The position numbers and the translations under genes are program-made. DNA of 57,839 nt, from the IMG/VR virus record IMGVR_UViG_3300042569_000835, positions 1 through 57,839 of that record. One strand, 5' to 3'. Under the pieces are notes generated by a model that was not told the origin of the DNA, did no database searches, and worked only from the letters and a program-made list of their open reading frames with translations. Numbering within the stretch: position 1 is the first letter of the stretch; each line of letters starts with the position of its first letter. Below are positions 1 to 57,839 of this stretch, one piece after another. The DNA comes from a virus.

Positions 1-3000
1 TCTTGATAATCTAATAAACCAACACCGCCAATGCCGATTGCAATAATTTCAACCACGTCTCCTGTTGCAGGGGCAACATTAAATTCAATTTTATTTTCAA
101 CAAAATCTATAACATAATTAATAGTGCTATCGCCAATGTATTCTTGTTTTATCTTATTAACATACACCATTACAGACGATGCTTCGAAAATAGTTAGACC
201 GATGTCAAATCTAGTCTTAACGCCATCGCCGATAATAACTGTATTTTGTATCGGCGTAGCACCCGGATTGGTTTTGTTGAATACTTTGATACTTAGACTG
301 TCTAGTACTTGACCGGGAACGTTTTCTTCCGGAGCTGGCACTTGATCAGGGCTTACAAATTTTTCTCCGTCAATTACAATTTCTTCAGGAGTTAATCCGG
401 CAGCAGTTACATATGCTCCACCGATGTTCGATAATGATCCTCCACTAATTCGTGTGTCTAGTAGATTTACATCGCTGATTACTACAGATCCATCACTGTC
501 TAATTTTCTAAAGATCAGTGTATCGCCTGAATTAGTACTTAAATATCTATGTATTTCGATTATGTTTGTAGACCCATCACCGATAAAAGTTGGCATTTCT
601 GCATGAGGATTAGTTGCTACACTGGAATCCCAACTTGGTGTATAATTAGGGTCGTCGATCCTAATTGGTCGTTGGTCGCCTAGACGTTTAATATACACTG
701 AAATTGGCTGATTGTTTTCTGGAGTATATGGTAAAACAACAAATGTTGTACTGCCGTCAGCTACATAGTAAAAATCATTACTGGATTCTACACTATCCCA
801 ACTGTCTGTAAACCAAGGAAGCGCATCCCATCCGCCTGTTACATCAAAGGTTGTACCTTGTACTTGTACTCCACCAAAGTCAATGCCTGTCATTAACTGG
901 CTCAAATTATTGCCTTTCATCCCCGAAGTAGGTTGGTAGGATTTTTGTATTCTATCTATGCTATTGAATAATTCAACATTTTTTTCATAATTAATTACAA
1001 TCACATCACCTAAGTTTGGATTAGCAAAAAATTTTAATTTACCTTTTAATAAGTCATAACTATCCACAGTAGAAATATACAAACTAATTTCGTATTCGCT
1101 CGAAATTACTAGTTGATCATTTTTAATTACTGTAATTTTTCCCTTATCTCTAGACGGAGCGTAATTTAGGTCAAATACTGCGCTAAATCCTGTGGCAACA
1201 AAAGTTTGAGAATATTCAAAATTTTCGTAGGTTCCAATCTTGTTTGTTCTGTCAAACTTTATTGTTAAATCAAAAGATCTAACTTTTGTTTCGCCGAGAA
1301 TGGGAACTGCTCGAGCAACGTTAACTGAAGATCCGTTTCCGCCAACTAATGAAATTGTCGGCGTTTGTGTGTACCCGCTGCCTGAAGTAATAACTTTGAT
1401 ACCAGATACTCGTCCGTTGGATATAAATGCCTGAGCAGTGGCTCCTGTTCCGCTGCCGGTAATTAACACCGCTGGGGGTGTACGATAGTCTGCGCCCGCA
1501 TCTGCAACTTCAATTGCTACTATAGAATAGCCGTTGTTATCAAACCAAGACTTCCAAGGATATTCATTAAATCTATTATAGTATTGATTTACTGGTAATA
1601 TTGCACCATCTCTAACAGAATATGCAGGTGGCAGATCAAAATCTGATACTGCTGAATTAGAAGAATCTGTTTTAGTATACCTGCTGGTATATTCCCTAAT
1701 ACTGGTTCTGTAGGGCTTGACTTCTTCAATATAACTTTGGAAACTTTCTAAGTTATCATTTTTATAATTGGCTTTTTGTTCTAGGTCGCCGACATTATGA
1801 ATAGCGTTTAAGAAGCTGGTTTTAAATGCCCAATCAACATAGGGCTGTTCTGAAAACGCATACTTTATTGAAGAGAAGAATAAGTTATTCCACTCAACTC
1901 TTAGATCGTCGACAAATATATTTTCTTTTGCTGCTTGTAGAATTATTCTTAATTCTTTAGTCGGTTGCAGATCATACAATGCTGCATCATACGATCCCAC
2001 ATTATCATAGCCTAAGCTGTTGATTAATCGATTGTAAAGAGTGTCTTTAATCTGTATTGTACCGTTTTGACGGCCAACTAAATTATAGTTGTCTAATAAA
2101 TCGCCGGCGCCTTGGGCAGTTTTTTCTAATACTACCCAACCGCCATTGCCGTATTCTTTGACTCTAATTAGATCGCCTACAGAAAGTTCTAGAGTAGGTT
2201 CTTGATAGATATTATTAATTTCTTTAACAATCTTAGAATTAATAGAATAATCAGAATTCCACCAATCCACAAATTGCCAATAGATTGTTGTATCATATCC
2301 CTGAGATTTACTGCGGTAAAAAATTCTACGTTGCTGATCCCATGCATATACACTCCAGAATCCGAACAATGTAGAATCACTTCTTACTAGTACAGAGAAC
2401 GGTCTTACTTTTATAGTGGCTGTTGTATATTTTCTACCTTTAGAAATTAAATTTATAGAGTTTACTTTACCTTGTGCGTTTAGGGTAATTGTTGCTTTAG
2501 CTCCAAATCCGTCGCCTTGTATCTCTATATAAGGAACTGTTCTATATCCGAATCCGGCATCTTTGATATCGATTGTATCTATTTCACCGTTAATTATATT
2601 TGCGGTAAATTCTGCTTGACGAACTTTTACTGTACCCACTTGATCTAGATCAATAAGAGTGTCTACAGATAAATCGTACTGGTTTAACACCTCGCTTGGA
2701 ATTGGATCAAGTCTGTTAAGATTGCCGAAATCAATTGTATCGGAGAACGGTCTAGTTGTCAGCACAGAATTAATATTGTCAATTGCAATCTTTAATGCTT
2801 TGTCTCTATTAACAAACATGCTCTGTCGAGGCCTAAAACTTAATCCCTGTTGTTTTTTAACTGGTAGTCTAGAATCAGGAACAGCATTACCTGCTTCATC
2901 CGATCCCACTAAACTGTCGATCCATTTCTTTTCTAGGTATTCAGAAGGTAGGCTATCAGCTACGCCGCTAGTCAATAATTGATACTCTCTATGAATCGGT

Positions 3001-6000
3001 GTTAATTGTTTTTTATTTTTAGTGTATTCAACATTTACTAGTGCTGTATCTGTGCCAATGATTGCTGTTAAATTATAGGCTAAAAATTTGTCTGGCCCTA
3101 GTATTCCTACAAACGGAATTCCAGACCCAATTGGGTTATCGATAAAGCCTTCGATCGCTGCTGCCGAAATTCGTCTAATTGAATTATTCGTTGGCAATAT
3201 AGTCTTCGACGAAACCCAATAATAGTATAAAGTACCAGTTTCGAGACCAGTATTGGGATTATATAAAATCTTAGTATTGTATACAGTATTGTCGGCAAAT
3301 TTAGGTTGGCCAGAAATTCCTTCGGCCAATCCTTCTACTGTATCAGCAAGTAGGCTCCACTCCGACGGCAGTAGCACAGACTCTACCCATTCGTAAATAT
3401 CAACCGATGAGCCTTCTGCTTGTCTATTCCAATTTCCTATTCGATAGGCAAAATCACTTTGCTCATAATTTATAAATTTAACGGTGCTTAGATCCCACCA
3501 AATTTTTCCAACATTTTTTTCAAACCAAGGTTGTGATTCGTCAACAACTTGGTCATCTGTTCCAATCATATATATTGCAGGATCATATACTGTTTTAAAA
3601 GAAATTTCTTGTTCAGCAACTCCTAATATTTTTAATTTAAACCCATCAACTATATCTAAGTCTGCAATTTTTCTATTATTAACATTGTCATACAGTTCAA
3701 TATTTTGCAACAACTCAACATCTACTAAAGGTATTTCTTGAGAAATTATGTTAAAACTATTTGTTTCGATTGATTTTTTAAACAGTCTAACCATACCAAC
3801 TGCTACACCTTCTACTTGATATGTAGGGGAGCCTACAACAACAACAGAGCTTGTACAATCAATAGAATAGCCGAACGATTCGCCGGATACCAGATCGGCT
3901 TCTAGTTTCTCAACTAGGAAATAACCTTGATCTTTTCTCTCATATACATAGACCTGTCCCGGAAATCCTCTAGAAGAAGAAAAAGAAGTTCTTCTTCTAT
4001 CAAATGTTGTGCCGTCATTAAAAAATGCTAAGATTGAATATCCAGCATTTTTTGCACCTACAACAATTCGTTCTGTAGAAGGACTGATAGATATGCTAGA
4101 TCCAAAATATTCGTTGGTAAAGTATTCATAACTTTGCAATTTTTGTTTTAATCTAAACTGGGATACCGATGAATCAGCATCGTATTTGAAAACATATGCT
4201 GCACCTTGGTTTTGTTTGTTAATATCTGCTAACGGGCTACTGGCTACAATAGTTGTACCGGAGGCGTCAATATCGATGGCAAACCCGAACTGATCCCCTG
4301 ATCCAATGATTCCAGAATTTGCAGTATCATTGATATCAGATAAAGAGTCAGCTGTAATAGTCTGTGTCAAACTATATAGATTGTTTACATCTCGTTCATA
4401 GATATAAATTTTACCCGTAGACGGCGATGCACTATCTCCTACATTTAACCAAGGTAGTCCTGCATCCGGGTATTGACCAAGACTAGTAATAGTTGATGTT
4501 GTTGCGTCGGTCAATCTATGATAGCCGTTTTGATATTTTACAACATCGCCTTCTGTGTACTCTTGATAGACATTCCAATCTCCTCGATAGTTAGCAAAGT
4601 ATTGACCATCACTATTTGGAGCACCAACAACTAATAGCCGTCCATCGCGGCTCATAGTAAGAGAGAATCCAAATTGATCTCCGTCTTTGACCAACTCAGC
4701 TAACTGAGTAGGGCTTAATAATCCCTCTGCTAGAGTAGAGCCGTCATCGTCTATAGCAATGTTTGTTGGTAGTGAACATTGAGTTGAAATAGGATCTAAT
4801 TTTTTCCAATCATTTGATTCTAAAGATAGAGAACTGCCATCACCTGTATTATCGTATAATGCTTCCCATAAACTACCATTAGACCATACTATTGATCCAG
4901 CGGGATAGATTGACAGCGGAGACGGTTGGTATAAGCCTAGATATTTTGTGTTTTCTAAATGACTCCAAGTGGTTCCGTTAAATTGATAAAGATAAATTCT
5001 TCCTTTGCCGGTACTTGCTCCAATGCTAGGGTCGCATAATGATCCTGGAGCAGATACTGCCATATAATAAGTTGTACCAGAAACTCCAATTGTAATTGCT
5101 GAACCAAATTCTTCATAGGCAGCTTGTCTAGGACTTACAAAACTGTGGGCAATTTCCCACTGTCCCTGATTATACTTGTACAAAGAAATCATTCCTTGAT
5201 CAGTAAATCCGTTGCCCCTGGCTGCGGGATTAGCGTTGACTATAGTTGCTGGTTTCCAGTCTTGACTGTTAAAATTAATAGAACTACCGTCGCCTACATC
5301 TATATTATCAACTGCTTCCCATAGCTTGCCTTGATAAAGTGCTATCTCGCCTGCTAGATAACTTCTAGACGGATTTAATTCACCTTGATAGGCGCTTTTT
5401 ACACCGCTAGCATTTGGAGCACCCACTGCTAACCATTTATAATCTGGACTAACTGCCAGGACTTTGCCGAACGAACCTGCGACCGCAGTTTCAAATCCAT
5501 CCGGTGGTGGCACAATTTGCTTTAGACCAATGACTTCGCCGGAAGTCTTGGTTGTATAAATCATTACATAACCAGATCCTGGAATACCTGTTGCAATTTG
5601 TTTTAGGTTGTCAATGTATACTACCGATGTGCCTGTTCCTATAGGTGTAGTAATTCCATACTCACTTAACTCATAGGTAACATACTGCTTAGTTTTTTCG
5701 ATAACTTCCCAGTGGTCGCTACCGTTGTTATCTATCCATAACTTCGATGAAAGATTTAATAATGCAGCTTGTTGATTATCTAATTCCTGATAGGTCAATT
5801 TTCTTGCAATTGTAAAAATTCCAACAGTTGCCGATGTACTATCTATAATCTCAGGTTCATCGGTGCTTGTGGTAATAACTGTAATTGTTTTGTTTGTAGT
5901 TGCAGTAATTTTAAAGAATCCGGTAAGATTATCAATATACTTTAACCCGACAACATCACCAACTGAAAAATTATGTATTTGGTTTAGAGTTATTTCTACA

Positions 6001-9000
6001 TTGGACTCTGTTTTTACCAAAGACTCTACTCGTAGTGCAACTTCTTGATTATATCGCAATACTGTCCATTCATTATTATAAAAAGTTATCCATATATGAG
6101 CATTTTCATAAACGTCTGCAATGTTTAAATTTACAATATCATCTAGAGTCTTTACAATAAAATCAACATGATTTGTGTTAACGTAGCCTGCAGATCTACT
6201 AGTGCCGTCATAATATGATGTGCGATTTAAATCTGTAGTAAAAGGAGTAGGTGCAGTTGTAAATTTTGAAGAATTAATTCTTAGGTATTGATCCAAGACC
6301 ACTGACGAATTTGTACTGTATGTTAACAATATAGGTTGAGGATTTATTACAAGATCATCTTTTTTGATTTCAAATTCAAATTCATCTATTTGAGTTGTTC
6401 CGCCAAACTCTCCAATTTTAAAAGCCCATTCTTCTTTAAGAACAACACTGTCGTCCTGTGTTCTGCTTAATTTATCAAATACTTTTACAATGGCATTTGC
6501 TGTGCCCTTTTCTCTAATAAAACCTTGATATATTCTAAACTGGCTAATTTCATCTTCTGCAATATTTTGTAGGTATTCTCTTTGTTGATATCCAATTGCA
6601 TGTCTTGCAAGGTCTCGTTGGCTAGATCCCACGCCATCTGTGTTTACTTCGTAGTAATCACTGAACTGATTTATTTTATAATCAAAGTTAGGAATTAACG
6701 ACTTGCTAGGAGTGGAGTCTAGTTTTGACCATGCCGCATCTTGGAATTCTACGGAACCTAATTGATTATATTTGCTTGTCCAATTATAAGACTTATAGGA
6801 TACAATGTCTCCTAATTTATAATCAGTAAACGGTTGCCATACCGCTATGTTTACATTATCAAACAAGAAACCGGGACTGGTATAGTCGCCGTCCCAGTCA
6901 ACAGTACGGAATCCTCTAGCTTTGATACGTTCTTGACGATAGCCTGTTGGTTTGTCATAGATAATATCGTTGAAAACTGTTTTGTCATCAAATACAACCA
7001 CATGCTCTTTAAGAACAAAATGCATTCTTAAAAAATATATACCGTCGGTGGTGTTTGTGGTAGACACTGTGATTTCTTGGAAATCTCTATTCACATTGAT
7101 GAATCTTGGCTGTAGCGGATTTCCGTCGTTTTTCAAAACTTGATAGTCGTAAAAGCTGTCTAGAATGCTATCAGCAACACCTATTGCAAATTTAATTTTT
7201 ATGTAAGTTGCAGAAGGGCTAAGTGTAAGTAAAGAATTTTCGGCCCAGTTATGCTTGGACCAGAACATAAATTCTTTGGCCGAAGTATACCAATCAAACG
7301 ATGTTGAAGAAGCTGTATCATACCCGTCAAATATAAATCCAACAGATTTAAGATATTCTTGATAGCCCAGTAAGAAGTCAACTACCTGCTGTATGCTGTT
7401 TAATATAGAGCCATACGATAGAGTTCTAAGTCTTAGCTTGTTAAAATTTCTTCTTCTAAATGCTTCAACCGCGCCGGTCAGCGGCAACGAAGGTAGCTGT
7501 TTCCATATACTCGAACCGTTTGTGCCTTCTGAAAATTCAGTCGAGCTTGTATGACTGCTAAGACATCTATAAAATTTATCTTTAAATCTGCAAATTACAC
7601 CGTTGCCATAGAATGTGTTTTCAGTCCAATCTAAGAAATTTTCACTTAGACCGCCTACCGAAATTAGAGGATCTGACTGAGAATCAGTTGGCTGGTAATA
7701 GTAAAACAAAGGGGTTGAATTATCGTATCCAGAAATTTTCCAGCCAGCATTAACTTTTTCTAAGATAACTCCACTATAGGCTAAATTAAAAATTGGAGCA
7801 CTGACATTGAAAATAATGTCATAGTTCTCTGGTGGTACAAAAACACTACTAGATGTAGACTTGGGATTTTTGCTATCTAAAATATATTTTTGTTGTTGCT
7901 GATCAACAAATCCAGAAATTCTATTAGATAGTTTTACATTTATATTTGAAACAACGTCTTCTAACTTAAGTGTCGAAGAAGCAGTACTCTTTAAATAGTT
8001 TGTAATGTAAACTACTAATCCCGAAACTGGAGTATCTACAGTATTCTCGTAGACAAAATCACTCAATGTAGAAAATAAATTAGTTTTTAAATTTATTGTC
8101 TGACCTAACTTGTTAGTTGCTATAGAAGATTTATTAAAATTGTCGGTAATAAATTCAAACGGTTTTAACAATGCTAGCGCAGAAATTATTGCAAACGGCC
8201 ACTCCGAGCTCATTCTCCAAGCTGCTTCAACTGGAGCATTATCACCTATTTTAAATGCTCCTTGATTATTAATCAAAGAAAAATTTCCTGCTAGTCCCGA
8301 ACTCAACGGGCTTAATAATTTGCCATCCCCATCTACAGGAATATGACTCATAATCGACGGACGCTTGTATCTATCTCTAATTCCGGCTCGCTCGCCTTGA
8401 CGGATAATACCGTCTCTAAGATCTTCCCAAAGAATCAAGTTATTACTTGTATACGGCGCAGGACCATATTCAGTTTCCCACCATATAGGCATTTCACTAA
8501 AGCCTAACATTTCCCAAGGATGTGTATGGGGACGATCAGTATCGTAGAACCATATATATACTTCCCTCCAATATCCTGGCAGGTTTTGCGTTCCCGTAGG
8601 ATCAACCATATTAGAATAGGTATAGGTAAAACTATTTTCGCTGTCAAAAAATACGTTGTTTACATAATCAATATTTGTTCCAGAAATCCATTTTAAAAAT
8701 TCTGAAGAAACAATTTTGTCCAGTGCTGGTTTTCCATAAAGCGAATTTCCATAATATCCCCCAAGAATACTGTCTATATCAAATACAGACTCGTTATACT
8801 CTTGTTTAATATTGTTATAGATTCGAGTTTCTAATTCTAATAAAACATCGTCTCTAAAATCACCATAGGCAACAGTGATACTTCCGTCGTGTCCTTGAAT
8901 TACTTCTCTTGGTTCAACATAGGTGTCATCGAGAAATTTTCTAGGTTTATATTTTTTGTACAACCCTAACTTGGTCGGAGTAGGTGGAATAAAATTGATA

Positions 9001-12000
9001 GCAGTCGATGCGTATTCTCTAATCTGGATCACATCGCCTTCAACTAAATCGATCAATAGATTAACAAACCCGAATGTAGAATTAAATTCGTAATCTCGAT
9101 TTACCAGTAATTGCTGATCATTAAAATAAACATAAACTGCTCGAGAGCTTAAAGTTTGTAGATCAAACTTTTCTGACAGAGCAAATGTTTTAATTCCTGT
9201 ATCTTCAACTGTATAATTTATGCTGGTGTATGCACCGCTGCCGATCATGTCAGATCCGGCAAACGGTCTACTTACGTCTTGCGTTCTACTAATTTCTTCT
9301 AGAACAGAATCTACAAAATCATTAGCAGTTTGATTGTAAAATATTTCATATGCTAGTGCAATAAAACTATTTTTAAAATCGGTGTATGATTTTTTTGCAT
9401 ACTGAATAGATTTTATAATATTATTTTCTTTATTACACAATAATGCAATAGATAACGGCGCCGGACTAGAATGTTTTAAAAATCTTCTTGTTAATGTTTG
9501 ATATCCACTGATGTCTCGTAGGTTGTTTAATCCTGGAAATATTCCACTAAAGTCTTCAGATAGTTCTAATCCTGTAGATATGTGGTCAGCAGCTTGACCT
9601 AACGTAAATGTTTTTATTTTTTCGTTTAGGGGATTTTTTTCTAATCCCAACGGAATTTCATAATAGCCGGTGTCGGGATCAATATTGGCAAATAGTTTAA
9701 TTGCTACTGTGTCCCCTACTGCAAATTGTGTGTCGAATACAAACGTACCTTCTGTTCTAGTAAAACCTGACCGAACGTGTACACCATTTAGATAAACTAA
9801 TATTTTGCGAATATCACTATCGGCTAACAGATTCCAATCAACCATGGTTGTGGTAATTTCGTTTGTAGGTTCTACAATATCCACACTGTCAATTATTGGC
9901 TGGACATAATTAGAATCTAATGTATTCCATGCATTAGTGAAAGTGTCGTCATTGCTAAACTTTAAATAGCCCGTTGCAATTTCTTTAGAGTAGTTGGCAT
10001 TATCAAGTTTATAAGTAAACGAGTCTGTATCAAGATTAAAGTTAAATTGTATATCACCTACGTTATCTATATTAAGATAACTAACGCTAAACCCTAACTC
10101 AATATCGATTGGGCCGGAACCAATTTTATAGCTTAGAATCGAGGTTCCTACGAAGGAACTAACAGGATATGTTTCAACATCACCGAAGCTAACTTCGTTG
10201 TCATCAAAAAGATCAAACAACGGGGGTTGGTTTACCGAAGTCTTTAGTTGACTCTTAACCCAATCAATTCCATTAAAGTGATACATGACCCCTTTATTCT
10301 TTACACCGCGGCGTATTAATACTCCATCGCCGGCCTGTGTGTCAACATTAGATTCACGAGTTAAACTGATCTGCTTAATATTGTTATGGGTGATAAAATT
10401 TACAATGTAAATTTGATTGTTGGCTAATGTATCAGTATCGTTGGTTATTAAAAGTCTTGCTCCGTTGAATAGATATTCACCATCAACAATATATCCAGTG
10501 CTACCTTCAACGACTGAAAAAACATCGGTAGTAAAATCGTCAACAAAGTCAACTGCGTCTTTGGCTATCGACCCATGATTAAATAACTGTATATTTGATT
10601 TAAATTCAATGATTGGTCTTTTTGCTCGAGATGTTTCTGATGCATCAAAATTAGAATTATTTAGAGTATGGGCATAGTCTAATACTGCGCGATGGCACCA
10701 ACGATTGTATCGGCTCCACGGATTTGAATCGATACTAGATCGATTAATTGTAATATAATCTTTCTTTCCTGGGTATGCGCTTGCATCATCAAACGGTTGA
10801 GTATCAAATCCTCCATTATCAAATAATATCTCAGGAGCAGTATCTGAAAATGTAGTCGATACTATTAGGCTAGCCACATTAGTTAGGGTGATTCTTTCTC
10901 CCACACCTTCAACTATCCACTTGTTATTGTTGATTTTTCCTGAATACTTTTCTGGAAAAACGTTTCCGCCAAAGTAAACAATCATACCATTGCTTAATGT
11001 TATTCCATTGCTGCTGGTATAGTTTGTCTTGCCGATTATTTCTTTTTCAACATCAATTTTTGTATTTTCTTCAACGTTAGTAATAACGATTCTACCAAAT
11101 CTATTTGGATCTGTAAAACTTTGATAATATAATACATCTGGAGCATTTAAGGGAACTTCAAAGGTGATAGTTCCGCTTTCAATTCCAGCATTGGTTAGAC
11201 CTTTTGTATAATTTAACGCAGATGACGATGCTGAGGTAAAATCGACAAATTCCCAATCATCTGTATTTTCGTCAATGGTGCTTCCGTCGCTAGTGGTTAT
11301 ATTAGTTTTTGCCTTCCATAATTTTCCATCAAATACAACTAGTTGGCCGACGGAATATTGAAAGTCGGGATTATATAATAACGTTCCAGTGTCAATAGTA
11401 GTTCTAAACAATAACGGATTTCCTGGAACATTAACTTGGAACTTGTATGTTTGTCCTCTATATAAAGTTAATGTAGGATTGTTTGTTAGGCCGTCGGGAG
11501 TGAAAAGGTAAACGCTACCCACGCCAAGGCCCACTCGATATGTGCTTGTAATATTCTGAGCCTGACCTAGAATCTTAATAGGAGGTGGGCCGTCTGGTAC
11601 CCAATAATATTCTCTATAATTTACAAACTTGTCCCAATCGATGGGAGGGGCCCATGTATAGTGTTCTTGAGCTGTAATTAGATCGTCTCGCTCTTCAGTG
11701 TTATTAAAAAACTTTAATTGATTTTTAAAGTCGAGATAATCGTAAAACTGTTCAATCTTGCCATCTTTTTCTACAACAACACCAGGTTCTAATTGATATC
11801 TACTGCGTAAAGTTTGATCTGTGTCTAGGTAAACTTCACTAGATTTGTAGGTTTTACCATATCGTCTACCTAGATATCCTACTTTTTTTTCTAAGACACC
11901 CGGTTGAACTAACGGGTCTAGTGCTCCTGCAAGAAATTTTGAGTTTGCTTCAGTTTGAAAAATCTGAGGCAAAAGATCTATTGTCTTTCTTATAGGAAGT

Positions 12001-12029
12001 TGACTATCTGGAAAAAATTTATCTGCCAT
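1..12029 (-). CDS. Giant virion structural protein downstream of gp6, 3' end outside the window
   Basis: The frame is open from the ATG at 12027-12029 to the left edge, so at least 4,009 residues are visible and the C-terminus is missing. The start reads MADKFFPDSQLPIRKT and lies two bases after the gp6 stop, so translation is probably coupled. Seen in order: an N-terminal domain of about 150 residues; scattered short modules with a W/Y...GD.V.Y.G..W pattern (near residues 200, 1500 and 1720, and within 2170-2740); a block of about six FG-GAP-like repeats (roughly residues 2170-2740, with GDQFGFS and VVGAPNS type motifs); and two G.GY..P.I repeat blocks (about 3140-3200 and 3490-3570). T4 has gp7 (1,032 aa, baseplate wedge) at this position, and giant proteins occupy it in other aquatic T4-like phages. 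A baseplate or tail-fibre structural role is inferred from position and repeats. No catalytic motif was recognised. Confidence 0.8.
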   Translation of the reverse strand, partial: MADKFFPDSQLPIRKTIDLLPQIFQTEANSKFLAGALDPLVQPGVLEKKVGYLGRRYGKTYKSSEVYLDTDQTLRSRYQLEPGVVVEKDGKIEQFYDYLDFKNQLKFFNNTEERDDLITAQEHYTWAPPIDWDKFVNYREYYWVPDGPPPIKILGQAQNITSTYRVGLGVGSVYLFTPDGLTNNPTLTLYRGQTYKFQVNVPGNPLLFRTTIDTGTLLYNPDFQYSVGQLVVFDGKLWKAKTNITTSDGSTIDENTDDWEFVDFTSASSSALNYTKGLTNAGIESGTITFEVPLNAPDVLYYQSFTDPNRFGRIVITNVEENTKIDVEKEIIGKTNYTSSNGITLSNGMIVYFGGNVFPEKYSGKINNNKWIVEGVGERITLTNVASLIVSTTFSDTAPEILFDNGGFDTQPFDDASAYPGKKDYITINRSSIDSNPWSRYNRWCHRAVLDYAHTLNNSNFDASETSRAKRPIIEFKSNIQLFNHGSIAKDAVDFVDDFTTDVFSVVEGSTGYIVDGEYLFNGARLLITNDTDTLANNQIYIVNFITHNNIKQISLTRESNVDTQAGDGVLIRRGVKNKGVMYHFNGIDWVKSQLKTSVNQPPLFDLFDDNEVSFGDVETYPVSSFVGTSILSYKIGSGPIDIELGFSVSYLNIDNVGDIQFNFNLDTDSFTYKLDNANYSKEIATGYLKFSNDDTFTNAWNTLDSNYVQPIIDSVDIVEPTNEITTTMVDWNLLADSDIRKILVYLNGVHVRSGFTRTEGTFVFDTQFAVGDTVAIKLFANIDPDTGYYEIPLGLEKNPLNEKIKTFTLGQAADHISTGLELSEDFSGIFPGLNNLRDISGYQTLTRRFLKHSSPAPLSIALLCNKENNIIKSIQYAKKSYTDFKNSFIALAYEIFYNQTANDFVDSVLEEISRTQDVSRPFAGSDMIGSGAYTSINYTVEDTGIKTFALSEKFDLQTLSSRAVYVYFNDQQLLVNRDYEFNSTFGFVNLLIDLVEGDVIQIREYASTAINFIPPTPTKLGLYKKYKPRKFLDDTYVEPREVIQGHDGSITVAYGDFRDDVLLELETRIYNNIKQEYNESVFDIDSILGGYYGNSLYGKPALDKIVSSEFLKWISGTNIDYVNNVFFDSENSFTYTYSNMVDPTGTQNLPGYWREVYIWFYDTDRPHTHPWEMLGFSEMPIWWETEYGPAPYTSNNLILWEDLRDGIIRQGERAGIRDRYKRPSIMSHIPVDGDGKLLSPLSSGLAGNFSLINNQGAFKIGDNAPVEAAWRMSSEWPFAIISALALLKPFEFITDNFNKSSIATNKLGQTINLKTNLFSTLSDFVYENTVDTPVSGLVVYITNYLKSTASSTLKLEDVVSNINVKLSNRISGFVDQQQQKYILDSKNPKSTSSSVFVPPENYDIIFNVSAPIFNLAYSGVILEKVNAGWKISGYDNSTPLFYYYQPTDSQSDPLISVGGLSENFLDWTENTFYGNGVICRFKDKFYRCLSSHTSSTEFSEGTNGSSIWKQLPSLPLTGAVEAFRRRNFNKLRLRTLSYGSILNSIQQVVDFLLGYQEYLKSVGFIFDGYDTASSTSFDWYTSAKEFMFWSKHNWAENSLLTLSPSATYIKIKFAIGVADSILDSFYDYQVLKNDGNPLQPRFINVNRDFQEITVSTTNTTDGIYFLRMHFVLKEHVVVFDDKTVFNDIIYDKPTGYRQERIKARGFRTVDWDGDYTSPGFLFDNVNIAVWQPFTDYKLGDIVSYKSYNWTSKYNQLGSVEFQDAAWSKLDSTPSKSLIPNFDYKINQFSDYYEVNTDGVGSSQRDLARHAIGYQQREYLQNIAEDEISQFRIYQGFIREKGTANAIVKVFDKLSRTQDDSVVLKEEWAFKIGEFGGTTQIDEFEFEIKKDDLVINPQPILLTYSTNSSVVLDQYLRINSSKFTTAPTPFTTDLNRTSYYDGTSRSAGYVNTNHVDFIVKTLDDIVNLNIADVYENAHIWITFYNNEWTVLRYNQEVALRVESLVKTESNVEITLNQIHNFSVGDVVGLKYIDNLTGFFKITATTNKTITVITTSTDEPEIIDSTSATVGIFTIARKLTYQELDNQQAALLNLSSKLWIDNNGSDHWEVIEKTKQYVTYELSEYGITTPIGTGTSVVYIDNLKQIATGIPGSGYVMIYTTKTSGEVIGLKQIVPPPDGFETAVAGSFGKVLAVSPDYKWLAVGAPNASGVKSAYQGELNPSRSYLAGEIALYQGKLWEAVDNIDVGDGSSINFNSQDWKPATIVNANPAARGNGFTDQGMISLYKYNQGQWEIAHSFVSPRQAAYEEFGSAITIGVSGTTYYMAVSAPGSLCDPSIGASTGKGRIYLYQFNGTTWSHLENTKYLGLYQPSPLSIYPAGSIVWSNGSLWEALYDNTGDGSSLSLESNDWKKLDPISTQCSLPTNIAIDDDGSTLAEGLLSPTQLAELVKDGDQFGFSLTMSRDGRLLVVGAPNSDGQYFANYRGDWNVYQEYTEGDVVKYQNGYHRLTDATTSTITSLGQYPDAGLPWLNVGDSASPSTGKIYIYERDVNNLYSLTQTITADSLSDINDTANSGIIGSGDQFGFAIDIDASGTTIVASSPLADINKQNQGAAYVFKYDADSSVSQFRLKQKLQSYEYFTNEYFGSSISISPSTERIVVGAKNAGYSILAFFNDGTTFDRRRTSFSSSRGFPGQVYVYERKDQGYFLVEKLEADLVSGESFGYSIDCTSSVVVVGSPTYQVEGVAVGMVRLFKKSIETNSFNIISQEIPLVDVELLQNIELYDNVNNRKIADLDIVDGFKLKILGVAEQEISFKTVYDPAIYMIGTDDQVVDESQPWFEKNVGKIWWDLSTVKFINYEQSDFAYRIGNWNRQAEGSSVDIYEWVESVLLPSEWSLLADTVEGLAEGISGQPKFADNTVYNTKILYNPNTGLETGTLYYYWVSSKTILPTNNSIRRISAAAIEGFIDNPIGSGIPFVGILGPDKFLAYNLTAIIGTDTALVNVEYTKNKKQLTPIHREYQLLTSGVADSLPSEYLEKKWIDSLVGSDEAGNAVPDSRLPVKKQQGLSFRPRQSMFVNRDKALKIAIDNINSVLTTRPFSDTIDFGNLNRLDPIPSEVLNQYDLSVDTLIDLDQVGTVKVRQAEFTANIINGEIDTIDIKDAGFGYRTVPYIEIQGDGFGAKATITLNAQGKVNSINLISKGRKYTTATIKVRPFSVLVRSDSTLFGFWSVYAWDQQRRIFYRSKSQGYDTTIYWQFVDWWNSDYSINSKIVKEINNIYQEPTLELSVGDLIRVKEYGNGGWVVLEKTAQGAGDLLDNYNLVGRQNGTIQIKDTLYNRLINSLGYDNVGSYDAALYDLQPTKELRIILQAAKENIFVDDLRVEWNNLFFSSIKYAFSEQPYVDWAFKTSFLNAIHNVGDLEQKANYKNDNLESFQSYIEEVKPYRTSIREYTSRYTKTDSSNSAVSDFDLPPAYSVRDGAILPVNQYYNRFNEYPWKSWFDNNGYSIVAIEVADAGADYRTPPAVLITGSGTGATAQAFISNGRVSGIKVITSGSGYTQTPTISLVGGNGSSVNVARAVPILGETKVRSFDLTIKFDRTNKIGTYENFEYSQTFVATGFSAVFDLNYAPSRDKGKITVIKNDQLVISSEYEISLYISTVDSYDLLKGKLKFFANPNLGDVIVINYEKNVELFNSIDRIQKSYQPTSGMKGNNLSQLMTGIDFGGVQVQGTTFDVTGGWDALPWFTDSWDSVESSNDFYYVADGSTTFVVLPYTPENNQPISVYIKRLGDQRPIRIDDPNYTPSWDSSVATNPHAEMPTFIGDGSTNIIEIHRYLSTNSGDTLIFRKLDSDGSVVISDVNLLDTRISGGSLSNIGGAYVTAAGLTPEEIVIDGEKFVSPDQVPAPEENVPGQVLDSLSIKVFNKTNPGATPIQNTVIIGDGVKTRFDIGLTIFEASSVMVYVNKIKQEYIGDSTINYVIDFVENKIEFNVAPATGDVVEIIAIGIGGVGLLDYQ

Positions 12030-12031
12030 TT

Positions 12032-15000
12032 TTAATTTGTACTCGATATGATTGAATCGGAAGAAATTCTAAGTTCGGATGCTGAGAGCGAGGACACAAT
12101 TTCTATATCATCTACTGTTGCACCGCTAACAAAAATTTCATCTACTCTACTTTGGATCTCAAATAAACTGCCAAACGACTGTGTTAGCTGTCTAGGGAGA
12201 ATAACAATATTACTGATATCAGGAGAAACAGTATTTACAATGTAGGTTATCAGTTCGCTGACGTAAAATCTATCTCCAAAGTCCCAGTTGTTGATATTAA
12301 AAAATTCATTTATTGCATTAATAATTCTAACTTTTAAATCGTTGTCGTTGATTAATCTATTAGAGTTTTTAACCACCTTAAACTTTGCCTGTAATTTAAC
12401 ATCTGCGGTGGGTCCGAAAAGAACTTTATAATCTACAGGATGATATATAATTTCATCGCTGATAGATTTTATCAAATCTAAATTAGAACCAAACGATATT
12501 CGTAGACTATCGCTATTTGGCGCTTCTGGTCTAGTTCCTACTCCTGCTAGAAAATTTCTAAAGGCGGTATTATAGCTTCTTGTTAAAAGATAAACGTCGA
12601 TGATATTACTAGAACTAGGATCAATTCTTCTATCAATATTGGCATTATGCACATACTGAAATTTTAATCCGGCACGGCCAACATTTGCCTGATAGGTACT
12701 TTCTAATATCAATGTATTTGTTGTTCTATCTACTCGTTTTACAACATTTTCATCACTGTTATAAAAATATATTAAATCCCCGTCATTGTAATTGTTAACA
12801 TTAACAAGGCTTTCTTTTGACACAATAGAAATATGATTATCGCTATTATCTACATATTCATTTATGGTATTTCCTGCAACATCTATAGATTCTTTAAAAA
12901 ATAAGTAATTGAGATCTAGATCAGTTCCTACAATTTGTTCAAAGGCTTCAGGATTATCAATAACACCATCGTCGTCTGTATCAGAAAATGCTATTTTTAT
13001 TTCATTGGTGCTTTGATAACCGTCATCATATTTTATTGTATCACTTATTTCAAAACTAATATCTTGTTTGAGCGGCCCTAATAAATTGCTGTTAGGATTT
13101 ATACTTAAAACTTTCACCTGATCTTTTATTACGTTGCCAGTCTTGCTATCGTAAGTTTTTTGTGCCGAATCAAAATAAAATCTGTTTTCTTCAAGGCTTC
13201 CAAATATGTAATCGAGTCCACGAATTCTTACAAAATATTCGTCTGCTTCCTTAATAAATGCAATAATCCAAGATGAATCTAAGCTGCTGTTAGAAGTATC
13301 GCCCGACTTACCAAGACTAAAATTATCTAATAAATTTAGATTGGCTGAAGTAATTAGCTTCCAAGACGATTCAATCATAGAATAGCGAAGACCGAAGTTT
13401 AAATTTGAAAATAACAAATTGGTCATTTCTAACTCTAATCCTTCAGATAAGTTAGAAACAAATTTTGGAATAATTCTGGTTGCAATTGCACCTGTAGGAA
13501 TTACATCACTAAACTGAACTGGTCCTAGTCCTGTGCTTAGGACTCCTCGACCAGCATTGGTTCCGTCTCCAACAACCTTAACTGTTTTAGTCCATATAGC
13601 ATTTGTTTGTTCTGGGTCTAAGTCATCACTATTGACTAATTTTCCCCGTTTAAATGCCTTGCCTTCTGGCGCAGTAAACTTGATTAGCGCACCGGGAGTT
13701 GCATATTTTAGTGTACTTGTAGTATATGTTCCTACTTTTAAAATAGCAGAATCAACACTGTTATAAAAATATCCTGTAGAACTGTTAACATCCGTAGTCA
13801 GTTGATTCCACCTATAATTAATATCTGTAAACAAAATTTTATCAAACTTAGTTAGATAAAAATTATAGATATCTGTTGCGGTAAAAATTGGTTCAATACT
13901 ATTCTTAATAAAATTAATAATGTCAATTCTATTAGAATACTTAAAGGCTAGAGATCTTTCTATTTCATCTTTGTAGATAAGTCCATCAGAAGCAAAAACA
14001 TTAACATTTGAATATTTCCCGCTAGCGTCAATAAGATCAAAATTTCTACTTATTCCGCTTGATACTCGATTAATAGCTTTTACTTTTAAAATGTTCTGTG
14101 ATGATGTCAACGGTGCAAGATTATAATCTTCACCGGTAATCATTCTGTTTTGTGTATAATATTGTGCCGGAGCATTTTGTCTAATAGACGCAACAGATTC
14201 AGTAGCCGATGAAGAACTTACTGTGTATTTTAATCCTAATGTTACTGTTAGAGTGTGTCTTACTCCCGACTTATTAACATAAGGAATGCCGATTGTGATC
14301 CCTCGCATTTCATTAGGTGCTATTTGGTACACTAGGCCATTGCTAGTTCTGTAATAAGTTCTAAAAGCGCCGATCGGTAAATTTCCATAAACTCCATCTG
14401 AAAATGCAAGATCAACTCTGTCATTTTCTTTAGTGATTACTGAATATATGTTTCTAATATTAGAATCAATACTGTTATAAGAAATATTATTTCCTATTAA
14501 AGACGACACCTTGGTCCATTCGTTTAATTGTACACCGGTTGAGCTTAATGAATATAACCAAATATCGTCGTTGTTGATATTGTTGCTGTCAATGGCTATC
14601 AACTCGTTGGTTGTAGGAATATCTATAGAAAAATCTGCAAGCTCTAAGGTGCCTTGTTTAAACATTAAGAAAAAACCAGTGTTTGCACTAGTACCACCTT
14701 TTCCATCATTTCTATATACAAATCCCAATTGATTGCCCGGCACTGGAGGTTCTTCATACAATTCTTCTTTGCCTTTGAACCCGGTACTAACTAGCTCAAA
14801 TGTCATTTGTCGTCCAGCAACTATTTTACTGTATGTAAAAATTGGAACATCATTTGATGCTGTTCTAAATCTATATTGGTCTGTGGCAATATCGTCAATA
14901 ATAGCCGTTCCTTGACTTCGGCCGAATACAGTATTATCGGCCATAGCAGCATTTAAAATTGTAACAAATTGTTCGGGCCAATTAGAGTTTGTAGGATCGT

Positions 15001-15433
15001 TCCACACAATAGTCTGTTGTGCTAGATTTTTTCCGTTATTATCTAACACACTTTCTGTAGTACTTACAGTGTCAAATTTTAATATACCTTTAGAAGGAAT
15101 ATTTCTCTTAGCGTTATAACTGAGCATTTTTGCAAGACGTAGAACACTTTCTTTACGCTCTGCAAGTTCAATAAAATTTTCTCTGCTGGCTAAATCAATA
15201 CGGAACGCAAGACTCTGGCCAAGGAATGCAATAGCATCAATTAAGGCTAGGTACTCTGAACTTTCAATGTAGTCATTAAAATCTTCAGGATAGTTTTCAC
15301 GAAAATAGGCAATAATAACTCTGCGAAGATTTTCAAAGTCGTAGCTTTTGAAATCAGAACTTTGAAAAGTCTGATAAATTCTAGTCCAATCTTCATTTAA
15401 AATTAAGTTGTTTTGTCTAGACGTTGTGGTCAT
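12032..15433 (-). CDS. gp6: Baseplate wedge subunit, gp6-like (baseplate J family)
   Basis: A protein of 1,133 residues that should form the wedge ring of the baseplate, two copies per wedge as in T4. The N-terminal part contains a segment typical of gp6 proteins (EYLALIDAIAFLGQSLAFR, about residues 60-80, then a Glu/Arg-rich stretch). The region near residue 430 (ITGEDYNLAP) is the conserved baseplate-J type motif followed by a K..NR segment. The C-terminal 150 residues (Y.VLFG...KLQAKFK, then SELITYI and IVILP) also fit this family. T4 gp6 is 660 residues, so this copy carries large insertions, mainly in the middle. It follows gp25 after 42 bases and directly precedes the giant protein, which matches the T4 order 25-6-7. 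The ATG has only a weak ribosome site in front of it. Confidence 0.85.
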   Translation of the reverse strand: MTTTSRQNNLILNEDWTRIYQTFQSSDFKSYDFENLRRVIIAYFRENYPEDFNDYIESSEYLALIDAIAFLGQSLAFRIDLASRENFIELAERKESVLRLAKMLSYNAKRNIPSKGILKFDTVSTTESVLDNNGKNLAQQTIVWNDPTNSNWPEQFVTILNAAMADNTVFGRSQGTAIIDDIATDQYRFRTASNDVPIFTYSKIVAGRQMTFELVSTGFKGKEELYEEPPVPGNQLGFVYRNDGKGGTSANTGFFLMFKQGTLELADFSIDIPTTNELIAIDSNNINNDDIWLYSLSSTGVQLNEWTKVSSLIGNNISYNSIDSNIRNIYSVITKENDRVDLAFSDGVYGNLPIGAFRTYYRTSNGLVYQIAPNEMRGITIGIPYVNKSGVRHTLTVTLGLKYTVSSSSATESVASIRQNAPAQYYTQNRMITGEDYNLAPLTSSQNILKVKAINRVSSGISRNFDLIDASGKYSNVNVFASDGLIYKDEIERSLAFKYSNRIDIINFIKNSIEPIFTATDIYNFYLTKFDKILFTDINYRWNQLTTDVNSSTGYFYNSVDSAILKVGTYTTSTLKYATPGALIKFTAPEGKAFKRGKLVNSDDLDPEQTNAIWTKTVKVVGDGTNAGRGVLSTGLGPVQFSDVIPTGAIATRIIPKFVSNLSEGLELEMTNLLFSNLNFGLRYSMIESSWKLITSANLNLLDNFSLGKSGDTSNSSLDSSWIIAFIKEADEYFVRIRGLDYIFGSLEENRFYFDSAQKTYDSKTGNVIKDQVKVLSINPNSNLLGPLKQDISFEISDTIKYDDGYQSTNEIKIAFSDTDDDGVIDNPEAFEQIVGTDLDLNYLFFKESIDVAGNTINEYVDNSDNHISIVSKESLVNVNNYNDGDLIYFYNSDENVVKRVDRTTNTLILESTYQANVGRAGLKFQYVHNANIDRRIDPSSSNIIDVYLLTRSYNTAFRNFLAGVGTRPEAPNSDSLRISFGSNLDLIKSISDEIIYHPVDYKVLFGPTADVKLQAKFKVVKNSNRLINDNDLKVRIINAINEFFNINNWDFGDRFYVSELITYIVNTVSPDISNIVILPRQLTQSFGSLFEIQSRVDEIFVSGATVDDIEIVSSLSASELRISSDSIISSTN

Positions 15434-15452
15434 AATTTGCTATCCTATCATG

Positions 15453-15460
15453 TATTTAAC
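15453..15460 (-). promoter_or_regulatory. Possible late promoter element (GTTAAATA variant)
   Basis: The minus strand reads GTTAAATA 20 bases upstream of the gp6 start. It differs at one position from the T4 late consensus TATAAATA. It lies in the 42-base gap between gp25 and gp6 and could give a secondary late transcript for gp6 and the giant protein. In an AT-rich genome this may also be chance. Confidence 0.3.
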
Positions 15461-15475
15461 TAAAAAATAAAGTGG

Positions 15476-15910
15476 TCAGTTTATAATTTTATTTTCTTTA
15501 TCAAAGTCAAATGCCATTCTTTCATTAATGGCAAAAGGCAAATATGTAATATCAGCTTCTATTCTGATACCCATATCTGTAGAATCAATTACTACTCCGT
15601 TGATGGCTATTCTAGGATCATAGTTAATGATCTGTTCAACATCCTCTGTAATTAATTTTTTAACTTCCTCAGTGAACGGTTCAAAAAGCAAATCCCAAAT
15701 TACTGTTCCAAAATCTGGGTTTTCTAATTTTTCCCCTTTTCTAATATAAAAATGATTAATAATATCCTGTTTTACTAAATCAATGTCGTATAATTTAAAT
15801 CCATTTTTAGATTCTTGAGAACTAAATCCCTTGTAGGTAAATGCGATTTGACTGTCAGCAACGCTGGCATTGAGTGATGCTACAGACTTTTGATTGTATA
15901 ATTTTGCCAT
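15476..15910 (-). CDS. gp25: Baseplate wedge subunit, gp25-like (sheath initiator)
   Basis: A protein of 144 residues, close to T4 gp25 (132). It belongs to the GPW/gp25 family, which initiates sheath assembly at the baseplate and bridges to gp6. Visible family features: a middle segment HFYIRKGEKLENPDFGT (about residues 52-68), the following LLFEPFTEE and the Y.PRI motif in LINYDPRIAI style near residue 95. The start has a good ribosome site (AAGGA, seven bases before the ATG). It lies eight bases after the spike gene and before gp6. The old name 'gp25 lysozyme' is not supported by visible catalytic residues. Confidence 0.88.
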   Translation of the reverse strand: MAKLYNQKSVASLNASVADSQIAFTYKGFSSQESKNGFKLYDIDLVKQDIINHFYIRKGEKLENPDFGTVIWDLLFEPFTEEVKKLITEDVEQIINYDPRIAINGVVIDSTDMGIRIEADITYLPFAINERMAFDFDKENKIIN

Positions 15911-15918
15911 TGTATTCC

Positions 15919-17478
15919 TTATGTGTCTCGATCAGTATTTGTAGGTTTTAATACCGTGGGAGCAAAATTTTCATGTAATGACCACGGTTCGTGCATTGGT
16001 ATTCTTTTCATAATACTTTTTGTAGTACCTGCTTGATATCGTTTTTTATTGCCCCACCCGCTGCCTGTACTAGTTACAGGGTTAGCATGTGTGCTCAACG
16101 GTGATGCAGGGGTTGCAGGAGTTGCAGGGGTTGCAGGGGGACCGTTCATGTGAATTTTGCTGGCAGATTCTATATGTTGACCGCCGCTACTGATGTTGGT
16201 ATTGGCTCCTGCTGTAAAATTATTTGCACTACCGGAATTAATATCTGTTGATCCACTAGTAGACAATTTAGTACCCGAAGCCGATATCAAGTCAAATCCT
16301 GCACCTATTGTAATTTTTCCGTCTGCACCTGCAATTAGATTAAAATTGCTGGCGGCTTCTAATTGCATTTTCCCGCCAGCTGCTTTTATATTGACATTTC
16401 GGCCTGCTTCAAAATTAATATCTCTGTCGGCTCTAAAATTTAAATCGTTTTCGGTGTGGATAGAAATACTATCCTGTGCATAGATATCAATTTTACCGTT
16501 AGACGTTAATTCTACCCAGCTGGTACCGCGAGCATTACCAATATAAATTAAATCTTCTGAATTATGTAATAATATCTGATGGCCTGTTCGAGTTCTAAGC
16601 CTTACATATTCGTTATACGGAACATCGGGATTTCCCTTTTCATTTTTTAACGTGTCTACATATTTTACAGGGCCTGTTCCGGCTGTAGTTGCTCTTTGAA
16701 ATTGATCATCACCATCATCAAACACTAACTGTGATCCGCCTAGTCTACTAACGGGCACTGCTGATGGACTTTGAGCTTGTCGCTTTCCGATAAATTGTTT
16801 TTTTGCGTTTGGTCCTCGATCAAAGGGCCCGGGGGTAGAAATACCAAAAACTGTGTTTGGTATACTTCTTCTGGTTGTACTGGTAGTGGTTCCTCGTACA
16901 TCATCTTCTAACAATCCCTGTTCTAAAAACCTATCTGCGATAGGATGTACCGGGCGTTTTATCTTTTCTATTTCTAATTTTTTATCTAGTTCGTTTGTTT
17001 TTCTGTTAATTTCTGCTACAGGCAAAGGCGAAGTAGTATCATATTTCTTTTTTTGTTCTTCGGTTAATTCTACTGATGTTGATCCACCAATAGCCGGAAT
17101 CATGTGATTCATAAATCTACTGGGCACACAGGCAAACCAATAGCCTTCAGATGTATTACCATTAACAAATGCGCACAATACTGTGGATCCAATCTCTGGG
17201 GTTGGAAACCACATGCCATAACTTTTTTGGGTATCGTTAAAATCTGTTTTATTCAACCCCATATTTTCATATCCAGTAACACCATAAAAGGGACTGGCAT
17301 ATTTTACAGTGTATGTTTGACCTAGATCCCCAATCGTGTTGCCGTTATCTCTTTGAAGTGTAACTTCTAATCCGCACATAAATGACGGATCTAAGTATCC
17401 TACTACTTTGGCCAACATTAATCCAGTATCTAGTTTACTAGAATTAACATCGACCGGCGTCCGTTTTTCTATTGACAT
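15919..17478 (-). CDS. gp5: Baseplate central spike, gp5-like
   Basis: A protein of 519 residues that should form the trimeric membrane-piercing spike under the tail tube. The N-terminal OB-fold region (about residues 15-130) shows the family pattern: LDTGLMLAKVVG, a Y.V.YASPFYG segment and MWFPTPEIGSTVLCAFVNG. The middle holds a conserved stretch in which residues 290-310 read as a TRTGHQILLHNSED block. From about residue 330 to 440 there is a repetitive beta-helix needle (alternating polar/hydrophobic IDIYAQ, ISIHTEND, FRADRDINFEAGRN, NVNIKAAGG). This part resembles the VgrG and gp5 C-terminal prism. The Pro/Ala-rich tail after residue 440 contains repeated PATPA. I see no clear T4-lysozyme domain between OB fold and needle, so this is a spike without the lysozyme insert. 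Confidence 0.85.
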   Translation of the reverse strand: MSIEKRTPVDVNSSKLDTGLMLAKVVGYLDPSFMCGLEVTLQRDNGNTIGDLGQTYTVKYASPFYGVTGYENMGLNKTDFNDTQKSYGMWFPTPEIGSTVLCAFVNGNTSEGYWFACVPSRFMNHMIPAIGGSTSVELTEEQKKKYDTTSPLPVAEINRKTNELDKKLEIEKIKRPVHPIADRFLEQGLLEDDVRGTTTSTTRRSIPNTVFGISTPGPFDRGPNAKKQFIGKRQAQSPSAVPVSRLGGSQLVFDDGDDQFQRATTAGTGPVKYVDTLKNEKGNPDVPYNEYVRLRTRTGHQILLHNSEDLIYIGNARGTSWVELTSNGKIDIYAQDSISIHTENDLNFRADRDINFEAGRNVNIKAAGGKMQLEAASNFNLIAGADGKITIGAGFDLISASGTKLSTSGSTDINSGSANNFTAGANTNISSGGQHIESASKIHMNGPPATPATPATPASPLSTHANPVTSTGSGWGNKKRYQAGTTKSIMKRIPMHEPWSLHENFAPTVLKPTNTDRDT

Positions 17479-17518
17479 TTAATATCCTTATTGCTTGATT
17501 GATTTTTCACATTTAATA

Positions 17519-20131
17519 TTATAAACCCGATCGAGTAAACTCACGAGACAACGCAGCGGCGCCTACATTATTGCCAACAGTTGCTGATATATTTTGTGCT
17601 TGCTCTTCGCTTTGTCCTGCGGCGCGGGCCTGTAGATAAGCAGCTACTCTAGCTTCTTGTTGCTCTGCTCTAATATTAATGTTGATGGTTCTACCGGTGC
17701 CTGGTTCCGAAGGTGTGCTAGCAGAACTAGGTGCCGGTGCTCCTAGTGGGTCTTCGTCCATTGGATCAGAGTAATCAACTACACTGGTTCTTGGACGCTC
17801 TTCAAGTGAAGTATTGTATAGCATCTGTGTTTGCTTATTAACTGTTTCAGACCCGTCAATGAAGTCGTTTGATTGCCCTTGCAATCTCATCAACTCAAGA
17901 GTCTGCTGGAATGTTCCGCCTGAGAATTTACTGTTAACATATTGAACTTTATAGATTCCGCTAAACGGACTTACCCATTCCCCTTTAGGAAAATTGTATA
18001 GGCCGCCCCTTCCTGCTGTACCTAAATTTGGCTCAACTGGACTTCTCCAAGATATGTAAACAAAAATTTCGCTGCCTTCCCAATTCATAGATGAGTCTGC
18101 ATTAACTTGCTTGTTGGGTCCTTTCTCAGCAAAGTGATTGGAATTTAGTCCGCTGTCAGAAATAAAATATGGATCTCCTAAAATATCTATATTAACGTTG
18201 GCTAAATCTTTTGATCCAGATTGCAGAAATGCATGGTTAAATGCATCTGCAATTACTTGTTCAACTGTTTTATCACCAGAAGCCGTACCAGTAGGAATAT
18301 TATAATCAGGTTTAAGAGATGCGCCGCCTGAGGTCGCCGATACACCGCTAGCAGCTTCACCTGATTGCACTACTGCTTGATTTCTTTTCTCATCCGTGCC
18401 AGCATTAAGATCTTTGTTTGCAATAGTAGCATTGTTGTTTGGAGCGGTGGGCATCTGGCCTTGATACCATAGAGAGTTAAATTGAATATCAAATTTTAAC
18501 AGATCGTTGTTGGTACCAGTATAGATATAATCATATCTTTTGGCGATAACTTTATTTAATTTCGCATGACCGTCTGGAGCGGCATTAGGATTTTTAAATA
18601 CTCCTGCATTAACGTCATATGGCACTATCCTATAAACATATTTTTTAGCACGAACGTTTCGTTTGCTATCATAGTCTAATAATTGTATTTGACAATCTAG
18701 TCGATACCATTCAACAAATCCGTCAACAATAGCTTCGGGTTTGATTGCATTTTCTGCAAATTTAGAACTGAGAATAATTCTATGAATAACTTGACTTATT
18801 TTCTCACCTTGTGGAAAAGTAAAGAGTCTAAGATTAGTATCGATGGACATTTTTTCTTTATCTACCTTTTGACCCTTTTCGTCCACGACGTCGCTTTCAT
18901 ATTTAAAAACATAGTTTCCGCCAGACGTTGCATCAAATCCCATAGTGTTTTTATCAGCGCCAATTGGACCTGAACCAAAGTCGAGCTGTAGCTCATCTGA
19001 TGTATCGCCGATTTTCTTTGCTGTTTGTTTGTTAGGATCTGCTGTTGCTCGCAATACATCAGTAGATGAAGTAGATTGATCTACTCCAACAGGGTCTGAT
19101 GCATCGAGAGGAAACACAATTTGATAAACATCTGCTACTTCCTGTTGACCGTTTTTTACTGCTAATTGTTGTATTCTATTCAGTGCATTACACAAACTTC
19201 TCGACCCAGAAGATAAAATACTTTTGCAAGTTTCGCCGGTAATCGAAATTTCATTAGGTAATATATTAACTAAATCACTAAAACCAGAGTAATGTAACGG
19301 CATAGCTGTTATGTTATATCTGCTTCCGCCTTCGTCAACTTTAAACTCTACCTTGTTAATTCTAATTGTAAAAAATTTAGTTAGAGTTTTTGTTGATCCA
19401 AAAATAGCACCATTGTCTTTCATGCCTTTAAATTCTAACATTAACAAATAGGGAGTAACTTCTAGATAACTAGGATATCCGGCATTTACTGCTGCTACTT
19501 TTAAACTTTGCAAAAACAGACCCATTGAGTAAGGTTCGTATACATCAAAAGTAAAGTTAAAATTATTTGTGTTTCCGTCTTTTGCACCAGGGGCCACGTT
19601 GTGTTTCATTTGAACGTTATCAATAAAATATTCTGGCTTGCCATTTGTAGTATTTGTTCGCTGAGCATCGTATCTACCTGCAGACGATAAAATAACATTT
19701 CGTAATCCTGCAGGATTATTTCTATATGACTGAGGATTATTAAATTCGCTTGGTTCTAAACAGGACAATGTCCACACTGGTGAATAAGTGGCAAATTGTT
19801 CTAATACATTTTCATAAGGCGGTCCGCCGGGTGGGCGAATGAAAGTCATGGCAATTGGGGCAATTTTTGTAGGATCTGGTTCCCAGGACTGGCCTTTATC
19901 TGTAAGGATTGTTGCTCCACTAGTAAATGCTTTGGTAATCTGTCTAGCAGAACCAGTTACTATATTTGCTGTAGCTGATGCTATTTGTAATATAGGATTA
20001 CCATCAGGTTTTAAAAAATTGCTAGCCGTTTGGCCGATGTCTCTAGTATTTGTAGAAGTTGTCTGCGTATAGGCTGATCCTAATCTTGCATATTTTTCTA
20101 GGGGAGTTTCGCCTGAGCCAAAAATCGACAT
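17519..20131 (-). CDS. Baseplate hub protein, possibly gp27-like
   Basis: A protein of 870 residues between gp53 and the spike gene. In T4 and other contractile phages the spike gene's partner is the hub (gp27 or late-control-D fold), so position suggests a hub role. No diagnostic motif was recognised with certainty. Residues 90-290 contain aromatic-rich beta segments (FIRPPGGPPYENVLEQFATYSP, shortened here, then SPVWTLSCL) and a repeated NNFNFTFDVYEPYSMG type region. The C-terminal 150 residues are low in aromatic residues, rich in Ser, Ala and Gln, and look flexible. The start has a strong ribosome site (AGGAG seven bases upstream) and follows the gp53 stop after one base. Similar long proteins occur at this place in other aquatic T4-like phages. 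Assignment to gp27 is inference. Confidence 0.55.
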   Translation of the reverse strand: MSIFGSGETPLEKYARLGSAYTQTTSTNTRDIGQTASNFLKPDGNPILQIASATANIVTGSARQITKAFTSGATILTDKGQSWEPDPTKIAPIAMTFIRPPGGPPYENVLEQFATYSPVWTLSCLEPSEFNNPQSYRNNPAGLRNVILSSAGRYDAQRTNTTNGKPEYFIDNVQMKHNVAPGAKDGNTNNFNFTFDVYEPYSMGLFLQSLKVAAVNAGYPSYLEVTPYLLMLEFKGMKDNGAIFGSTKTLTKFFTIRINKVEFKVDEGGSRYNITAMPLHYSGFSDLVNILPNEISITGETCKSILSSGSRSLCNALNRIQQLAVKNGQQEVADVYQIVFPLDASDPVGVDQSTSSTDVLRATADPNKQTAKKIGDTSDELQLDFGSGPIGADKNTMGFDATSGGNYVFKYESDVVDEKGQKVDKEKMSIDTNLRLFTFPQGEKISQVIHRIILSSKFAENAIKPEAIVDGFVEWYRLDCQIQLLDYDSKRNVRAKKYVYRIVPYDVNAGVFKNPNAAPDGHAKLNKVIAKRYDYIYTGTNNDLLKFDIQFNSLWYQGQMPTAPNNNATIANKDLNAGTDEKRNQAVVQSGEAASGVSATSGGASLKPDYNIPTGTASGDKTVEQVIADAFNHAFLQSGSKDLANVNIDILGDPYFISDSGLNSNHFAEKGPNKQVNADSSMNWEGSEIFVYISWRSPVEPNLGTAGRGGLYNFPKGEWVSPFSGIYKVQYVNSKFSGGTFQQTLELMRLQGQSNDFIDGSETVNKQTQMLYNTSLEERPRTSVVDYSDPMDEDPLGAPAPSSASTPSEPGTGRTININIRAEQQEARVAAYLQARAAGQSEEQAQNISATVGNNVGAAALSREFTRSGL

Positions 20132-20132
20132 A

Positions 20133-20432
20133 TTATACTCCTATGTACTTTTCTAAGTTAGATTTCTTAGGGCAGTATATTGCTGTGCCTGGAGCAAAGT
20201 CATAAATTGGATCTCTTATCACGGTCATGTTTCGTTGAGCAAATACCCACCATAATTTTGGAGTACCGTATAAATCGTATGCCAATAGATCCGGTCTATG
20301 TTTATATTGAGTCTCTATGACGTATTTAAAATCGTCGGCTTCAGCAGGTACCGGCCGAATTGTCAACAATTCTAAATAAAAATTATTTTGTTTTGTGTTG
20401 TAATAGGGCGATAATCGATTATAAGTAGCCAT
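20133..20432 (-). CDS. gp53: Baseplate wedge subunit, gp53-like
   Basis: A protein of 99 residues. In T4, gp53 (196 aa) joins neighbouring wedges and carries a LysM-like fold. The visible core is the gp53 pattern: the N-terminal RLSPYYNT, then HRPDLLAYDLYGTPKLWWVF (about residues 47-66), then RDPIYDFAPGTAIYCP. The Y.Y.RPD.LA...YG...LWWV string is characteristic of gp53 and small baseplate LysM-like proteins. The protein is about half the T4 length and lacks an extended C-terminal part. The ATG overlaps the stop of the upstream gene as TAATG, so it is translationally coupled. Confidence 0.8.
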   Translation of the reverse strand: MATYNRLSPYYNTKQNNFYLELLTIRPVPAEADDFKYVIETQYKHRPDLLAYDLYGTPKLWWVFAQRNMTVIRDPIYDFAPGTAIYCPKKSNLEKYIGV

Positions 20433-21595
20433 TAAATATATCCTTGTCCGCCTACTATCTGTCCGTTGGCGTAGCTTTTGAGATTAAACTGTCTTAATCT
20501 AGTTCTATTATATATTGGAGATACCGTTACTGATATTGTACTCATAACTGGTACCCATGTTGGTGCGCCACCACCAACTGGAGTATATTTGATATAGCTG
20601 ACATCATCTTTAAAGTCTACTGAAAAACTTTTTACAATAACAGGAACATTATTAAAAATTCTTGCACCGTATCCTGTTAAGTTACATATGATAGGCGGGT
20701 TGCCTACGTTTTCTCCTGTACCAAAAAACATCTTGGTTGCGGTTTTTAAAAACGTAGTACCCTCTATCCAATACTGTGCATCTAATTCGCTTTCAACTGA
20801 GAATTCTCCGGAGATTTGAATATCGTCAACTTGACTATTTTTATATGCATAGAACGGCTGAATGTTATGGACGGGGTCTATTTGTGTATAGTTGGCCTTG
20901 GTTGCAACTGTAATATTAGGCAAGTAAGGCCACACAAATCCACCTGTAGCCGACAGTCTAGAAAATGCACTACCGAACAGTCCAAAATTTGCATTTAGTT
21001 TTACTCGCCAGTCGTTGGCAGCACCCGGTTTAAGTTCAACGAAGGAACCCTGCTGACTAAATAACTCTGCGCCACTAGGAAGGTTCTTGCCTCTAGCCAT
21101 ACTTAATAAATTATTAATCATACCTGCTGCCGACGATATTTGTCCAGCAACCTGTGCAAGTCCTCCGCCAAGGCCGCCACTGGCTAATCCTAATTTGTTT
21201 AAACTTGCACCAATAGCTGCTCCGGTATTGCTTATCGACCCTGCTACTCCCCCTAGCTGTCCTGCAATACCACTTAATGTTCCTGTGGCGTTTGATGCTA
21301 GGCTTTGTATTGTGCTACTGACTCCGCCTAAGGCTCCGGTAACTCCGCCTAACGCACCAGTGGTTTGTCCTAATGCACCTTTAGCATCATTTAAAAAAGT
21401 ATTAGCGGATGCTGTCATACCGTTTAGGCCGGTGCCAATTTCACCACTTAGACGGCCAACAGTGGCATCTAGGTTAGATTTTAAAGCGGCAAAATTATCG
21501 CTTTTCAGTGCTCCGCTAGCAGCATCGGCCGCTGCGCTAACTTGTTCCGAGACCGACGAAACTAATTTTGCCAAAGGGTTGATAGATAAGGCCAT
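20432..21595 (-). CDS. Tail-tube cap or initiator-like baseplate protein (gp48/gp54 type)
   Basis: A protein of 387 residues and first gene of the minus-strand baseplate operon. The N-terminal half (about residues 60-165) is a low-complexity Gly/Ala/Leu/Ser segment with many GALGGV and GGVAGS repeats and looks helical or flexible. From about residue 180 a compact beta-rich domain starts (ELKPGAANDWRVKL, then PYLPNITVATKANY), ending in NRTRLRQFNLKSYANGQ. That layout (tube-like domain next to gp53) fits T4 gp48 (364 aa) or gp54, which cap the hub and start tube polymerisation. The identity between gp48 and gp54 cannot be settled by eye. A late promoter motif stands 26 bases before the ATG, and the ribosome site is AAGGA. 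Confidence 0.5.
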   Translation of the reverse strand: MALSINPLAKLVSSVSEQVSAAADAASGALKSDNFAALKSNLDATVGRLSGEIGTGLNGMTASANTFLNDAKGALGQTTGALGGVTGALGGVSSTIQSLASNATGTLSGIAGQLGGVAGSISNTGAAIGASLNKLGLASGGLGGGLAQVAGQISSAAGMINNLLSMARGKNLPSGAELFSQQGSFVELKPGAANDWRVKLNANFGLFGSAFSRLSATGGFVWPYLPNITVATKANYTQIDPVHNIQPFYAYKNSQVDDIQISGEFSVESELDAQYWIEGTTFLKTATKMFFGTGENVGNPPIICNLTGYGARIFNNVPVIVKSFSVDFKDDVSYIKYTPVGGGAPTWVPVMSTISVTVSPIYNRTRLRQFNLKSYANGQIVGGQGYI

Positions 21596-21621
21596 TTTGA
21601 GTGATTATTCCTTGTATACTC

Positions 21622-21629
21622 TATTTATT
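21622..21629 (-). promoter_or_regulatory. Late promoter of the baseplate operon (AATAAATA)
   Basis: The minus strand reads AATAAATA, matching the T4-type late consensus TATAAATA at seven of eight positions. It lies 26 bases before the ATG of the first baseplate gene. With T4 spacing, transcription would start about six bases downstream, leaving a short leader that contains the AAGGA ribosome site. gp55, encoded divergently just across this gap, is the factor expected to read it. Confidence 0.6.
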
Positions 21630-21676
21630 CTTGACAAAATATGCTATTATATTAACTACTGGAGAATTCTATAACA

Positions 21677-22543
21677 ATGACAATAATGCCCTCACAACCT
21701 CCTAAGATAAAGTATCTTACCAACAAGGATTTACTGAAAGAAATTCATCTAAGTAAAAACACCTATTGTTCCTATACTGATCCTGAATACGGAGATTACG
21801 ATTTAATAGTTCCAAATATATCTAAGATTAATATTAGAACAATTGCAGATGCAAAACGCAATCGAGCAATAAAAATGGGCAAAAAAGCTCACGAAATTGC
21901 ACAGTCTGGTGGAAAGAAAATTCCAGCAAAAGAGTTCGAAGTTGATTACAAAACTATTAAAAAAACTGATGTTGTTTTTAGAGTCATGACCTTTGAACAC
22001 ATCCCACTTGCACCGGGTCGTAAAAAGACTTTGAAAAATACCGCAGACAGTCATGACAAGGTAAACTTTCCTCCTTTTCAACACTGGAAGTTTGACGACA
22101 ATAGCAACCTTATATGTGTGGGCAAGAGTCATTGGAAAGGGCCGTTAGACACCGGATCGTTTAACAAAGAACACGGGCAAATGACTAACAATCTAGCTCG
22201 CATGTTTTTAAAACTGTGTGAGCGTTATGCTACTAGAGGAAACGTCCGTGGCTACACGTATAACGATGAGATGCGTGGGCAGGCAATTTTACAGCTTACT
22301 CAAATTGGTCTTCAGTTTGATGAAAGCAAATCCGATAATCCGTTTGCTTATTACACTGCTGCTGTTACAAATTCATTTGTTAGAATTATTAATATTGAAA
22401 AACGCAATCAAAATATCCGCGATGATATTTTAGAAATTAACGGAATGAACCCGTCGTGGACTAGACAAAATGCCGCAGGTAAAGGCGGTGCTAGCTATGG
22501 TCCGGTCAGCACAACTCCTGTAGATGGCGGTGATTGGGATTGA
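21677..22543 (+). CDS. gp55: Late-transcription sigma factor gp55
   Basis: A protein of 288 residues; T4 gp55 has 185. It replaces the host sigma factor on core RNA polymerase and recognises TATAAATA-type late promoters, working with the sliding clamp in T4. The C-terminal half carries the sigma region 2-like part: LARMFLKLCERYATRG, MRGQAILQLTQIG (about residues 205-217), then NPFAYYTAAVTNSFVRIIN and a basic tail with IEKRNQNIRDDILE. The N-terminal 130 residues are an extra basic domain, longer than in T4. A GGAG ribosome site precedes the ATG by 12 bases. A second in-frame ATG at 21686 is possible. It is divergent from the baseplate operon it should activate. Confidence 0.9.
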   Translation: MTIMPSQPPKIKYLTNKDLLKEIHLSKNTYCSYTDPEYGDYDLIVPNISKINIRTIADAKRNRAIKMGKKAHEIAQSGGKKIPAKEFEVDYKTIKKTDVVFRVMTFEHIPLAPGRKKTLKNTADSHDKVNFPPFQHWKFDDNSNLICVGKSHWKGPLDTGSFNKEHGQMTNNLARMFLKLCERYATRGNVRGYTYNDEMRGQAILQLTQIGLQFDESKSDNPFAYYTAAVTNSFVRIINIEKRNQNIRDDILEINGMNPSWTRQNAAGKGGASYGPVSTTPVDGGDWD

Positions 22544-22584
22544 CCTAGTTGTTGTAAATGTGTTACACTAACTAAGGAGATTTT

Positions 22585-23595
22585 ATGTCATTATTCAAAA
22601 AAGTAGCTTGTTTCACCGATATCCATTTCGGTCTAAAGTCGGGAAGTCGCACACACAATCAAGATTGTGAGGATTTTGTTTCTTGGTTCTGCGATACTGC
22701 CAAAGCACAGGGTTGCGAAACCGCAATCTTCCTCGGAGACTGGCATCATAATCGTAGCACTACTGATGTCAGTACTATGAACTATACTGTGTCAAACTTA
22801 GAACGGCTAAGCCAGTCGTTTGAAAAAGTCTATTTCATTCTAGGCAATCACGATTTATTTTACAAAGACAAGCGTGAGATTAACTCTATCGAGTTTATGC
22901 GTCTGTTTCCTAATGTTGTTCCTATTAAGGAAACGCTAACTGAAGGCGATGTTACTATCATGCCTTGGTTAGTAGCAGATGAATGGAAAAACATTCCCAA
23001 TATCAAAAGCAAGTATTTGTTTGGACATTTAGAATTGCCTAGCTTCTATATGAATGCTATGGTACAGATGCCAGATCACGGACAAGTACAAAGCAGTCAT
23101 TTTATTAATCAAGAATATGTGTTTACCGGACACTTTCATAAGCGTCAACATAATAGAAACATTCATTATATCGGTAATGCATTTCCACACAACTACGCCG
23201 ATGCCGGCGACGACGAACGTGGTATGATGATATTAGAATGGGGCGGCAAGCCAGAGTTTAAAACATGGCCGGGCCAACCTGTTTATAGAACATATAAACT
23301 TAGTCAAATTATTGATAAGCCCGACGAACTGTTAAAAGAAAAAATGCATTGCCGTGTTACCATTGATTTGCCTATTAGTTTTGAAGAAGCAAACTTTATC
23401 AAAGAAACATTTGTACCTCAGTATAATCTCCGAGAGCTTATGTTAATTCCGGAGAAAGTTGAAGTTGATGCACAGTCTACACCTATAGACATTAACTTTG
23501 AAAGTGTTGACACTATTGTCATGAATCAAATTAATGCAATTGAAAGTGATGCATTTGATAAAGCTCTATTATTAAACATTTATAATAACCTATGA
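22585..23595 (+). CDS. gp47: Recombination endonuclease subunit gp47 (SbcD/Mre11 type)
   Basis: A protein of 336 residues, the same size class as T4 gp47 (339). It is the Mn-dependent nuclease subunit that resects DNA ends together with gp46, feeding recombination-dependent replication. The metallophosphoesterase motifs are all present: D12-I-H14 near the start, G51-D52 in LGDWHHN, G87-N88-H89-D90, H around residue 148 in FGHLE, and G182-H183-F-H185. A ribosome site (AAGGAG) stands upstream of the ATG. The stop overlaps the gp46 start as ATGA, so the two subunits are coupled. Confidence 0.95.
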   Translation: MSLFKKVACFTDIHFGLKSGSRTHNQDCEDFVSWFCDTAKAQGCETAIFLGDWHHNRSTTDVSTMNYTVSNLERLSQSFEKVYFILGNHDLFYKDKREINSIEFMRLFPNVVPIKETLTEGDVTIMPWLVADEWKNIPNIKSKYLFGHLELPSFYMNAMVQMPDHGQVQSSHFINQEYVFTGHFHKRQHNRNIHYIGNAFPHNYADAGDDERGMMILEWGGKPEFKTWPGQPVYRTYKLSQIIDKPDELLKEKMHCRVTIDLPISFEEANFIKETFVPQYNLRELMLIPEKVEVDAQSTPIDINFESVDTIVMNQINAIESDAFDKALLLNIYNNL

Positions 23596-25370
23596 TAAAG
23601 ATTAAAGATTTAACTGTTAGAAACTTCATGAGTGTTGGGGCTCAGACTCAGGCTATCACATTTGATAAAGGTCAACTGACTCTTGTTCTAGGTGAGAATT
23701 TAGATCTAGGAGGCGACGATAGCGGTGCCCGCAATGGTACAGGTAAGACTACCATTATTAACGGACTCAGCTATGCTATCTACGGCACGGCCTTAACCAA
23801 CATCAAGAAAGACAACCTTGTTAACAAGATCAACAACAAAGGTATGTTGTGTACTGTAACATTTGAAAAAGACGGTCAAGAATATCATATCGAAAGAGGG
23901 CGTAAACCTAACGTACTCAAGTTTAGTGTTAACGGGCAAGAGCAGGCAACAGAAACAACCGACGAAGCACAGGGCGACAGTAGAGAAACACAAAAGGCCA
24001 TTGAAGAAGTATTTGGTATGAGTCATGAAATGTTCAAGCACCTCGTGGCATTGAACACGTATACTGAACCGTTCCTTAGCATGAAGGCTGCTGATCAACG
24101 GGCTGTTATTGAACAACTGTTAGGTATTACTCAGTTAAGTGAAAAAGCAGAGTCTCTTAAAGAAGCAATTAGAATCAGCAAAGACTCTATTGCAACTGAA
24201 AATACAAAAATAGAAACAATTAAAGCATCTAACGATCGAATTCAACAAAGTATCGAATCGTTAGAGCGCAAACAACGGCTGTGGGAAGAGCAACACGAAA
24301 CAGCTCTTACTAATTTGACCAAGGCAATAGAAAAACTTTTAGATATTAACATCGATGAAGAAATTGCCAATCAGAGATCACTAGTTGAATGGACAAAAAG
24401 CAAAAAGGAACGTGATAGCCTAACCGCTTTAATTGCCAAACAAACTAGTACACTAGAACGTGAACAAAAGAATTTAGACAAGTTAGAACGTGAATTAACA
24501 ACACTAGCAGATCACAAGTGTCATAGCTGTGGTCAAGACATTCACGATGTCAAGCATGACGAAATGATGACCGCAAAGGTCAAACAGGTCGAAGAAAGCC
24601 ACGGTCATATTAAAACGTATAGTGAAGAACTAAGTGAGCTTAACGAAGCTATTAGTTTAGTTAGTGAGCTTGGTGCTTGCCCAAGTGTCATTTACGACAA
24701 TCTAGAACAGGCACTAAATCATAAAAACACACTTAGTGGACTAGAGCGTGATCTGGAAGTAAAGGTTAACGAAAACAATCCTTATGTTGAACAGATTAGC
24801 GAATTGCAAAACACAGCGGTACAGGAAATCAATTATAATAATGTAAATGATCTAGTTAGAGTAAAAGATCATCAAGAATTCTTACACAAGTTATTAACTA
24901 ACAAAGATTCGTTTATTCGTAAGCGTATCATTGATCAGAATCTAGCATATCTAAATCAGCGATTGACCTATTATCTAGATAAAATAGGTCTCCCTCACTT
25001 GGTAGAATTTCAAAATGACCTAAGTGTTATTATTACACAATTAGGTCAAGACTTAGACTTTGATAATTTAAGCCGAGGCGAACGTAATCGCTTGATATTA
25101 TCAATGTCATGGGCATTTCGTGATGTGTGGGAAAATCTATATCAAGCTATTAACTTACTATTCATTGACGAACTAGTTGATTCGGGCATGGATGCTAGTG
25201 GTGTTGAATCTAGTATTGCAGTTCTTAAGAAGATGACCCGTGAACGCAACAAGAATGTGTTCTTGATTTCGCATAGGGATGACTTAACCAGTAGGGTAAA
25301 TCATGTGCTTAAGGTGATTAAAGAAAACGGATTCACTAGTTATTCAACAGATGTGGAGATTGTTGATTGA
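23592..25370 (+). CDS. gp46: Recombination endonuclease subunit gp46 (SbcC/Rad50 type)
   Basis: A protein of 592 residues (T4 gp46: 560). It is the ABC-type ATPase partner of gp47. Visible in order: Walker A NGTGKTT (residues 48-54), a long coiled coil from about 170 to 440, a zinc hook C310-x-x-C313 in its middle, the ABC signature LSRGE (493-497), Walker B LLFIDE with D526 and E527, and the H-loop histidine 561 in ISHRD. A Gly/Asp-rich loop precedes Walker A. All key residues of an active enzyme are intact. The ATG overlaps the gp47 stop, and the stop overlaps the TTG start of the next small gene. Confidence 0.96.
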   Translation: MIKIKDLTVRNFMSVGAQTQAITFDKGQLTLVLGENLDLGGDDSGARNGTGKTTIINGLSYAIYGTALTNIKKDNLVNKINNKGMLCTVTFEKDGQEYHIERGRKPNVLKFSVNGQEQATETTDEAQGDSRETQKAIEEVFGMSHEMFKHLVALNTYTEPFLSMKAADQRAVIEQLLGITQLSEKAESLKEAIRISKDSIATENTKIETIKASNDRIQQSIESLERKQRLWEEQHETALTNLTKAIEKLLDINIDEEIANQRSLVEWTKSKKERDSLTALIAKQTSTLEREQKNLDKLERELTTLADHKCHSCGQDIHDVKHDEMMTAKVKQVEESHGHIKTYSEELSELNEAISLVSELGACPSVIYDNLEQALNHKNTLSGLERDLEVKVNENNPYVEQISELQNTAVQEINYNNVNDLVRVKDHQEFLHKLLTNKDSFIRKRIIDQNLAYLNQRLTYYLDKIGLPHLVEFQNDLSVIITQLGQDLDFDNLSRGERNRLILSMSWAFRDVWENLYQAINLLFIDELVDSGMDASGVESSIAVLKKMTRERNKNVFLISHRDDLTSRVNHVLKVIKENGFTSYSTDVEIVD

Positions 25371-25597
25371 CCACAGAAAGCCACGACAAAATGATTGCTG
25401 CTTTTCAGGAATATTTTAAGTGGCAGGAACGATTTGAATACAAAGGCTCTGACGAAGCAGGCATTAAGGCAAGATATTGGCTCAGCGAAATACGCAATGA
25501 AGCCAGTATCAGAAGAGTAGAAATACAGGCAAAGCGTGAAGAACGCAAACAAGCCAGAAAAGGCATGATAGGCAGACCCAAGAAACTAACTAAGTGA
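25367..25597 (+). CDS. Small basic protein between gp46 and the GIY-YIG gene
   Basis: A protein of 76 residues, mostly helical and strongly basic at the C-terminus (EIQAKREERKQARKG, then RPKK). The longest start is a TTG that overlaps the gp46 stop as TTGA; an ATG at 25391 would give 68 residues. The frame ends one base before the next gene, so the small gene is packed tightly into the gp47-gp46 operon. Function is unknown. The charge suggests nucleic-acid or polymerase contact, but this is only inference. Confidence 0.7.
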   Translation: MTTESHDKMIAAFQEYFKWQERFEYKGSDEAGIKARYWLSEIRNEASIRRVEIQAKREERKQARKGMIGRPKKLTK

Positions 25598-26026
25598 ATG
25601 TCATGGTACTATCAAGATCAACTAATCGAACACCTTCCCGAAGAATGCGTGGGATTTGTTTATCTTATTACTAATATTACCACTGGCAGAAAATACATAG
25701 GCAAAAAACTAGCCAAATTCTCCAAGACTAGCTATAAAACAGTAAAATTAAAAAACGGCACTAAAAAGAAAAAGAAGATACGTTCTAAAATAGACAGCGA
25801 TTGGCGTGATTATTACGGGTCAAACGTTGAATTAAGCAAGGACGTAGAACAATTAGGCAAAGAAAACTTCCGTAGAGACATACTATTTTACTGCACATCC
25901 AAGGCGCAATGCTCATATATAGAAGCTAGAGAACAATTCACCCACAAAGTTTTAGAATCAAAAGACTATTATAACGGTCAGATTTCTGTCCGTGTACATG
26001 GTTCGCATATACTCAAAGGCCAATAA
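25598..26026 (+). CDS. SegE-like GIY-YIG endonuclease-domain protein
   Basis: A protein of 142 residues. The GIY-YIG core starts at residue 19 (GFVYLITNITTGRKYIGKK), with VYL at 21-23 and YIG at 33-35. It is followed by a lysine-rich insertion (residues 47-62), SDWRDYYGSN (about 67-76) with the conserved W.YYGS pattern, and a Glu in the YIEAREQF segment near residue 109. It corresponds to the small SegE-like family common directly after gp46 in T4-like phages of aquatic bacteria. It may be a free-standing homing endonuclease or a domesticated nuclease. The ATG follows the upstream stop directly. No intron is associated with it, although an unusual non-coding stretch follows. Confidence 0.8.
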   Translation: MSWYYQDQLIEHLPEECVGFVYLITNITTGRKYIGKKLAKFSKTSYKTVKLKNGTKKKKKIRSKIDSDWRDYYGSNVELSKDVEQLGKENFRRDILFYCTSKAQCSYIEAREQFTHKVLESKDYYNGQISVRVHGSHILKGQ

Positions 26027-26364
26027 TTCAGGCAATTTAACTGCCAAATAAGCCCGCACCGGCGTTGTTAGTGTGCCCTTAAAGCTGGATCTCGGATCGC
26101 AGTCAATGGAATTCCCTACTTGGCAGAGGGGTTGTACAGTAGTATCCTTAACAGGACCACAATCGGATATGCCTACAGAACCGGTTTACTGTACAAGAAA
26201 GTATTATATCAAGGCTAAAGATGGGAGAAAAACCCACGGTTGTTATGCAAGACTGCGTTTGTGTAGCAATCCGCCGTCATTAATAAGACTTGGCTCGAGG
26301 TACCGGATGACCGCCTCTGTAATCGCCATAACGCCGTATGTACTGTGCAACTCGCATAATGCTT
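26027..26364 (+). other. Non-coding stretch of raised GC with paired segments, RNA candidate
   Basis: No reading frame here has a convincing start and ribosome site. By hand count, 144 of the 300 bases at 26041-26340 are G or C (48 percent), which looks higher than in the neighbouring genes. A perfect 10-base inverted repeat pairs 26132-26141 with 26187-26196. A smaller stem nests inside it (26142-26147 with 26165-26170, one G-U pair). Further on, GAGG/CCTC encloses CGG-ATGA-CCG at about 26296-26316. This looks like a folded RNA rather than a gene, but I recognise no known family. Strand and ends are guesses. Confidence 0.4.
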
Positions 26365-26384
26365 CTTAGCCCGCAAGGGCTAAG
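26365..26384 (+). repeat. Perfect hairpin with GCAA tetraloop
   Basis: An eight-base stem (CTTAGCCC with GGGCTAAG) closes a GCAA loop, a GNRA tetraloop typical of stable RNA. There is no T-run after it, so it is not a standard terminator. It is the first of four hairpins before 26501. Confidence 0.75.
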
Positions 26385-26412
26385 TATGACTGAACAATCT
26401 GCATAATACTTA

Positions 26413-26501
26413 AATTGCTTCGCAATTACAATAGTCAACAATGTTTAGAAGAAAGAAAATTCGTTGAGCGATAGCGATAACGAATGTGAGCTTCAGCTCA
26501 C
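26413..26501 (+). repeat. Three further hairpins in a row
   Basis: Three stems follow each other: AATTGC/GCAATT at 26413-26427 with a TTC loop, ATTCGTT/AACGAAT at 26459-26485 with a 13-base loop, and GTGAGC/GCTCAC at 26486-26501 with a TTCA loop. Together with the GCAA hairpin they fill the last 140 bases before the late promoter of the next gene. They could be the 3' part of an RNA or processing signals. Confidence 0.6.
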
Positions 26502-26506
26502 AATAC

Positions 26507-26514
26507 AATAAATA
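26507..26514 (+). promoter_or_regulatory. Late promoter motif (AATAAATA)
   Basis: AATAAATA lies 22 bases before the ATG at 26536. It has the same form as the motif before the baseplate operon on the other strand, and a start about six bases downstream would leave a 16-base leader with a GTGAG ribosome site. Confidence 0.55.
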
Positions 26515-26535
26515 ACATACTATCTGTGAGTAAAC

Positions 26536-28005
26536 ATGCGTGTAAGCAATATATTATTTGAACAACATATGAATAATTCTAATAAAATTCTATTAGAATC
26601 ATGTCATGGCCTTGATCAAGAACAACGTGTAGTCGTTGAAGGCATTTATAATGAATTACTGCCTTTAATCGAAGCTAGTCTTAGTCCCGATCAAATCAAA
26701 TCTATATTTGGTGCTGTAGAAAAGTCTGCTACTGACGCAGGCGGTAATAGAACCATGTTAGGCAAGGGCGTTGATGTCGGTAAGAAAGCCAACGAAATTG
26801 TTGATAACATAGGCAAGTGGCTACAAAACACAACTCCGGTTAAGGCTTTTGATCAAAAGTTTGATGATTTAAAAAGAAAAATTAATACTAAATTTCCAGA
26901 TTCAAAAATACTAGATGCTGTATCTAACATGGGCATATGGGCTCAAGAGAATCCTGGAAAAACCGCAGCAATTATTGGAGTACTTACTGCTATTGCTTCA
27001 TTGGCAGGCGGGCCAGTTGGAGGTGCAATTGCTGGTCAAGTGCTGCGGGGATCTGTAGAATTACTCAAAGGTGAAAAACTTTCCACAGCCATTGGCAAAG
27101 GTGTTAAGACAGCGGCCTACGGTTTCATTGCTGGCAAGACATTTGAACTATTAGGCGATGCAATCAAAGACGGTGCGCAAGTAGTCAAAGATAACTTATT
27201 TCCAAACGCTCTTCGCCTAAATATGAAATCTGTTTTTGATGAAGTTGGCGGAGAACTAGGTACTCGTTGGGCTAATTTTGAAATTAAAGGTCTGGTAGGC
27301 AGGCCTGAAGACATAAACACTGCTAAAAAATTATTTGCCGAAGCTGGGCAATATTGGAAAGCAGGCGATTATGAACAAAGTGCAGCCACTTGGAAATCGT
27401 TAGAAGGCATGATTGCCGATACATTTAAAGATCCGGAATACATAGCTCAGATAGCCTCTGACCAAGCTAGCAGAACAATGATTAGTCAAGCAGCACAGGC
27501 TGCTCAAGAAGCTACAAAATATCTCGGAGCGGCTGCACAAGGTGCTGTAGCTGCTGCTGGAACTAAAGGCAGTCTAGCTAAAAAAGAATCAATAACCCGC
27601 CAAACTCGCCCGTTAAGCGAAGGTCAAGTATATTTAATATTCAATCGTGTTGTATCTTCGCAGCTCAATGAAGGGCCAATGGATGCTATTAAAGGCTTTG
27701 CCGGCAAGGCTATGGACAAAGTTCGAACAGCGGGCACTAACTTAACAACTAAAATTACCGCAGACAAATTAAATTCAGCTTGGCAAAAAGCAGGAGCTCC
27801 CGCTGACAGTGAAGAACTTAAAAAGTTTTTAATCAGTCAGGGAGTTGATGCTACTGTAATAGATACAGTATATAAATCTTTAAAGATAGTTGGTGGAGCT
27901 GCATCTGTTTATGCACAAGTTAAAACAGACCTAGCTAACCTAGATAAGAAAAGCAAACAACGCCTTGCATCCTACCTACAAAAACAATTAGGAACCGTAA
28001 AATGA
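26536..28005 (+). CDS. Ala-rich late protein, possible internal head protein
   Basis: A protein of 489 residues of unrecognised family. The N-terminus is MRVSNILFEQ. Residues 137-175 form a hydrophobic Gly/Ala-rich segment (AAIIGVLTAIASLAGG) able to enter a membrane, with more Ala-rich helices at 320-345. Two sites fit the T4 prohead protease pattern: L360-S-E362 before G363 and L377-N-E379 before G380. The C-terminal 30 residues (YAQVKTDLANLDKKSKQR) recur in the next protein. The late promoter and the protease-like sites suggest a virion protein packed inside the head and possibly ejected with DNA, but this is inference. The stop overlaps the next ATG as ATGA. Confidence 0.65.
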   Translation: MRVSNILFEQHMNNSNKILLESCHGLDQEQRVVVEGIYNELLPLIEASLSPDQIKSIFGAVEKSATDAGGNRTMLGKGVDVGKKANEIVDNIGKWLQNTTPVKAFDQKFDDLKRKINTKFPDSKILDAVSNMGIWAQENPGKTAAIIGVLTAIASLAGGPVGGAIAGQVLRGSVELLKGEKLSTAIGKGVKTAAYGFIAGKTFELLGDAIKDGAQVVKDNLFPNALRLNMKSVFDEVGGELGTRWANFEIKGLVGRPEDINTAKKLFAEAGQYWKAGDYEQSAATWKSLEGMIADTFKDPEYIAQIASDQASRTMISQAAQAAQEATKYLGAAAQGAVAAAGTKGSLAKKESITRQTRPLSEGQVYLIFNRVVSSQLNEGPMDAIKGFAGKAMDKVRTAGTNLTTKITADKLNSAWQKAGAPADSEELKKFLISQGVDATVIDTVYKSLKIVGGAASVYAQVKTDLANLDKKSKQRLASYLQKQLGTVK

Positions 28006-29090
28006 AAATCACAGAAATATTAGTAGAAAATCAACAAGTAGATGAAGGTCCACTCCTAAATAAAATTGGGGCTGGCATTGGCAAGGCAGCAGGCACAGTT
28101 GCTAAAGGCATAGGAGCCGTAGCAGGCGGCGTTGTGGGCGCAGGTAAAGCTCTAGCAAAAGGTTATCAAGCAGGCAAATCTACAGTAGGCGGAGCTGGAG
28201 ATGATGAAGAAGCAGATACTGGAGCAGCACCAGCGTCTAATACAGCATCGGCTGGAACAACTCCTACAGCTAAAACAGCTCTAAAAACTAAGACAACTCC
28301 AACGGCAGGAGGTGCAGCAACTAGTGCTCCAACAAGCAATGCTGCACCAACAAGCAATGCTGCACCAACAAGCAATGCTGTTCCAGCAGCAGGTGGTACT
28401 GCCTATGCTCAGGTTAAAGCAAACATTGACAAACTTGATAAGAAAGGCAAGCAAAGAATTTTAGCCGCTCTACAAAAAGAAGTAGGTGCAGCACCAGCTG
28501 CTAAGCCAGCGGCTCCTGCCGCAAAACCGGCAGCAGGTAACGCAGAAGCTCCAGCTGATAGTGGAGCAATGACTAACATGGCAGGTCAACTGGCAAAAGC
28601 AGGAGCATCTACGAAACCTAATACAATGGCTAATACTCCTACTAGCAAAACTAATAAAGCTAAACCAGGTAATCCAAATGCTGCCGCAGCACCAGCTGCT
28701 GAACCTGCGCCGCCAGCACCAGCTGCTGAACCAGTAGCACCGACTAAACCCGCGGCAGGTGCAACTACAACTGCACCGAGTGGTGAAAAAGTTCTTGCAA
28801 ATCCTGTAGCCACTGTAGGAACTAAACGTGCAACTAATATTGGTCAAGCAACGTTTGATAAAGAGACAGGTAAAGCACTTCCTGGACAAGCTCTTAATGC
28901 TATTCGTAAGAAAGCAGAGTACGGTACAGGTGCATTAGGTGCTGCAAGAAAGAGAATCAAAGCTGGCGCAGCAGCACCGACTGCTCAAGAATCAATTGAT
29001 GCTGATCGTAGAAACATTATGGGAACTTCAAAACCTGCAAAGGCTAGAGAAAAAGTTTCAGAAAGTTTTAGTCTGTTTAAAAAACGTTAA
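28002..29090 (+). CDS. Ala/Pro-rich late protein with a protease-like N-terminal site
   Basis: A protein of 362 residues, very rich in Ala, Pro, Thr and Gly, and probably largely disordered. The N-terminus MKITEILVENQQVDEG resembles T4 capsid-targeting peptides, which end at an (I/L/V)xE-G/A cut; here V13-D-E15 before G16. A Gly-rich helix follows (about residues 20-55). Near residue 128 comes a copy of the YAQVK...LDKK.KQR motif that ends the upstream protein. The region 106-125 contains a tandem APTSNA repeat. The C-terminus is basic. It is coupled to the upstream gene by ATGA and closed by a terminator. A role as internal head protein is inferred. Confidence 0.6.
   Translation: MKITEILVENQQVDEGPLLNKIGAGIGKAAGTVAKGIGAVAGGVVGAGKALAKGYQAGKSTVGGAGDDEEADTGAAPASNTASAGTTPTAKTALKTKTTPTAGGAATSAPTSNAAPTSNAAPTSNAVPAAGGTAYAQVKANIDKLDKKGKQRILAALQKEVGAAPAAKPAAPAAKPAAGNAEAPADSGAMTNMAGQLAKAGASTKPNTMANTPTSKTNKAKPGNPNAAAAPAAEPAPPAPAAEPVAPTKPAAGATTTAPSGEKVLANPVATVGTKRATNIGQATFDKETGKALPGQALNAIRKKAEYGTGALGAARKRIKAGAAAPTAQESIDADRRNIMGTSKPAKAREKVSESFSLFKKR
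28329..28382 (+). repeat. 18-base tandem repeat, three copies
   Basis: The unit CCAACAAGCAATGCTGCA occurs at 28329-28346 and 28347-28364, and again with its last two bases changed at 28365-28382. It encodes the repeated peptide PTSNAA and stays in frame, so copy number can change without breaking the gene. Confidence 0.9.
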
Positions 29091-29095
29091 CAAAC

Positions 29096-29122
29096 AAAAA
29101 AGGACTCCTAGGAGTCCTTTTT
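29096..29122. terminator. Bidirectional palindromic terminator
   Basis: A perfect 16-base palindrome (GGACTCCTAGGAGTCC, 29102-29117) is flanked by six A on the left and five T on the right, so it can end transcripts from both directions. It lies between two convergent genes: the Ala/Pro-rich gene on the plus strand and the gp26 unit on the minus strand, whose extension stops at 29127. Confidence 0.9.
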
Positions 29123-29126
29123 ACTA

Positions 29127-29354
29127 TTAGAAGAATGGTAATCCACTTTTCTTAGTTGTTTCTAGATTTTCTTTTATGAGTTCGCCAATCAATTGTCTTT
29201 CCTCCCAACTGAGCAGCATTGCTTCCCAATAACTCATACCACGCATATACCAACAGATTTTTAAAATATCTCGTTTAATTTCCTTGGCCTCTTTTTCCAG
29301 CTGCTGAACCCAAAGTAGAATCTCCGGCTGAGGAAGAGTTAAGATCCTACTACG
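29127..29354 (-). CDS. Minus-one frame extension of gp26, likely made by frameshifting
   Basis: The minus strand has an open frame of 75 codons plus stop that overlaps the end of gp26 in the -1 frame. It looks coding: RSRILTLPQPEILLWVQQ at the start, an amphipathic helix QQLEKEAKEIKRDIL, then SYWEAMLLSWEERQLIGEL and the end KKSGLPFF. The frame is bounded upstream by a TGA near 29385, and no ATG, GTG or TTG with a ribosome site lies between that stop and the conserved-looking part. A -1 slip on TTTTTTC would join it to residue 286 of gp26 and give a 361-residue product. An independent protein from a rare start codon is the alternative. No family was recognised. Confidence 0.6.
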   Translation of the reverse strand, partial: RSRILTLPQPEILLWVQQLEKEAKEIKRDILKICWYMRGMSYWEAMLLSWEERQLIGELIKENLETTKKSGLPFF

Positions 29355-30211
29355 AAAAAATTTGTTTGATCCATAGCAACCTCAACAGTGAACTTATGAC
29401 TGCACTCTTGACATTCAACATCGTGCGCTTTTAAAGCCATTAGATCTTTCATTTCTCTAACTTGATCATTAACCAAGTTAAAAATTTCACTAGAAGTATT
29501 TTCCATAAATTCTCTAATCATTTCTTTATCGGAAACAATACCATCTGGAGTTTCAACACTTTCGATGCAATTCACAACAACATCAACTGTTAATCTTGTT
29601 AGGTTAACAAAACTTTCTCCGAATTTAGCAATTTTATCTTCCTCGGAAAGATCTTCATTGGTAACAATAGAAATTAATTTTTGTTGTTCAAATGTTTTTA
29701 TTGCTGCTTTGGTTAATTCTTTGTAGTTATAAGGACGTAATTTAATAGTTAATTGCCCAACCGATACAGTATCTTTATATGTAAAACCGTTAGACTTGTC
29801 TAAAAATGACAGAAGATCTAGATTGTATTCATTGTGATGTCCACATTCTGGACAACCGCTATTAACCTCCATCGATTCGCCATAGGATGCAATTCTAATT
29901 GCAATTAACACTGCATCAATATCAATGCTGGGCATTAGCCATGGTTGTTTAATTGCCGGAACACAACTCTTAATAACTTCGACAGTGGCCTGGCCGTTCA
30001 TTAGAGCATCCGGAGTTTTAAACATCAGTTCGTCTTTGGCCGTCATGGCAAACACTGCGTACTCATCATTTTGACTGGAATCTAATGCTCCCTCGGGATA
30101 AAAGTTTCCATGACTGGGCAGTTGGATGTATAATTTTGGTTGCCTAAAATAATTGGCAAGGGGGTTGTTAGCTGGCTTTTTTTGCTGCTGCTGTTCAAAT
30201 TGATCTGGCAT
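29339..30211 (-). CDS. gp26: Baseplate hub assembly protein gp26-like (T4_baseplate family)
   Basis: A protein of 290 residues (T4 gp26: 208). Members of this family act in baseplate hub assembly. The N-terminus has a Gln-rich start and then YIQLPSHGNFYP (about residues 28-39), followed by EY.VFAMTAKDELMFKTPDAL, which is the typical family signature. Two CxxC pairs (C120/C123 in CPEC and C267/C270 in CQEC) could bind zinc. The rest is helical. A perfect late promoter motif stands upstream on the minus strand. The last codons overlap a slippery heptamer, and an extra coding frame follows, so a longer second product is likely. Confidence 0.8.
   Translation of the reverse strand: MPDQFEQQQQKKPANNPLANYFRQPKLYIQLPSHGNFYPEGALDSSQNDEYAVFAMTAKDELMFKTPDALMNGQATVEVIKSCVPAIKQPWLMPSIDIDAVLIAIRIASYGESMEVNSGCPECGHHNEYNLDLLSFLDKSNGFTYKDTVSVGQLTIKLRPYNYKELTKAAIKTFEQQKLISIVTNEDLSEEDKIAKFGESFVNLTRLTVDVVVNCIESVETPDGIVSDKEMIREFMENTSSEIFNLVNDQVREMKDLMALKAHDVECQECSHKFTVEVAMDQTNFFVVGS
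29354..29360 (-). promoter_or_regulatory. Slippery heptamer T TTT TTC at the end of gp26
   Basis: In the gp26 frame the minus strand reads ACA AAT TTT TTC GTA, so T-TTT-TTC fits the X-XXY-YYZ rule for -1 slippage. The overlapping A-AAT-TTT fits it as well. It lies four sense codons before the gp26 stop, and slippage leads straight into the 75-codon extension. I did not find an obvious stimulating stem downstream by eye. Confidence 0.55.
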
Positions 30212-30221
30212 TTTTATCTCC

Positions 30222-30229
30222 GATAAATA
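30222..30229 (+). promoter_or_regulatory. Late promoter motif for the tape-measure operon (GATAAATA)
   Basis: GATAAATA matches seven of eight bases of TATAAATA and lies 49 bases before the tape-measure ATG. It sits between the gp26 start and the minus-strand late promoter at 30245, so the two divergent transcripts overlap by a few bases. Confidence 0.55.
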
Positions 30230-30244
30230 CTTTATCTAGTCGTA

Positions 30245-30252
30245 TATTTATA
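30245..30252 (-). promoter_or_regulatory. Late promoter of gp26, perfect TATAAATA
   Basis: The minus strand reads TATAAATA exactly, 33 bases before the gp26 ATG. It is the only perfect T4 consensus I found in the window. A start six bases downstream gives a leader of about 27 bases. Confidence 0.7.
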
Positions 30253-30278
30253 TGCGCAGTTTTCAAGGTCTAAATTAA

Positions 30279-33200
30279 ATGGCAGAAGTTACTGGTGATT
30301 TTGGCGGTCAGCCAATACAATTAAACAATGCGGCCACAGAGGCAACGTTAAAGCAGCTTCTTGCGGCCATGACTGTTATTGCCAATAACACTGGTAAAGA
30401 TAAATCTGCACAGGCAAAATCACAAAAAGAACTCGAAGCAGAATTAAAAAAACTTGCAGCCGCTTCCAAAAAACAAACTGAAGCATTAGATGCTGCAACT
30501 AAAGCTCAAAAGAAAGCAGACGAAGCCGAAAGACGAAAACTCGAAGCTACAGAGCAAACTACAAAAGCACTCAAAGAAGAGATCAAATCTTTAAACAATA
30601 CTATCAAGGCAGTTGATCTTTTCAATAACTCGCTAGAAGGTGCAGTTGGCTATCTAACTAAGACAATGGGAACATTCAGCAACCTGAACTCTAGCATGGG
30701 TTCGGCTGCACAGGCTATGAGTGCAATTCCATTAGTTGGAAACATGTTGGCCAGTACGTTCGGAGTAGTTGCCCAAGCTGGTGAAAGAACTTACAAAGCA
30801 TTTCAGCAGGCATCTAGCGTAGGTGCAAACTTTGGTGGTAGTATCAATGACATGATCAATTCTGCCACTAGTGCTGGCATGACCTTTGATCAATTTGCTG
30901 GAGTGATTGCAAAGAATGGAGAATCGATAGCCTTACTAGGCCAAGGTGCAGGCGATGGTGCTAGACGATTAGCCGAGCTAGGATCTAAGATTCGAAAAAG
31001 TCCGTTAAATGCTGACTTGGCTAGACTAGGTTATAGCACTGAAGACATTAATAGCGGAATGGCTCAGTATGTTGGAATCCTTGCCAAGACTGGAAAATTG
31101 CAAGGACAAAATGATGAACAACTAGTTGCAGGCAGTGCAAATTATCTAAAGAACATGGATGAACTGTCTAAACTGACAGGCAAAAGCAAAGATGCACTCA
31201 AAGCCGAACAAGATGCCTTAATGGCTGATGCTGCCTTTCGTTTAAAACTGTCAAAGATGGATCCCGAAGGTGCAGCAAGACTTACACAGTACATGAAAAC
31301 GTTGGGGCCAACTGCACAAAAAGGCATGAAAGAATACATTGCATTTGGAAATGCAACCAGTGATCATGGAAGAGAATTTGCTACACTAATGCAAAAATCA
31401 GCAGGTGGTGCAAACGCAATGTATCGAGAGATACAACAAACAGGCACAGTGTCTCAAGCATCGCTTAATAATTTAGATAAAACATATAGAGCAGAAGCTA
31501 GAGCTGTTAATGAGTCTGGAATTTCTGATTTATATGCTAACGTAGGTAATAATATTCAACAAGGATTAGTATTAGATAATTTAAATATTGCTGCACAAAA
31601 AACCAATTTAGAAGAAATTAAAAAGCAGTCTGATGCAGAACAAGCAGCAGCTAGAAAACGTGCTGCTGACCAAGCAGGAGTTAAAGACGGATTAGACCCT
31701 GCACAACTACAAAGATTCCAACAGTTAATTGCTGAACTTAATAACAGAATAACTCAATCTGTGGCAAAATATCTGCCAGAGTTAGAATCAGCATTTAAAA
31801 AACTAGCCGGGTTCGTTGAAAATTGGATTTTGCCAGCATTCAAATACTTCATGGATAACATTGAAGGAATCACGGTATTGCTCGGTGCTATGAAAATAGC
31901 ATCAATATTGTTTAAGGGTGCGCTGGCAATAAAAGAATACCAAATGGCTCAGAGGGGAACTTCTCCGTTAAATGCTTTGTTTGTTCGAAACGCAGACGGC
32001 GGCCTGTTAGATAAAGGTGGCAAAGGCGGCGGTAGGGGTGGCGGCGGTAAGGGTGGCGGCGGTAGGGGCCGTCAGACACCACCGCCAACAGCTGGTGGCG
32101 GTGGCCAAATGGTATCAGCGCAAAATGCTGTTAGAGGAGTTGCAGCAGTAGGTACAGTTATAGCTGTAGCCAATATGGCTAGTGATTTAAAAGGTATTAG
32201 CGAAGATGTTAAATCAGGAAAAATATCAGAACAAGAAGGCACCGCACAAAAAGGCGGAGCGATAGGCGCAGCAGGCGGTGGAGCCCTAGGAGCATGGGGA
32301 GGTGCGGCTGCAGGAGCAGCTATAGGTTCAGTTGTACCAGTAGTCGGCACAATCATTGGGGGATTACTTGGCGGAGCTCTTGGCGGCTGGCTTGGATCTA
32401 AAGGCGGTGAAGTGGTTGGAACTGCTACAGGAAAATTGATAGCAGGTGGGCCAAATCCGGCAACTGGAACTTCTACTTCATTAACTTCGGAAGCAATGGC
32501 AAACGCCAAAGAAGAGGAAAAAACTTTAAGGGCACAGCTAAAGGCTCAAGTAGAAGCAATTTCTATAGCCAAAGCAAAAAATAGACAAGATCGATATGCT
32601 GCCGAATCAGCAGAAGCATTAGCCGACGCTGAAAAGAAAAAGAGAGAAATAGAAGCTCGATTGGCAGCAAATAGTAAAAAAATACAAGAAGGCCTAACAG
32701 TTTCTACCAAAGAATTAGCTGATGCAAAGAAAGCCGAACTCGATGCTGTAAAAAAAGCAGAAGAAGAAGCTAGGGCAAAAGACAAGAAACCAGGATTGGA
32801 TTTTAGCAGCCCCCAAGCATTGTTTAACAGTTTTAGAGACATGAGAGCAGGAGGATCAGGAGCTCCTCAGGTCGCAGCACCGTCTGGAACCACATCTGGA
32901 TCAGCACCCGTACCACAAGTACCTGGAGCGTCTGCAATTGGTACTGGTCTAGGAGCAGTAGCAGAAAAATACGAATCAGCAGGTCGTGGCAGCGGAACTG
33001 TTGGGTGGGATAAAAGCGGTGGTACTAGCTACGGTAAAAAACAAATTTCATCCAAAGCCGGAGCAATGACCGATTTTCTTAAGTTCCTTGAAAAGACAGG
33101 AAAAGGAGATGTTGCTAAAAAATTACGTGATGCAGGCATAGAAAAAGACACTGGTAGTACCAGTGGTAAAGCAGTTGACGTGTGGAAAGAAGTTGCAGCT

Positions 33201-33860
33201 AGCGGTGCGTTAGGCAACAGCGAAAATGAGTTTTTAGGACAAGGCTATCAAACGGCGCTAAAAGGCCTAAAAGATCAAAGTCTACAATCAAGAATTAGCG
33301 GTAGTCGTGCTCTTCAAGAAATGTTGTTTAGTACCGCTGTACAACACGGCGCCGGCGGCGCGATGGGAATCTTTAACAGCGTGTTTAAGCCGGGCATGAC
33401 AGACGAACAATTGGTAAAAGCTGTTTATGCAGAAAGAGGAGCTGATGGCGGTAAGAAACACTTTACCAAAAGCAGTGCCAATGAAAGAGTCGGAGTTGTA
33501 AACAGATTCGGAAGAGAACAACAAGACATAATGGCATTGTTAAGCAATCCAGGTTCAAATGTTCCTAGTACAGACACCGCTAGAACAGCATTGACACCAA
33601 CCCCAGCACCTTCTACTACTACTGCATCAACTACTGCAAGTTCGGTAGTCGAAACTCAAACTGTTCGAAATACTGCCACCGGTTCGGGAGCACCCAGTGC
33701 CGGGGGAGTATCGAGTCTAAATGCGGTGGTAGCAAGTTTAGAAATGTTAAATACACAGATGGGTCAATTAATTGCCTTAAATAGAGAAAGCGTAGATTTG
33801 AATGCAAATCAGTTAAGGGGATTAAGAGCAATGAGCACAGACATGTTTATGTCGTCTTAA
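30279..33860 (+). CDS. Tail tape-measure protein with C-terminal muramidase-like domain
   Basis: A protein of 1,193 residues, about twice T4 gp29 (590). Residues 30-110 are a charged coiled coil, 120-560 are long helices with hydrophobic patches (VVGNMLASTFGVV type), 570-610 is a Gly/Lys-rich linker, and 655-715 is a Gly/Ala-rich hydrophobic segment like the membrane-active stretches of tape measures. Residues 740-850 form a second coiled coil. Residues 890-1085 resemble a lysozyme-like domain: EKYESAG followed by GTVGWDKSGGTSYGKKQIS, a pattern known from tail and secretion-associated muramidases, with the Glu as probable acid. The last 60 residues are helical. The protein sets tail length and may locally cut peptidoglycan. 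Tape-measure identity rests on size, composition and position between gp26 and the head genes. Confidence 0.7.
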   Translation: MAEVTGDFGGQPIQLNNAATEATLKQLLAAMTVIANNTGKDKSAQAKSQKELEAELKKLAAASKKQTEALDAATKAQKKADEAERRKLEATEQTTKALKEEIKSLNNTIKAVDLFNNSLEGAVGYLTKTMGTFSNLNSSMGSAAQAMSAIPLVGNMLASTFGVVAQAGERTYKAFQQASSVGANFGGSINDMINSATSAGMTFDQFAGVIAKNGESIALLGQGAGDGARRLAELGSKIRKSPLNADLARLGYSTEDINSGMAQYVGILAKTGKLQGQNDEQLVAGSANYLKNMDELSKLTGKSKDALKAEQDALMADAAFRLKLSKMDPEGAARLTQYMKTLGPTAQKGMKEYIAFGNATSDHGREFATLMQKSAGGANAMYREIQQTGTVSQASLNNLDKTYRAEARAVNESGISDLYANVGNNIQQGLVLDNLNIAAQKTNLEEIKKQSDAEQAAARKRAADQAGVKDGLDPAQLQRFQQLIAELNNRITQSVAKYLPELESAFKKLAGFVENWILPAFKYFMDNIEGITVLLGAMKIASILFKGALAIKEYQMAQRGTSPLNALFVRNADGGLLDKGGKGGGRGGGGKGGGGRGRQTPPPTAGGGGQMVSAQNAVRGVAAVGTVIAVANMASDLKGISEDVKSGKISEQEGTAQKGGAIGAAGGGALGAWGGAAAGAAIGSVVPVVGTIIGGLLGGALGGWLGSKGGEVVGTATGKLIAGGPNPATGTSTSLTSEAMANAKEEEKTLRAQLKAQVEAISIAKAKNRQDRYAAESAEALADAEKKKREIEARLAANSKKIQEGLTVSTKELADAKKAELDAVKKAEEEARAKDKKPGLDFSSPQALFNSFRDMRAGGSGAPQVAAPSGTTSGSAPVPQVPGASAIGTGLGAVAEKYESAGRGSGTVGWDKSGGTSYGKKQISSKAGAMTDFLKFLEKTGKGDVAKKLRDAGIEKDTGSTSGKAVDVWKEVAASGALGNSENEFLGQGYQTALKGLKDQSLQSRISGSRALQEMLFSTAVQHGAGGAMGIFNSVFKPGMTDEQLVKAVYAERGADGGKKHFTKSSANERVGVVNRFGREQQDIMALLSNPGSNVPSTDTARTALTPTPAPSTTTASTTASSVVETQTVRNTATGSGAPSAGGVSSLNAVVASLEMLNTQMGQLIALNRESVDLNANQLRGLRAMSTDMFMSS

Positions 33861-33872
33861 ACGGAATTATAA

Positions 33873-35570
33873 ATGAGTTGGAAAAAATACTTTACACCTG
33901 TTGATGTTAGAAACCAAATGGGTTCGTCTAGCCCAATTTCGGGTGGCGGTCGTCCTGGTCCAGCCCGAGCAAATTATTCTAGCTATCTGCCAGATGTTTA
34001 TGCAGGTACACCCAATCGTGTTGAGCGTTATATGCAGTACGATACCATGGATATGGATTCAGAAGTTAATGCTGCCCTAGACATTCTTGCTGAGTTCTGC
34101 ACTCAAAAAGACAAAGAAAATGCAACTCCATTTCAAACATTCTTTCGTGGCCAACCTACTTCAACTGAAGTTAAACTGATCAAAGAAAGTCTACAAAAAT
34201 GGACCAAACAACAACAATTTGAAACTAGAATTTTCCGCATAGTTAGAAATGCTTTTAAGTATGGAGATGTATTTTTTATACGTGATCCTGAAACTAAAAA
34301 ATGGTTGTTTGTTGATGCAGCCAAAGTATCAAAAATTATTGTAAACGAAAGCGAAGGTAAAATTCCCGAGCAATATGTTGTTAGAGACATTAATTTTAAC
34401 TTTAAAGATTTAATTGCAGTTACTCCTCACGGAACTACAAATACTGCACCTAGTGGTACTAGTTCATATACCAGTGGCGGAAGTCAAGGTCGTGGTATGG
34501 TAGGTTCCGCTAGTCAACCTCCGGGCACACGTTTTCACAACCAAACAAACGAAGTTACTGTTGACGCAAAGAATGTGGTGCATATTAGTTTATCAGAAGG
34601 TATTGATACTAACTATCCTTTTGGTAATAGTCTATTAGAATCAGTGTTTAAAGTCTACAAGCAGAAAGAACTGCTTGAAGATGCTATCATTATCTATCGT
34701 GTACAACGTGCTCCTGAAAGACGCATATTCTATATTGATGTTGGAAATATGCCAGCACACATGGCCATGAGCTTTGTTGAACGTGTTAAAAACGAAATCC
34801 AACAAAGACGCATACCATCATCAACAGGTGGCGGCAACAATGTTATCGATGCCAGCTACAATCCTCTAAGTGCTTCAGAAGACTATTTCTTTCCACAGAC
34901 AGCAGAAGGTCGTGGATCAAAAGTTGACACCCTTGCAGGCGGTACTAACCTTGGCGAAATTACAGATTTACGTTTTTTTACCAATAAACTGTTCCGTGCC
35001 CTAAGAATTCCAAGTGCTTACTTGCCTACAGGTGTTGAAGAAGCTTCAAACACAGTAGCTGATGGAAAAGTAGGAACGGCCTACATTCAAGAACTGCGTT
35101 TTAACAAATATTGCGAACGTCTACAGTCAATGATTATTGAAACATTTGACTTAGAATTTAAAATGTGGTTGGAAAATAACGGAGTAAACATTGATCCAAG
35201 TCTATTTGAATTAAAGTTTAATCCACCACAGAACTTTGCAGCCTATCGCCAAAGTGAACTAGATACAGCCCGTGCAGCTACATTTGCACAGCTACAAGAA
35301 ATTCCTCACCTTAGCAAACGATTTGCTATGAAACGCTTCTTAGGCATGACACAAGAAGAGATTACAGAAAACGAAAAGCTGTGGAGAGAAGAACAAGGCG
35401 GAAACTTAAAACCAGCATTAGATGCAGGCGGCCAAATGCGTTCAGTAGGGATTACTCCAAGCGGAGCTCAAACAGATCTAGCGGCGCAAGCTGAAGAAGC
35501 ACCTGAAGAAGCACCAGCAGACACAGGTGTAGAAGGTGAAGCGGCACCTGCTGAACAACCGGTTCAATGA
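33873..35570 (+). CDS. gp20: Portal vertex protein gp20
   Basis: A protein of 565 residues (T4 gp20: 524). Twelve copies form the DNA entry ring in the head and dock to the neck. Typical family features: RVERYMQYDTMDMDSEVNAA (about residues 49-68), LDILAEFCTQ, FKYGDVFFIRDPETK (about 127-141), the central YPFGNSLLESVFK block and YRVQRAPERRIFYIDVG, then LFRALRIPSAYLP and the C-terminal FNPPQNFAAYRQSE part. A Gly/Ser/Thr-rich loop of about 40 residues near 185-220 looks like an insertion. The C-terminus is acidic and Ala-rich. The stop overlaps a GATAAATA motif. Confidence 0.95.
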   Translation: MSWKKYFTPVDVRNQMGSSSPISGGGRPGPARANYSSYLPDVYAGTPNRVERYMQYDTMDMDSEVNAALDILAEFCTQKDKENATPFQTFFRGQPTSTEVKLIKESLQKWTKQQQFETRIFRIVRNAFKYGDVFFIRDPETKKWLFVDAAKVSKIIVNESEGKIPEQYVVRDINFNFKDLIAVTPHGTTNTAPSGTSSYTSGGSQGRGMVGSASQPPGTRFHNQTNEVTVDAKNVVHISLSEGIDTNYPFGNSLLESVFKVYKQKELLEDAIIIYRVQRAPERRIFYIDVGNMPAHMAMSFVERVKNEIQQRRIPSSTGGGNNVIDASYNPLSASEDYFFPQTAEGRGSKVDTLAGGTNLGEITDLRFFTNKLFRALRIPSAYLPTGVEEASNTVADGKVGTAYIQELRFNKYCERLQSMIIETFDLEFKMWLENNGVNIDPSLFELKFNPPQNFAAYRQSELDTARAATFAQLQEIPHLSKRFAMKRFLGMTQEEITENEKLWREEQGGNLKPALDAGGQMRSVGITPSGAQTDLAAQAEEAPEEAPADTGVEGEAAPAEQPVQ

Positions 35571-35576
35571 TAAATA
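35569..35576 (+). promoter_or_regulatory. Late promoter-like motif at the portal stop (GATAAATA)
   Basis: GATAAATA begins inside the portal stop codon and ends five bases before the next ATG. With T4 spacing transcription would start at or next to the ATG, which would give an almost leaderless message. There is no ribosome site in front of that ATG. Confidence 0.4.
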
Positions 35577-35580
35577 TCGT

Positions 35581-35832
35581 ATGCTCCTATTAGAATTCCT
35601 TTATTTTAACGACAACAATAACGACTTTGCAGTTGATCGTCGCTATGAAAATAACAAAGACAGTTCAGTTCTTAAAAGAAGCGATACTAGAAAAACTCGC
35701 CTTACACTAAGACAAATTAACAGACTGCGTATGCAAGCAGAAGCTCATGAATATGAGCGTGATTCTGAATTAGAATTTGTTAGACAGATGTATGGAGCGC
35801 CAGCCGGTGAAGCAGAGCAACCAGCAGAATAA
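35581..35832 (+). CDS. Small conserved head-operon protein in the gp67 position
   Basis: A protein of 83 residues from the ATG at 35581. A longer frame reaches into the portal gene but has no better start. The N-terminal half is acidic and aromatic (LLLEFLYFNDNNNDF); the second half is basic and helical (TRKTRLTLRQINRLRMQAEA, then EFVRQMYGAP). The block RLTLRQINRLR followed by VRQMY is seen in small proteins located between portal and prohead genes in aquatic T4-like phages. In T4 the gene here is 67, a prohead core protein. Homology to gp67 is not visible, so only the position supports a core role. No Shine-Dalgarno motif is present. Confidence 0.65.
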   Translation: MLLLEFLYFNDNNNDFAVDRRYENNKDSSVLKRSDTRKTRLTLRQINRLRMQAEAHEYERDSELEFVRQMYGAPAGEAEQPAE

Positions 35833-36448
35833 TGTTGCATTTGTATTGGGCAACGGTACAAGCAGACTAAAACTAAATCATAAAAACCTACTAGATAAAG
35901 GCATAGTCTATGCCTGCAATGCTATCTATAGAGAGTTTGAACCGCATCATTTGATAGCAGTAGATGTTAAAATGATCAACGAAATCGTAGCTTCCGGCTA
36001 TCACAAAACACATTCTGTATGGACTAATCCCAACAAAGGAATCAGCAATAAACATAACCTAAATATGTTTAATCCACACAAAGGATGGAGTTCGGGACCT
36101 ACAGCATTGTGGTTCGCATCGGAACAAGGACACAGAGACATATACATTTTTGGATTTGATTATCAGGGTGTGCAAGGTAAGTTTAACAACGTATACGCAG
36201 ATACCTACAATTACAAAAAAAGCAACGATGCAGCAACTTTTCATGGAAACTGGCTGAGTCAAACCGAAAGAACAATTAGAGATTTTAGAAACATACAATA
36301 TCACAGAGTAATAAATTCTGGAGATTTTATTCCAGATCAATTGGGAATACAGTTAAAAAATCTCAAACACATTACCTACGAAGAATTTAGTAAAAAATTT
36401 TCGGACTGTACTTATACAGTAGAAAACGTTCAAAAAACTACCATTTAA
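35792..36448 (+). CDS. Sialyltransferase-like or DUF115-like glycosyltransferase
   Basis: A protein of 218 residues from the first ATG; the first 41 bases overlap the upstream gene in another frame. The N-terminal motif FVLGNGTSRL (G20-N21-G22) followed by ACNAIYREF matches the nucleotide-sugar-binding start of GT42 sialyltransferase-like and MptE/DUF115 proteins. The S100-S101-G102 stretch (GWSSGPTALWFA) and then IYIFGFDYQG match the second conserved pair of these folds. A donor-binding Rossmann-like fold is therefore likely. It is unusual inside the head operon between portal and core protein. It could glycosylate a virion protein or a host surface sugar. The substrate cannot be read from the sequence. 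Confidence 0.6.
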   Translation: MERQPVKQSNQQNNVAFVLGNGTSRLKLNHKNLLDKGIVYACNAIYREFEPHHLIAVDVKMINEIVASGYHKTHSVWTNPNKGISNKHNLNMFNPHKGWSSGPTALWFASEQGHRDIYIFGFDYQGVQGKFNNVYADTYNYKKSNDAATFHGNWLSQTERTIRDFRNIQYHRVINSGDFIPDQLGIQLKNLKHITYEEFSKKFSDCTYTVENVQKTTI

Positions 36449-36468
36449 CCCCAGATTGTAATCATAGT

Positions 36469-36476
36469 GTTAAATA
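36469..36476 (+). promoter_or_regulatory. Possible late promoter before the prohead core gene (GTTAAATA)
   Basis: GTTAAATA ends 36 bases before the ATG at 36513. It is the same variant as the one before gp6. A start near 36482 would give a leader of about 31 bases that includes the strong GAAGGAG ribosome site. Confidence 0.35.
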
Positions 36477-36512
36477 AACGCACAGCCTAACCATCTTGAA
36501 GGAGAATACAAC

Positions 36513-37418
36513 ATGGCAGATAAATCATTACTTGAGCAGATGCTCGAACGCTTGGTCAACGACGATCAAGCAAAAGCAGAAGAATTATTCCACGAATACG
36601 TAGTTGGAAAATCTCGCGAAATTTACGAAAACCTCATCGAAGCCGAAATGGATGACGAAGAAGAGGAAGAAGAAGTTGACGAAGCAGCAGAAGATGAAGA
36701 TGCTGAAGAAGAAAAAGTTGACGAAGAATTTGAAGACATTGCCTATGAAGGCGATGACGAAACAGGCGGTCCTGCCGGCGATATGGGCGACGACTTAGCT
36801 GGAGAAATTGGTCCAGAAGAAGAAGGTGAAGACCTAGGCAGCGAATCCGAAGAAGAACTATTTCAAGACTTAGACGCTATTGTAGACGAACTACAATCAC
36901 GATTTGACGCACTTGGCGGCGATGAAGGTGGCGATATGGGCGACGAAATGGGCGCATCAGATGAAATGAAAGATGACTTTGATCTAGAAACTGTACGTGA
37001 GTATGTTGAAAAAGTTCCAGGTGGTCATGGTGCAGAGAAGAAAGGCGCAGGCGAAGGTGCTATGGTTGGTACTGGCAAACTAAGTCAAGGTTCTAGCACA
37101 AATGCTAAATCAATCGTTGCAGGTAAGAACGATATGGGCGGCACAACAGCTAATATCTTAGGCGGCAAAGAAGAAGCCCCTAAGTACGCAGGTGCAGGTG
37201 GTGGACAACTAGGCGGATCAAGCCTATTCAAAGGTACACCAAAAGAAGATAACGCAGGCAACATCAACGTTCCAGGCGGCAAGGCAGGTGGTGCTTTCAG
37301 TAAGAAAGAGCCAGGCCATGGTGCAGAGAAGAAAGGCGAAGCTGAAGGCAAATTCAGCGGAGCAGGCGGTTCTTCCGGTTCAGTTGACAAAGCAAGTCTT
37401 TTCCGTGGTCGTAGATAA
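36513..37418 (+). CDS. gp68: Acidic prohead core protein, gp68-like
   Basis: A protein of 301 residues; T4 gp68 is 141. The N-terminal part LLEQMLERLVNDDQAKAEEL with FHEYVV.KSREIYENLIEAE (about residues 5-45) is the conserved part of this core family. Residues 45-150 are extremely acidic (long Glu/Asp runs with Gly). From 160 on the chain is Gly/Lys/Ser-rich with two copies of GHGAEKKG about 97 residues apart. The acidic body fits a scaffold-core component that is degraded by gp21 during head maturation. It precedes protease and scaffold with nine bases to the next start. Confidence 0.7.
   Translation: MADKSLLEQMLERLVNDDQAKAEELFHEYVVGKSREIYENLIEAEMDDEEEEEEVDEAAEDEDAEEEKVDEEFEDIAYEGDDETGGPAGDMGDDLAGEIGPEEEGEDLGSESEEELFQDLDAIVDELQSRFDALGGDEGGDMGDEMGASDEMKDDFDLETVREYVEKVPGGHGAEKKGAGEGAMVGTGKLSQGSSTNAKSIVAGKNDMGGTTANILGGKEEAPKYAGAGGGQLGGSSLFKGTPKEDNAGNINVPGGKAGGAFSKKEPGHGAEKKGEAEGKFSGAGGSSGSVDKASLFRGRR
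37026..37338 (+). repeat. Two identical 22-base copies in the core gene
   Basis: The same 22 bases occur at 37026-37047 and 37317-37338 and encode HGAEKKG in the same frame. Identity at the base level over a distance of 291 bases suggests a recent duplication or gene conversion. Confidence 0.85.
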
Positions 37419-37427
37419 TAGGACGCA

Positions 37428-38057
37428 ATGGTGAAAACTAATCTCAGTGAACAATTGAGTTTTGACCAGGCTAAGATTGTCTTGGAGAGCGAAGGCGAGG
37501 GCGATAAAAAATCGCTGCATCTGAACGGTATCTGCATTCAAGGAGATATCCGTAATCAGAATCAGCGAATTTATTCTTCTCAAGAGATTGGCAAGGCTGT
37601 CAAAACGCTTAACGAGCAGATCTCTGGCGGATATTCAGTTTGCGGAGAGTTAGATCATCCTCAGGATTTAAAAATCAATCTAGATCGTGTTAGTCATATG
37701 ATTACCAAGATGTGGATGGATGGTCCTAACGGCTACGGAAAACTTAAAATCATCCCAACTCCAATGGGTCAATTAGTACAGACCATGTTGGAGTCGGGAG
37801 TAAAGTTGGGTGTATCGAGTAGAGGTTCCGGTGAAGTAGATGGCAGTGGTAATGTTCAAGGTTTTGAAATTATCACAGTTGATATTGTAGCACAACCTAG
37901 CGCCCCGGGAGCTTACCCAACTCCAGTATACGAACATTTAATGAATACATTAGGTGGAAATCAGGCATTTAGAATAGCACAAGAAGTCAAAGGCGACCCA
38001 AAGGCACAGAAATACATAGCAGAGAGTCTGGTGAAGATCATCAGAGGTCTCAAATAA
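37428..38057 (+). CDS. gp21: Prohead core protease gp21
   Basis: A protein of 209 residues (T4 gp21: 212). It is the serine protease that cleaves scaffold, core and capsid proteins after (L/I)xE. The herpesvirus-type catalytic histidine is H77 in ELDHP, and the serine is S130 or S131 in GVSSRGSG. The surrounding VDIVAQPSAPGAYP segment is typical. The N-terminal 25 residues form an acidic leader, and the C-terminal helix ends in KIIRGLK. The ribosome site AGGA stands six bases before the ATG. Confidence 0.95.
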   Translation: MVKTNLSEQLSFDQAKIVLESEGEGDKKSLHLNGICIQGDIRNQNQRIYSSQEIGKAVKTLNEQISGGYSVCGELDHPQDLKINLDRVSHMITKMWMDGPNGYGKLKIIPTPMGQLVQTMLESGVKLGVSSRGSGEVDGSGNVQGFEIITVDIVAQPSAPGAYPTPVYEHLMNTLGGNQAFRIAQEVKGDPKAQKYIAESLVKIIRGLK

Positions 38058-38072
38058 CAGTAGGAGAATCAC

Positions 38073-39167
38073 ATGCTAGATTTCGTTAAACAGTTGTTTG
38101 AAAACAATGTGATTTCCGAAGAACTTAAATCGGAAATTGAAACCGCTTGGCAAAGCAGAATTCAAGAAAACCGTGACCAAGTCACTGCCACGCTACGTGA
38201 AGAATTTGCACAAAAGTACGAGCACGACAAATCCGCAATGGTTGAAGCTGTAGAAGCAATGTTAGCAGACCGCCTACAGGCAGAGCTATCAGAGCTAGCA
38301 GAAGACCGTCAAGGACTTATCGAAGCCCGTGCTAAGTATGCACAAAAAATGAAAGAAGATGCTACAGCAATGGAAGCATTTGTATTGAATAATTTGCGCA
38401 AAGAACTTGCAGAATTACACGAAGACCGTAAAGCAGTTGCTAACAATGTCGGTAAATTAGAATCTTTTATCGTGGACGCACTAGCGAAAGAAATCGCAGA
38501 ATTCCACGCAGACAAGAAAGACTTGGCTGAAACAAAAGTTAAACTAGTACGCGAAAGCAAAGCTAGATTTGAACAAGTTAAGAAAGATTTTATTGCTCGC
38601 TCATCAGCTATCATTCAAGAAACAGTCTCTAAAGGACTAAAATCTGAAATGGTACAGTTGCGTGAAGATATCGATGCTGCCCGCAGAAATGATTTTGGTC
38701 GCAGAATTTTTGAAAGCTTCGCTAGCGAATATGCTGCAAGCCATCTCAATGAGAAAAGCGAAACAGCAAAACTTCTAAAAGTGGTTGCTACAAAAGAGCA
38801 AGAACTTGAAGAAGCAGCAAAGATTGTTGCAGAAACACAAAAATTAGTAGAAAGTCGTGAACAAGAACTACGTATTGCACAAGACGCAATGAGCCGCAAA
38901 GAAGTTATGAGCGAATTGCTCGGCCCATTAAGTGGAGACAAGCGTGTAGTAATGAAAGAATTACTAGAATCAGTTCAAACAGACAAACTACGCACAGCTT
39001 ACGACAAGTACATCCCTTCAGTAATGAACGGCGGTGCACCTGCTAAGAAAACATTAACAGAAGGCAAAGAAATGACAGGCGATAAAAAACAGGCACAATC
39101 TTTTAGCAGTGAAGAAAAAACTGCTGAAATTTTTGACATCCGCAGGCTTGCGGGACTAAAAGTTTAA
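38073..39167 (+). CDS. gp22: Prohead scaffold protein gp22
   Basis: A protein of 364 residues (T4 gp22: 269), almost wholly helical and charged, with long Glu/Lys/Ala heptad-like stretches. This fits the main component of the prohead core. The family end block is recognisable: AQDAMSRKEVMSELL, then GDKRVVMKELLESV and KLRTAYDKYIPSVM (about residues 270-320), followed by LTEGKEM, a possible gp21 site, and FDIRRLAGL at the end. It is read after the protease with a GGAG ribosome site and immediately precedes gp23. Confidence 0.92.
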   Translation: MLDFVKQLFENNVISEELKSEIETAWQSRIQENRDQVTATLREEFAQKYEHDKSAMVEAVEAMLADRLQAELSELAEDRQGLIEARAKYAQKMKEDATAMEAFVLNNLRKELAELHEDRKAVANNVGKLESFIVDALAKEIAEFHADKKDLAETKVKLVRESKARFEQVKKDFIARSSAIIQETVSKGLKSEMVQLREDIDAARRNDFGRRIFESFASEYAASHLNEKSETAKLLKVVATKEQELEEAAKIVAETQKLVESREQELRIAQDAMSRKEVMSELLGPLSGDKRVVMKELLESVQTDKLRTAYDKYIPSVMNGGAPAKKTLTEGKEMTGDKKQAQSFSSEEKTAEIFDIRRLAGLKV

Positions 39168-39178
39168 GGAGAACTATA

Positions 39179-40354
39179 ATGTCACAATTACTCGAGTCAC
39201 GCTGGTCGGAAACCAAAGAAGCTCTTTTAGAAGGACTTCAAGGTAACAAGCGTTCAGTAATGGCAGCTACTCTAGAGAATACCCGCAAGTATTTGGCAGA
39301 GAGCGCCACAGCTGGAGCTACATCCGCTGGCAACGTTGCAACCCTAAATCGTGTGATCCTTCCAGTGATCAGACGTGTGATGCCTACGGTCATCGCTAAT
39401 GAATTAGTTGGCGTACAGCCAATGACTGGCCCAGTTGGTCAAATCCACACACTACGTGTTCGCTACTCTGATACATTCAGTGACGGCACAGGTGGATCTA
39501 CAACAGCTGGTGAAGAGGCACTAAGCCCATTCAAGATTGCTGAAGGCTATTCTGGTGTTGCACCAGGAAAAGCTGATGCTACAGCAGCAAAAGAAGGTGT
39601 TGCTGGTAACAAACTAAGCATCCAAATCTTGAAGCAAACAGTTGAAGCCAAGACACGTAAGTTGTCAGCTCGCTGGACATTCGAAGCAGCTCAAGATGCA
39701 CAAGCCCAACAAGGTATTGACATCGAAGCTGAGATCATGGCAGCTCTTGCACAAGAGATTACTGCTGAGATCGACCAAGAAGTTCTACGTAGCCTAGGTA
39801 CTTTAGCTTCTGGCGCAAGTAACACAGTAGCATACAATCAGGCAGCAGTGTCTGGTACAGCTACATTCGTTGGTGATGAGCACGCCGCATTGGCAGTTGC
39901 TATTAACCGTGTTGCTAACGTGATCGCTCAGCGTACACGTCGCGGTGCAGGAAACTGGGCTGTTGTTAGCCCACAAGCATTGACAATTCTTCAAAGTGCT
40001 ACAACTTCTGCGTTCGCAAGAACAACAGAAGGTACATTCGAAGCACCTACAAACACTAAGTTTGTTGGTACATTGAATAGCGCAATGAAAGTGTATGTTA
40101 ACACATACGCTGCTGATGACAGCGCAATTATTGTCGGTTATAAAGGTTCTAGCGAATCTGATGCAGCAGCATTCTATTGCCCATACATTCCATTGATGAG
40201 CAGTGGTGTTGTTCTAGATCCAAGCACATTTGAGCCAGTAGTTTCTTTCATGACCAGATATGGTTATGTTGAGTTAACAAATACTGCTTCATCTCTTGGT
40301 AATGCAGCAGACTACCTAGGTCAAGTAACAATCGCTGGTGTTTCTTATACCTAA
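39179..40354 (+). CDS. gp23: Major capsid protein gp23
   Basis: A protein of 391 residues, shorter than T4 gp23 (521) and without its insertion domain. The N-terminal scaffold-targeting part ends at a likely gp21 site L39-A-E41 before S42; another candidate is L16-L-E18 before G19. The mature part begins with ATLNRVILPVIRRVMPT, typical of the family, followed by IANELVGVQPMTGPVGQIH (about residues 75-93) and the GNWAVVSPQAL block near 260, which is also typical. The C-terminal PYIPLMSSG and FMTRYGY stretch is strongly conserved in this group. The ribosome site is AGGAG. A terminator follows directly, so gp23 ends the head transcript. No gp24-like vertex gene follows. Confidence 0.97.
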   Translation: MSQLLESRWSETKEALLEGLQGNKRSVMAATLENTRKYLAESATAGATSAGNVATLNRVILPVIRRVMPTVIANELVGVQPMTGPVGQIHTLRVRYSDTFSDGTGGSTTAGEEALSPFKIAEGYSGVAPGKADATAAKEGVAGNKLSIQILKQTVEAKTRKLSARWTFEAAQDAQAQQGIDIEAEIMAALAQEITAEIDQEVLRSLGTLASGASNTVAYNQAAVSGTATFVGDEHAALAVAINRVANVIAQRTRRGAGNWAVVSPQALTILQSATTSAFARTTEGTFEAPTNTKFVGTLNSAMKVYVNTYAADDSAIIVGYKGSSESDAAAFYCPYIPLMSSGVVLDPSTFEPVVSFMTRYGYVELTNTASSLGNAADYLGQVTIAGVSYT

Positions 40355-40383
40355 TCTGTATTAGAAATAATTGCACTAAATTC

Positions 40384-40407
40384 AAAAAGGCTCTTCGGAG
40401 CCTTTTT
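40384..40407 (+). terminator. Rho-independent terminator after gp23
   Basis: A perfect 10-base stem (AAAAAGGCTC with GAGCCTTTTT) closes a TTCG loop and ends in a T-run. It stands 30 bases after the gp23 stop. The flanking A and T runs also allow action on the other strand. Confidence 0.95.
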
Positions 40408-40413
40408 GTTTGA

Positions 40414-40421
40414 CTTAAATA
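40414..40421 (+). promoter_or_regulatory. Possible late promoter directly before a start codon (CTTAAATA)
   Basis: CTTAAATA lies six bases after the gp23 terminator and ends five bases before the ATG at 40427. T4 spacing would put the transcription start exactly on that A. It is a two-mismatch variant, so support is modest. Confidence 0.35.
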
Positions 40422-40426
40422 TCAAT

Positions 40427-40696
40427 ATGCAAATAGAAAGCGAACACGATTTTGTAAAATTAAGAAACCAATTTTTAATTTGGCGCAAACGCTTTCCTAT
40501 GTTTACACACGATGTGTATCAAATAGAAAAAATTATAAATTCTCACATACAACAGCACAGCAAAATTATGGTGTTGCATAGACAAACACACAGCAGAAGC
40601 TATTTAGAACAGGCGCAACTAGAAATAGATGCTATCAATCAAGTTATAACCACTGTAGAAAAGTTAGAGTTAATGGCTATGCTGAGTCGCGGATAA
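40427..40696 (+). CDS. Small helical protein of unknown function after gp23
   Basis: A protein of 89 residues starting with MQIESEHDFVKL. It is rich in Lys, Gln, His and Ile, and predominantly helical (HSRSYLEQAQLEIDAINQVI). No family was recognised. A TTG seven codons upstream lies inside the terminator and is unlikely to be used. There is no ribosome site, and the message may be leaderless. In T4 the gene after 23 is 24, but this protein does not resemble gp24. Its last codons overlap the next late promoter motif. Confidence 0.6.
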   Translation: MQIESEHDFVKLRNQFLIWRKRFPMFTHDVYQIEKIINSHIQQHSKIMVLHRQTHSRSYLEQAQLEIDAINQVITTVEKLELMAMLSRG

Positions 40697-40699
40697 ATA
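40692..40699 (+). promoter_or_regulatory. Late promoter of the fibre block (GATAAATA)
   Basis: GATAAATA overlaps the stop of the small upstream gene and lies 69 bases before the next ATG. The leader contains a small hairpin at 40719-40736 (ATGCGG with CCGCGT, one G-U pair) and a GGAG ribosome site. Confidence 0.55.
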
Positions 40700-40768
40700 A
40701 AGTATCTAGAAATGATTTATGCGGTACCCTCCGCGTAGACCTAGAACGTCATATTAAGGAGAAACAAA

Positions 40769-41173
40769 ATGGGACGTCCATTAAGAAAAGATGTAAACGG
40801 TGTTGATGTAATTGGAACACCTTCAAGCGCAACAGGTGTTAGAGTTGAAGCATATGTTGGTACAACAGCCTATACTGATGCTACATACAACAACTCAACA
40901 AACTATGCCTATATCTACAAGCAGCGTGGTGCAAAAACTTTTACATTGAAAAATCAAGCAGGTACAAATCTTGGACCTTGCGTATTGCAAGCAGCAATTC
41001 CTTCCGCTACCGGTCAAATGAGAATCAACGGATACATTGGTGGAAACGGGTCTGTTCCAACACCATTGGCTAAGATTAACAAGCGTACAGCCAAAGATTT
41101 TAACGGTGTTCGTTATACATGGCAGCTTGTAAACGATTCTACATCTGACTACATTGTGCTAACAGCAGTTTAA
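40769..41173 (+). CDS. Small virion protein starting MGRPLRK
   Basis: A protein of 134 residues, predicted all beta, with Tyr/Asn/Thr-rich strands and no signal peptide. The basic start MGRPLRK is a hallmark of small structural proteins that accompany fibre genes in aquatic T4-like phages. Their exact role is not known. Residues 70-95 (CVLQAAIPSATGQMRI) and the end (YTWQLVNDSTSDYIVL) look like a single beta domain. It is the first gene after a late promoter and has a good AAGGAG ribosome site. A head decoration or tail-fibre attachment role is possible. Confidence 0.65.
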   Translation: MGRPLRKDVNGVDVIGTPSSATGVRVEAYVGTTAYTDATYNNSTNYAYIYKQRGAKTFTLKNQAGTNLGPCVLQAAIPSATGQMRINGYIGGNGSVPTPLAKINKRTAKDFNGVRYTWQLVNDSTSDYIVLTAV

Positions 41174-41187
41174 TTTAGGAAGTAAGC

Positions 41188-42177
41188 ATGGGACAGTTTA
41201 TACAAGTAAGTGGCGACTACAATATCAAAGCCGGAGAAGGAGCGACAATAACTCTAGATACCGGCGCCGGTGTTGGCAACACTAGAGTCACTGGAAATCT
41301 TATTGTCGAAGGTGACACATTAAACGTCTCTGTTGAAAATTTAAATATTCAGGACAACATCATTACCTTAAACTTTGGTGAAACGGGTAATGGTGTTAGT
41401 CTTAGATATTCTGGTATCGAAGTTGATCGCGGCCTTGCACAAGATGTGTCTTTATTGTGGGACGAAAATGATCAAACATGGAATTTTAAAGAAGGTGCAG
41501 GTTATAATTCTAGTAAGGTTAGACTAAAAGAAATTCTAACTAATGCTGACACCGACAGTGGTGATTTAACATTAATCGGTACTGGTACAGGAGTTGTTAA
41601 AGTAGCTGGGACAACTGCCTACGAATTACAAGTTACCGATGACGATGATATTCCTAATAAAAAATATGTCGACGATGCAATTCAAACTAATCCAACATTT
41701 CAAATTTTAAGAAATGACACACGTACAGCAGCATTTGATATAAACGATCCTATTGACCCGGGATTATTTCCAATTGGTCCGTATTTCCTACAGCCCGCAG
41801 AAAGTCTAGTGGGCGTAGTGATTGACAATAACATTGTTGCACAGTTCTTTAGAAATAGAGTACAATTAGCCGGCGCAAACTTCTTTACAGAAGATCCAAC
41901 ACCAAATGATCCGTTAATTCCTGATGCCACTGTAATTCAAACAGTTAATACTAACGGTAATATCAAATTAGAAACTAACGGTACAGGAAAAGTTGAAATT
42001 ACCTACGCACTGCAATTAGACAATCCAGGCACTACTCCAGCGGCAGTAAACAACGCCAGTTTAGTATATGGCGGCACAGTGGGTGCAGGCAGTACAGGGG
42101 TATATTTTAGAAACACCAGCAAGAATGATGAATTGATAAGCAAGAGCAAAGCTCTTGTTTTTAGCATGATATTTTAA
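41188..42177 (+). CDS. Fibre-like virion protein
   Basis: A protein of 329 residues. The N-terminus shows a beta-repeat region: GDYNIKAGEGATITLDTG, then GNTRVTGNLIVEGDTLNV and NLNIQDNIITLNFGE (about residues 8-75), a pattern common in tail-fibre and adhesin proteins of T4-like phages. A second element is the TDDDDIPNKKYVDDAI block (about residues 149-164). The C-terminus has a GTGKVEI repeat and a YGGTVGAGSTGVYF segment. A trimeric fibre is likely. No enzymatic motif was seen. It follows the MGRPLRK gene after 14 bases. Confidence 0.65.
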   Translation: MGQFIQVSGDYNIKAGEGATITLDTGAGVGNTRVTGNLIVEGDTLNVSVENLNIQDNIITLNFGETGNGVSLRYSGIEVDRGLAQDVSLLWDENDQTWNFKEGAGYNSSKVRLKEILTNADTDSGDLTLIGTGTGVVKVAGTTAYELQVTDDDDIPNKKYVDDAIQTNPTFQILRNDTRTAAFDINDPIDPGLFPIGPYFLQPAESLVGVVIDNNIVAQFFRNRVQLAGANFFTEDPTPNDPLIPDATVIQTVNTNGNIKLETNGTGKVEITYALQLDNPGTTPAAVNNASLVYGGTVGAGSTGVYFRNTSKNDELISKSKALVFSMIF

Positions 42178-42189
42178 GAGACAATAAAA

Positions 42190-42573
42190 ATGATATACAG
42201 CACACGACTAACAACTTCAGGAGATACATTGGTGTTTACCAGCACTAGTACAGGAGCCCCAGTTGGTGGCGCAGTAGTTGCACAAGATAATGCCATTACA
42301 AATATCATAGTTTGTAATACAGGAACACCAAACTTAACCGACGAAACTGTTAACAGTTGCACATTAACATTAAATTTAGTAGTAGCAGGTGGAGTAAGTT
42401 CTGATACCAATACCGTTGTTAAAAATCTAATTGTACCTGCAGGCGAAACAGTATTCTTCAGCGATGAGCGCATAGTTTTAAAAGGTAGCAGCACCTACGG
42501 TAATGATCAAATTCGTGCTACTGCCAGCGTTGGAAACTTGTTAAGTATTACAGTGAGTGCATTACCAGTATGA
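42190..42573 (+). CDS. Small beta-sandwich virion protein
   Basis: A protein of 127 residues with alternating hydrophobic strands and no recognised domain. Its layout (a variable first third, then LTLNLVV and NLIVPAGETVFFSDERIVL, then a final strand) resembles the 110-residue protein encoded at 45364, so both may be members of one small fibre-linked family. The stop overlaps the next start as ATGA. Confidence 0.55.
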   Translation: MIYSTRLTTSGDTLVFTSTSTGAPVGGAVVAQDNAITNIIVCNTGTPNLTDETVNSCTLTLNLVVAGGVSSDTNTVVKNLIVPAGETVFFSDERIVLKGSSTYGNDQIRATASVGNLLSITVSALPV

Positions 42574-43070
42574 GATTTCTTAAACAAAAAACTCTTAGCA
42601 AGTATAGCCCTAGTGATCAAACACTGTTTACCAATCACTACGGTCGTGCTGTTATGGAAATAACAGGCGGATTACGCTTACCCAAAGGCACTACTGCACA
42701 ACGTCCACAGCTCAGTGGGGTTAGAACTACAGGCGGCGCCAACGGATTTATGCGCTACAATACCACAACTAACTCTATAGAAGCCTATGTCGACGGAGTG
42801 TGGGAAGTGGTGAGAGCCCCAGGCGCTACTGCAATTACCAAACAGACTCTAGGACCAGGCAACGAAGTAGAAACAACATTTGGACCTCTAACCAAAATTC
42901 CAAATTCTGAAAACAACATACTGGTATTTGTTGAAAACGTTTTTCAAATTTCAGATACCAACTACAACCTAGTGGACAACTATCTAGGATCTGGAAACAC
43001 CTATATTGTGTTTACCAGTTCAGTTCCTTTAGACAAATATATCACAATATATTACGGCTACGCCGATTAA
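42570..43070 (+). CDS. Virion protein with fibre-collar motif
   Basis: A protein of 166 residues. Residues 35-75 contain LRLPKGTTAQRPQ followed by GFMRYNTTTNSIEAYVDGVW, the P.GTT..RP...G..RYN....E...DG.W collar motif that ends many fibre proteins in this group. The C-terminal half is a separate beta domain (NILVFVENVFQISDTNYN and YIVFTSSVPL), recalling proteins that sit on tail or fibre tips. It is coupled to the upstream gene by ATGA. Confidence 0.6.
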   Translation: MRFLKQKTLSKYSPSDQTLFTNHYGRAVMEITGGLRLPKGTTAQRPQLSGVRTTGGANGFMRYNTTTNSIEAYVDGVWEVVRAPGATAITKQTLGPGNEVETTFGPLTKIPNSENNILVFVENVFQISDTNYNLVDNYLGSGNTYIVFTSSVPLDKYITIYYGYAD

Positions 43071-43088
43071 TATTACCGGAGAGAGCGA

Positions 43089-43448
43089 ATGCCAGAACCG
43101 TTTGTAGCACAGCTTGGTAGGATCAGTGGAAAACTATTAACTGAAAATCTATTAAGAAACGGCGTCGACCTAACTTTTAGAAATGCTCCAACAGATGCTG
43201 ACCTATTATATCTAGATGTTAATAATTCTAGAATAGGTATTAATTCTAATCCACCTGACTACGATTTAGACGTTGTAGGGGACTCTAGGGTTAGTAGCAG
43301 TGTCATAGTAAACGGTACACAAGCAGAAGTAGATAATTTAATTTTCTACACTTCCGGAACTATAGGTACCACTGTGGGGCCTATAATTATAGAACCTAAC
43401 GGTGCAGATGCTTATGTACAGTATGGTAAAATATTAACACCTGATTAA
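43089..43448 (+). CDS. Fibre-like protein, N-terminal part of a frameshifted gene
   Basis: This frame covers 119 residues, from MPEPFVAQLGRISGKLL to LTPD and a TAA at 43446. The start LGRISGKLLTENLLRNGVDL and the LLYLDVNNSRIGINS block match the intact paralogue at 44307 closely. The protein stops in the middle of the paralogue's beta-repeat region, while the next frame continues the same alignment. The gene therefore lost its frame near 43440-43449. The codon style is unchanged on both sides, so this is either a recent mutation, a sequencing error, or less likely a programmed shift. Confidence 0.75.
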   Translation: MPEPFVAQLGRISGKLLTENLLRNGVDLTFRNAPTDADLLYLDVNNSRIGINSNPPDYDLDVVGDSRVSSSVIVNGTQAEVDNLIFYTSGTIGTTVGPIIIEPNGADAYVQYGKILTPD

Positions 43449-44172
43449 AGACAACTATATTAGGGGTGTTGCTACTAATGCTGATATTACTCTAGACGCT
43501 GCTGGCACTGGTAAAGTTGACATATTATCTAGTACAGACATTGCAGGCAATCTAGCTGTTAATGGAAATATTTCTGCAACCGGAGAAGTAAGATTAGACG
43601 GACAGTTTATAGTTGGCGATAGCCCATTAGACACGATTACTATTGCTCCTGATTTTACACAAAGTATTATTCCAGGCTTAGACGGAACATACGACTTAGG
43701 TAAAAACGATAAGCGTTGGAGCGAATTGCATCTTTATGATTTAAATGGTGTTGACTTAGTTGATACTCAAAATCTGTTTATCAGCGATCAATTGAAATTT
43801 ACTGCTAATACAATATCAACAATTCAAAGCAATGATAATCTAGTTGTTGACTCCGCTACTGGTACAATAAGAATAGAAAATATTTCAATAAATGCGGGAG
43901 TAATAAACAATTTCAATAACACTCCTATAACTATTAGTCATACAGGCACCGGCTACCTACAAATCAATGATACAAATGCCTTTAGGATTCCGTTTGGTGA
44001 TATATCGGAACGTACTCCTGTTGAAGTGGGAGCCACCCGGTGGAACAGCGAAATAGGCTACATGGAATGTTTTGACGGCTCAATTTGGCAAGTGGCTACT
44101 GGTGGTGGTATTGTTATCACTGCACCTATCATGGAAGAACTTGGCCATGTTTACACACTGATCTTCGGCTAA
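43447..44172 (+). CDS. Fibre-like protein, C-terminal part of the frameshifted gene
   Basis: The frame is open from the shift point, and codons from 43447 read KDNYIRGVATNADITLDAAG. It continues with the AGNLAVNGNISATGE block shared almost unchanged with the paralogue at 44307, then GTYDLGKNDKRWSEL, and ends with the collar motif IPFGDISERTPVEVGATRWN and a FDGSIWQV. Joined to the 43089 part it would be about 360 residues, close to the 350 of the paralogue. No start codon is needed if the real gene is continuous. Confidence 0.75.
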   Translation, partial: KDNYIRGVATNADITLDAAGTGKVDILSSTDIAGNLAVNGNISATGEVRLDGQFIVGDSPLDTITIAPDFTQSIIPGLDGTYDLGKNDKRWSELHLYDLNGVDLVDTQNLFISDQLKFTANTISTIQSNDNLVVDSATGTIRIENISINAGVINNFNNTPITISHTGTGYLQINDTNAFRIPFGDISERTPVEVGATRWNSEIGYMECFDGSIWQVATGGGIVITAPIMEELGHVYTLIFG

Positions 44173-44184
44173 TTAGCCAATATG

Positions 44185-44192
44185 ACTAAATA
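44185..44192 (+). promoter_or_regulatory. Weak late promoter-like motif (ACTAAATA)
   Basis: ACTAAATA ends 114 bases before the ATG at 44307 and differs from the consensus at the first two or three positions. Transcription from it would produce the structured leader described next. Support is low. Confidence 0.25.
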
Positions 44193-44204
44193 CTAGTAAT
44201 TGCA

Positions 44205-44302
44205 GCGAACGACCAATTTGCTGCAGGATTCGACTGTGGTAAACCAGCAGAGAGCGCAAGCTGAAAATTTGGTTATCGGTGAAACACCGGGTATTTAGGA
44301 GA
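44205..44302 (+). other. Structured leader before the second fibre gene
   Basis: Several stems can form just upstream of the ribosome site AGGAGA (44297-44302): ACCAATTT at 44212-44219 with AAA(T)TTGGT at 44265-44273 with one bulge, a small AGC-GCAA-GCT hairpin at 44253-44262 with a GNRA loop, and CGGTG-AAA-CACCG at 44277-44289. The stems lie within 100 bases, which is unusual for this gene block. It may be an RNA leader that controls the fibre gene; no known class was recognised. Confidence 0.4.
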
Positions 44303-44306
44303 GCAG

Positions 44307-45359
44307 ATGGCTATTGGTCGCATTTCTGGTCCGCTCTTAAAGTCGAATTTGATTCGTGATGGAGTCAATTTAGCCTTTGAGACGAACCTTCTTTATCTTG
44401 ACGTTAATAACGCTCGAATCGGTATCAACACGGCTACTCCTCAATACCAATTAGACGTAGTAGGCACAGCAAGAACTACAAACCTAGAAGTTCTAAATCA
44501 ATTAGACGTTGGCAATTTTACTCTTACTGGCAACACAATTTCCAGTAATCTTCCAACCATTAGCTTTATAGCATCCGGCGGCGAAGCAACAGCCTACCAT
44601 TCTAGACTAACAGTCAACGATATAGAAATACACGGTAATAAGATTTCTACCACTGTATCTAATTCAAACTTAGAATTAGATCCTAGCGGAACTGGAAAAG
44701 TTGATATTCAAAGCGCCACTGATATTTTAGGTAATCTAGCAGTTAACGGAAATATTTCTGCAACAGGCAATATCACAATAGGTGGAAATCTCATAATCGG
44801 CGACGCATTATCAGACACTATTACAATCAATGCCAGTATTCGAAGCGATCTAATTCCAGAAACAAACAATTCCTATGATCTTGGATCAGCAGGATACAAA
44901 TGGCAAGCAGTTTATGCTCAAGGAGTTTTTGCCGACAGTCTGAGTCTAAGTTCCTTTGATATCGGCAATATACGTTTAGAAAACAATTCTATTACTACTA
45001 CGTCGAGCAGCGATCTAGTACTTGATCCTAGTGGATCTGGTGCAGTAGTTATTGGCAACTTCCGCATACGTGATAATACAATTACCAACTTTGTCAGCGA
45101 CAGCATAACAGAAATCGCACAAACAGGTACTGGCTATTTGAAAATAGCTGGAACTAACGCCTTTGTTGTCCCACGCGGAACAACCGGCGAACGCCCAACT
45201 GCGTATGCAGTTGAAGGCATGACTCGATACAACATAGATTCAAAAGCCTTAGAAATTTGGGACGGACTTCAATGGTCAAGTCCTGCAGGTACAATTGGTG
45301 CTGTTTCAGAAAGCACAGCCAACGACATTGCAATTAGATTTGCATTGACACTAGGATAA
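44307..45359 (+). CDS. Fibre-like protein, intact paralogue
   Basis: A protein of 350 residues. It begins GRISGPLLKSNLIRDGVNLAF, then LLYLDVNNARIGINTATPQYQ, a series of beta repeats (LELDPSGTGKVDI, LAVNGNISATGNI, LVLDPSGSGAVVI), the SYDLGSAGYKWQAVY block, and the collar-type end VPRGTTGERPTAYA with RYNIDSKALEIWDGLQW. It is a fibre-like trimer candidate. It is the intact partner of the frameshifted gene at 43089, and the two share their whole order of elements. The ribosome site is AGGAGA seven bases before the ATG. Confidence 0.7.
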   Translation: MAIGRISGPLLKSNLIRDGVNLAFETNLLYLDVNNARIGINTATPQYQLDVVGTARTTNLEVLNQLDVGNFTLTGNTISSNLPTISFIASGGEATAYHSRLTVNDIEIHGNKISTTVSNSNLELDPSGTGKVDIQSATDILGNLAVNGNISATGNITIGGNLIIGDALSDTITINASIRSDLIPETNNSYDLGSAGYKWQAVYAQGVFADSLSLSSFDIGNIRLENNSITTTSSSDLVLDPSGSGAVVIGNFRIRDNTITNFVSDSITEIAQTGTGYLKIAGTNAFVVPRGTTGERPTAYAVEGMTRYNIDSKALEIWDGLQWSSPAGTIGAVSESTANDIAIRFALTLG

Positions 45360-45363
45360 TATA

Positions 45364-45696
45364 ATGCCAACCACATTTAAACACGCAGTCAACGCAGGAA
45401 TAGGAACAACACCAGTAGACGTCCTGCAGATTCCAGTAGGATTTAGAGCAACCGTTATTGGTTGCAATCTAGCAAACTCAACAGAATACGACACAGTTAA
45501 TGTTGATGTATTTGTAGTCAGCGACGATAGTACCCCTGCATACTATGTTAGGGGATTAACTATCCCGCCACAATCGGCAGTGAAAATTATTACCAACGGT
45601 GAAAAATTAATTTTACCAGAAACATCGGGATTGCGTATTGTAAGCGATACTGCAAATAGTGTTGATACTGTTGTAAGTTATGTTGAATTATCATAA
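45364..45696 (+). CDS. Small beta virion protein
   Basis: A protein of 110 residues starting MPTTFKHAVNAGI. Hydrophobic strands VLQIPVGFRATVIGCNLAN, YDTVNVDVFVVSDD and GLTIPPQSAVKII suggest a single beta-sandwich. It resembles the protein at 42190 in length, strand order and position after a fibre gene. Function is unknown; an adaptor role between fibre and tail is possible. It follows the fibre stop after four bases. Confidence 0.55.
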   Translation: MPTTFKHAVNAGIGTTPVDVLQIPVGFRATVIGCNLANSTEYDTVNVDVFVVSDDSTPAYYVRGLTIPPQSAVKIITNGEKLILPETSGLRIVSDTANSVDTVVSYVELS

Positions 45697-45706
45697 GGAA
45701 TAAATC

Positions 45707-46078
45707 ATGGCAAACAGCAATTATTATCTAGGACAGGATCCCGACAGTAGATTAGGCGCTACTCCAAGATTTTTCTACGGACTTAGAAAAAATGAAAACG
45801 GTAGTTTATTTTTAGAACGTAGCGATCAAACAAAAGGCACTGATACAATTCAGTTAAATAGTCCGGGATTAGAAACAGAGAACTATACAGACTTTGAAGT
45901 TGGAGTTGATTTTTTCGAAGGAATTGATGTAAACCATAATCCGGTTTATGACAATCTTAGATATCAACAGTATAGATGGGATGATAGAGCATTGTTCTAT
46001 TACATCAACGACGAAGGTGAATTGGTAGTTAGAATAAACAACGGTTATACCTACGACAACGGTTCATCAGAGGGTTAA
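45707..46078 (+). CDS. Small virion protein before the giant tail protein
   Basis: A protein of 123 residues, acidic and aromatic, starting MANSNYYLGQDPDSRLG. It shows an RFFYGLRKNENGSLFLERSD stretch in the first half and VDFFEGID, YQQYRWDDRALFYYIN in the second. No family was recognised. It ends eight bases before the giant gene and shares its late transcript, so it probably belongs to the same fibre or tail assembly. The ribosome site is AAGGAA. Confidence 0.55.
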   Translation: MANSNYYLGQDPDSRLGATPRFFYGLRKNENGSLFLERSDQTKGTDTIQLNSPGLETENYTDFEVGVDFFEGIDVNHNPVYDNLRYQQYRWDDRALFYYINDEGELVVRINNGYTYDNGSSEG

Positions 46079-46086
46079 TTTAGATC

Positions 46087-49000
46087 ATGGCAGAATTTAA
46101 ACTTAGTAGATTCAGATACACGTGGCACGGCGAGTGGTCTGCAAACACCAGATATAATCCTGACTATATTGTCAGCTTTGGCGGAAAGGTATACGTCAGT
46201 TTAGAAACACATACTTCAAATGCAGATTTCTATGCTGATTTAGAATACTTAAACAACGACACTCCACCATTATTAGTTCCTAAGTGGGAACTAGTTGCAG
46301 ACGGTGTTAGTTGGAAAGGCGATTGGGCCAATAGTACATATTATGTTCTAGGCGATAGTGTAAAATACGGCGGCACAGTTTATCTTTGCGTCAATGATCA
46401 TATTTCTAGTCCTGCTGAAATTTTAGATGCTAACGGAAACGTTATTTCTAATCCAGGCCTAGCAGCATTTGGCCTTGACGAAATACACTGGACTATCCAA
46501 GTTTCTTCCAAAGATTGGAAAATTGAGTGGACACCAGCGACCTATTACAAACTCAACGATATTGTGAGATATGGCGGAAGAGTTTATCGTTGCAATCAGT
46601 CTCATTTAGCGGCAGGCGATTCTGCCACCGGCCTAGAAGGAACTCAAAGTTCTTGGGATATCGTATCTATAGCCGACGACTGGAAAGGCTCGTGGGCAAC
46701 ATCAACTCGCTACAAGGTAAATGACCTAGTAAAATACGGCGGAAATGTCTACAAGTGTGAAATAGCACATACTTCTTCTTCTACAGAAACAACAGGACTA
46801 CCAGCAGACCAAGGCAAATGGTCATCATTGCATGTAGGAGTTGAGTATAAAGGAGACTGGACCGGCCTTACAATTTACAAACAAAACGACGTTGTAAAAT
46901 ATGGATCTTACACTTATGTTTCTTTAGGTTTCCATATAGCCGTTGATACCTTTGATTCCAGCTTATGGACTGTCTACTGTCCAGGAAATGAATATGATGT
47001 TGCATGGACAACAACAACAGTCTATCAAACCGGCGACATCGTGCAATACGGCGGAAATCTATATGCCGCACTTGAATTAAATGCAGGACAAAACCCAGTA
47101 ACAGCAGTATCATCATGGAAACTTTTATTTGAGAATTCTAGAATTAGAGGCGATTGGAATCAAATTATTGATTACAAAATTGGCGATGTAGTTAGACGTG
47201 GCGGCAATGTTTATCTTGCCCATAAAGATAGCACCAATCAGGACCCCGATATTACCAACGACGGTAGCACAACCAACGAAGAATATTGGGATCTAGTTAT
47301 TCCGGGCATTCGTTGGAGAGGTGTTTGGTCTCCGGGCGAAATTTACGTATCAGGTGATACTGTAGTTTGGATTTCTAGTTCTTACAAATGTGTAGACAAA
47401 CATTTCTCAGATAACGGTAATAGACCAGATGATGACGGCGCAGATAGCAGCCTTGTGGGCAGATACTGGGAAAAACTTACAGACGGTAATAGAATTAACC
47501 GATTAAAAAATATCGGAGATATTAGAACATTCGGTCCTACAGAAGACGGCAGTACTGTTGGATTTAAAGCATTAGAAATAGACGATCAAGGATTGGCACT
47601 GGCCAGCTTGACCGGCGAACCCGCTTGGGATCCGTTAATGTCCACTGACAAAGTTTACTTTGTTGCAGAATTTGGAGTAGATCTCCCCACAGCAGGCACT
47701 AGCCCACAGAGTCCTTGGAGAACAGTTAGATACGCCTGTGAAAATATTACAGGTTATGCAACCATTTATGTAAGAACCGGAGTCTATGATGAAATTCTAC
47801 CAATTCGAGTTCCTGCTTTTGTGGCAATCGTTGGCGACGAATTACGTAGTACAGTTATTCAACCAAGCAATACTGTATTGACTAGTGATTATATTACAAG
47901 ACTTTTAGCTGCAACAGATTACATAAAAGACATTTTAGAATTTGTATTAAAAGAACTACCAATAGGCAACGAAACACTTGCACCAGATACTGTGTTGTAC
48001 GGTATCATACCACAAGATTTTTCAGGAACTCCGGCAACCAACGAAGAAGTATTAATAACTACTTCGTTATTAAATCAGCTTGCCACTAGAATAACCACAG
48101 CCAATGCCACTTCTGTAAATGGTACTAATACAATAACTCTTGATGCTGCTAGATTAGCGGCTCGTGATCAAATAATTGCAAATAGAGCATTTATTAAAAA
48201 CGAAGCCACACTATATGTGGATCTCGAATACAATGATTCTGCAGGAGCATTAGGTTCTGAATCTCCTAGATGGTCAACAGATCTAGATAGAATTTTAGAT
48301 GCTATATTATACGATATCGCCTATGTAGGAAACTACAAAACCATCGAAGCAGCCAATTATTTCTTGTGCGCCAGTGATTACGATCAAAACAAAATCCAAA
48401 ACATGTTTTTGTTAAGAGACGGTACTGGATTGAGAAACTTTACTCTAAGAGGATTATCGGGAACATTAGGAGCCATCAATCAATATGGTACTCGTCGTCC
48501 TACAGCAGGCGCCTATGCCAGTCTAGATCCAGGATGGGGAGTAGGCGATACTGATGCATGGGTTGGAACTAAGTCGCCTTATATTCAAAACGTATCTACA
48601 TTTGGTACAGGTTGTGTAGGTTTAAAAATTGATGGCAACTTACATGCTGGTGGAAATCAAACTATTGTCTGCAACGACTTTACACAGATTTTATCAGACG
48701 GTATCGGAGTTTGGGCCAATGGCACAGGCCGTACAGAGTGCGTTTCAATCTTTACCTATTACAATCATATCGGTTATCTATCTACAACAGGTGGAAAAAT
48801 TCGAGGTACTAACGGAAACTGTTCTTATGGAACATACGGAGCAGTATCAGAAGGCTTTAATATTGCAGAAACTCCGATTGTTGCAACAGTTAACAATAGA
48901 TATTTCGATGCAACTACCTATCAAACATTGTGTAATACTGCTGGCGGCCTATTAAAATTATTTTATACCCATGCAGGAAATAACTACACTACGGCCACAG

Positions 49001-51627
49001 CTTCAATATTAGGATCGGGTAATAGTGGAGAGTTTGTTATAGATGACATTCGAGACGGCGCAGTGTCCGAAGTTAGAATTACTAATAGGGGCGACTCTTC
49101 AGCAGACGGCGGCGGCGGCTATGTATTTGCAACTAACTCGTCTCAAGGTGGTAATAACCTATCTATTCAACTTGCCGGATCAGATGAAAATGAAGCTTCA
49201 ACCTATAGAGGTATGCGAGTAGTAGTATCTTCAGGAACCGGTGTTGGACAGTACGGTTATATTGCCGAATTTGAATTTGCAGGAAAAACAGCCTATGTTG
49301 GACTAGAAAGACAGCCCGAAGTGTCAGCGACTCAAACATTCAACGCCGCGGGCGGCAACCTAATACAACTTTCAAGTGTAGCACATCTTACTGTCGGCGA
49401 TCCTATAATATTCACAGGCACAAAATTTGGAAACATTGCTGACAACACAGTCTACTATGTAAGAACAATAAACACAGGTTTAAATAGAATTACCATAAGT
49501 GAATTGTCGGATCTTAGCACAACATTTAGTTTAATTAACGGAGTACCATTTGGAACTAATCCAGCAATGGTTGTTCACTGCATAGGATGGCAACATTTTG
49601 TTGAAGGAACTCCTATTTTAACCTCATTGGATACTTCTACAAATTACTTTGTTGAACCGAGAGTAACATTTAGTAGTCCGGGATTTTCAACAACAAACAC
49701 AACACTGCCAGCAAACAGACAATGGACTAGTATTGCGGCCAACGCCAACAGATACGTTGCAGTTGCATTAGATACCGCAGCAACAGCATATTCGGTTGAT
49801 GGACAAACTTGGCTAAACGGCTCAATGCCATCTAGTGCATTATGGACAAAGGTAAAATATGTAGGCAGTGTATTCATGGCATTTGCCACGGGCGGCCAGG
49901 CTGCACGAAGCATTGACGGTATTACATGGTCGGCAATGACCATGTCCGCTACCGCAGAGTGGAGAGATGTTGCCTACGGTTCAATTAACGGTGTCGGCAC
50001 TTGGGTGGCTGTGGCCGCAGGCGGTGTTCAAGCTGCAAAATCCACAAACGGTACCACATGGTCAGCATTTAATTTGCCAGAAGGTGCAGACTGGAATGCA
50101 ATTGAATACGGTCTAGGAAAATTTGTTACTACTGCATTGAGCGAATCCAGCGCAACTGGAGCAGCCGTTGCTTATACTTCAAACGCAACTACCTGGACAA
50201 TTGGATCTATTCCGCAAGGAAGCTATTCATTGGCCTACGGCAACAATAGATTTATTGCACTATCAGGCGGTTATGCCGGTGCAACTGAAGTGGCTACTAG
50301 CTTTGATGGAATTACTTGGACAGAAGGTGTAATTCAAGCACAAGACTGGAGATCAGTGATCTATGCTCAAGGATTATTTTTAGCAGTAGCTACCGATTCA
50401 TCAGTAGCAGCAACTTCAATCGATGGAAAACTTTGGGAATACCAATCTTTGGGAACATCCGGACCATGGTGTGCTATTGGATTTGGCAACATATCAAAAC
50501 CCGGAAAATTTATTGTGTTGGGAGGACTAACTGCCAACTCAACAGCAGGTATAATTGTTAGCACTGGAAAAACAGCTCAGGCAAGAATTCGAGTAGTATC
50601 CGGTCGTGTTTCAGGAATCAGTTTATGGGATGTGGGTAGCGGTTATACTTCTGCTCCTGTCATGGTTATTACAGATTCAAATAATAGTTCTGAGGTTTCA
50701 ACAGCAGTTAGAATTTCCAACGGTGTTCTTGGTCCACCGACAATAGTTAATGCTGGTACAGGATACGAAACACTAAGTACACGCACAACAATTACAGGCG
50801 ACGGGTACAAAGACGAATATCAAATTGGCAGCAGTTTAGTTATCAGCGGATTAGACAGATTGCCTGGTCCAGGAGATAATATTCAAATTGTTGGAATTAA
50901 CGATTATACCTATAAATTACTGACAGTTGAAATTTTAGAAGGAGCATTTCCTAACGCTACAGCTAGATTATTGATTGCTAAAGATCTAGGAAGAGAAGAA
51001 AGCCCAGAGCATGATACAGAAATTGAAATTAGACAGCAGTACAGTCAAGTTCGTTTAACTGGTCATGATTTCTTGGATGTTGGTTTGGGGAATTTTGAAC
51101 AGACAAATTATCCAAATACACTATTTCCAAATGGCACTGTTCTAGCACCTGAAGATGAAATTAGAGAACGTGATGGCGGTCGTGTGTTCTACACATCAAC
51201 TGACCAAGACGGTAATTTCCGAGTCGGAGAATTATTTGCAGTTGAACAGTCAACGGGTATTGTTACTCTAAATGCACAGTTCTTCCAATTAGAGGGTCTT
51301 GAAGAATTAAGATTGGGCGGCGTAACTGTTGGCGGATCGGGAGTTGTTGTTCGTGAATTTTCAACAGACAATACATTTACTGCTGATTCAAACAACATTA
51401 TACCAACACAAAAAGCAATTAAAGGATATCTACAAAGACGAGTATCTGGCGGCGGCGCTGATGCAATAACCGGTCAGCTTACAGCAGGTATTGTTAGAGT
51501 AGGACCCGATACTATAACAACAACCACAGGCGACGAATTGATTTTTACAAGTAAGGTATCATTTAACGGTGGGATTGATGGAACTTGGTTGGCATTAAAT
51601 TATTTTACTTCCTCTGGGAGCTTTTAA
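46087..51627 (+). CDS. Giant tail or adhesin protein with carbohydrate-binding-like modules and Asp-box propeller
   Basis: A protein of 1,846 residues. Residues 1-470 hold eight short aromatic modules (W.G.W...T.Y...D.V.YGG.VY.C...H type) that resemble CBM5/12 chitin/cellulose-binding repeats. Residues 500-950 contain a conserved tail domain (VRYACENIT, then the GLRNFTLRGL, SLDPGWG, DFTQILSDGIG, GKIRGTNGN stretch) that looks like a right-handed beta-helix. Residues 1215-1495 show at least six Asp-box-like repeats (SVDGQTW, SIDGITW, STNGTTW, SFDGITW), a sialidase-type beta-propeller. Residues 1500-1580 carry GSGYT..P repeats, and the end has the TDQDGNFRVGELFAVEQ and NIIPTQKAI blocks of T4-like fibres. 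It is a receptor-binding candidate. No catalytic residues could be assigned. Confidence 0.75.
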   Translation: MAEFKLSRFRYTWHGEWSANTRYNPDYIVSFGGKVYVSLETHTSNADFYADLEYLNNDTPPLLVPKWELVADGVSWKGDWANSTYYVLGDSVKYGGTVYLCVNDHISSPAEILDANGNVISNPGLAAFGLDEIHWTIQVSSKDWKIEWTPATYYKLNDIVRYGGRVYRCNQSHLAAGDSATGLEGTQSSWDIVSIADDWKGSWATSTRYKVNDLVKYGGNVYKCEIAHTSSSTETTGLPADQGKWSSLHVGVEYKGDWTGLTIYKQNDVVKYGSYTYVSLGFHIAVDTFDSSLWTVYCPGNEYDVAWTTTTVYQTGDIVQYGGNLYAALELNAGQNPVTAVSSWKLLFENSRIRGDWNQIIDYKIGDVVRRGGNVYLAHKDSTNQDPDITNDGSTTNEEYWDLVIPGIRWRGVWSPGEIYVSGDTVVWISSSYKCVDKHFSDNGNRPDDDGADSSLVGRYWEKLTDGNRINRLKNIGDIRTFGPTEDGSTVGFKALEIDDQGLALASLTGEPAWDPLMSTDKVYFVAEFGVDLPTAGTSPQSPWRTVRYACENITGYATIYVRTGVYDEILPIRVPAFVAIVGDELRSTVIQPSNTVLTSDYITRLLAATDYIKDILEFVLKELPIGNETLAPDTVLYGIIPQDFSGTPATNEEVLITTSLLNQLATRITTANATSVNGTNTITLDAARLAARDQIIANRAFIKNEATLYVDLEYNDSAGALGSESPRWSTDLDRILDAILYDIAYVGNYKTIEAANYFLCASDYDQNKIQNMFLLRDGTGLRNFTLRGLSGTLGAINQYGTRRPTAGAYASLDPGWGVGDTDAWVGTKSPYIQNVSTFGTGCVGLKIDGNLHAGGNQTIVCNDFTQILSDGIGVWANGTGRTECVSIFTYYNHIGYLSTTGGKIRGTNGNCSYGTYGAVSEGFNIAETPIVATVNNRYFDATTYQTLCNTAGGLLKLFYTHAGNNYTTATASILGSGNSGEFVIDDIRDGAVSEVRITNRGDSSADGGGGYVFATNSSQGGNNLSIQLAGSDENEASTYRGMRVVVSSGTGVGQYGYIAEFEFAGKTAYVGLERQPEVSATQTFNAAGGNLIQLSSVAHLTVGDPIIFTGTKFGNIADNTVYYVRTINTGLNRITISELSDLSTTFSLINGVPFGTNPAMVVHCIGWQHFVEGTPILTSLDTSTNYFVEPRVTFSSPGFSTTNTTLPANRQWTSIAANANRYVAVALDTAATAYSVDGQTWLNGSMPSSALWTKVKYVGSVFMAFATGGQAARSIDGITWSAMTMSATAEWRDVAYGSINGVGTWVAVAAGGVQAAKSTNGTTWSAFNLPEGADWNAIEYGLGKFVTTALSESSATGAAVAYTSNATTWTIGSIPQGSYSLAYGNNRFIALSGGYAGATEVATSFDGITWTEGVIQAQDWRSVIYAQGLFLAVATDSSVAATSIDGKLWEYQSLGTSGPWCAIGFGNISKPGKFIVLGGLTANSTAGIIVSTGKTAQARIRVVSGRVSGISLWDVGSGYTSAPVMVITDSNNSSEVSTAVRISNGVLGPPTIVNAGTGYETLSTRTTITGDGYKDEYQIGSSLVISGLDRLPGPGDNIQIVGINDYTYKLLTVEILEGAFPNATARLLIAKDLGREESPEHDTEIEIRQQYSQVRLTGHDFLDVGLGNFEQTNYPNTLFPNGTVLAPEDEIRERDGGRVFYTSTDQDGNFRVGELFAVEQSTGIVTLNAQFFQLEGLEELRLGGVTVGGSGVVVREFSTDNTFTADSNNIIPTQKAIKGYLQRRVSGGGADAITGQLTAGIVRVGPDTITTTTGDELIFTSKVSFNGGIDGTWLALNYFTSSGSF

Positions 51628-51681
51628 TGTTGATTAAGATTTTGAATAAATATGATTTAATGCAAGAATATGGAGCTATAA

Positions 51682-54600
51682 ATGGCTGAATTTAAACTAG
51701 GTAGATTAAGATTTGTATGGAAAGACCAGTGGACAACCGGCACAACATACTACAAAGATGACATCATTGCATATGGTGGCAAAACATTCCTTTGTGTAGC
51801 AGGTCATACTGCCGCAGCGGACTTCTATACGGACTTAGACAATATTCCGACAAAGTGGAATCAGTTTAGTGATGGCCAAGATTGGAAAGGCGACTGGACT
51901 GGCACAACACTTTACAAAGTCAACGACATTGTAAAATACGGCGGATATGTATATATTTGTAATGACGGCCACACTTCGCAGTCTACTTTAGAACTGGATC
52001 AAAGCAAGTGGGACTTGTTTGCAGAATCGTTTGATTGGAAATCTTCATGGGCCACTGGAGTTGTTTACAAAGTTAACGACCTAGTCAAATATGGCGGGTT
52101 GGTTTATCTTTGCAACACTGCACATACTTCGGCAGGAACAGCCACTTTAGGATTAGAAGCTGATCAAAGCAAGTGGGATTTATTCTCAAAAGGCATTGAT
52201 TGGAAAGGCGCTTGGGCCACTAGCACACGCTACAAGGTAGGTGATGTTGTAAAATACGGCGGCACTACCTATGTATGTAATCTATATCATACATCACAGG
52301 CAACAGCCGCACTTGGTCTAGAACCTGATCAAGCAAAATGGGACTATTTCAACCAAGGAGTTGAATACAAAGGCAATTGGACCACTGCCACTAGATATAA
52401 AATTAATGATATAGTTAAAAGCGGTGGCGGCGTCTATATCTGTATCGTTAGCCATACAGCTGATGCTGCATTTCCTACAGACTACACAGGTGGAAAGTGG
52501 AATCAGTTTGTAGAAGGCGTTGAATTTGAAGGCGAATGGTTATCAGGAACTACCTATCAGCCAGGCGATATCGTACGCTACGGCGGAAACAGCTATATTT
52601 CTAAGACTGCACACATAGCAGCAGGCGGATTTACACCATCTACTAATACCACAGATTGGGATTTGTTTGCAACAGGTTTTAGATTTGCTGGAGCATGGAA
52701 CTCGGGAACAACCTATAAGGTTGGAGAAATTGTACGCAATCAAGGATATACCTACGTTGCAACTGCTGACGGTCAAAATTTTCAACCGCCTAACGCATCT
52801 TACTGGGAATTGTTGAATCAAGGTATTGATTGGACAGGCGATTGGGCCTCATTAACATCTTATGTACTAGGAGATGCTGTTAAATTTGGACCAAACAGTT
52901 ATATTACTGTACAGGCACATACCTCAACTGCTAGCGGATTAGATCGTCCTGATAACGATATTACGGGCACATATTGGAATTTGTTAACCGCTGGTAATGA
53001 AGAATCAGTGCTAACAACAACCGGCGACCTAGTATACTATTCAGGTGGCGGCCCAACAAGACTACCAGTAGGAGACGAAGGTCAAGTACTTACAGTTGAA
53101 AATGGACTACCAGCATGGAACTATTTTGGTCAAGTGGCCAAGGTATTTTATGTTGCGCCACACGGAATTAATACTCCTGCCCCAACATACGGTTTAACTA
53201 TTGACAAACCGTGGGCCAGTGTAAGATATGCCTGTGAACAAATTACCAACGGTACTGAATATCCTAATGCAGCCTATTTGTTAAAACAAAATAGAACATT
53301 TATTCAGAAAGAAATTGTTGAGTGGGTTAACTATCAAATTACCTACTATACAACTACAGTACCAACACCGTCTAGTATCTGGTACAATTTTACCAACGAC
53401 AGTATTTCCGCATGCCAACGAGACATGGGATTGATTGTTGATGCAATTACACACGACCTAACACATACTGGAAATGTAAAAACTCTAGAAGCTACTGAAT
53501 CTTATTTTTCAGCAGGTACACTAATTACCGCAATTTCCGATGAAGAGTTTCAATTAATTGCAGCGATCAATTACGGATTATCTTTAATCTCTAGTATTTT
53601 AGCTAATACAGCACCTGCTCAAAATTATCAAACATTAAACGGTATCGGCGCTGGTAGCAGAATCAAACAGATTATCGATGCAACTTACACAGCTGAAGCA
53701 ACAGCCTATGCACAATGCGAGTCGTTGTTAAACATTATTACAGCAGCATTGGCAGCAGGCGTAGATACAGGACTTCCAGAGTTAGATACTCCTGGCTATA
53801 CAATTAATGTTAAGACTGGTCAATTCTATGAAGTATTGCCAATTCCTGTTCCTGCTAATACAGCTATTGTAGGCGATGAACTACGCTCAACAAGAATTAG
53901 TCCAGAAGGCAGCTTAATTGCAACCAACGACAAGGCAAAGTCAGTATCGACATTACAAAGATTGCAGTCAGTAACTGATGAGATAATTGCCAATACTGCA
54001 ATTACACCTACTACGGGAAATACTGCTACTCAATATACCACTCTACAAAAAGCTGGTAATACTGGTAGTGCAACAGCGGTAAGTTCAGTTCAGGCTAATA
54101 CAGCAGAAATTAAAGATATCGTTACAAATAATACACCAAATGCCTATGTACGCCCAACACCAACTGGTGGAACAGGCAACGCATTTACTGCCGGCTATCT
54201 TGATGCTGCTAGATTGATTAATGCTAATAGAGCATTCTTACAGTCCGAAGTTAGTGCTTGGATTAACGCACAAATTTCTGGAAACATTGCACCGTTTGTT
54301 GGATTTGTCTATGGCGGAACACAACAAACAAAGTGCGAGCGCGATGTTGGATATATTGTAGATGCATTGGTCTACGACATAACCTACGGTGGTAATCTTG
54401 CTACAGAAATTGCTGCAAGATCTTATTACAGTTTAGGATCTTTTGTAGAACCGACTATTGAAAAGGCACCAGCATTGGCAGTTCAATTGCGCATCAAAGA
54501 TATAATTGACAACATTGCTACAGGCAATACTGCTGGTTGGACAAAAACTACCGGTCTAACTCAAGATGTATCTGGTACACCGGGTAGTGCTCCTGCAGCA

Positions 54601-57600
54601 TCTGCTGCACAAGATCGTATTCAAGAAATTTACAATACTATCGACACTGGCACATCACCAACAACAATTGCTCCTGATATTACTTGGCCTGCAGCCGCAT
54701 TGATTTCTGCTAGAACAGCATTAAACACAGCAAGAACACAGATTCGTAGCGATGCGGTTGCCTATGTTAAAAAATTATACCCAACATTATCATTTGACGA
54801 AACACTGTGTTCACGCGATGTTGGCTACATGGTAGATGCACTTGGCTATGATCTGATGTTTGGATCAAACTTCCTTTCAATCCAAAGCGGATTGTCATAT
54901 CAAAGAGGATTAACATCCACTGCACTAGTATTAGGCAGTCAATTGGCTGCGACTCAAGCGATCATTGACTTTTTATCAGCGGCAACTTCTAAAATTGTTG
55001 CTAGTGGAGCAGTTGTACTAGCAGACAATTTGTGGACAGACATTATTAACTATGTTAATACAGGAACACAGCCGATTATTGTAGGATCAAATGATCCTAC
55101 AGAAGATCTAGATAGAATCAACGGTGCTAAAATTCTACAACTTAATAAAGAATTCTTAGTAGCTGAAGCAGATGCTTACATTGCAGATACATTTAAGGCT
55201 ACAGTTTCTGCATCAGACAATGGTACAGATGTATTAACATGTGGATCACAGACCTGGATGGTAGCAGGAGATACTGTAAGATTTACAGGAACTGTATTTG
55301 GCGGAGTATCACTGAATACAACATACTATGTTCTTAGCGCAAGTTTAACAGCTACAACATTTAAGATTTCGTTAACACCTGGCGGTACAGCAGTTGACCT
55401 ATCAACAGCATCTGGAACAATGACAGTTAAATGGTACTATGGTTCTGCTAGCTGCAACAATGATGTGAGAAATTATGTAGAAGCCATTGCACACGACTTG
55501 GTATATACAGGAAACTACAAGTCAGTTTCAGCCGCACAGTATTATAGAAATGCATTAACTGGCTCTAAACTAGAAGACATGTTCTATGTTAAGAATGGTA
55601 CAGGTCTAAGAAACTGTACACTGACAGGATTAGACGGTAGCTCCGATGGTAATACCACAGGTTATCAATCTGCTCTAACAACTGTGCCTAATGAATACGG
55701 CACACTGCGTCCTAATGCCGGTGCTTATGTTTCTTTAGATCCAGGTTGGGGACCAAACGATGAGAATGTATGGGTAGTGAACAAATCTACATATGTTCAG
55801 AACGTTACAACATTCGGTATCGGATGCGTTGGACAAAAGATTGACGGAAGTTTACATGCAGGCGGAAACGATTCTATTGTTTCCAACGACTTTACACAGG
55901 TATTGTCAGACGGCATCGGCGCTTGGATTACCAACTTAGGTCGTGCAGAACTTGTTTCTGTATTCTCATACTATAACTACATTGGTTATCTAGCAGAAAA
56001 CGGTGGAAAGATTCGTGCTACTAACGGAAACAACTCCTACGGTACATACGGAGCAGTAGCTGAATTCATCGACATTTCAGAAACACCGGTATTAGGCAAT
56101 ATTAATAATAGAAACACTGATGCAAATGTACGCAGTGTGTTAACAGACGGTACTGGAGTATTATTACACGAATTTGGAAACGCAGGTTCTGAATACTCTC
56201 AGGCAATATTTACAATATCAGGAACAGGATCAGGAGTTGCTACAACTGCTAATGAATTTAGAGACGGTGGTGTATTCCAAGTTAGACTAACTGATCCAGG
56301 TGATTCAAGCGGTCCTGGAGGTGTAGGCTACGTTACTGCACAAAACCTTGCACAATCAGGAAATACTACACAGATCACACTAGCAGCATCTGACAATAGC
56401 TCAAGTGCAGCCTATGTGGGAATGAGCATATACATGATCGGCGGAGTTGGTGCAGGTCAATACGGCTACATTAACACTTACAATGCCGGCAGTAAAGTTG
56501 CCACAGTGTATAAGGAATCTACTGGCACACCTGGCTGGGATCATGTTGTTGCAGGTACACCAATCGAAGCAGCATTAGATCTTACTTCGAATTACGAAAT
56601 AACTCCAAGATTAGCATTCTCGGCACCTCCATTTACAAAATCCACAGCCGATATGCCAAGCAGCCAAAATTGGTCTGACGTTGCATGGGGCGACGGTGTT
56701 GGTAGTTATACTGCGGTTTCCGCAACAGGTGGCGCAGGAAGTCTAGCTACATTTAATGTATCTAGACGCAGCGGAGTGTATACAGTAGAAATTAATGCTC
56801 CTGGGGTATTGTACGTAGCAGGAAATACATTAACAATTCTAGGAACATCATTAGGCGGCGCAACTCCAGCAAATGATTTAACAATCACTGTAGATACAGT
56901 TAGCACAGTGGGCGGTATTATACAGAGTATAACACCGAGCGGAACAGCAATTACTCCTAAGTTTGTGGCGCTTGCCGGTGGAACTAATTCTGCAACTACA
57001 GCAGCAGCAACCAGTTTAGATGGAATTACATGGTCGGCAATGACCATGCCATCATCGGCACAATGGGTAGCTGTTGCCTACGGTGCTGTATCAGGTATCG
57101 GTTATTATGTTGCCGTTGCTAGAGAAAGTGCTTCAGCAGCCTATTCAAGAGACGGAGTAAATTGGACACTATCTAGTCTAGGCGAAGTTGCTGACTGGAG
57201 CGATATTGCTTACGGTGCAGGAACATTCGTTGCAATCTCAGAAAGCGATTCTAGTCAAACATTCAGAGCATGGAGCTCTAACAATGGTGCTACCTGGAAC
57301 ACAACAACTTTTGCATCGGGTGCAAAAGCAATTGCCTATGGCTTTAGTAGATTCGTTGTTGTAGAAGGCAACTTCTCTAATTCTGTAGCCTACTCAACCA
57401 ACGGTGCTACATGGACTGTGACTACATTGCCAAGCAATGATGATTCTACAGAATCAAACTGGGTAGACATTGCCTACGGTAATGGACGCTATGTTGCAAT
57501 TTCAGATAGTTCTGCAATGGCAGCATACAGCTTGAACGGAGCTACATGGTACAAGAGCAATTTGCCGGGTATCTATGAGTGGAGTTCAATTGGTTATGGA

Positions 57601-57839
57601 CAGGGTGTATTTTACGTGACCAGCTTAGGCGATGCCGCAGCAACTTCACCAGATGGTATTACATGGACATTAAGAGATGGTTCTTATGGATCGTTTGATA
57701 TTACAGCTACATCTCAAAACACAAACACTGCATATGCAGAGACAGCAACATTAACAAGTGGTACATGGACAGATGCTATTTGGACAGGCACACAATTTGT
57801 AGCGGTAGGTTATAGCGGATCAGCTGGTCTAGTTGCAAC
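51682..57839 (+). CDS. Second giant tail or adhesin protein, 3' end outside the window
   Basis: The frame is open from the ATG at 51682 (GGAG ribosome site, six bases before it) to the right edge: at least 2,052 residues. It is a paralogue of the protein at 46087. Residues 1-440 hold eight binding-like modules (WKGDWTGTT, YKVND.VKYGG.VY.C.). Next comes a region with four copies of a C.RDVGY.VDA..YD...G pattern (nucleotides near 53410, 54331, 54808 and 55450). The GLRNCTLTGL, SLDPGWG, DFTQVLSDGIG and GKIRATNGN domain follows (about residues 1310-1470). From about 1740 on there are Asp-box-like repeats (SLDGITW, SRDGVNW, STNGATW, SPDGITW). The C-terminus is not visible. It is a receptor-binding candidate. 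Confidence 0.75.
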   Translation, partial: MAEFKLGRLRFVWKDQWTTGTTYYKDDIIAYGGKTFLCVAGHTAAADFYTDLDNIPTKWNQFSDGQDWKGDWTGTTLYKVNDIVKYGGYVYICNDGHTSQSTLELDQSKWDLFAESFDWKSSWATGVVYKVNDLVKYGGLVYLCNTAHTSAGTATLGLEADQSKWDLFSKGIDWKGAWATSTRYKVGDVVKYGGTTYVCNLYHTSQATAALGLEPDQAKWDYFNQGVEYKGNWTTATRYKINDIVKSGGGVYICIVSHTADAAFPTDYTGGKWNQFVEGVEFEGEWLSGTTYQPGDIVRYGGNSYISKTAHIAAGGFTPSTNTTDWDLFATGFRFAGAWNSGTTYKVGEIVRNQGYTYVATADGQNFQPPNASYWELLNQGIDWTGDWASLTSYVLGDAVKFGPNSYITVQAHTSTASGLDRPDNDITGTYWNLLTAGNEESVLTTTGDLVYYSGGGPTRLPVGDEGQVLTVENGLPAWNYFGQVAKVFYVAPHGINTPAPTYGLTIDKPWASVRYACEQITNGTEYPNAAYLLKQNRTFIQKEIVEWVNYQITYYTTTVPTPSSIWYNFTNDSISACQRDMGLIVDAITHDLTHTGNVKTLEATESYFSAGTLITAISDEEFQLIAAINYGLSLISSILANTAPAQNYQTLNGIGAGSRIKQIIDATYTAEATAYAQCESLLNIITAALAAGVDTGLPELDTPGYTINVKTGQFYEVLPIPVPANTAIVGDELRSTRISPEGSLIATNDKAKSVSTLQRLQSVTDEIIANTAITPTTGNTATQYTTLQKAGNTGSATAVSSVQANTAEIKDIVTNNTPNAYVRPTPTGGTGNAFTAGYLDAARLINANRAFLQSEVSAWINAQISGNIAPFVGFVYGGTQQTKCERDVGYIVDALVYDITYGGNLATEIAARSYYSLGSFVEPTIEKAPALAVQLRIKDIIDNIATGNTAGWTKTTGLTQDVSGTPGSAPAASAAQDRIQEIYNTIDTGTSPTTIAPDITWPAAALISARTALNTARTQIRSDAVAYVKKLYPTLSFDETLCSRDVGYMVDALGYDLMFGSNFLSIQSGLSYQRGLTSTALVLGSQLAATQAIIDFLSAATSKIVASGAVVLADNLWTDIINYVNTGTQPIIVGSNDPTEDLDRINGAKILQLNKEFLVAEADAYIADTFKATVSASDNGTDVLTCGSQTWMVAGDTVRFTGTVFGGVSLNTTYYVLSASLTATTFKISLTPGGTAVDLSTASGTMTVKWYYGSASCNNDVRNYVEAIAHDLVYTGNYKSVSAAQYYRNALTGSKLEDMFYVKNGTGLRNCTLTGLDGSSDGNTTGYQSALTTVPNEYGTLRPNAGAYVSLDPGWGPNDENVWVVNKSTYVQNVTTFGIGCVGQKIDGSLHAGGNDSIVSNDFTQVLSDGIGAWITNLGRAELVSVFSYYNYIGYLAENGGKIRATNGNNSYGTYGAVAEFIDISETPVLGNINNRNTDANVRSVLTDGTGVLLHEFGNAGSEYSQAIFTISGTGSGVATTANEFRDGGVFQVRLTDPGDSSGPGGVGYVTAQNLAQSGNTTQITLAASDNSSSAAYVGMSIYMIGGVGAGQYGYINTYNAGSKVATVYKESTGTPGWDHVVAGTPIEAALDLTSNYEITPRLAFSAPPFTKSTADMPSSQNWSDVAWGDGVGSYTAVSATGGAGSLATFNVSRRSGVYTVEINAPGVLYVAGNTLTILGTSLGGATPANDLTITVDTVSTVGGIIQSITPSGTAITPKFVALAGGTNSATTAAATSLDGITWSAMTMPSSAQWVAVAYGAVSGIGYYVAVARESASAAYSRDGVNWTLSSLGEVADWSDIAYGAGTFVAISESDSSQTFRAWSSNNGATWNTTTFASGAKAIAYGFSRFVVVEGNFSNSVAYSTNGATWTVTTLPSNDDSTESNWVDIAYGNGRYVAISDSSAMAAYSLNGATWYKSNLPGIYEWSSIGYGQGVFYVTSLGDAAATSPDGITWTLRDGSYGSFDITATSQNTNTAYAETATLTSGTWTDAIWTGTQFVAVGYSGSAGLVA

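Follow-up and report, generated by a model that had tools for sequence, protein, structure and literature searches.

A giant protein encoded directly after gp6 in a T4-related jumbo phage: a candidate gp7-position baseplate wedge protein with predicted host-binding domains

Wedge proteins of contractile tails and the analysed locus

In phage T4, the wedge protein gp7 has a length of 1,032 amino acids and its gene follows gp6 and precedes the peripheral baseplate genes. Cyanophage gp7, the 'baseplate wedge initiator' (phrog_2885), is also encoded directly after gp6 and is itself a giant, with 3,884 amino acids in S-CAM9 and 4,446 in P-HM1. P2 gpI, PA0619 of pyocin R2 and XM1 gp17 are far smaller and comprise 176-242 amino acids. 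In the 242-residue gp7 ortholog XM1 gp17, the tail spikes are held by residues 80-106, a loop between core elements, and by the C-terminus (residues 201-242) (PMC10457771). Giant structural proteins in the same place after gp6 are also collected in the family PHROG 10938, which includes PA5oct gp355, RaK2 ORF070, 121Q 582, Atu_ph07 gp180, SCTP-2 140 and a Phosso protein, ranges from 3,313 to 4,555 amino acids and has a CBM5/12 domain in most members. For phage CBB, the published list of T4 homologues names gp6, gp25 and gp53, while gp7 is absent from it (PMC5259590).

The window analysed here (57,839 bases) is a complete virus record. Judged from the surrounding genes, its source is a T4-related jumbo phage, and a relative with a 96% identical major head protein was found on a contig of 353,123 bases. 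The giant frame lies on the minus strand and immediately follows a gp6 homologue (phrog_10646, E 5e-288; cyanophage-type gp6 family phrog_219, E 2e-18), which is the gp6-gp7 gene order of T4 and the cyanophages (Table 1). A late sigma factor, gp47 and gp46 are encoded on the opposite strand, and further genes code for a portal, a prohead protease, the major head protein, a tape-measure-like protein and large tail-fibre proteins. The order gp5-gp25-gp6-giant, together with late sigma factor, gp47 and gp46 on the opposite strand, resembles that of PA5oct and 121Q, and of RaK2 as far as its sequence was fetched.

Additionally, two plus-strand tail-fibre genes were found at 46087-51627 (1,846 amino acids) and 51682-57837 (at least 2,052 amino acids, with the frame running off the right edge); each of them has a match to phrog_9851. 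Two plus-strand proteins of 489 and 362 amino acids, encoded at 26536-29090 in the region flanked by gp46 and the baseplate hub gene, show no PHROG match. In the related contig L026, a 219-amino-acid protein (phrog_11259) is encoded downstream of the giant gene, and four successive proteins of about 580-690 amino acids (18396-25961) have an N-terminal phrog_14394 / phrog_15511 match in common, most of them with tail or tail-fibre matches. Encoded close to the giant gene, this shared N-terminus is possibly a domain through which alternative fibres dock.

Table 1. Features of the giant protein and of neighbouring genes, with positions in the window
Feature	Position	Strand	Basis or remark
Giant protein at the gp7 position, residues 1-4009 of 4578	3-12029	-	last 569 residues outside the window
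Conserved N-terminal block, residues 1-180, 'LLPQIFQTE..KF' motif	11490-12029	-	phrog_10938, E 4.5e-22
CBM5/12-like module, residues 224-263	11241-11360	-	module scan
Block richest in invariant residues, 1000-1300 (GHDGS..RDDV..ELE.RIY, PWEMLGF..P.WW)	8130-9032	-	family comparison
CBM5/12 domain, residues 1468-1503	7521-7628	-	Pfam
'KGT..EEWAFK' block, residues 1800-1880, K1841 and G1842 invariant	6390-6632	-	candidate counterpart of the gp7 / P2 gpI core
Small beta barrel, residues about 1990-2075	5805-6062	-	predicted model, fold search
Integrin-alpha-like seven-bladed FG-GAP propeller, residues 2140-2763	3741-5612	-	Pfam, AlphaFold, fold search
CBM5/12-like modules among the propeller blades, residues 2223-2261, 2374-2412, 2490-2531
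Second family-conserved block, residues 2780-3060	2850-3692	-	family comparison
gp6 homologue, 1133 aa	12032-15433	-	stop codon 2 bases before the ATG of the giant
gp25 homologue (GPW_gp25)	15476-15910	-	profile match
gp5-like baseplate hub protein	15919-17478	-	phrog_13211
Virion structural protein, 870 aa	17519-20131	-	phrog_11190
Small baseplate wedge subunit, gp53-like by position	20133-20432	-	phrog_7145
Prohead protease	37428-38057

The giant frame and its family

The frame starts with an ATG at position 12029 and runs for 4,009 codons without a stop to the window edge. It is truncated by the contig end and not by the choice of the window, because the window is the complete record. At its own base composition a stop-free run of this length has a chance probability of about 10^-133, and the remaining five frames contain 201-461 stops each. 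In the contig L003, all 4,009 residues are identical and are followed by 569 more residues up to a TAA, which gives a full protein of 4,578 amino acids and a gene of 13.7 kb. The original prediction of an open frame of more than 4,009 codons running past the edge, to be checked by extending the contig leftwards, was borne out by this.

Closed giant frames of 4,574-4,926 amino acids were also found in the relatives L004, L006, L007, L014 and L022. Altogether, the longest frame was closed and exceeded 1,500 amino acids in 84 of the 184 fetched loci, mostly with 4.4-5.2 thousand amino acids; for the relatives the genome search gave an open frame with 5,002 amino acids, direct translation 4,577. 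The overall dN/dS of the giant gene is 0.05 (versus L006) and 0.06 (versus L004), and per 500 residues it stays between 0.02 and 0.09 except in the last, short stretch. Since dN/dS is this low along the chain, the length of the giant has been selected and is not accidental. The 12-kb open frame is one real, intact and strongly conserved gene.

An assembly artefact fusing several genes could be suspected, as the gene runs past the contig end and the frame is broken near residues 2350-2400 in L019 and L024, but intact frames in several contigs (100-56% identity) and frames of 3,300-4,500 codons in cultured phages refute it, leaving this explanation a negligible probability. The two breaks themselves (L024 near position 12930, L019 near 11035) are located inside the propeller and adjoin a CBM-like module; they may be assembly errors or real frameshifts.

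By sequence comparison, the giant belongs to PHROG 10938 (phrog_10938, E 0, 1056 bits, in four stretches). With the giant as query, tblastn returned 60-76 phage records, and at least 583 relatives were found in viral contigs. The named relatives comprise 4,449 (Atu_ph07), 4,555 (Phosso), 3,857 (PA5oct), 3,807 (SCTP-2), 3,771 (Vibrio 2.275.O), 3,326 (RaK2), 3,323 (121Q) and 3,313 (XacN1) amino acids, and each of them adjoins a gp6 homologue or, in SCTP-2, a protein of 3,096 amino acids at the gp6 place. PA5oct, Atu_ph07 and Phosso share 29-31% identity with the giant over the longest common stretches. T4 gp7 is four times shorter. However, giants are usual at the gp7 place, because the PHROG 10938 members and cyanophage gp7 are similarly large, and PHROG profiles reach 4,179 and even 6,136 positions, the latter being a cyanophage one. 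The expectation that the gene would be exceptional in size did not hold, and the idea that it must take up a large part of the genome was wrong: 13.7 kb correspond to about 4% of the 353-kb contig of the relative.

The enlargement of gp6, which had also been proposed, is real, with 1,133 amino acids versus 660 in T4. It says nothing specific about a co-adaptation of the wedge at this locus, as gp6 usually has 971-1,319 amino acids in these phages and the enlargement is thus lineage-wide. In Salicola phage SCTP-2 (L034, 4609-13899), the protein at the gp6 place has 3,096 amino acids, and gp6 too may become giant in some phages.

By mass spectrometry, the family was detected in the virions of relatives. 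The record of PA5oct gp355 carries the note 'ESI-MS/MS'. In phAPEC6 virions, gp245 (381.88 kDa) was detected with 17 peptides and 7.6% coverage, beside the baseplate wedge protein gp244 (PMC7247149), and in CBB virions CBB_236 was detected with 21 peptides and 7.72% coverage, beside the gp6 homologue CBB_237 (PMC5259590). Both proteins are placed in the family by size and neighbour and not by sequence; the genome records of 121Q and CBB are matched by the giant as query.

Peptide coverage in these relatives is only 7-8%, and cleavage is therefore compatible with the data. A polyprotein, translated as a single chain and then cut into several virion proteins, would also fit the large size and the prohead protease encoded by the phage. 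Against it, no evidence of cleavage was found, the phAPEC6 and CBB lists give one protein, and conserved blocks are distributed over much of the chain, so that a polyprotein is regarded as improbable.

Relation to gp7 and P2 gpI

We consider it likely, with a probability of roughly two in three, that the product of the frame is the wedge protein at the gp7 position of a T4-related jumbo phage, with predicted host-binding domains built into it. The assignment to the gp7 place in the original prediction is supported by gene order, directly after gp6. Homology to T4 gp7 did not appear as a full-length profile match and is sub-significant at one motif. In hmmscan, the giant showed no match to the gp7 family (T4 gp7, phrog_964, Pfam Gp7_helical and Baseplate_wedge), Tail_P2_I (PF09684) had no Pfam match in the giant or on three relatives, and hhalign of the family against full-length T4 gp7 yielded nothing. 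A PDB sequence search with the whole giant protein returned only a chitinase CBM (E 0.44).

The motif in question is the KGT block. In the family K1841 and G1842 are invariant and are followed by EEWAFK, which resembles the KGT...EWW of P2 gpI. P2 gpI and PA0619 combine an LLP near the N-terminus with a KGT...EW motif, as the giant does, at the level of a sub-significant match; XM1 gp17 is likened to the giant by its published anatomy and not by sequence. The block was compared using a 187-sequence family alignment and background slices; neither this nor a piecewise comparison yielded a significant link. The hhalign matches were all sub-significant: P2 gpI with E 0.007 and a probability of 5% (best of 20 slices), cyanophage gp7 with E 0.03 and T4 gp7 with E 0.18. 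With a combined KGT HMM (P2 gpI, T4 and cyanophage gp7), the best matches of many members, which are not independent of each other, fell on one KGT column, but their scores did not exceed those reached by shuffled and reversed decoys. The cyanophage gp7 core is joined to T4 gp7 at one motif with E 3.5e-8, but to the PHROG 10938 family only with E 0.02-0.03.

Alternatively, the giant could be a peripheral baseplate protein whose gene simply stands at the gp7 locus, either a scaffold without relation to gp7 or the result of a gp7/gp8/gp10-like fusion, and the (gp6)2-gp7 core would be built by another, unrecognised protein. Besides the lack of detectable T4 gp7 homology, this is favoured by the absence of a gp8 homologue on the 353-kb relative, where the gp8 function may be absorbed or replaced, and by repetitive beta modules which are common to other structural families (phrog_438, phrog_460). 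However, that 353-kb relative yielded no other match to gp7, Baseplate_wedge, Tail_P2_I or P2 gpI, the place right after gp6 is kept in all phages examined, and the invariant KG lies in the expected type of motif. A peripheral protein is accordingly considered unlikely.

A further link to cyanophage gp7 was rejected as evidence of orthology. Residues 3502-3593 of the giant share a glycine-rich beta module with it (hhalign E 6e-8), which lies elsewhere in the chain and is found in several families of structural proteins (phrog_438, phrog_460). Self-BLAST of the giant showed no internal repeats.

In the AlphaFold model of residues 1480-2140, a helical core was not resolved, and the KGT region, folded alone, had pLDDT values of mostly 30-55. 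The fold search with this model returned no baseplate wedge protein, an absence that excludes nothing; its list consisted mainly of matches to one beta barrel. The predicted barrel (residues ~1990-2075) resembles those of phage endosialidase tailspikes (Z 7.5-8), a likeness which may reflect only a common arrangement.

Among the gpI-type proteins, a long variant was observed in Klebsiella phage ST16-OXA48phi5.4 (L207, 177-910). Its annotated gene comprises 3,027 bases, more than five times the usual gpI length, which suggests a gpI fused with further domains.

Propeller, CBM5/12-like modules and their possible role

The clade of the window differs from other PHROG 10938 members by a predicted seven-bladed, integrin-alpha-like FG-GAP propeller with CBM5/12-like modules among its blades. 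FG-GAP was identified with Pfam PF14312 (E 1.4e-14, 54.4 bits versus a cut-off of 23), and the propeller contains five to six FG motifs. The AlphaFold model of residues 2140-2780 (pLDDT 80, pTM 0.84) forms a seven-bladed propeller. Its best solved matches are the heads of integrin alpha chains (Foldseek E 5e-12; VIA Z 23.9 over 338 residues, rmsd 2.9, for integrin alpha-L), and a designed seven-bladed propeller was matched with Z 22.6. The integrin alpha-chain head is also seven-bladed, with domains inserted between the blades. The identity to integrin alpha is 16-20% over the aligned residues, and the likeness is one of fold only, the propeller being part of a phage protein here. FG-GAP proteins are already known in phages and other viruses; within a limited literature search, no published description of an FG-GAP propeller inside a gp7-position protein was found.

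The CBM5/12 domain of the giant scores 56.3 bits versus a Pfam cut-off of 26.2 and was matched in seven of nine family members. FG-GAP was matched in two of the nine scanned members, which a motif check identified as the metagenome members L003 and L022. For the CBM5/12-like modules, the seeds were picked by eye from the giant itself, which makes the scores in L003 circular; in L007, L014 and L022 the scores fall at the same places. The propeller-bearing interval (residues 1910-2790) has 880 amino acids here. The corresponding interval is shorter in six of eight cultured relatives, with 143-528, and reaches 1,505-1,512 in Phosso and Atu_ph07; the metagenome relatives range from 647 to 1,561. 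Because its length varies this widely, the interval is a variable site within a conserved backbone. On the basis of the models, the propeller and the sugar-binding-like modules probably help the giant to hold onto the host.

If the giant is the wedge protein, each baseplate would contain six copies, one per wedge. A small helical core would connect each copy to a pair of gp6 chains; it would consist of the N-terminal 'LLP' region, with its candidate core-bundle helices, and of the 'KGT' block around residue 1840. The other ~4,000 residues would project outward as beta-rich modules. Judging by their folds, the propeller and the CBM5/12-like modules could contact glycans or proteins of the host surface and relay this binding to the wedge, so that part of the adhesion apparatus would be built into the wedge protein. 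Provided that the KGT match is genuine, the two growth sites of the giant would be counterparts of the spike-holding loop and the C-terminus of XM1 gp17.

More specifically, a wedge protein may have turned into an adhesin. It would have kept a minimal gp7/gpI core, with ~1,700 residues in one spike-holding loop and ~2,700 extending the other. The propeller and CBM-like modules would stand in for separate gp8/short-fibre parts, and adaptation of the lineage to its hosts would be reflected in the variable module 2140-2763. In this full form the scenario is tentative and rather doubtful.

Dozens of cultured jumbo phages, and viral contigs numbering at least in the hundreds, encode a giant next to gp6, and its annotation goes no further than 'virion structural protein' or 'hypothetical protein'. 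A gp7 identity of the giant would mean that jumbo phages retained the minimal contractile wedge and enlarged it by inserting host-binding modules, and the exchange of modules within a baseplate scaffold would become directly testable.
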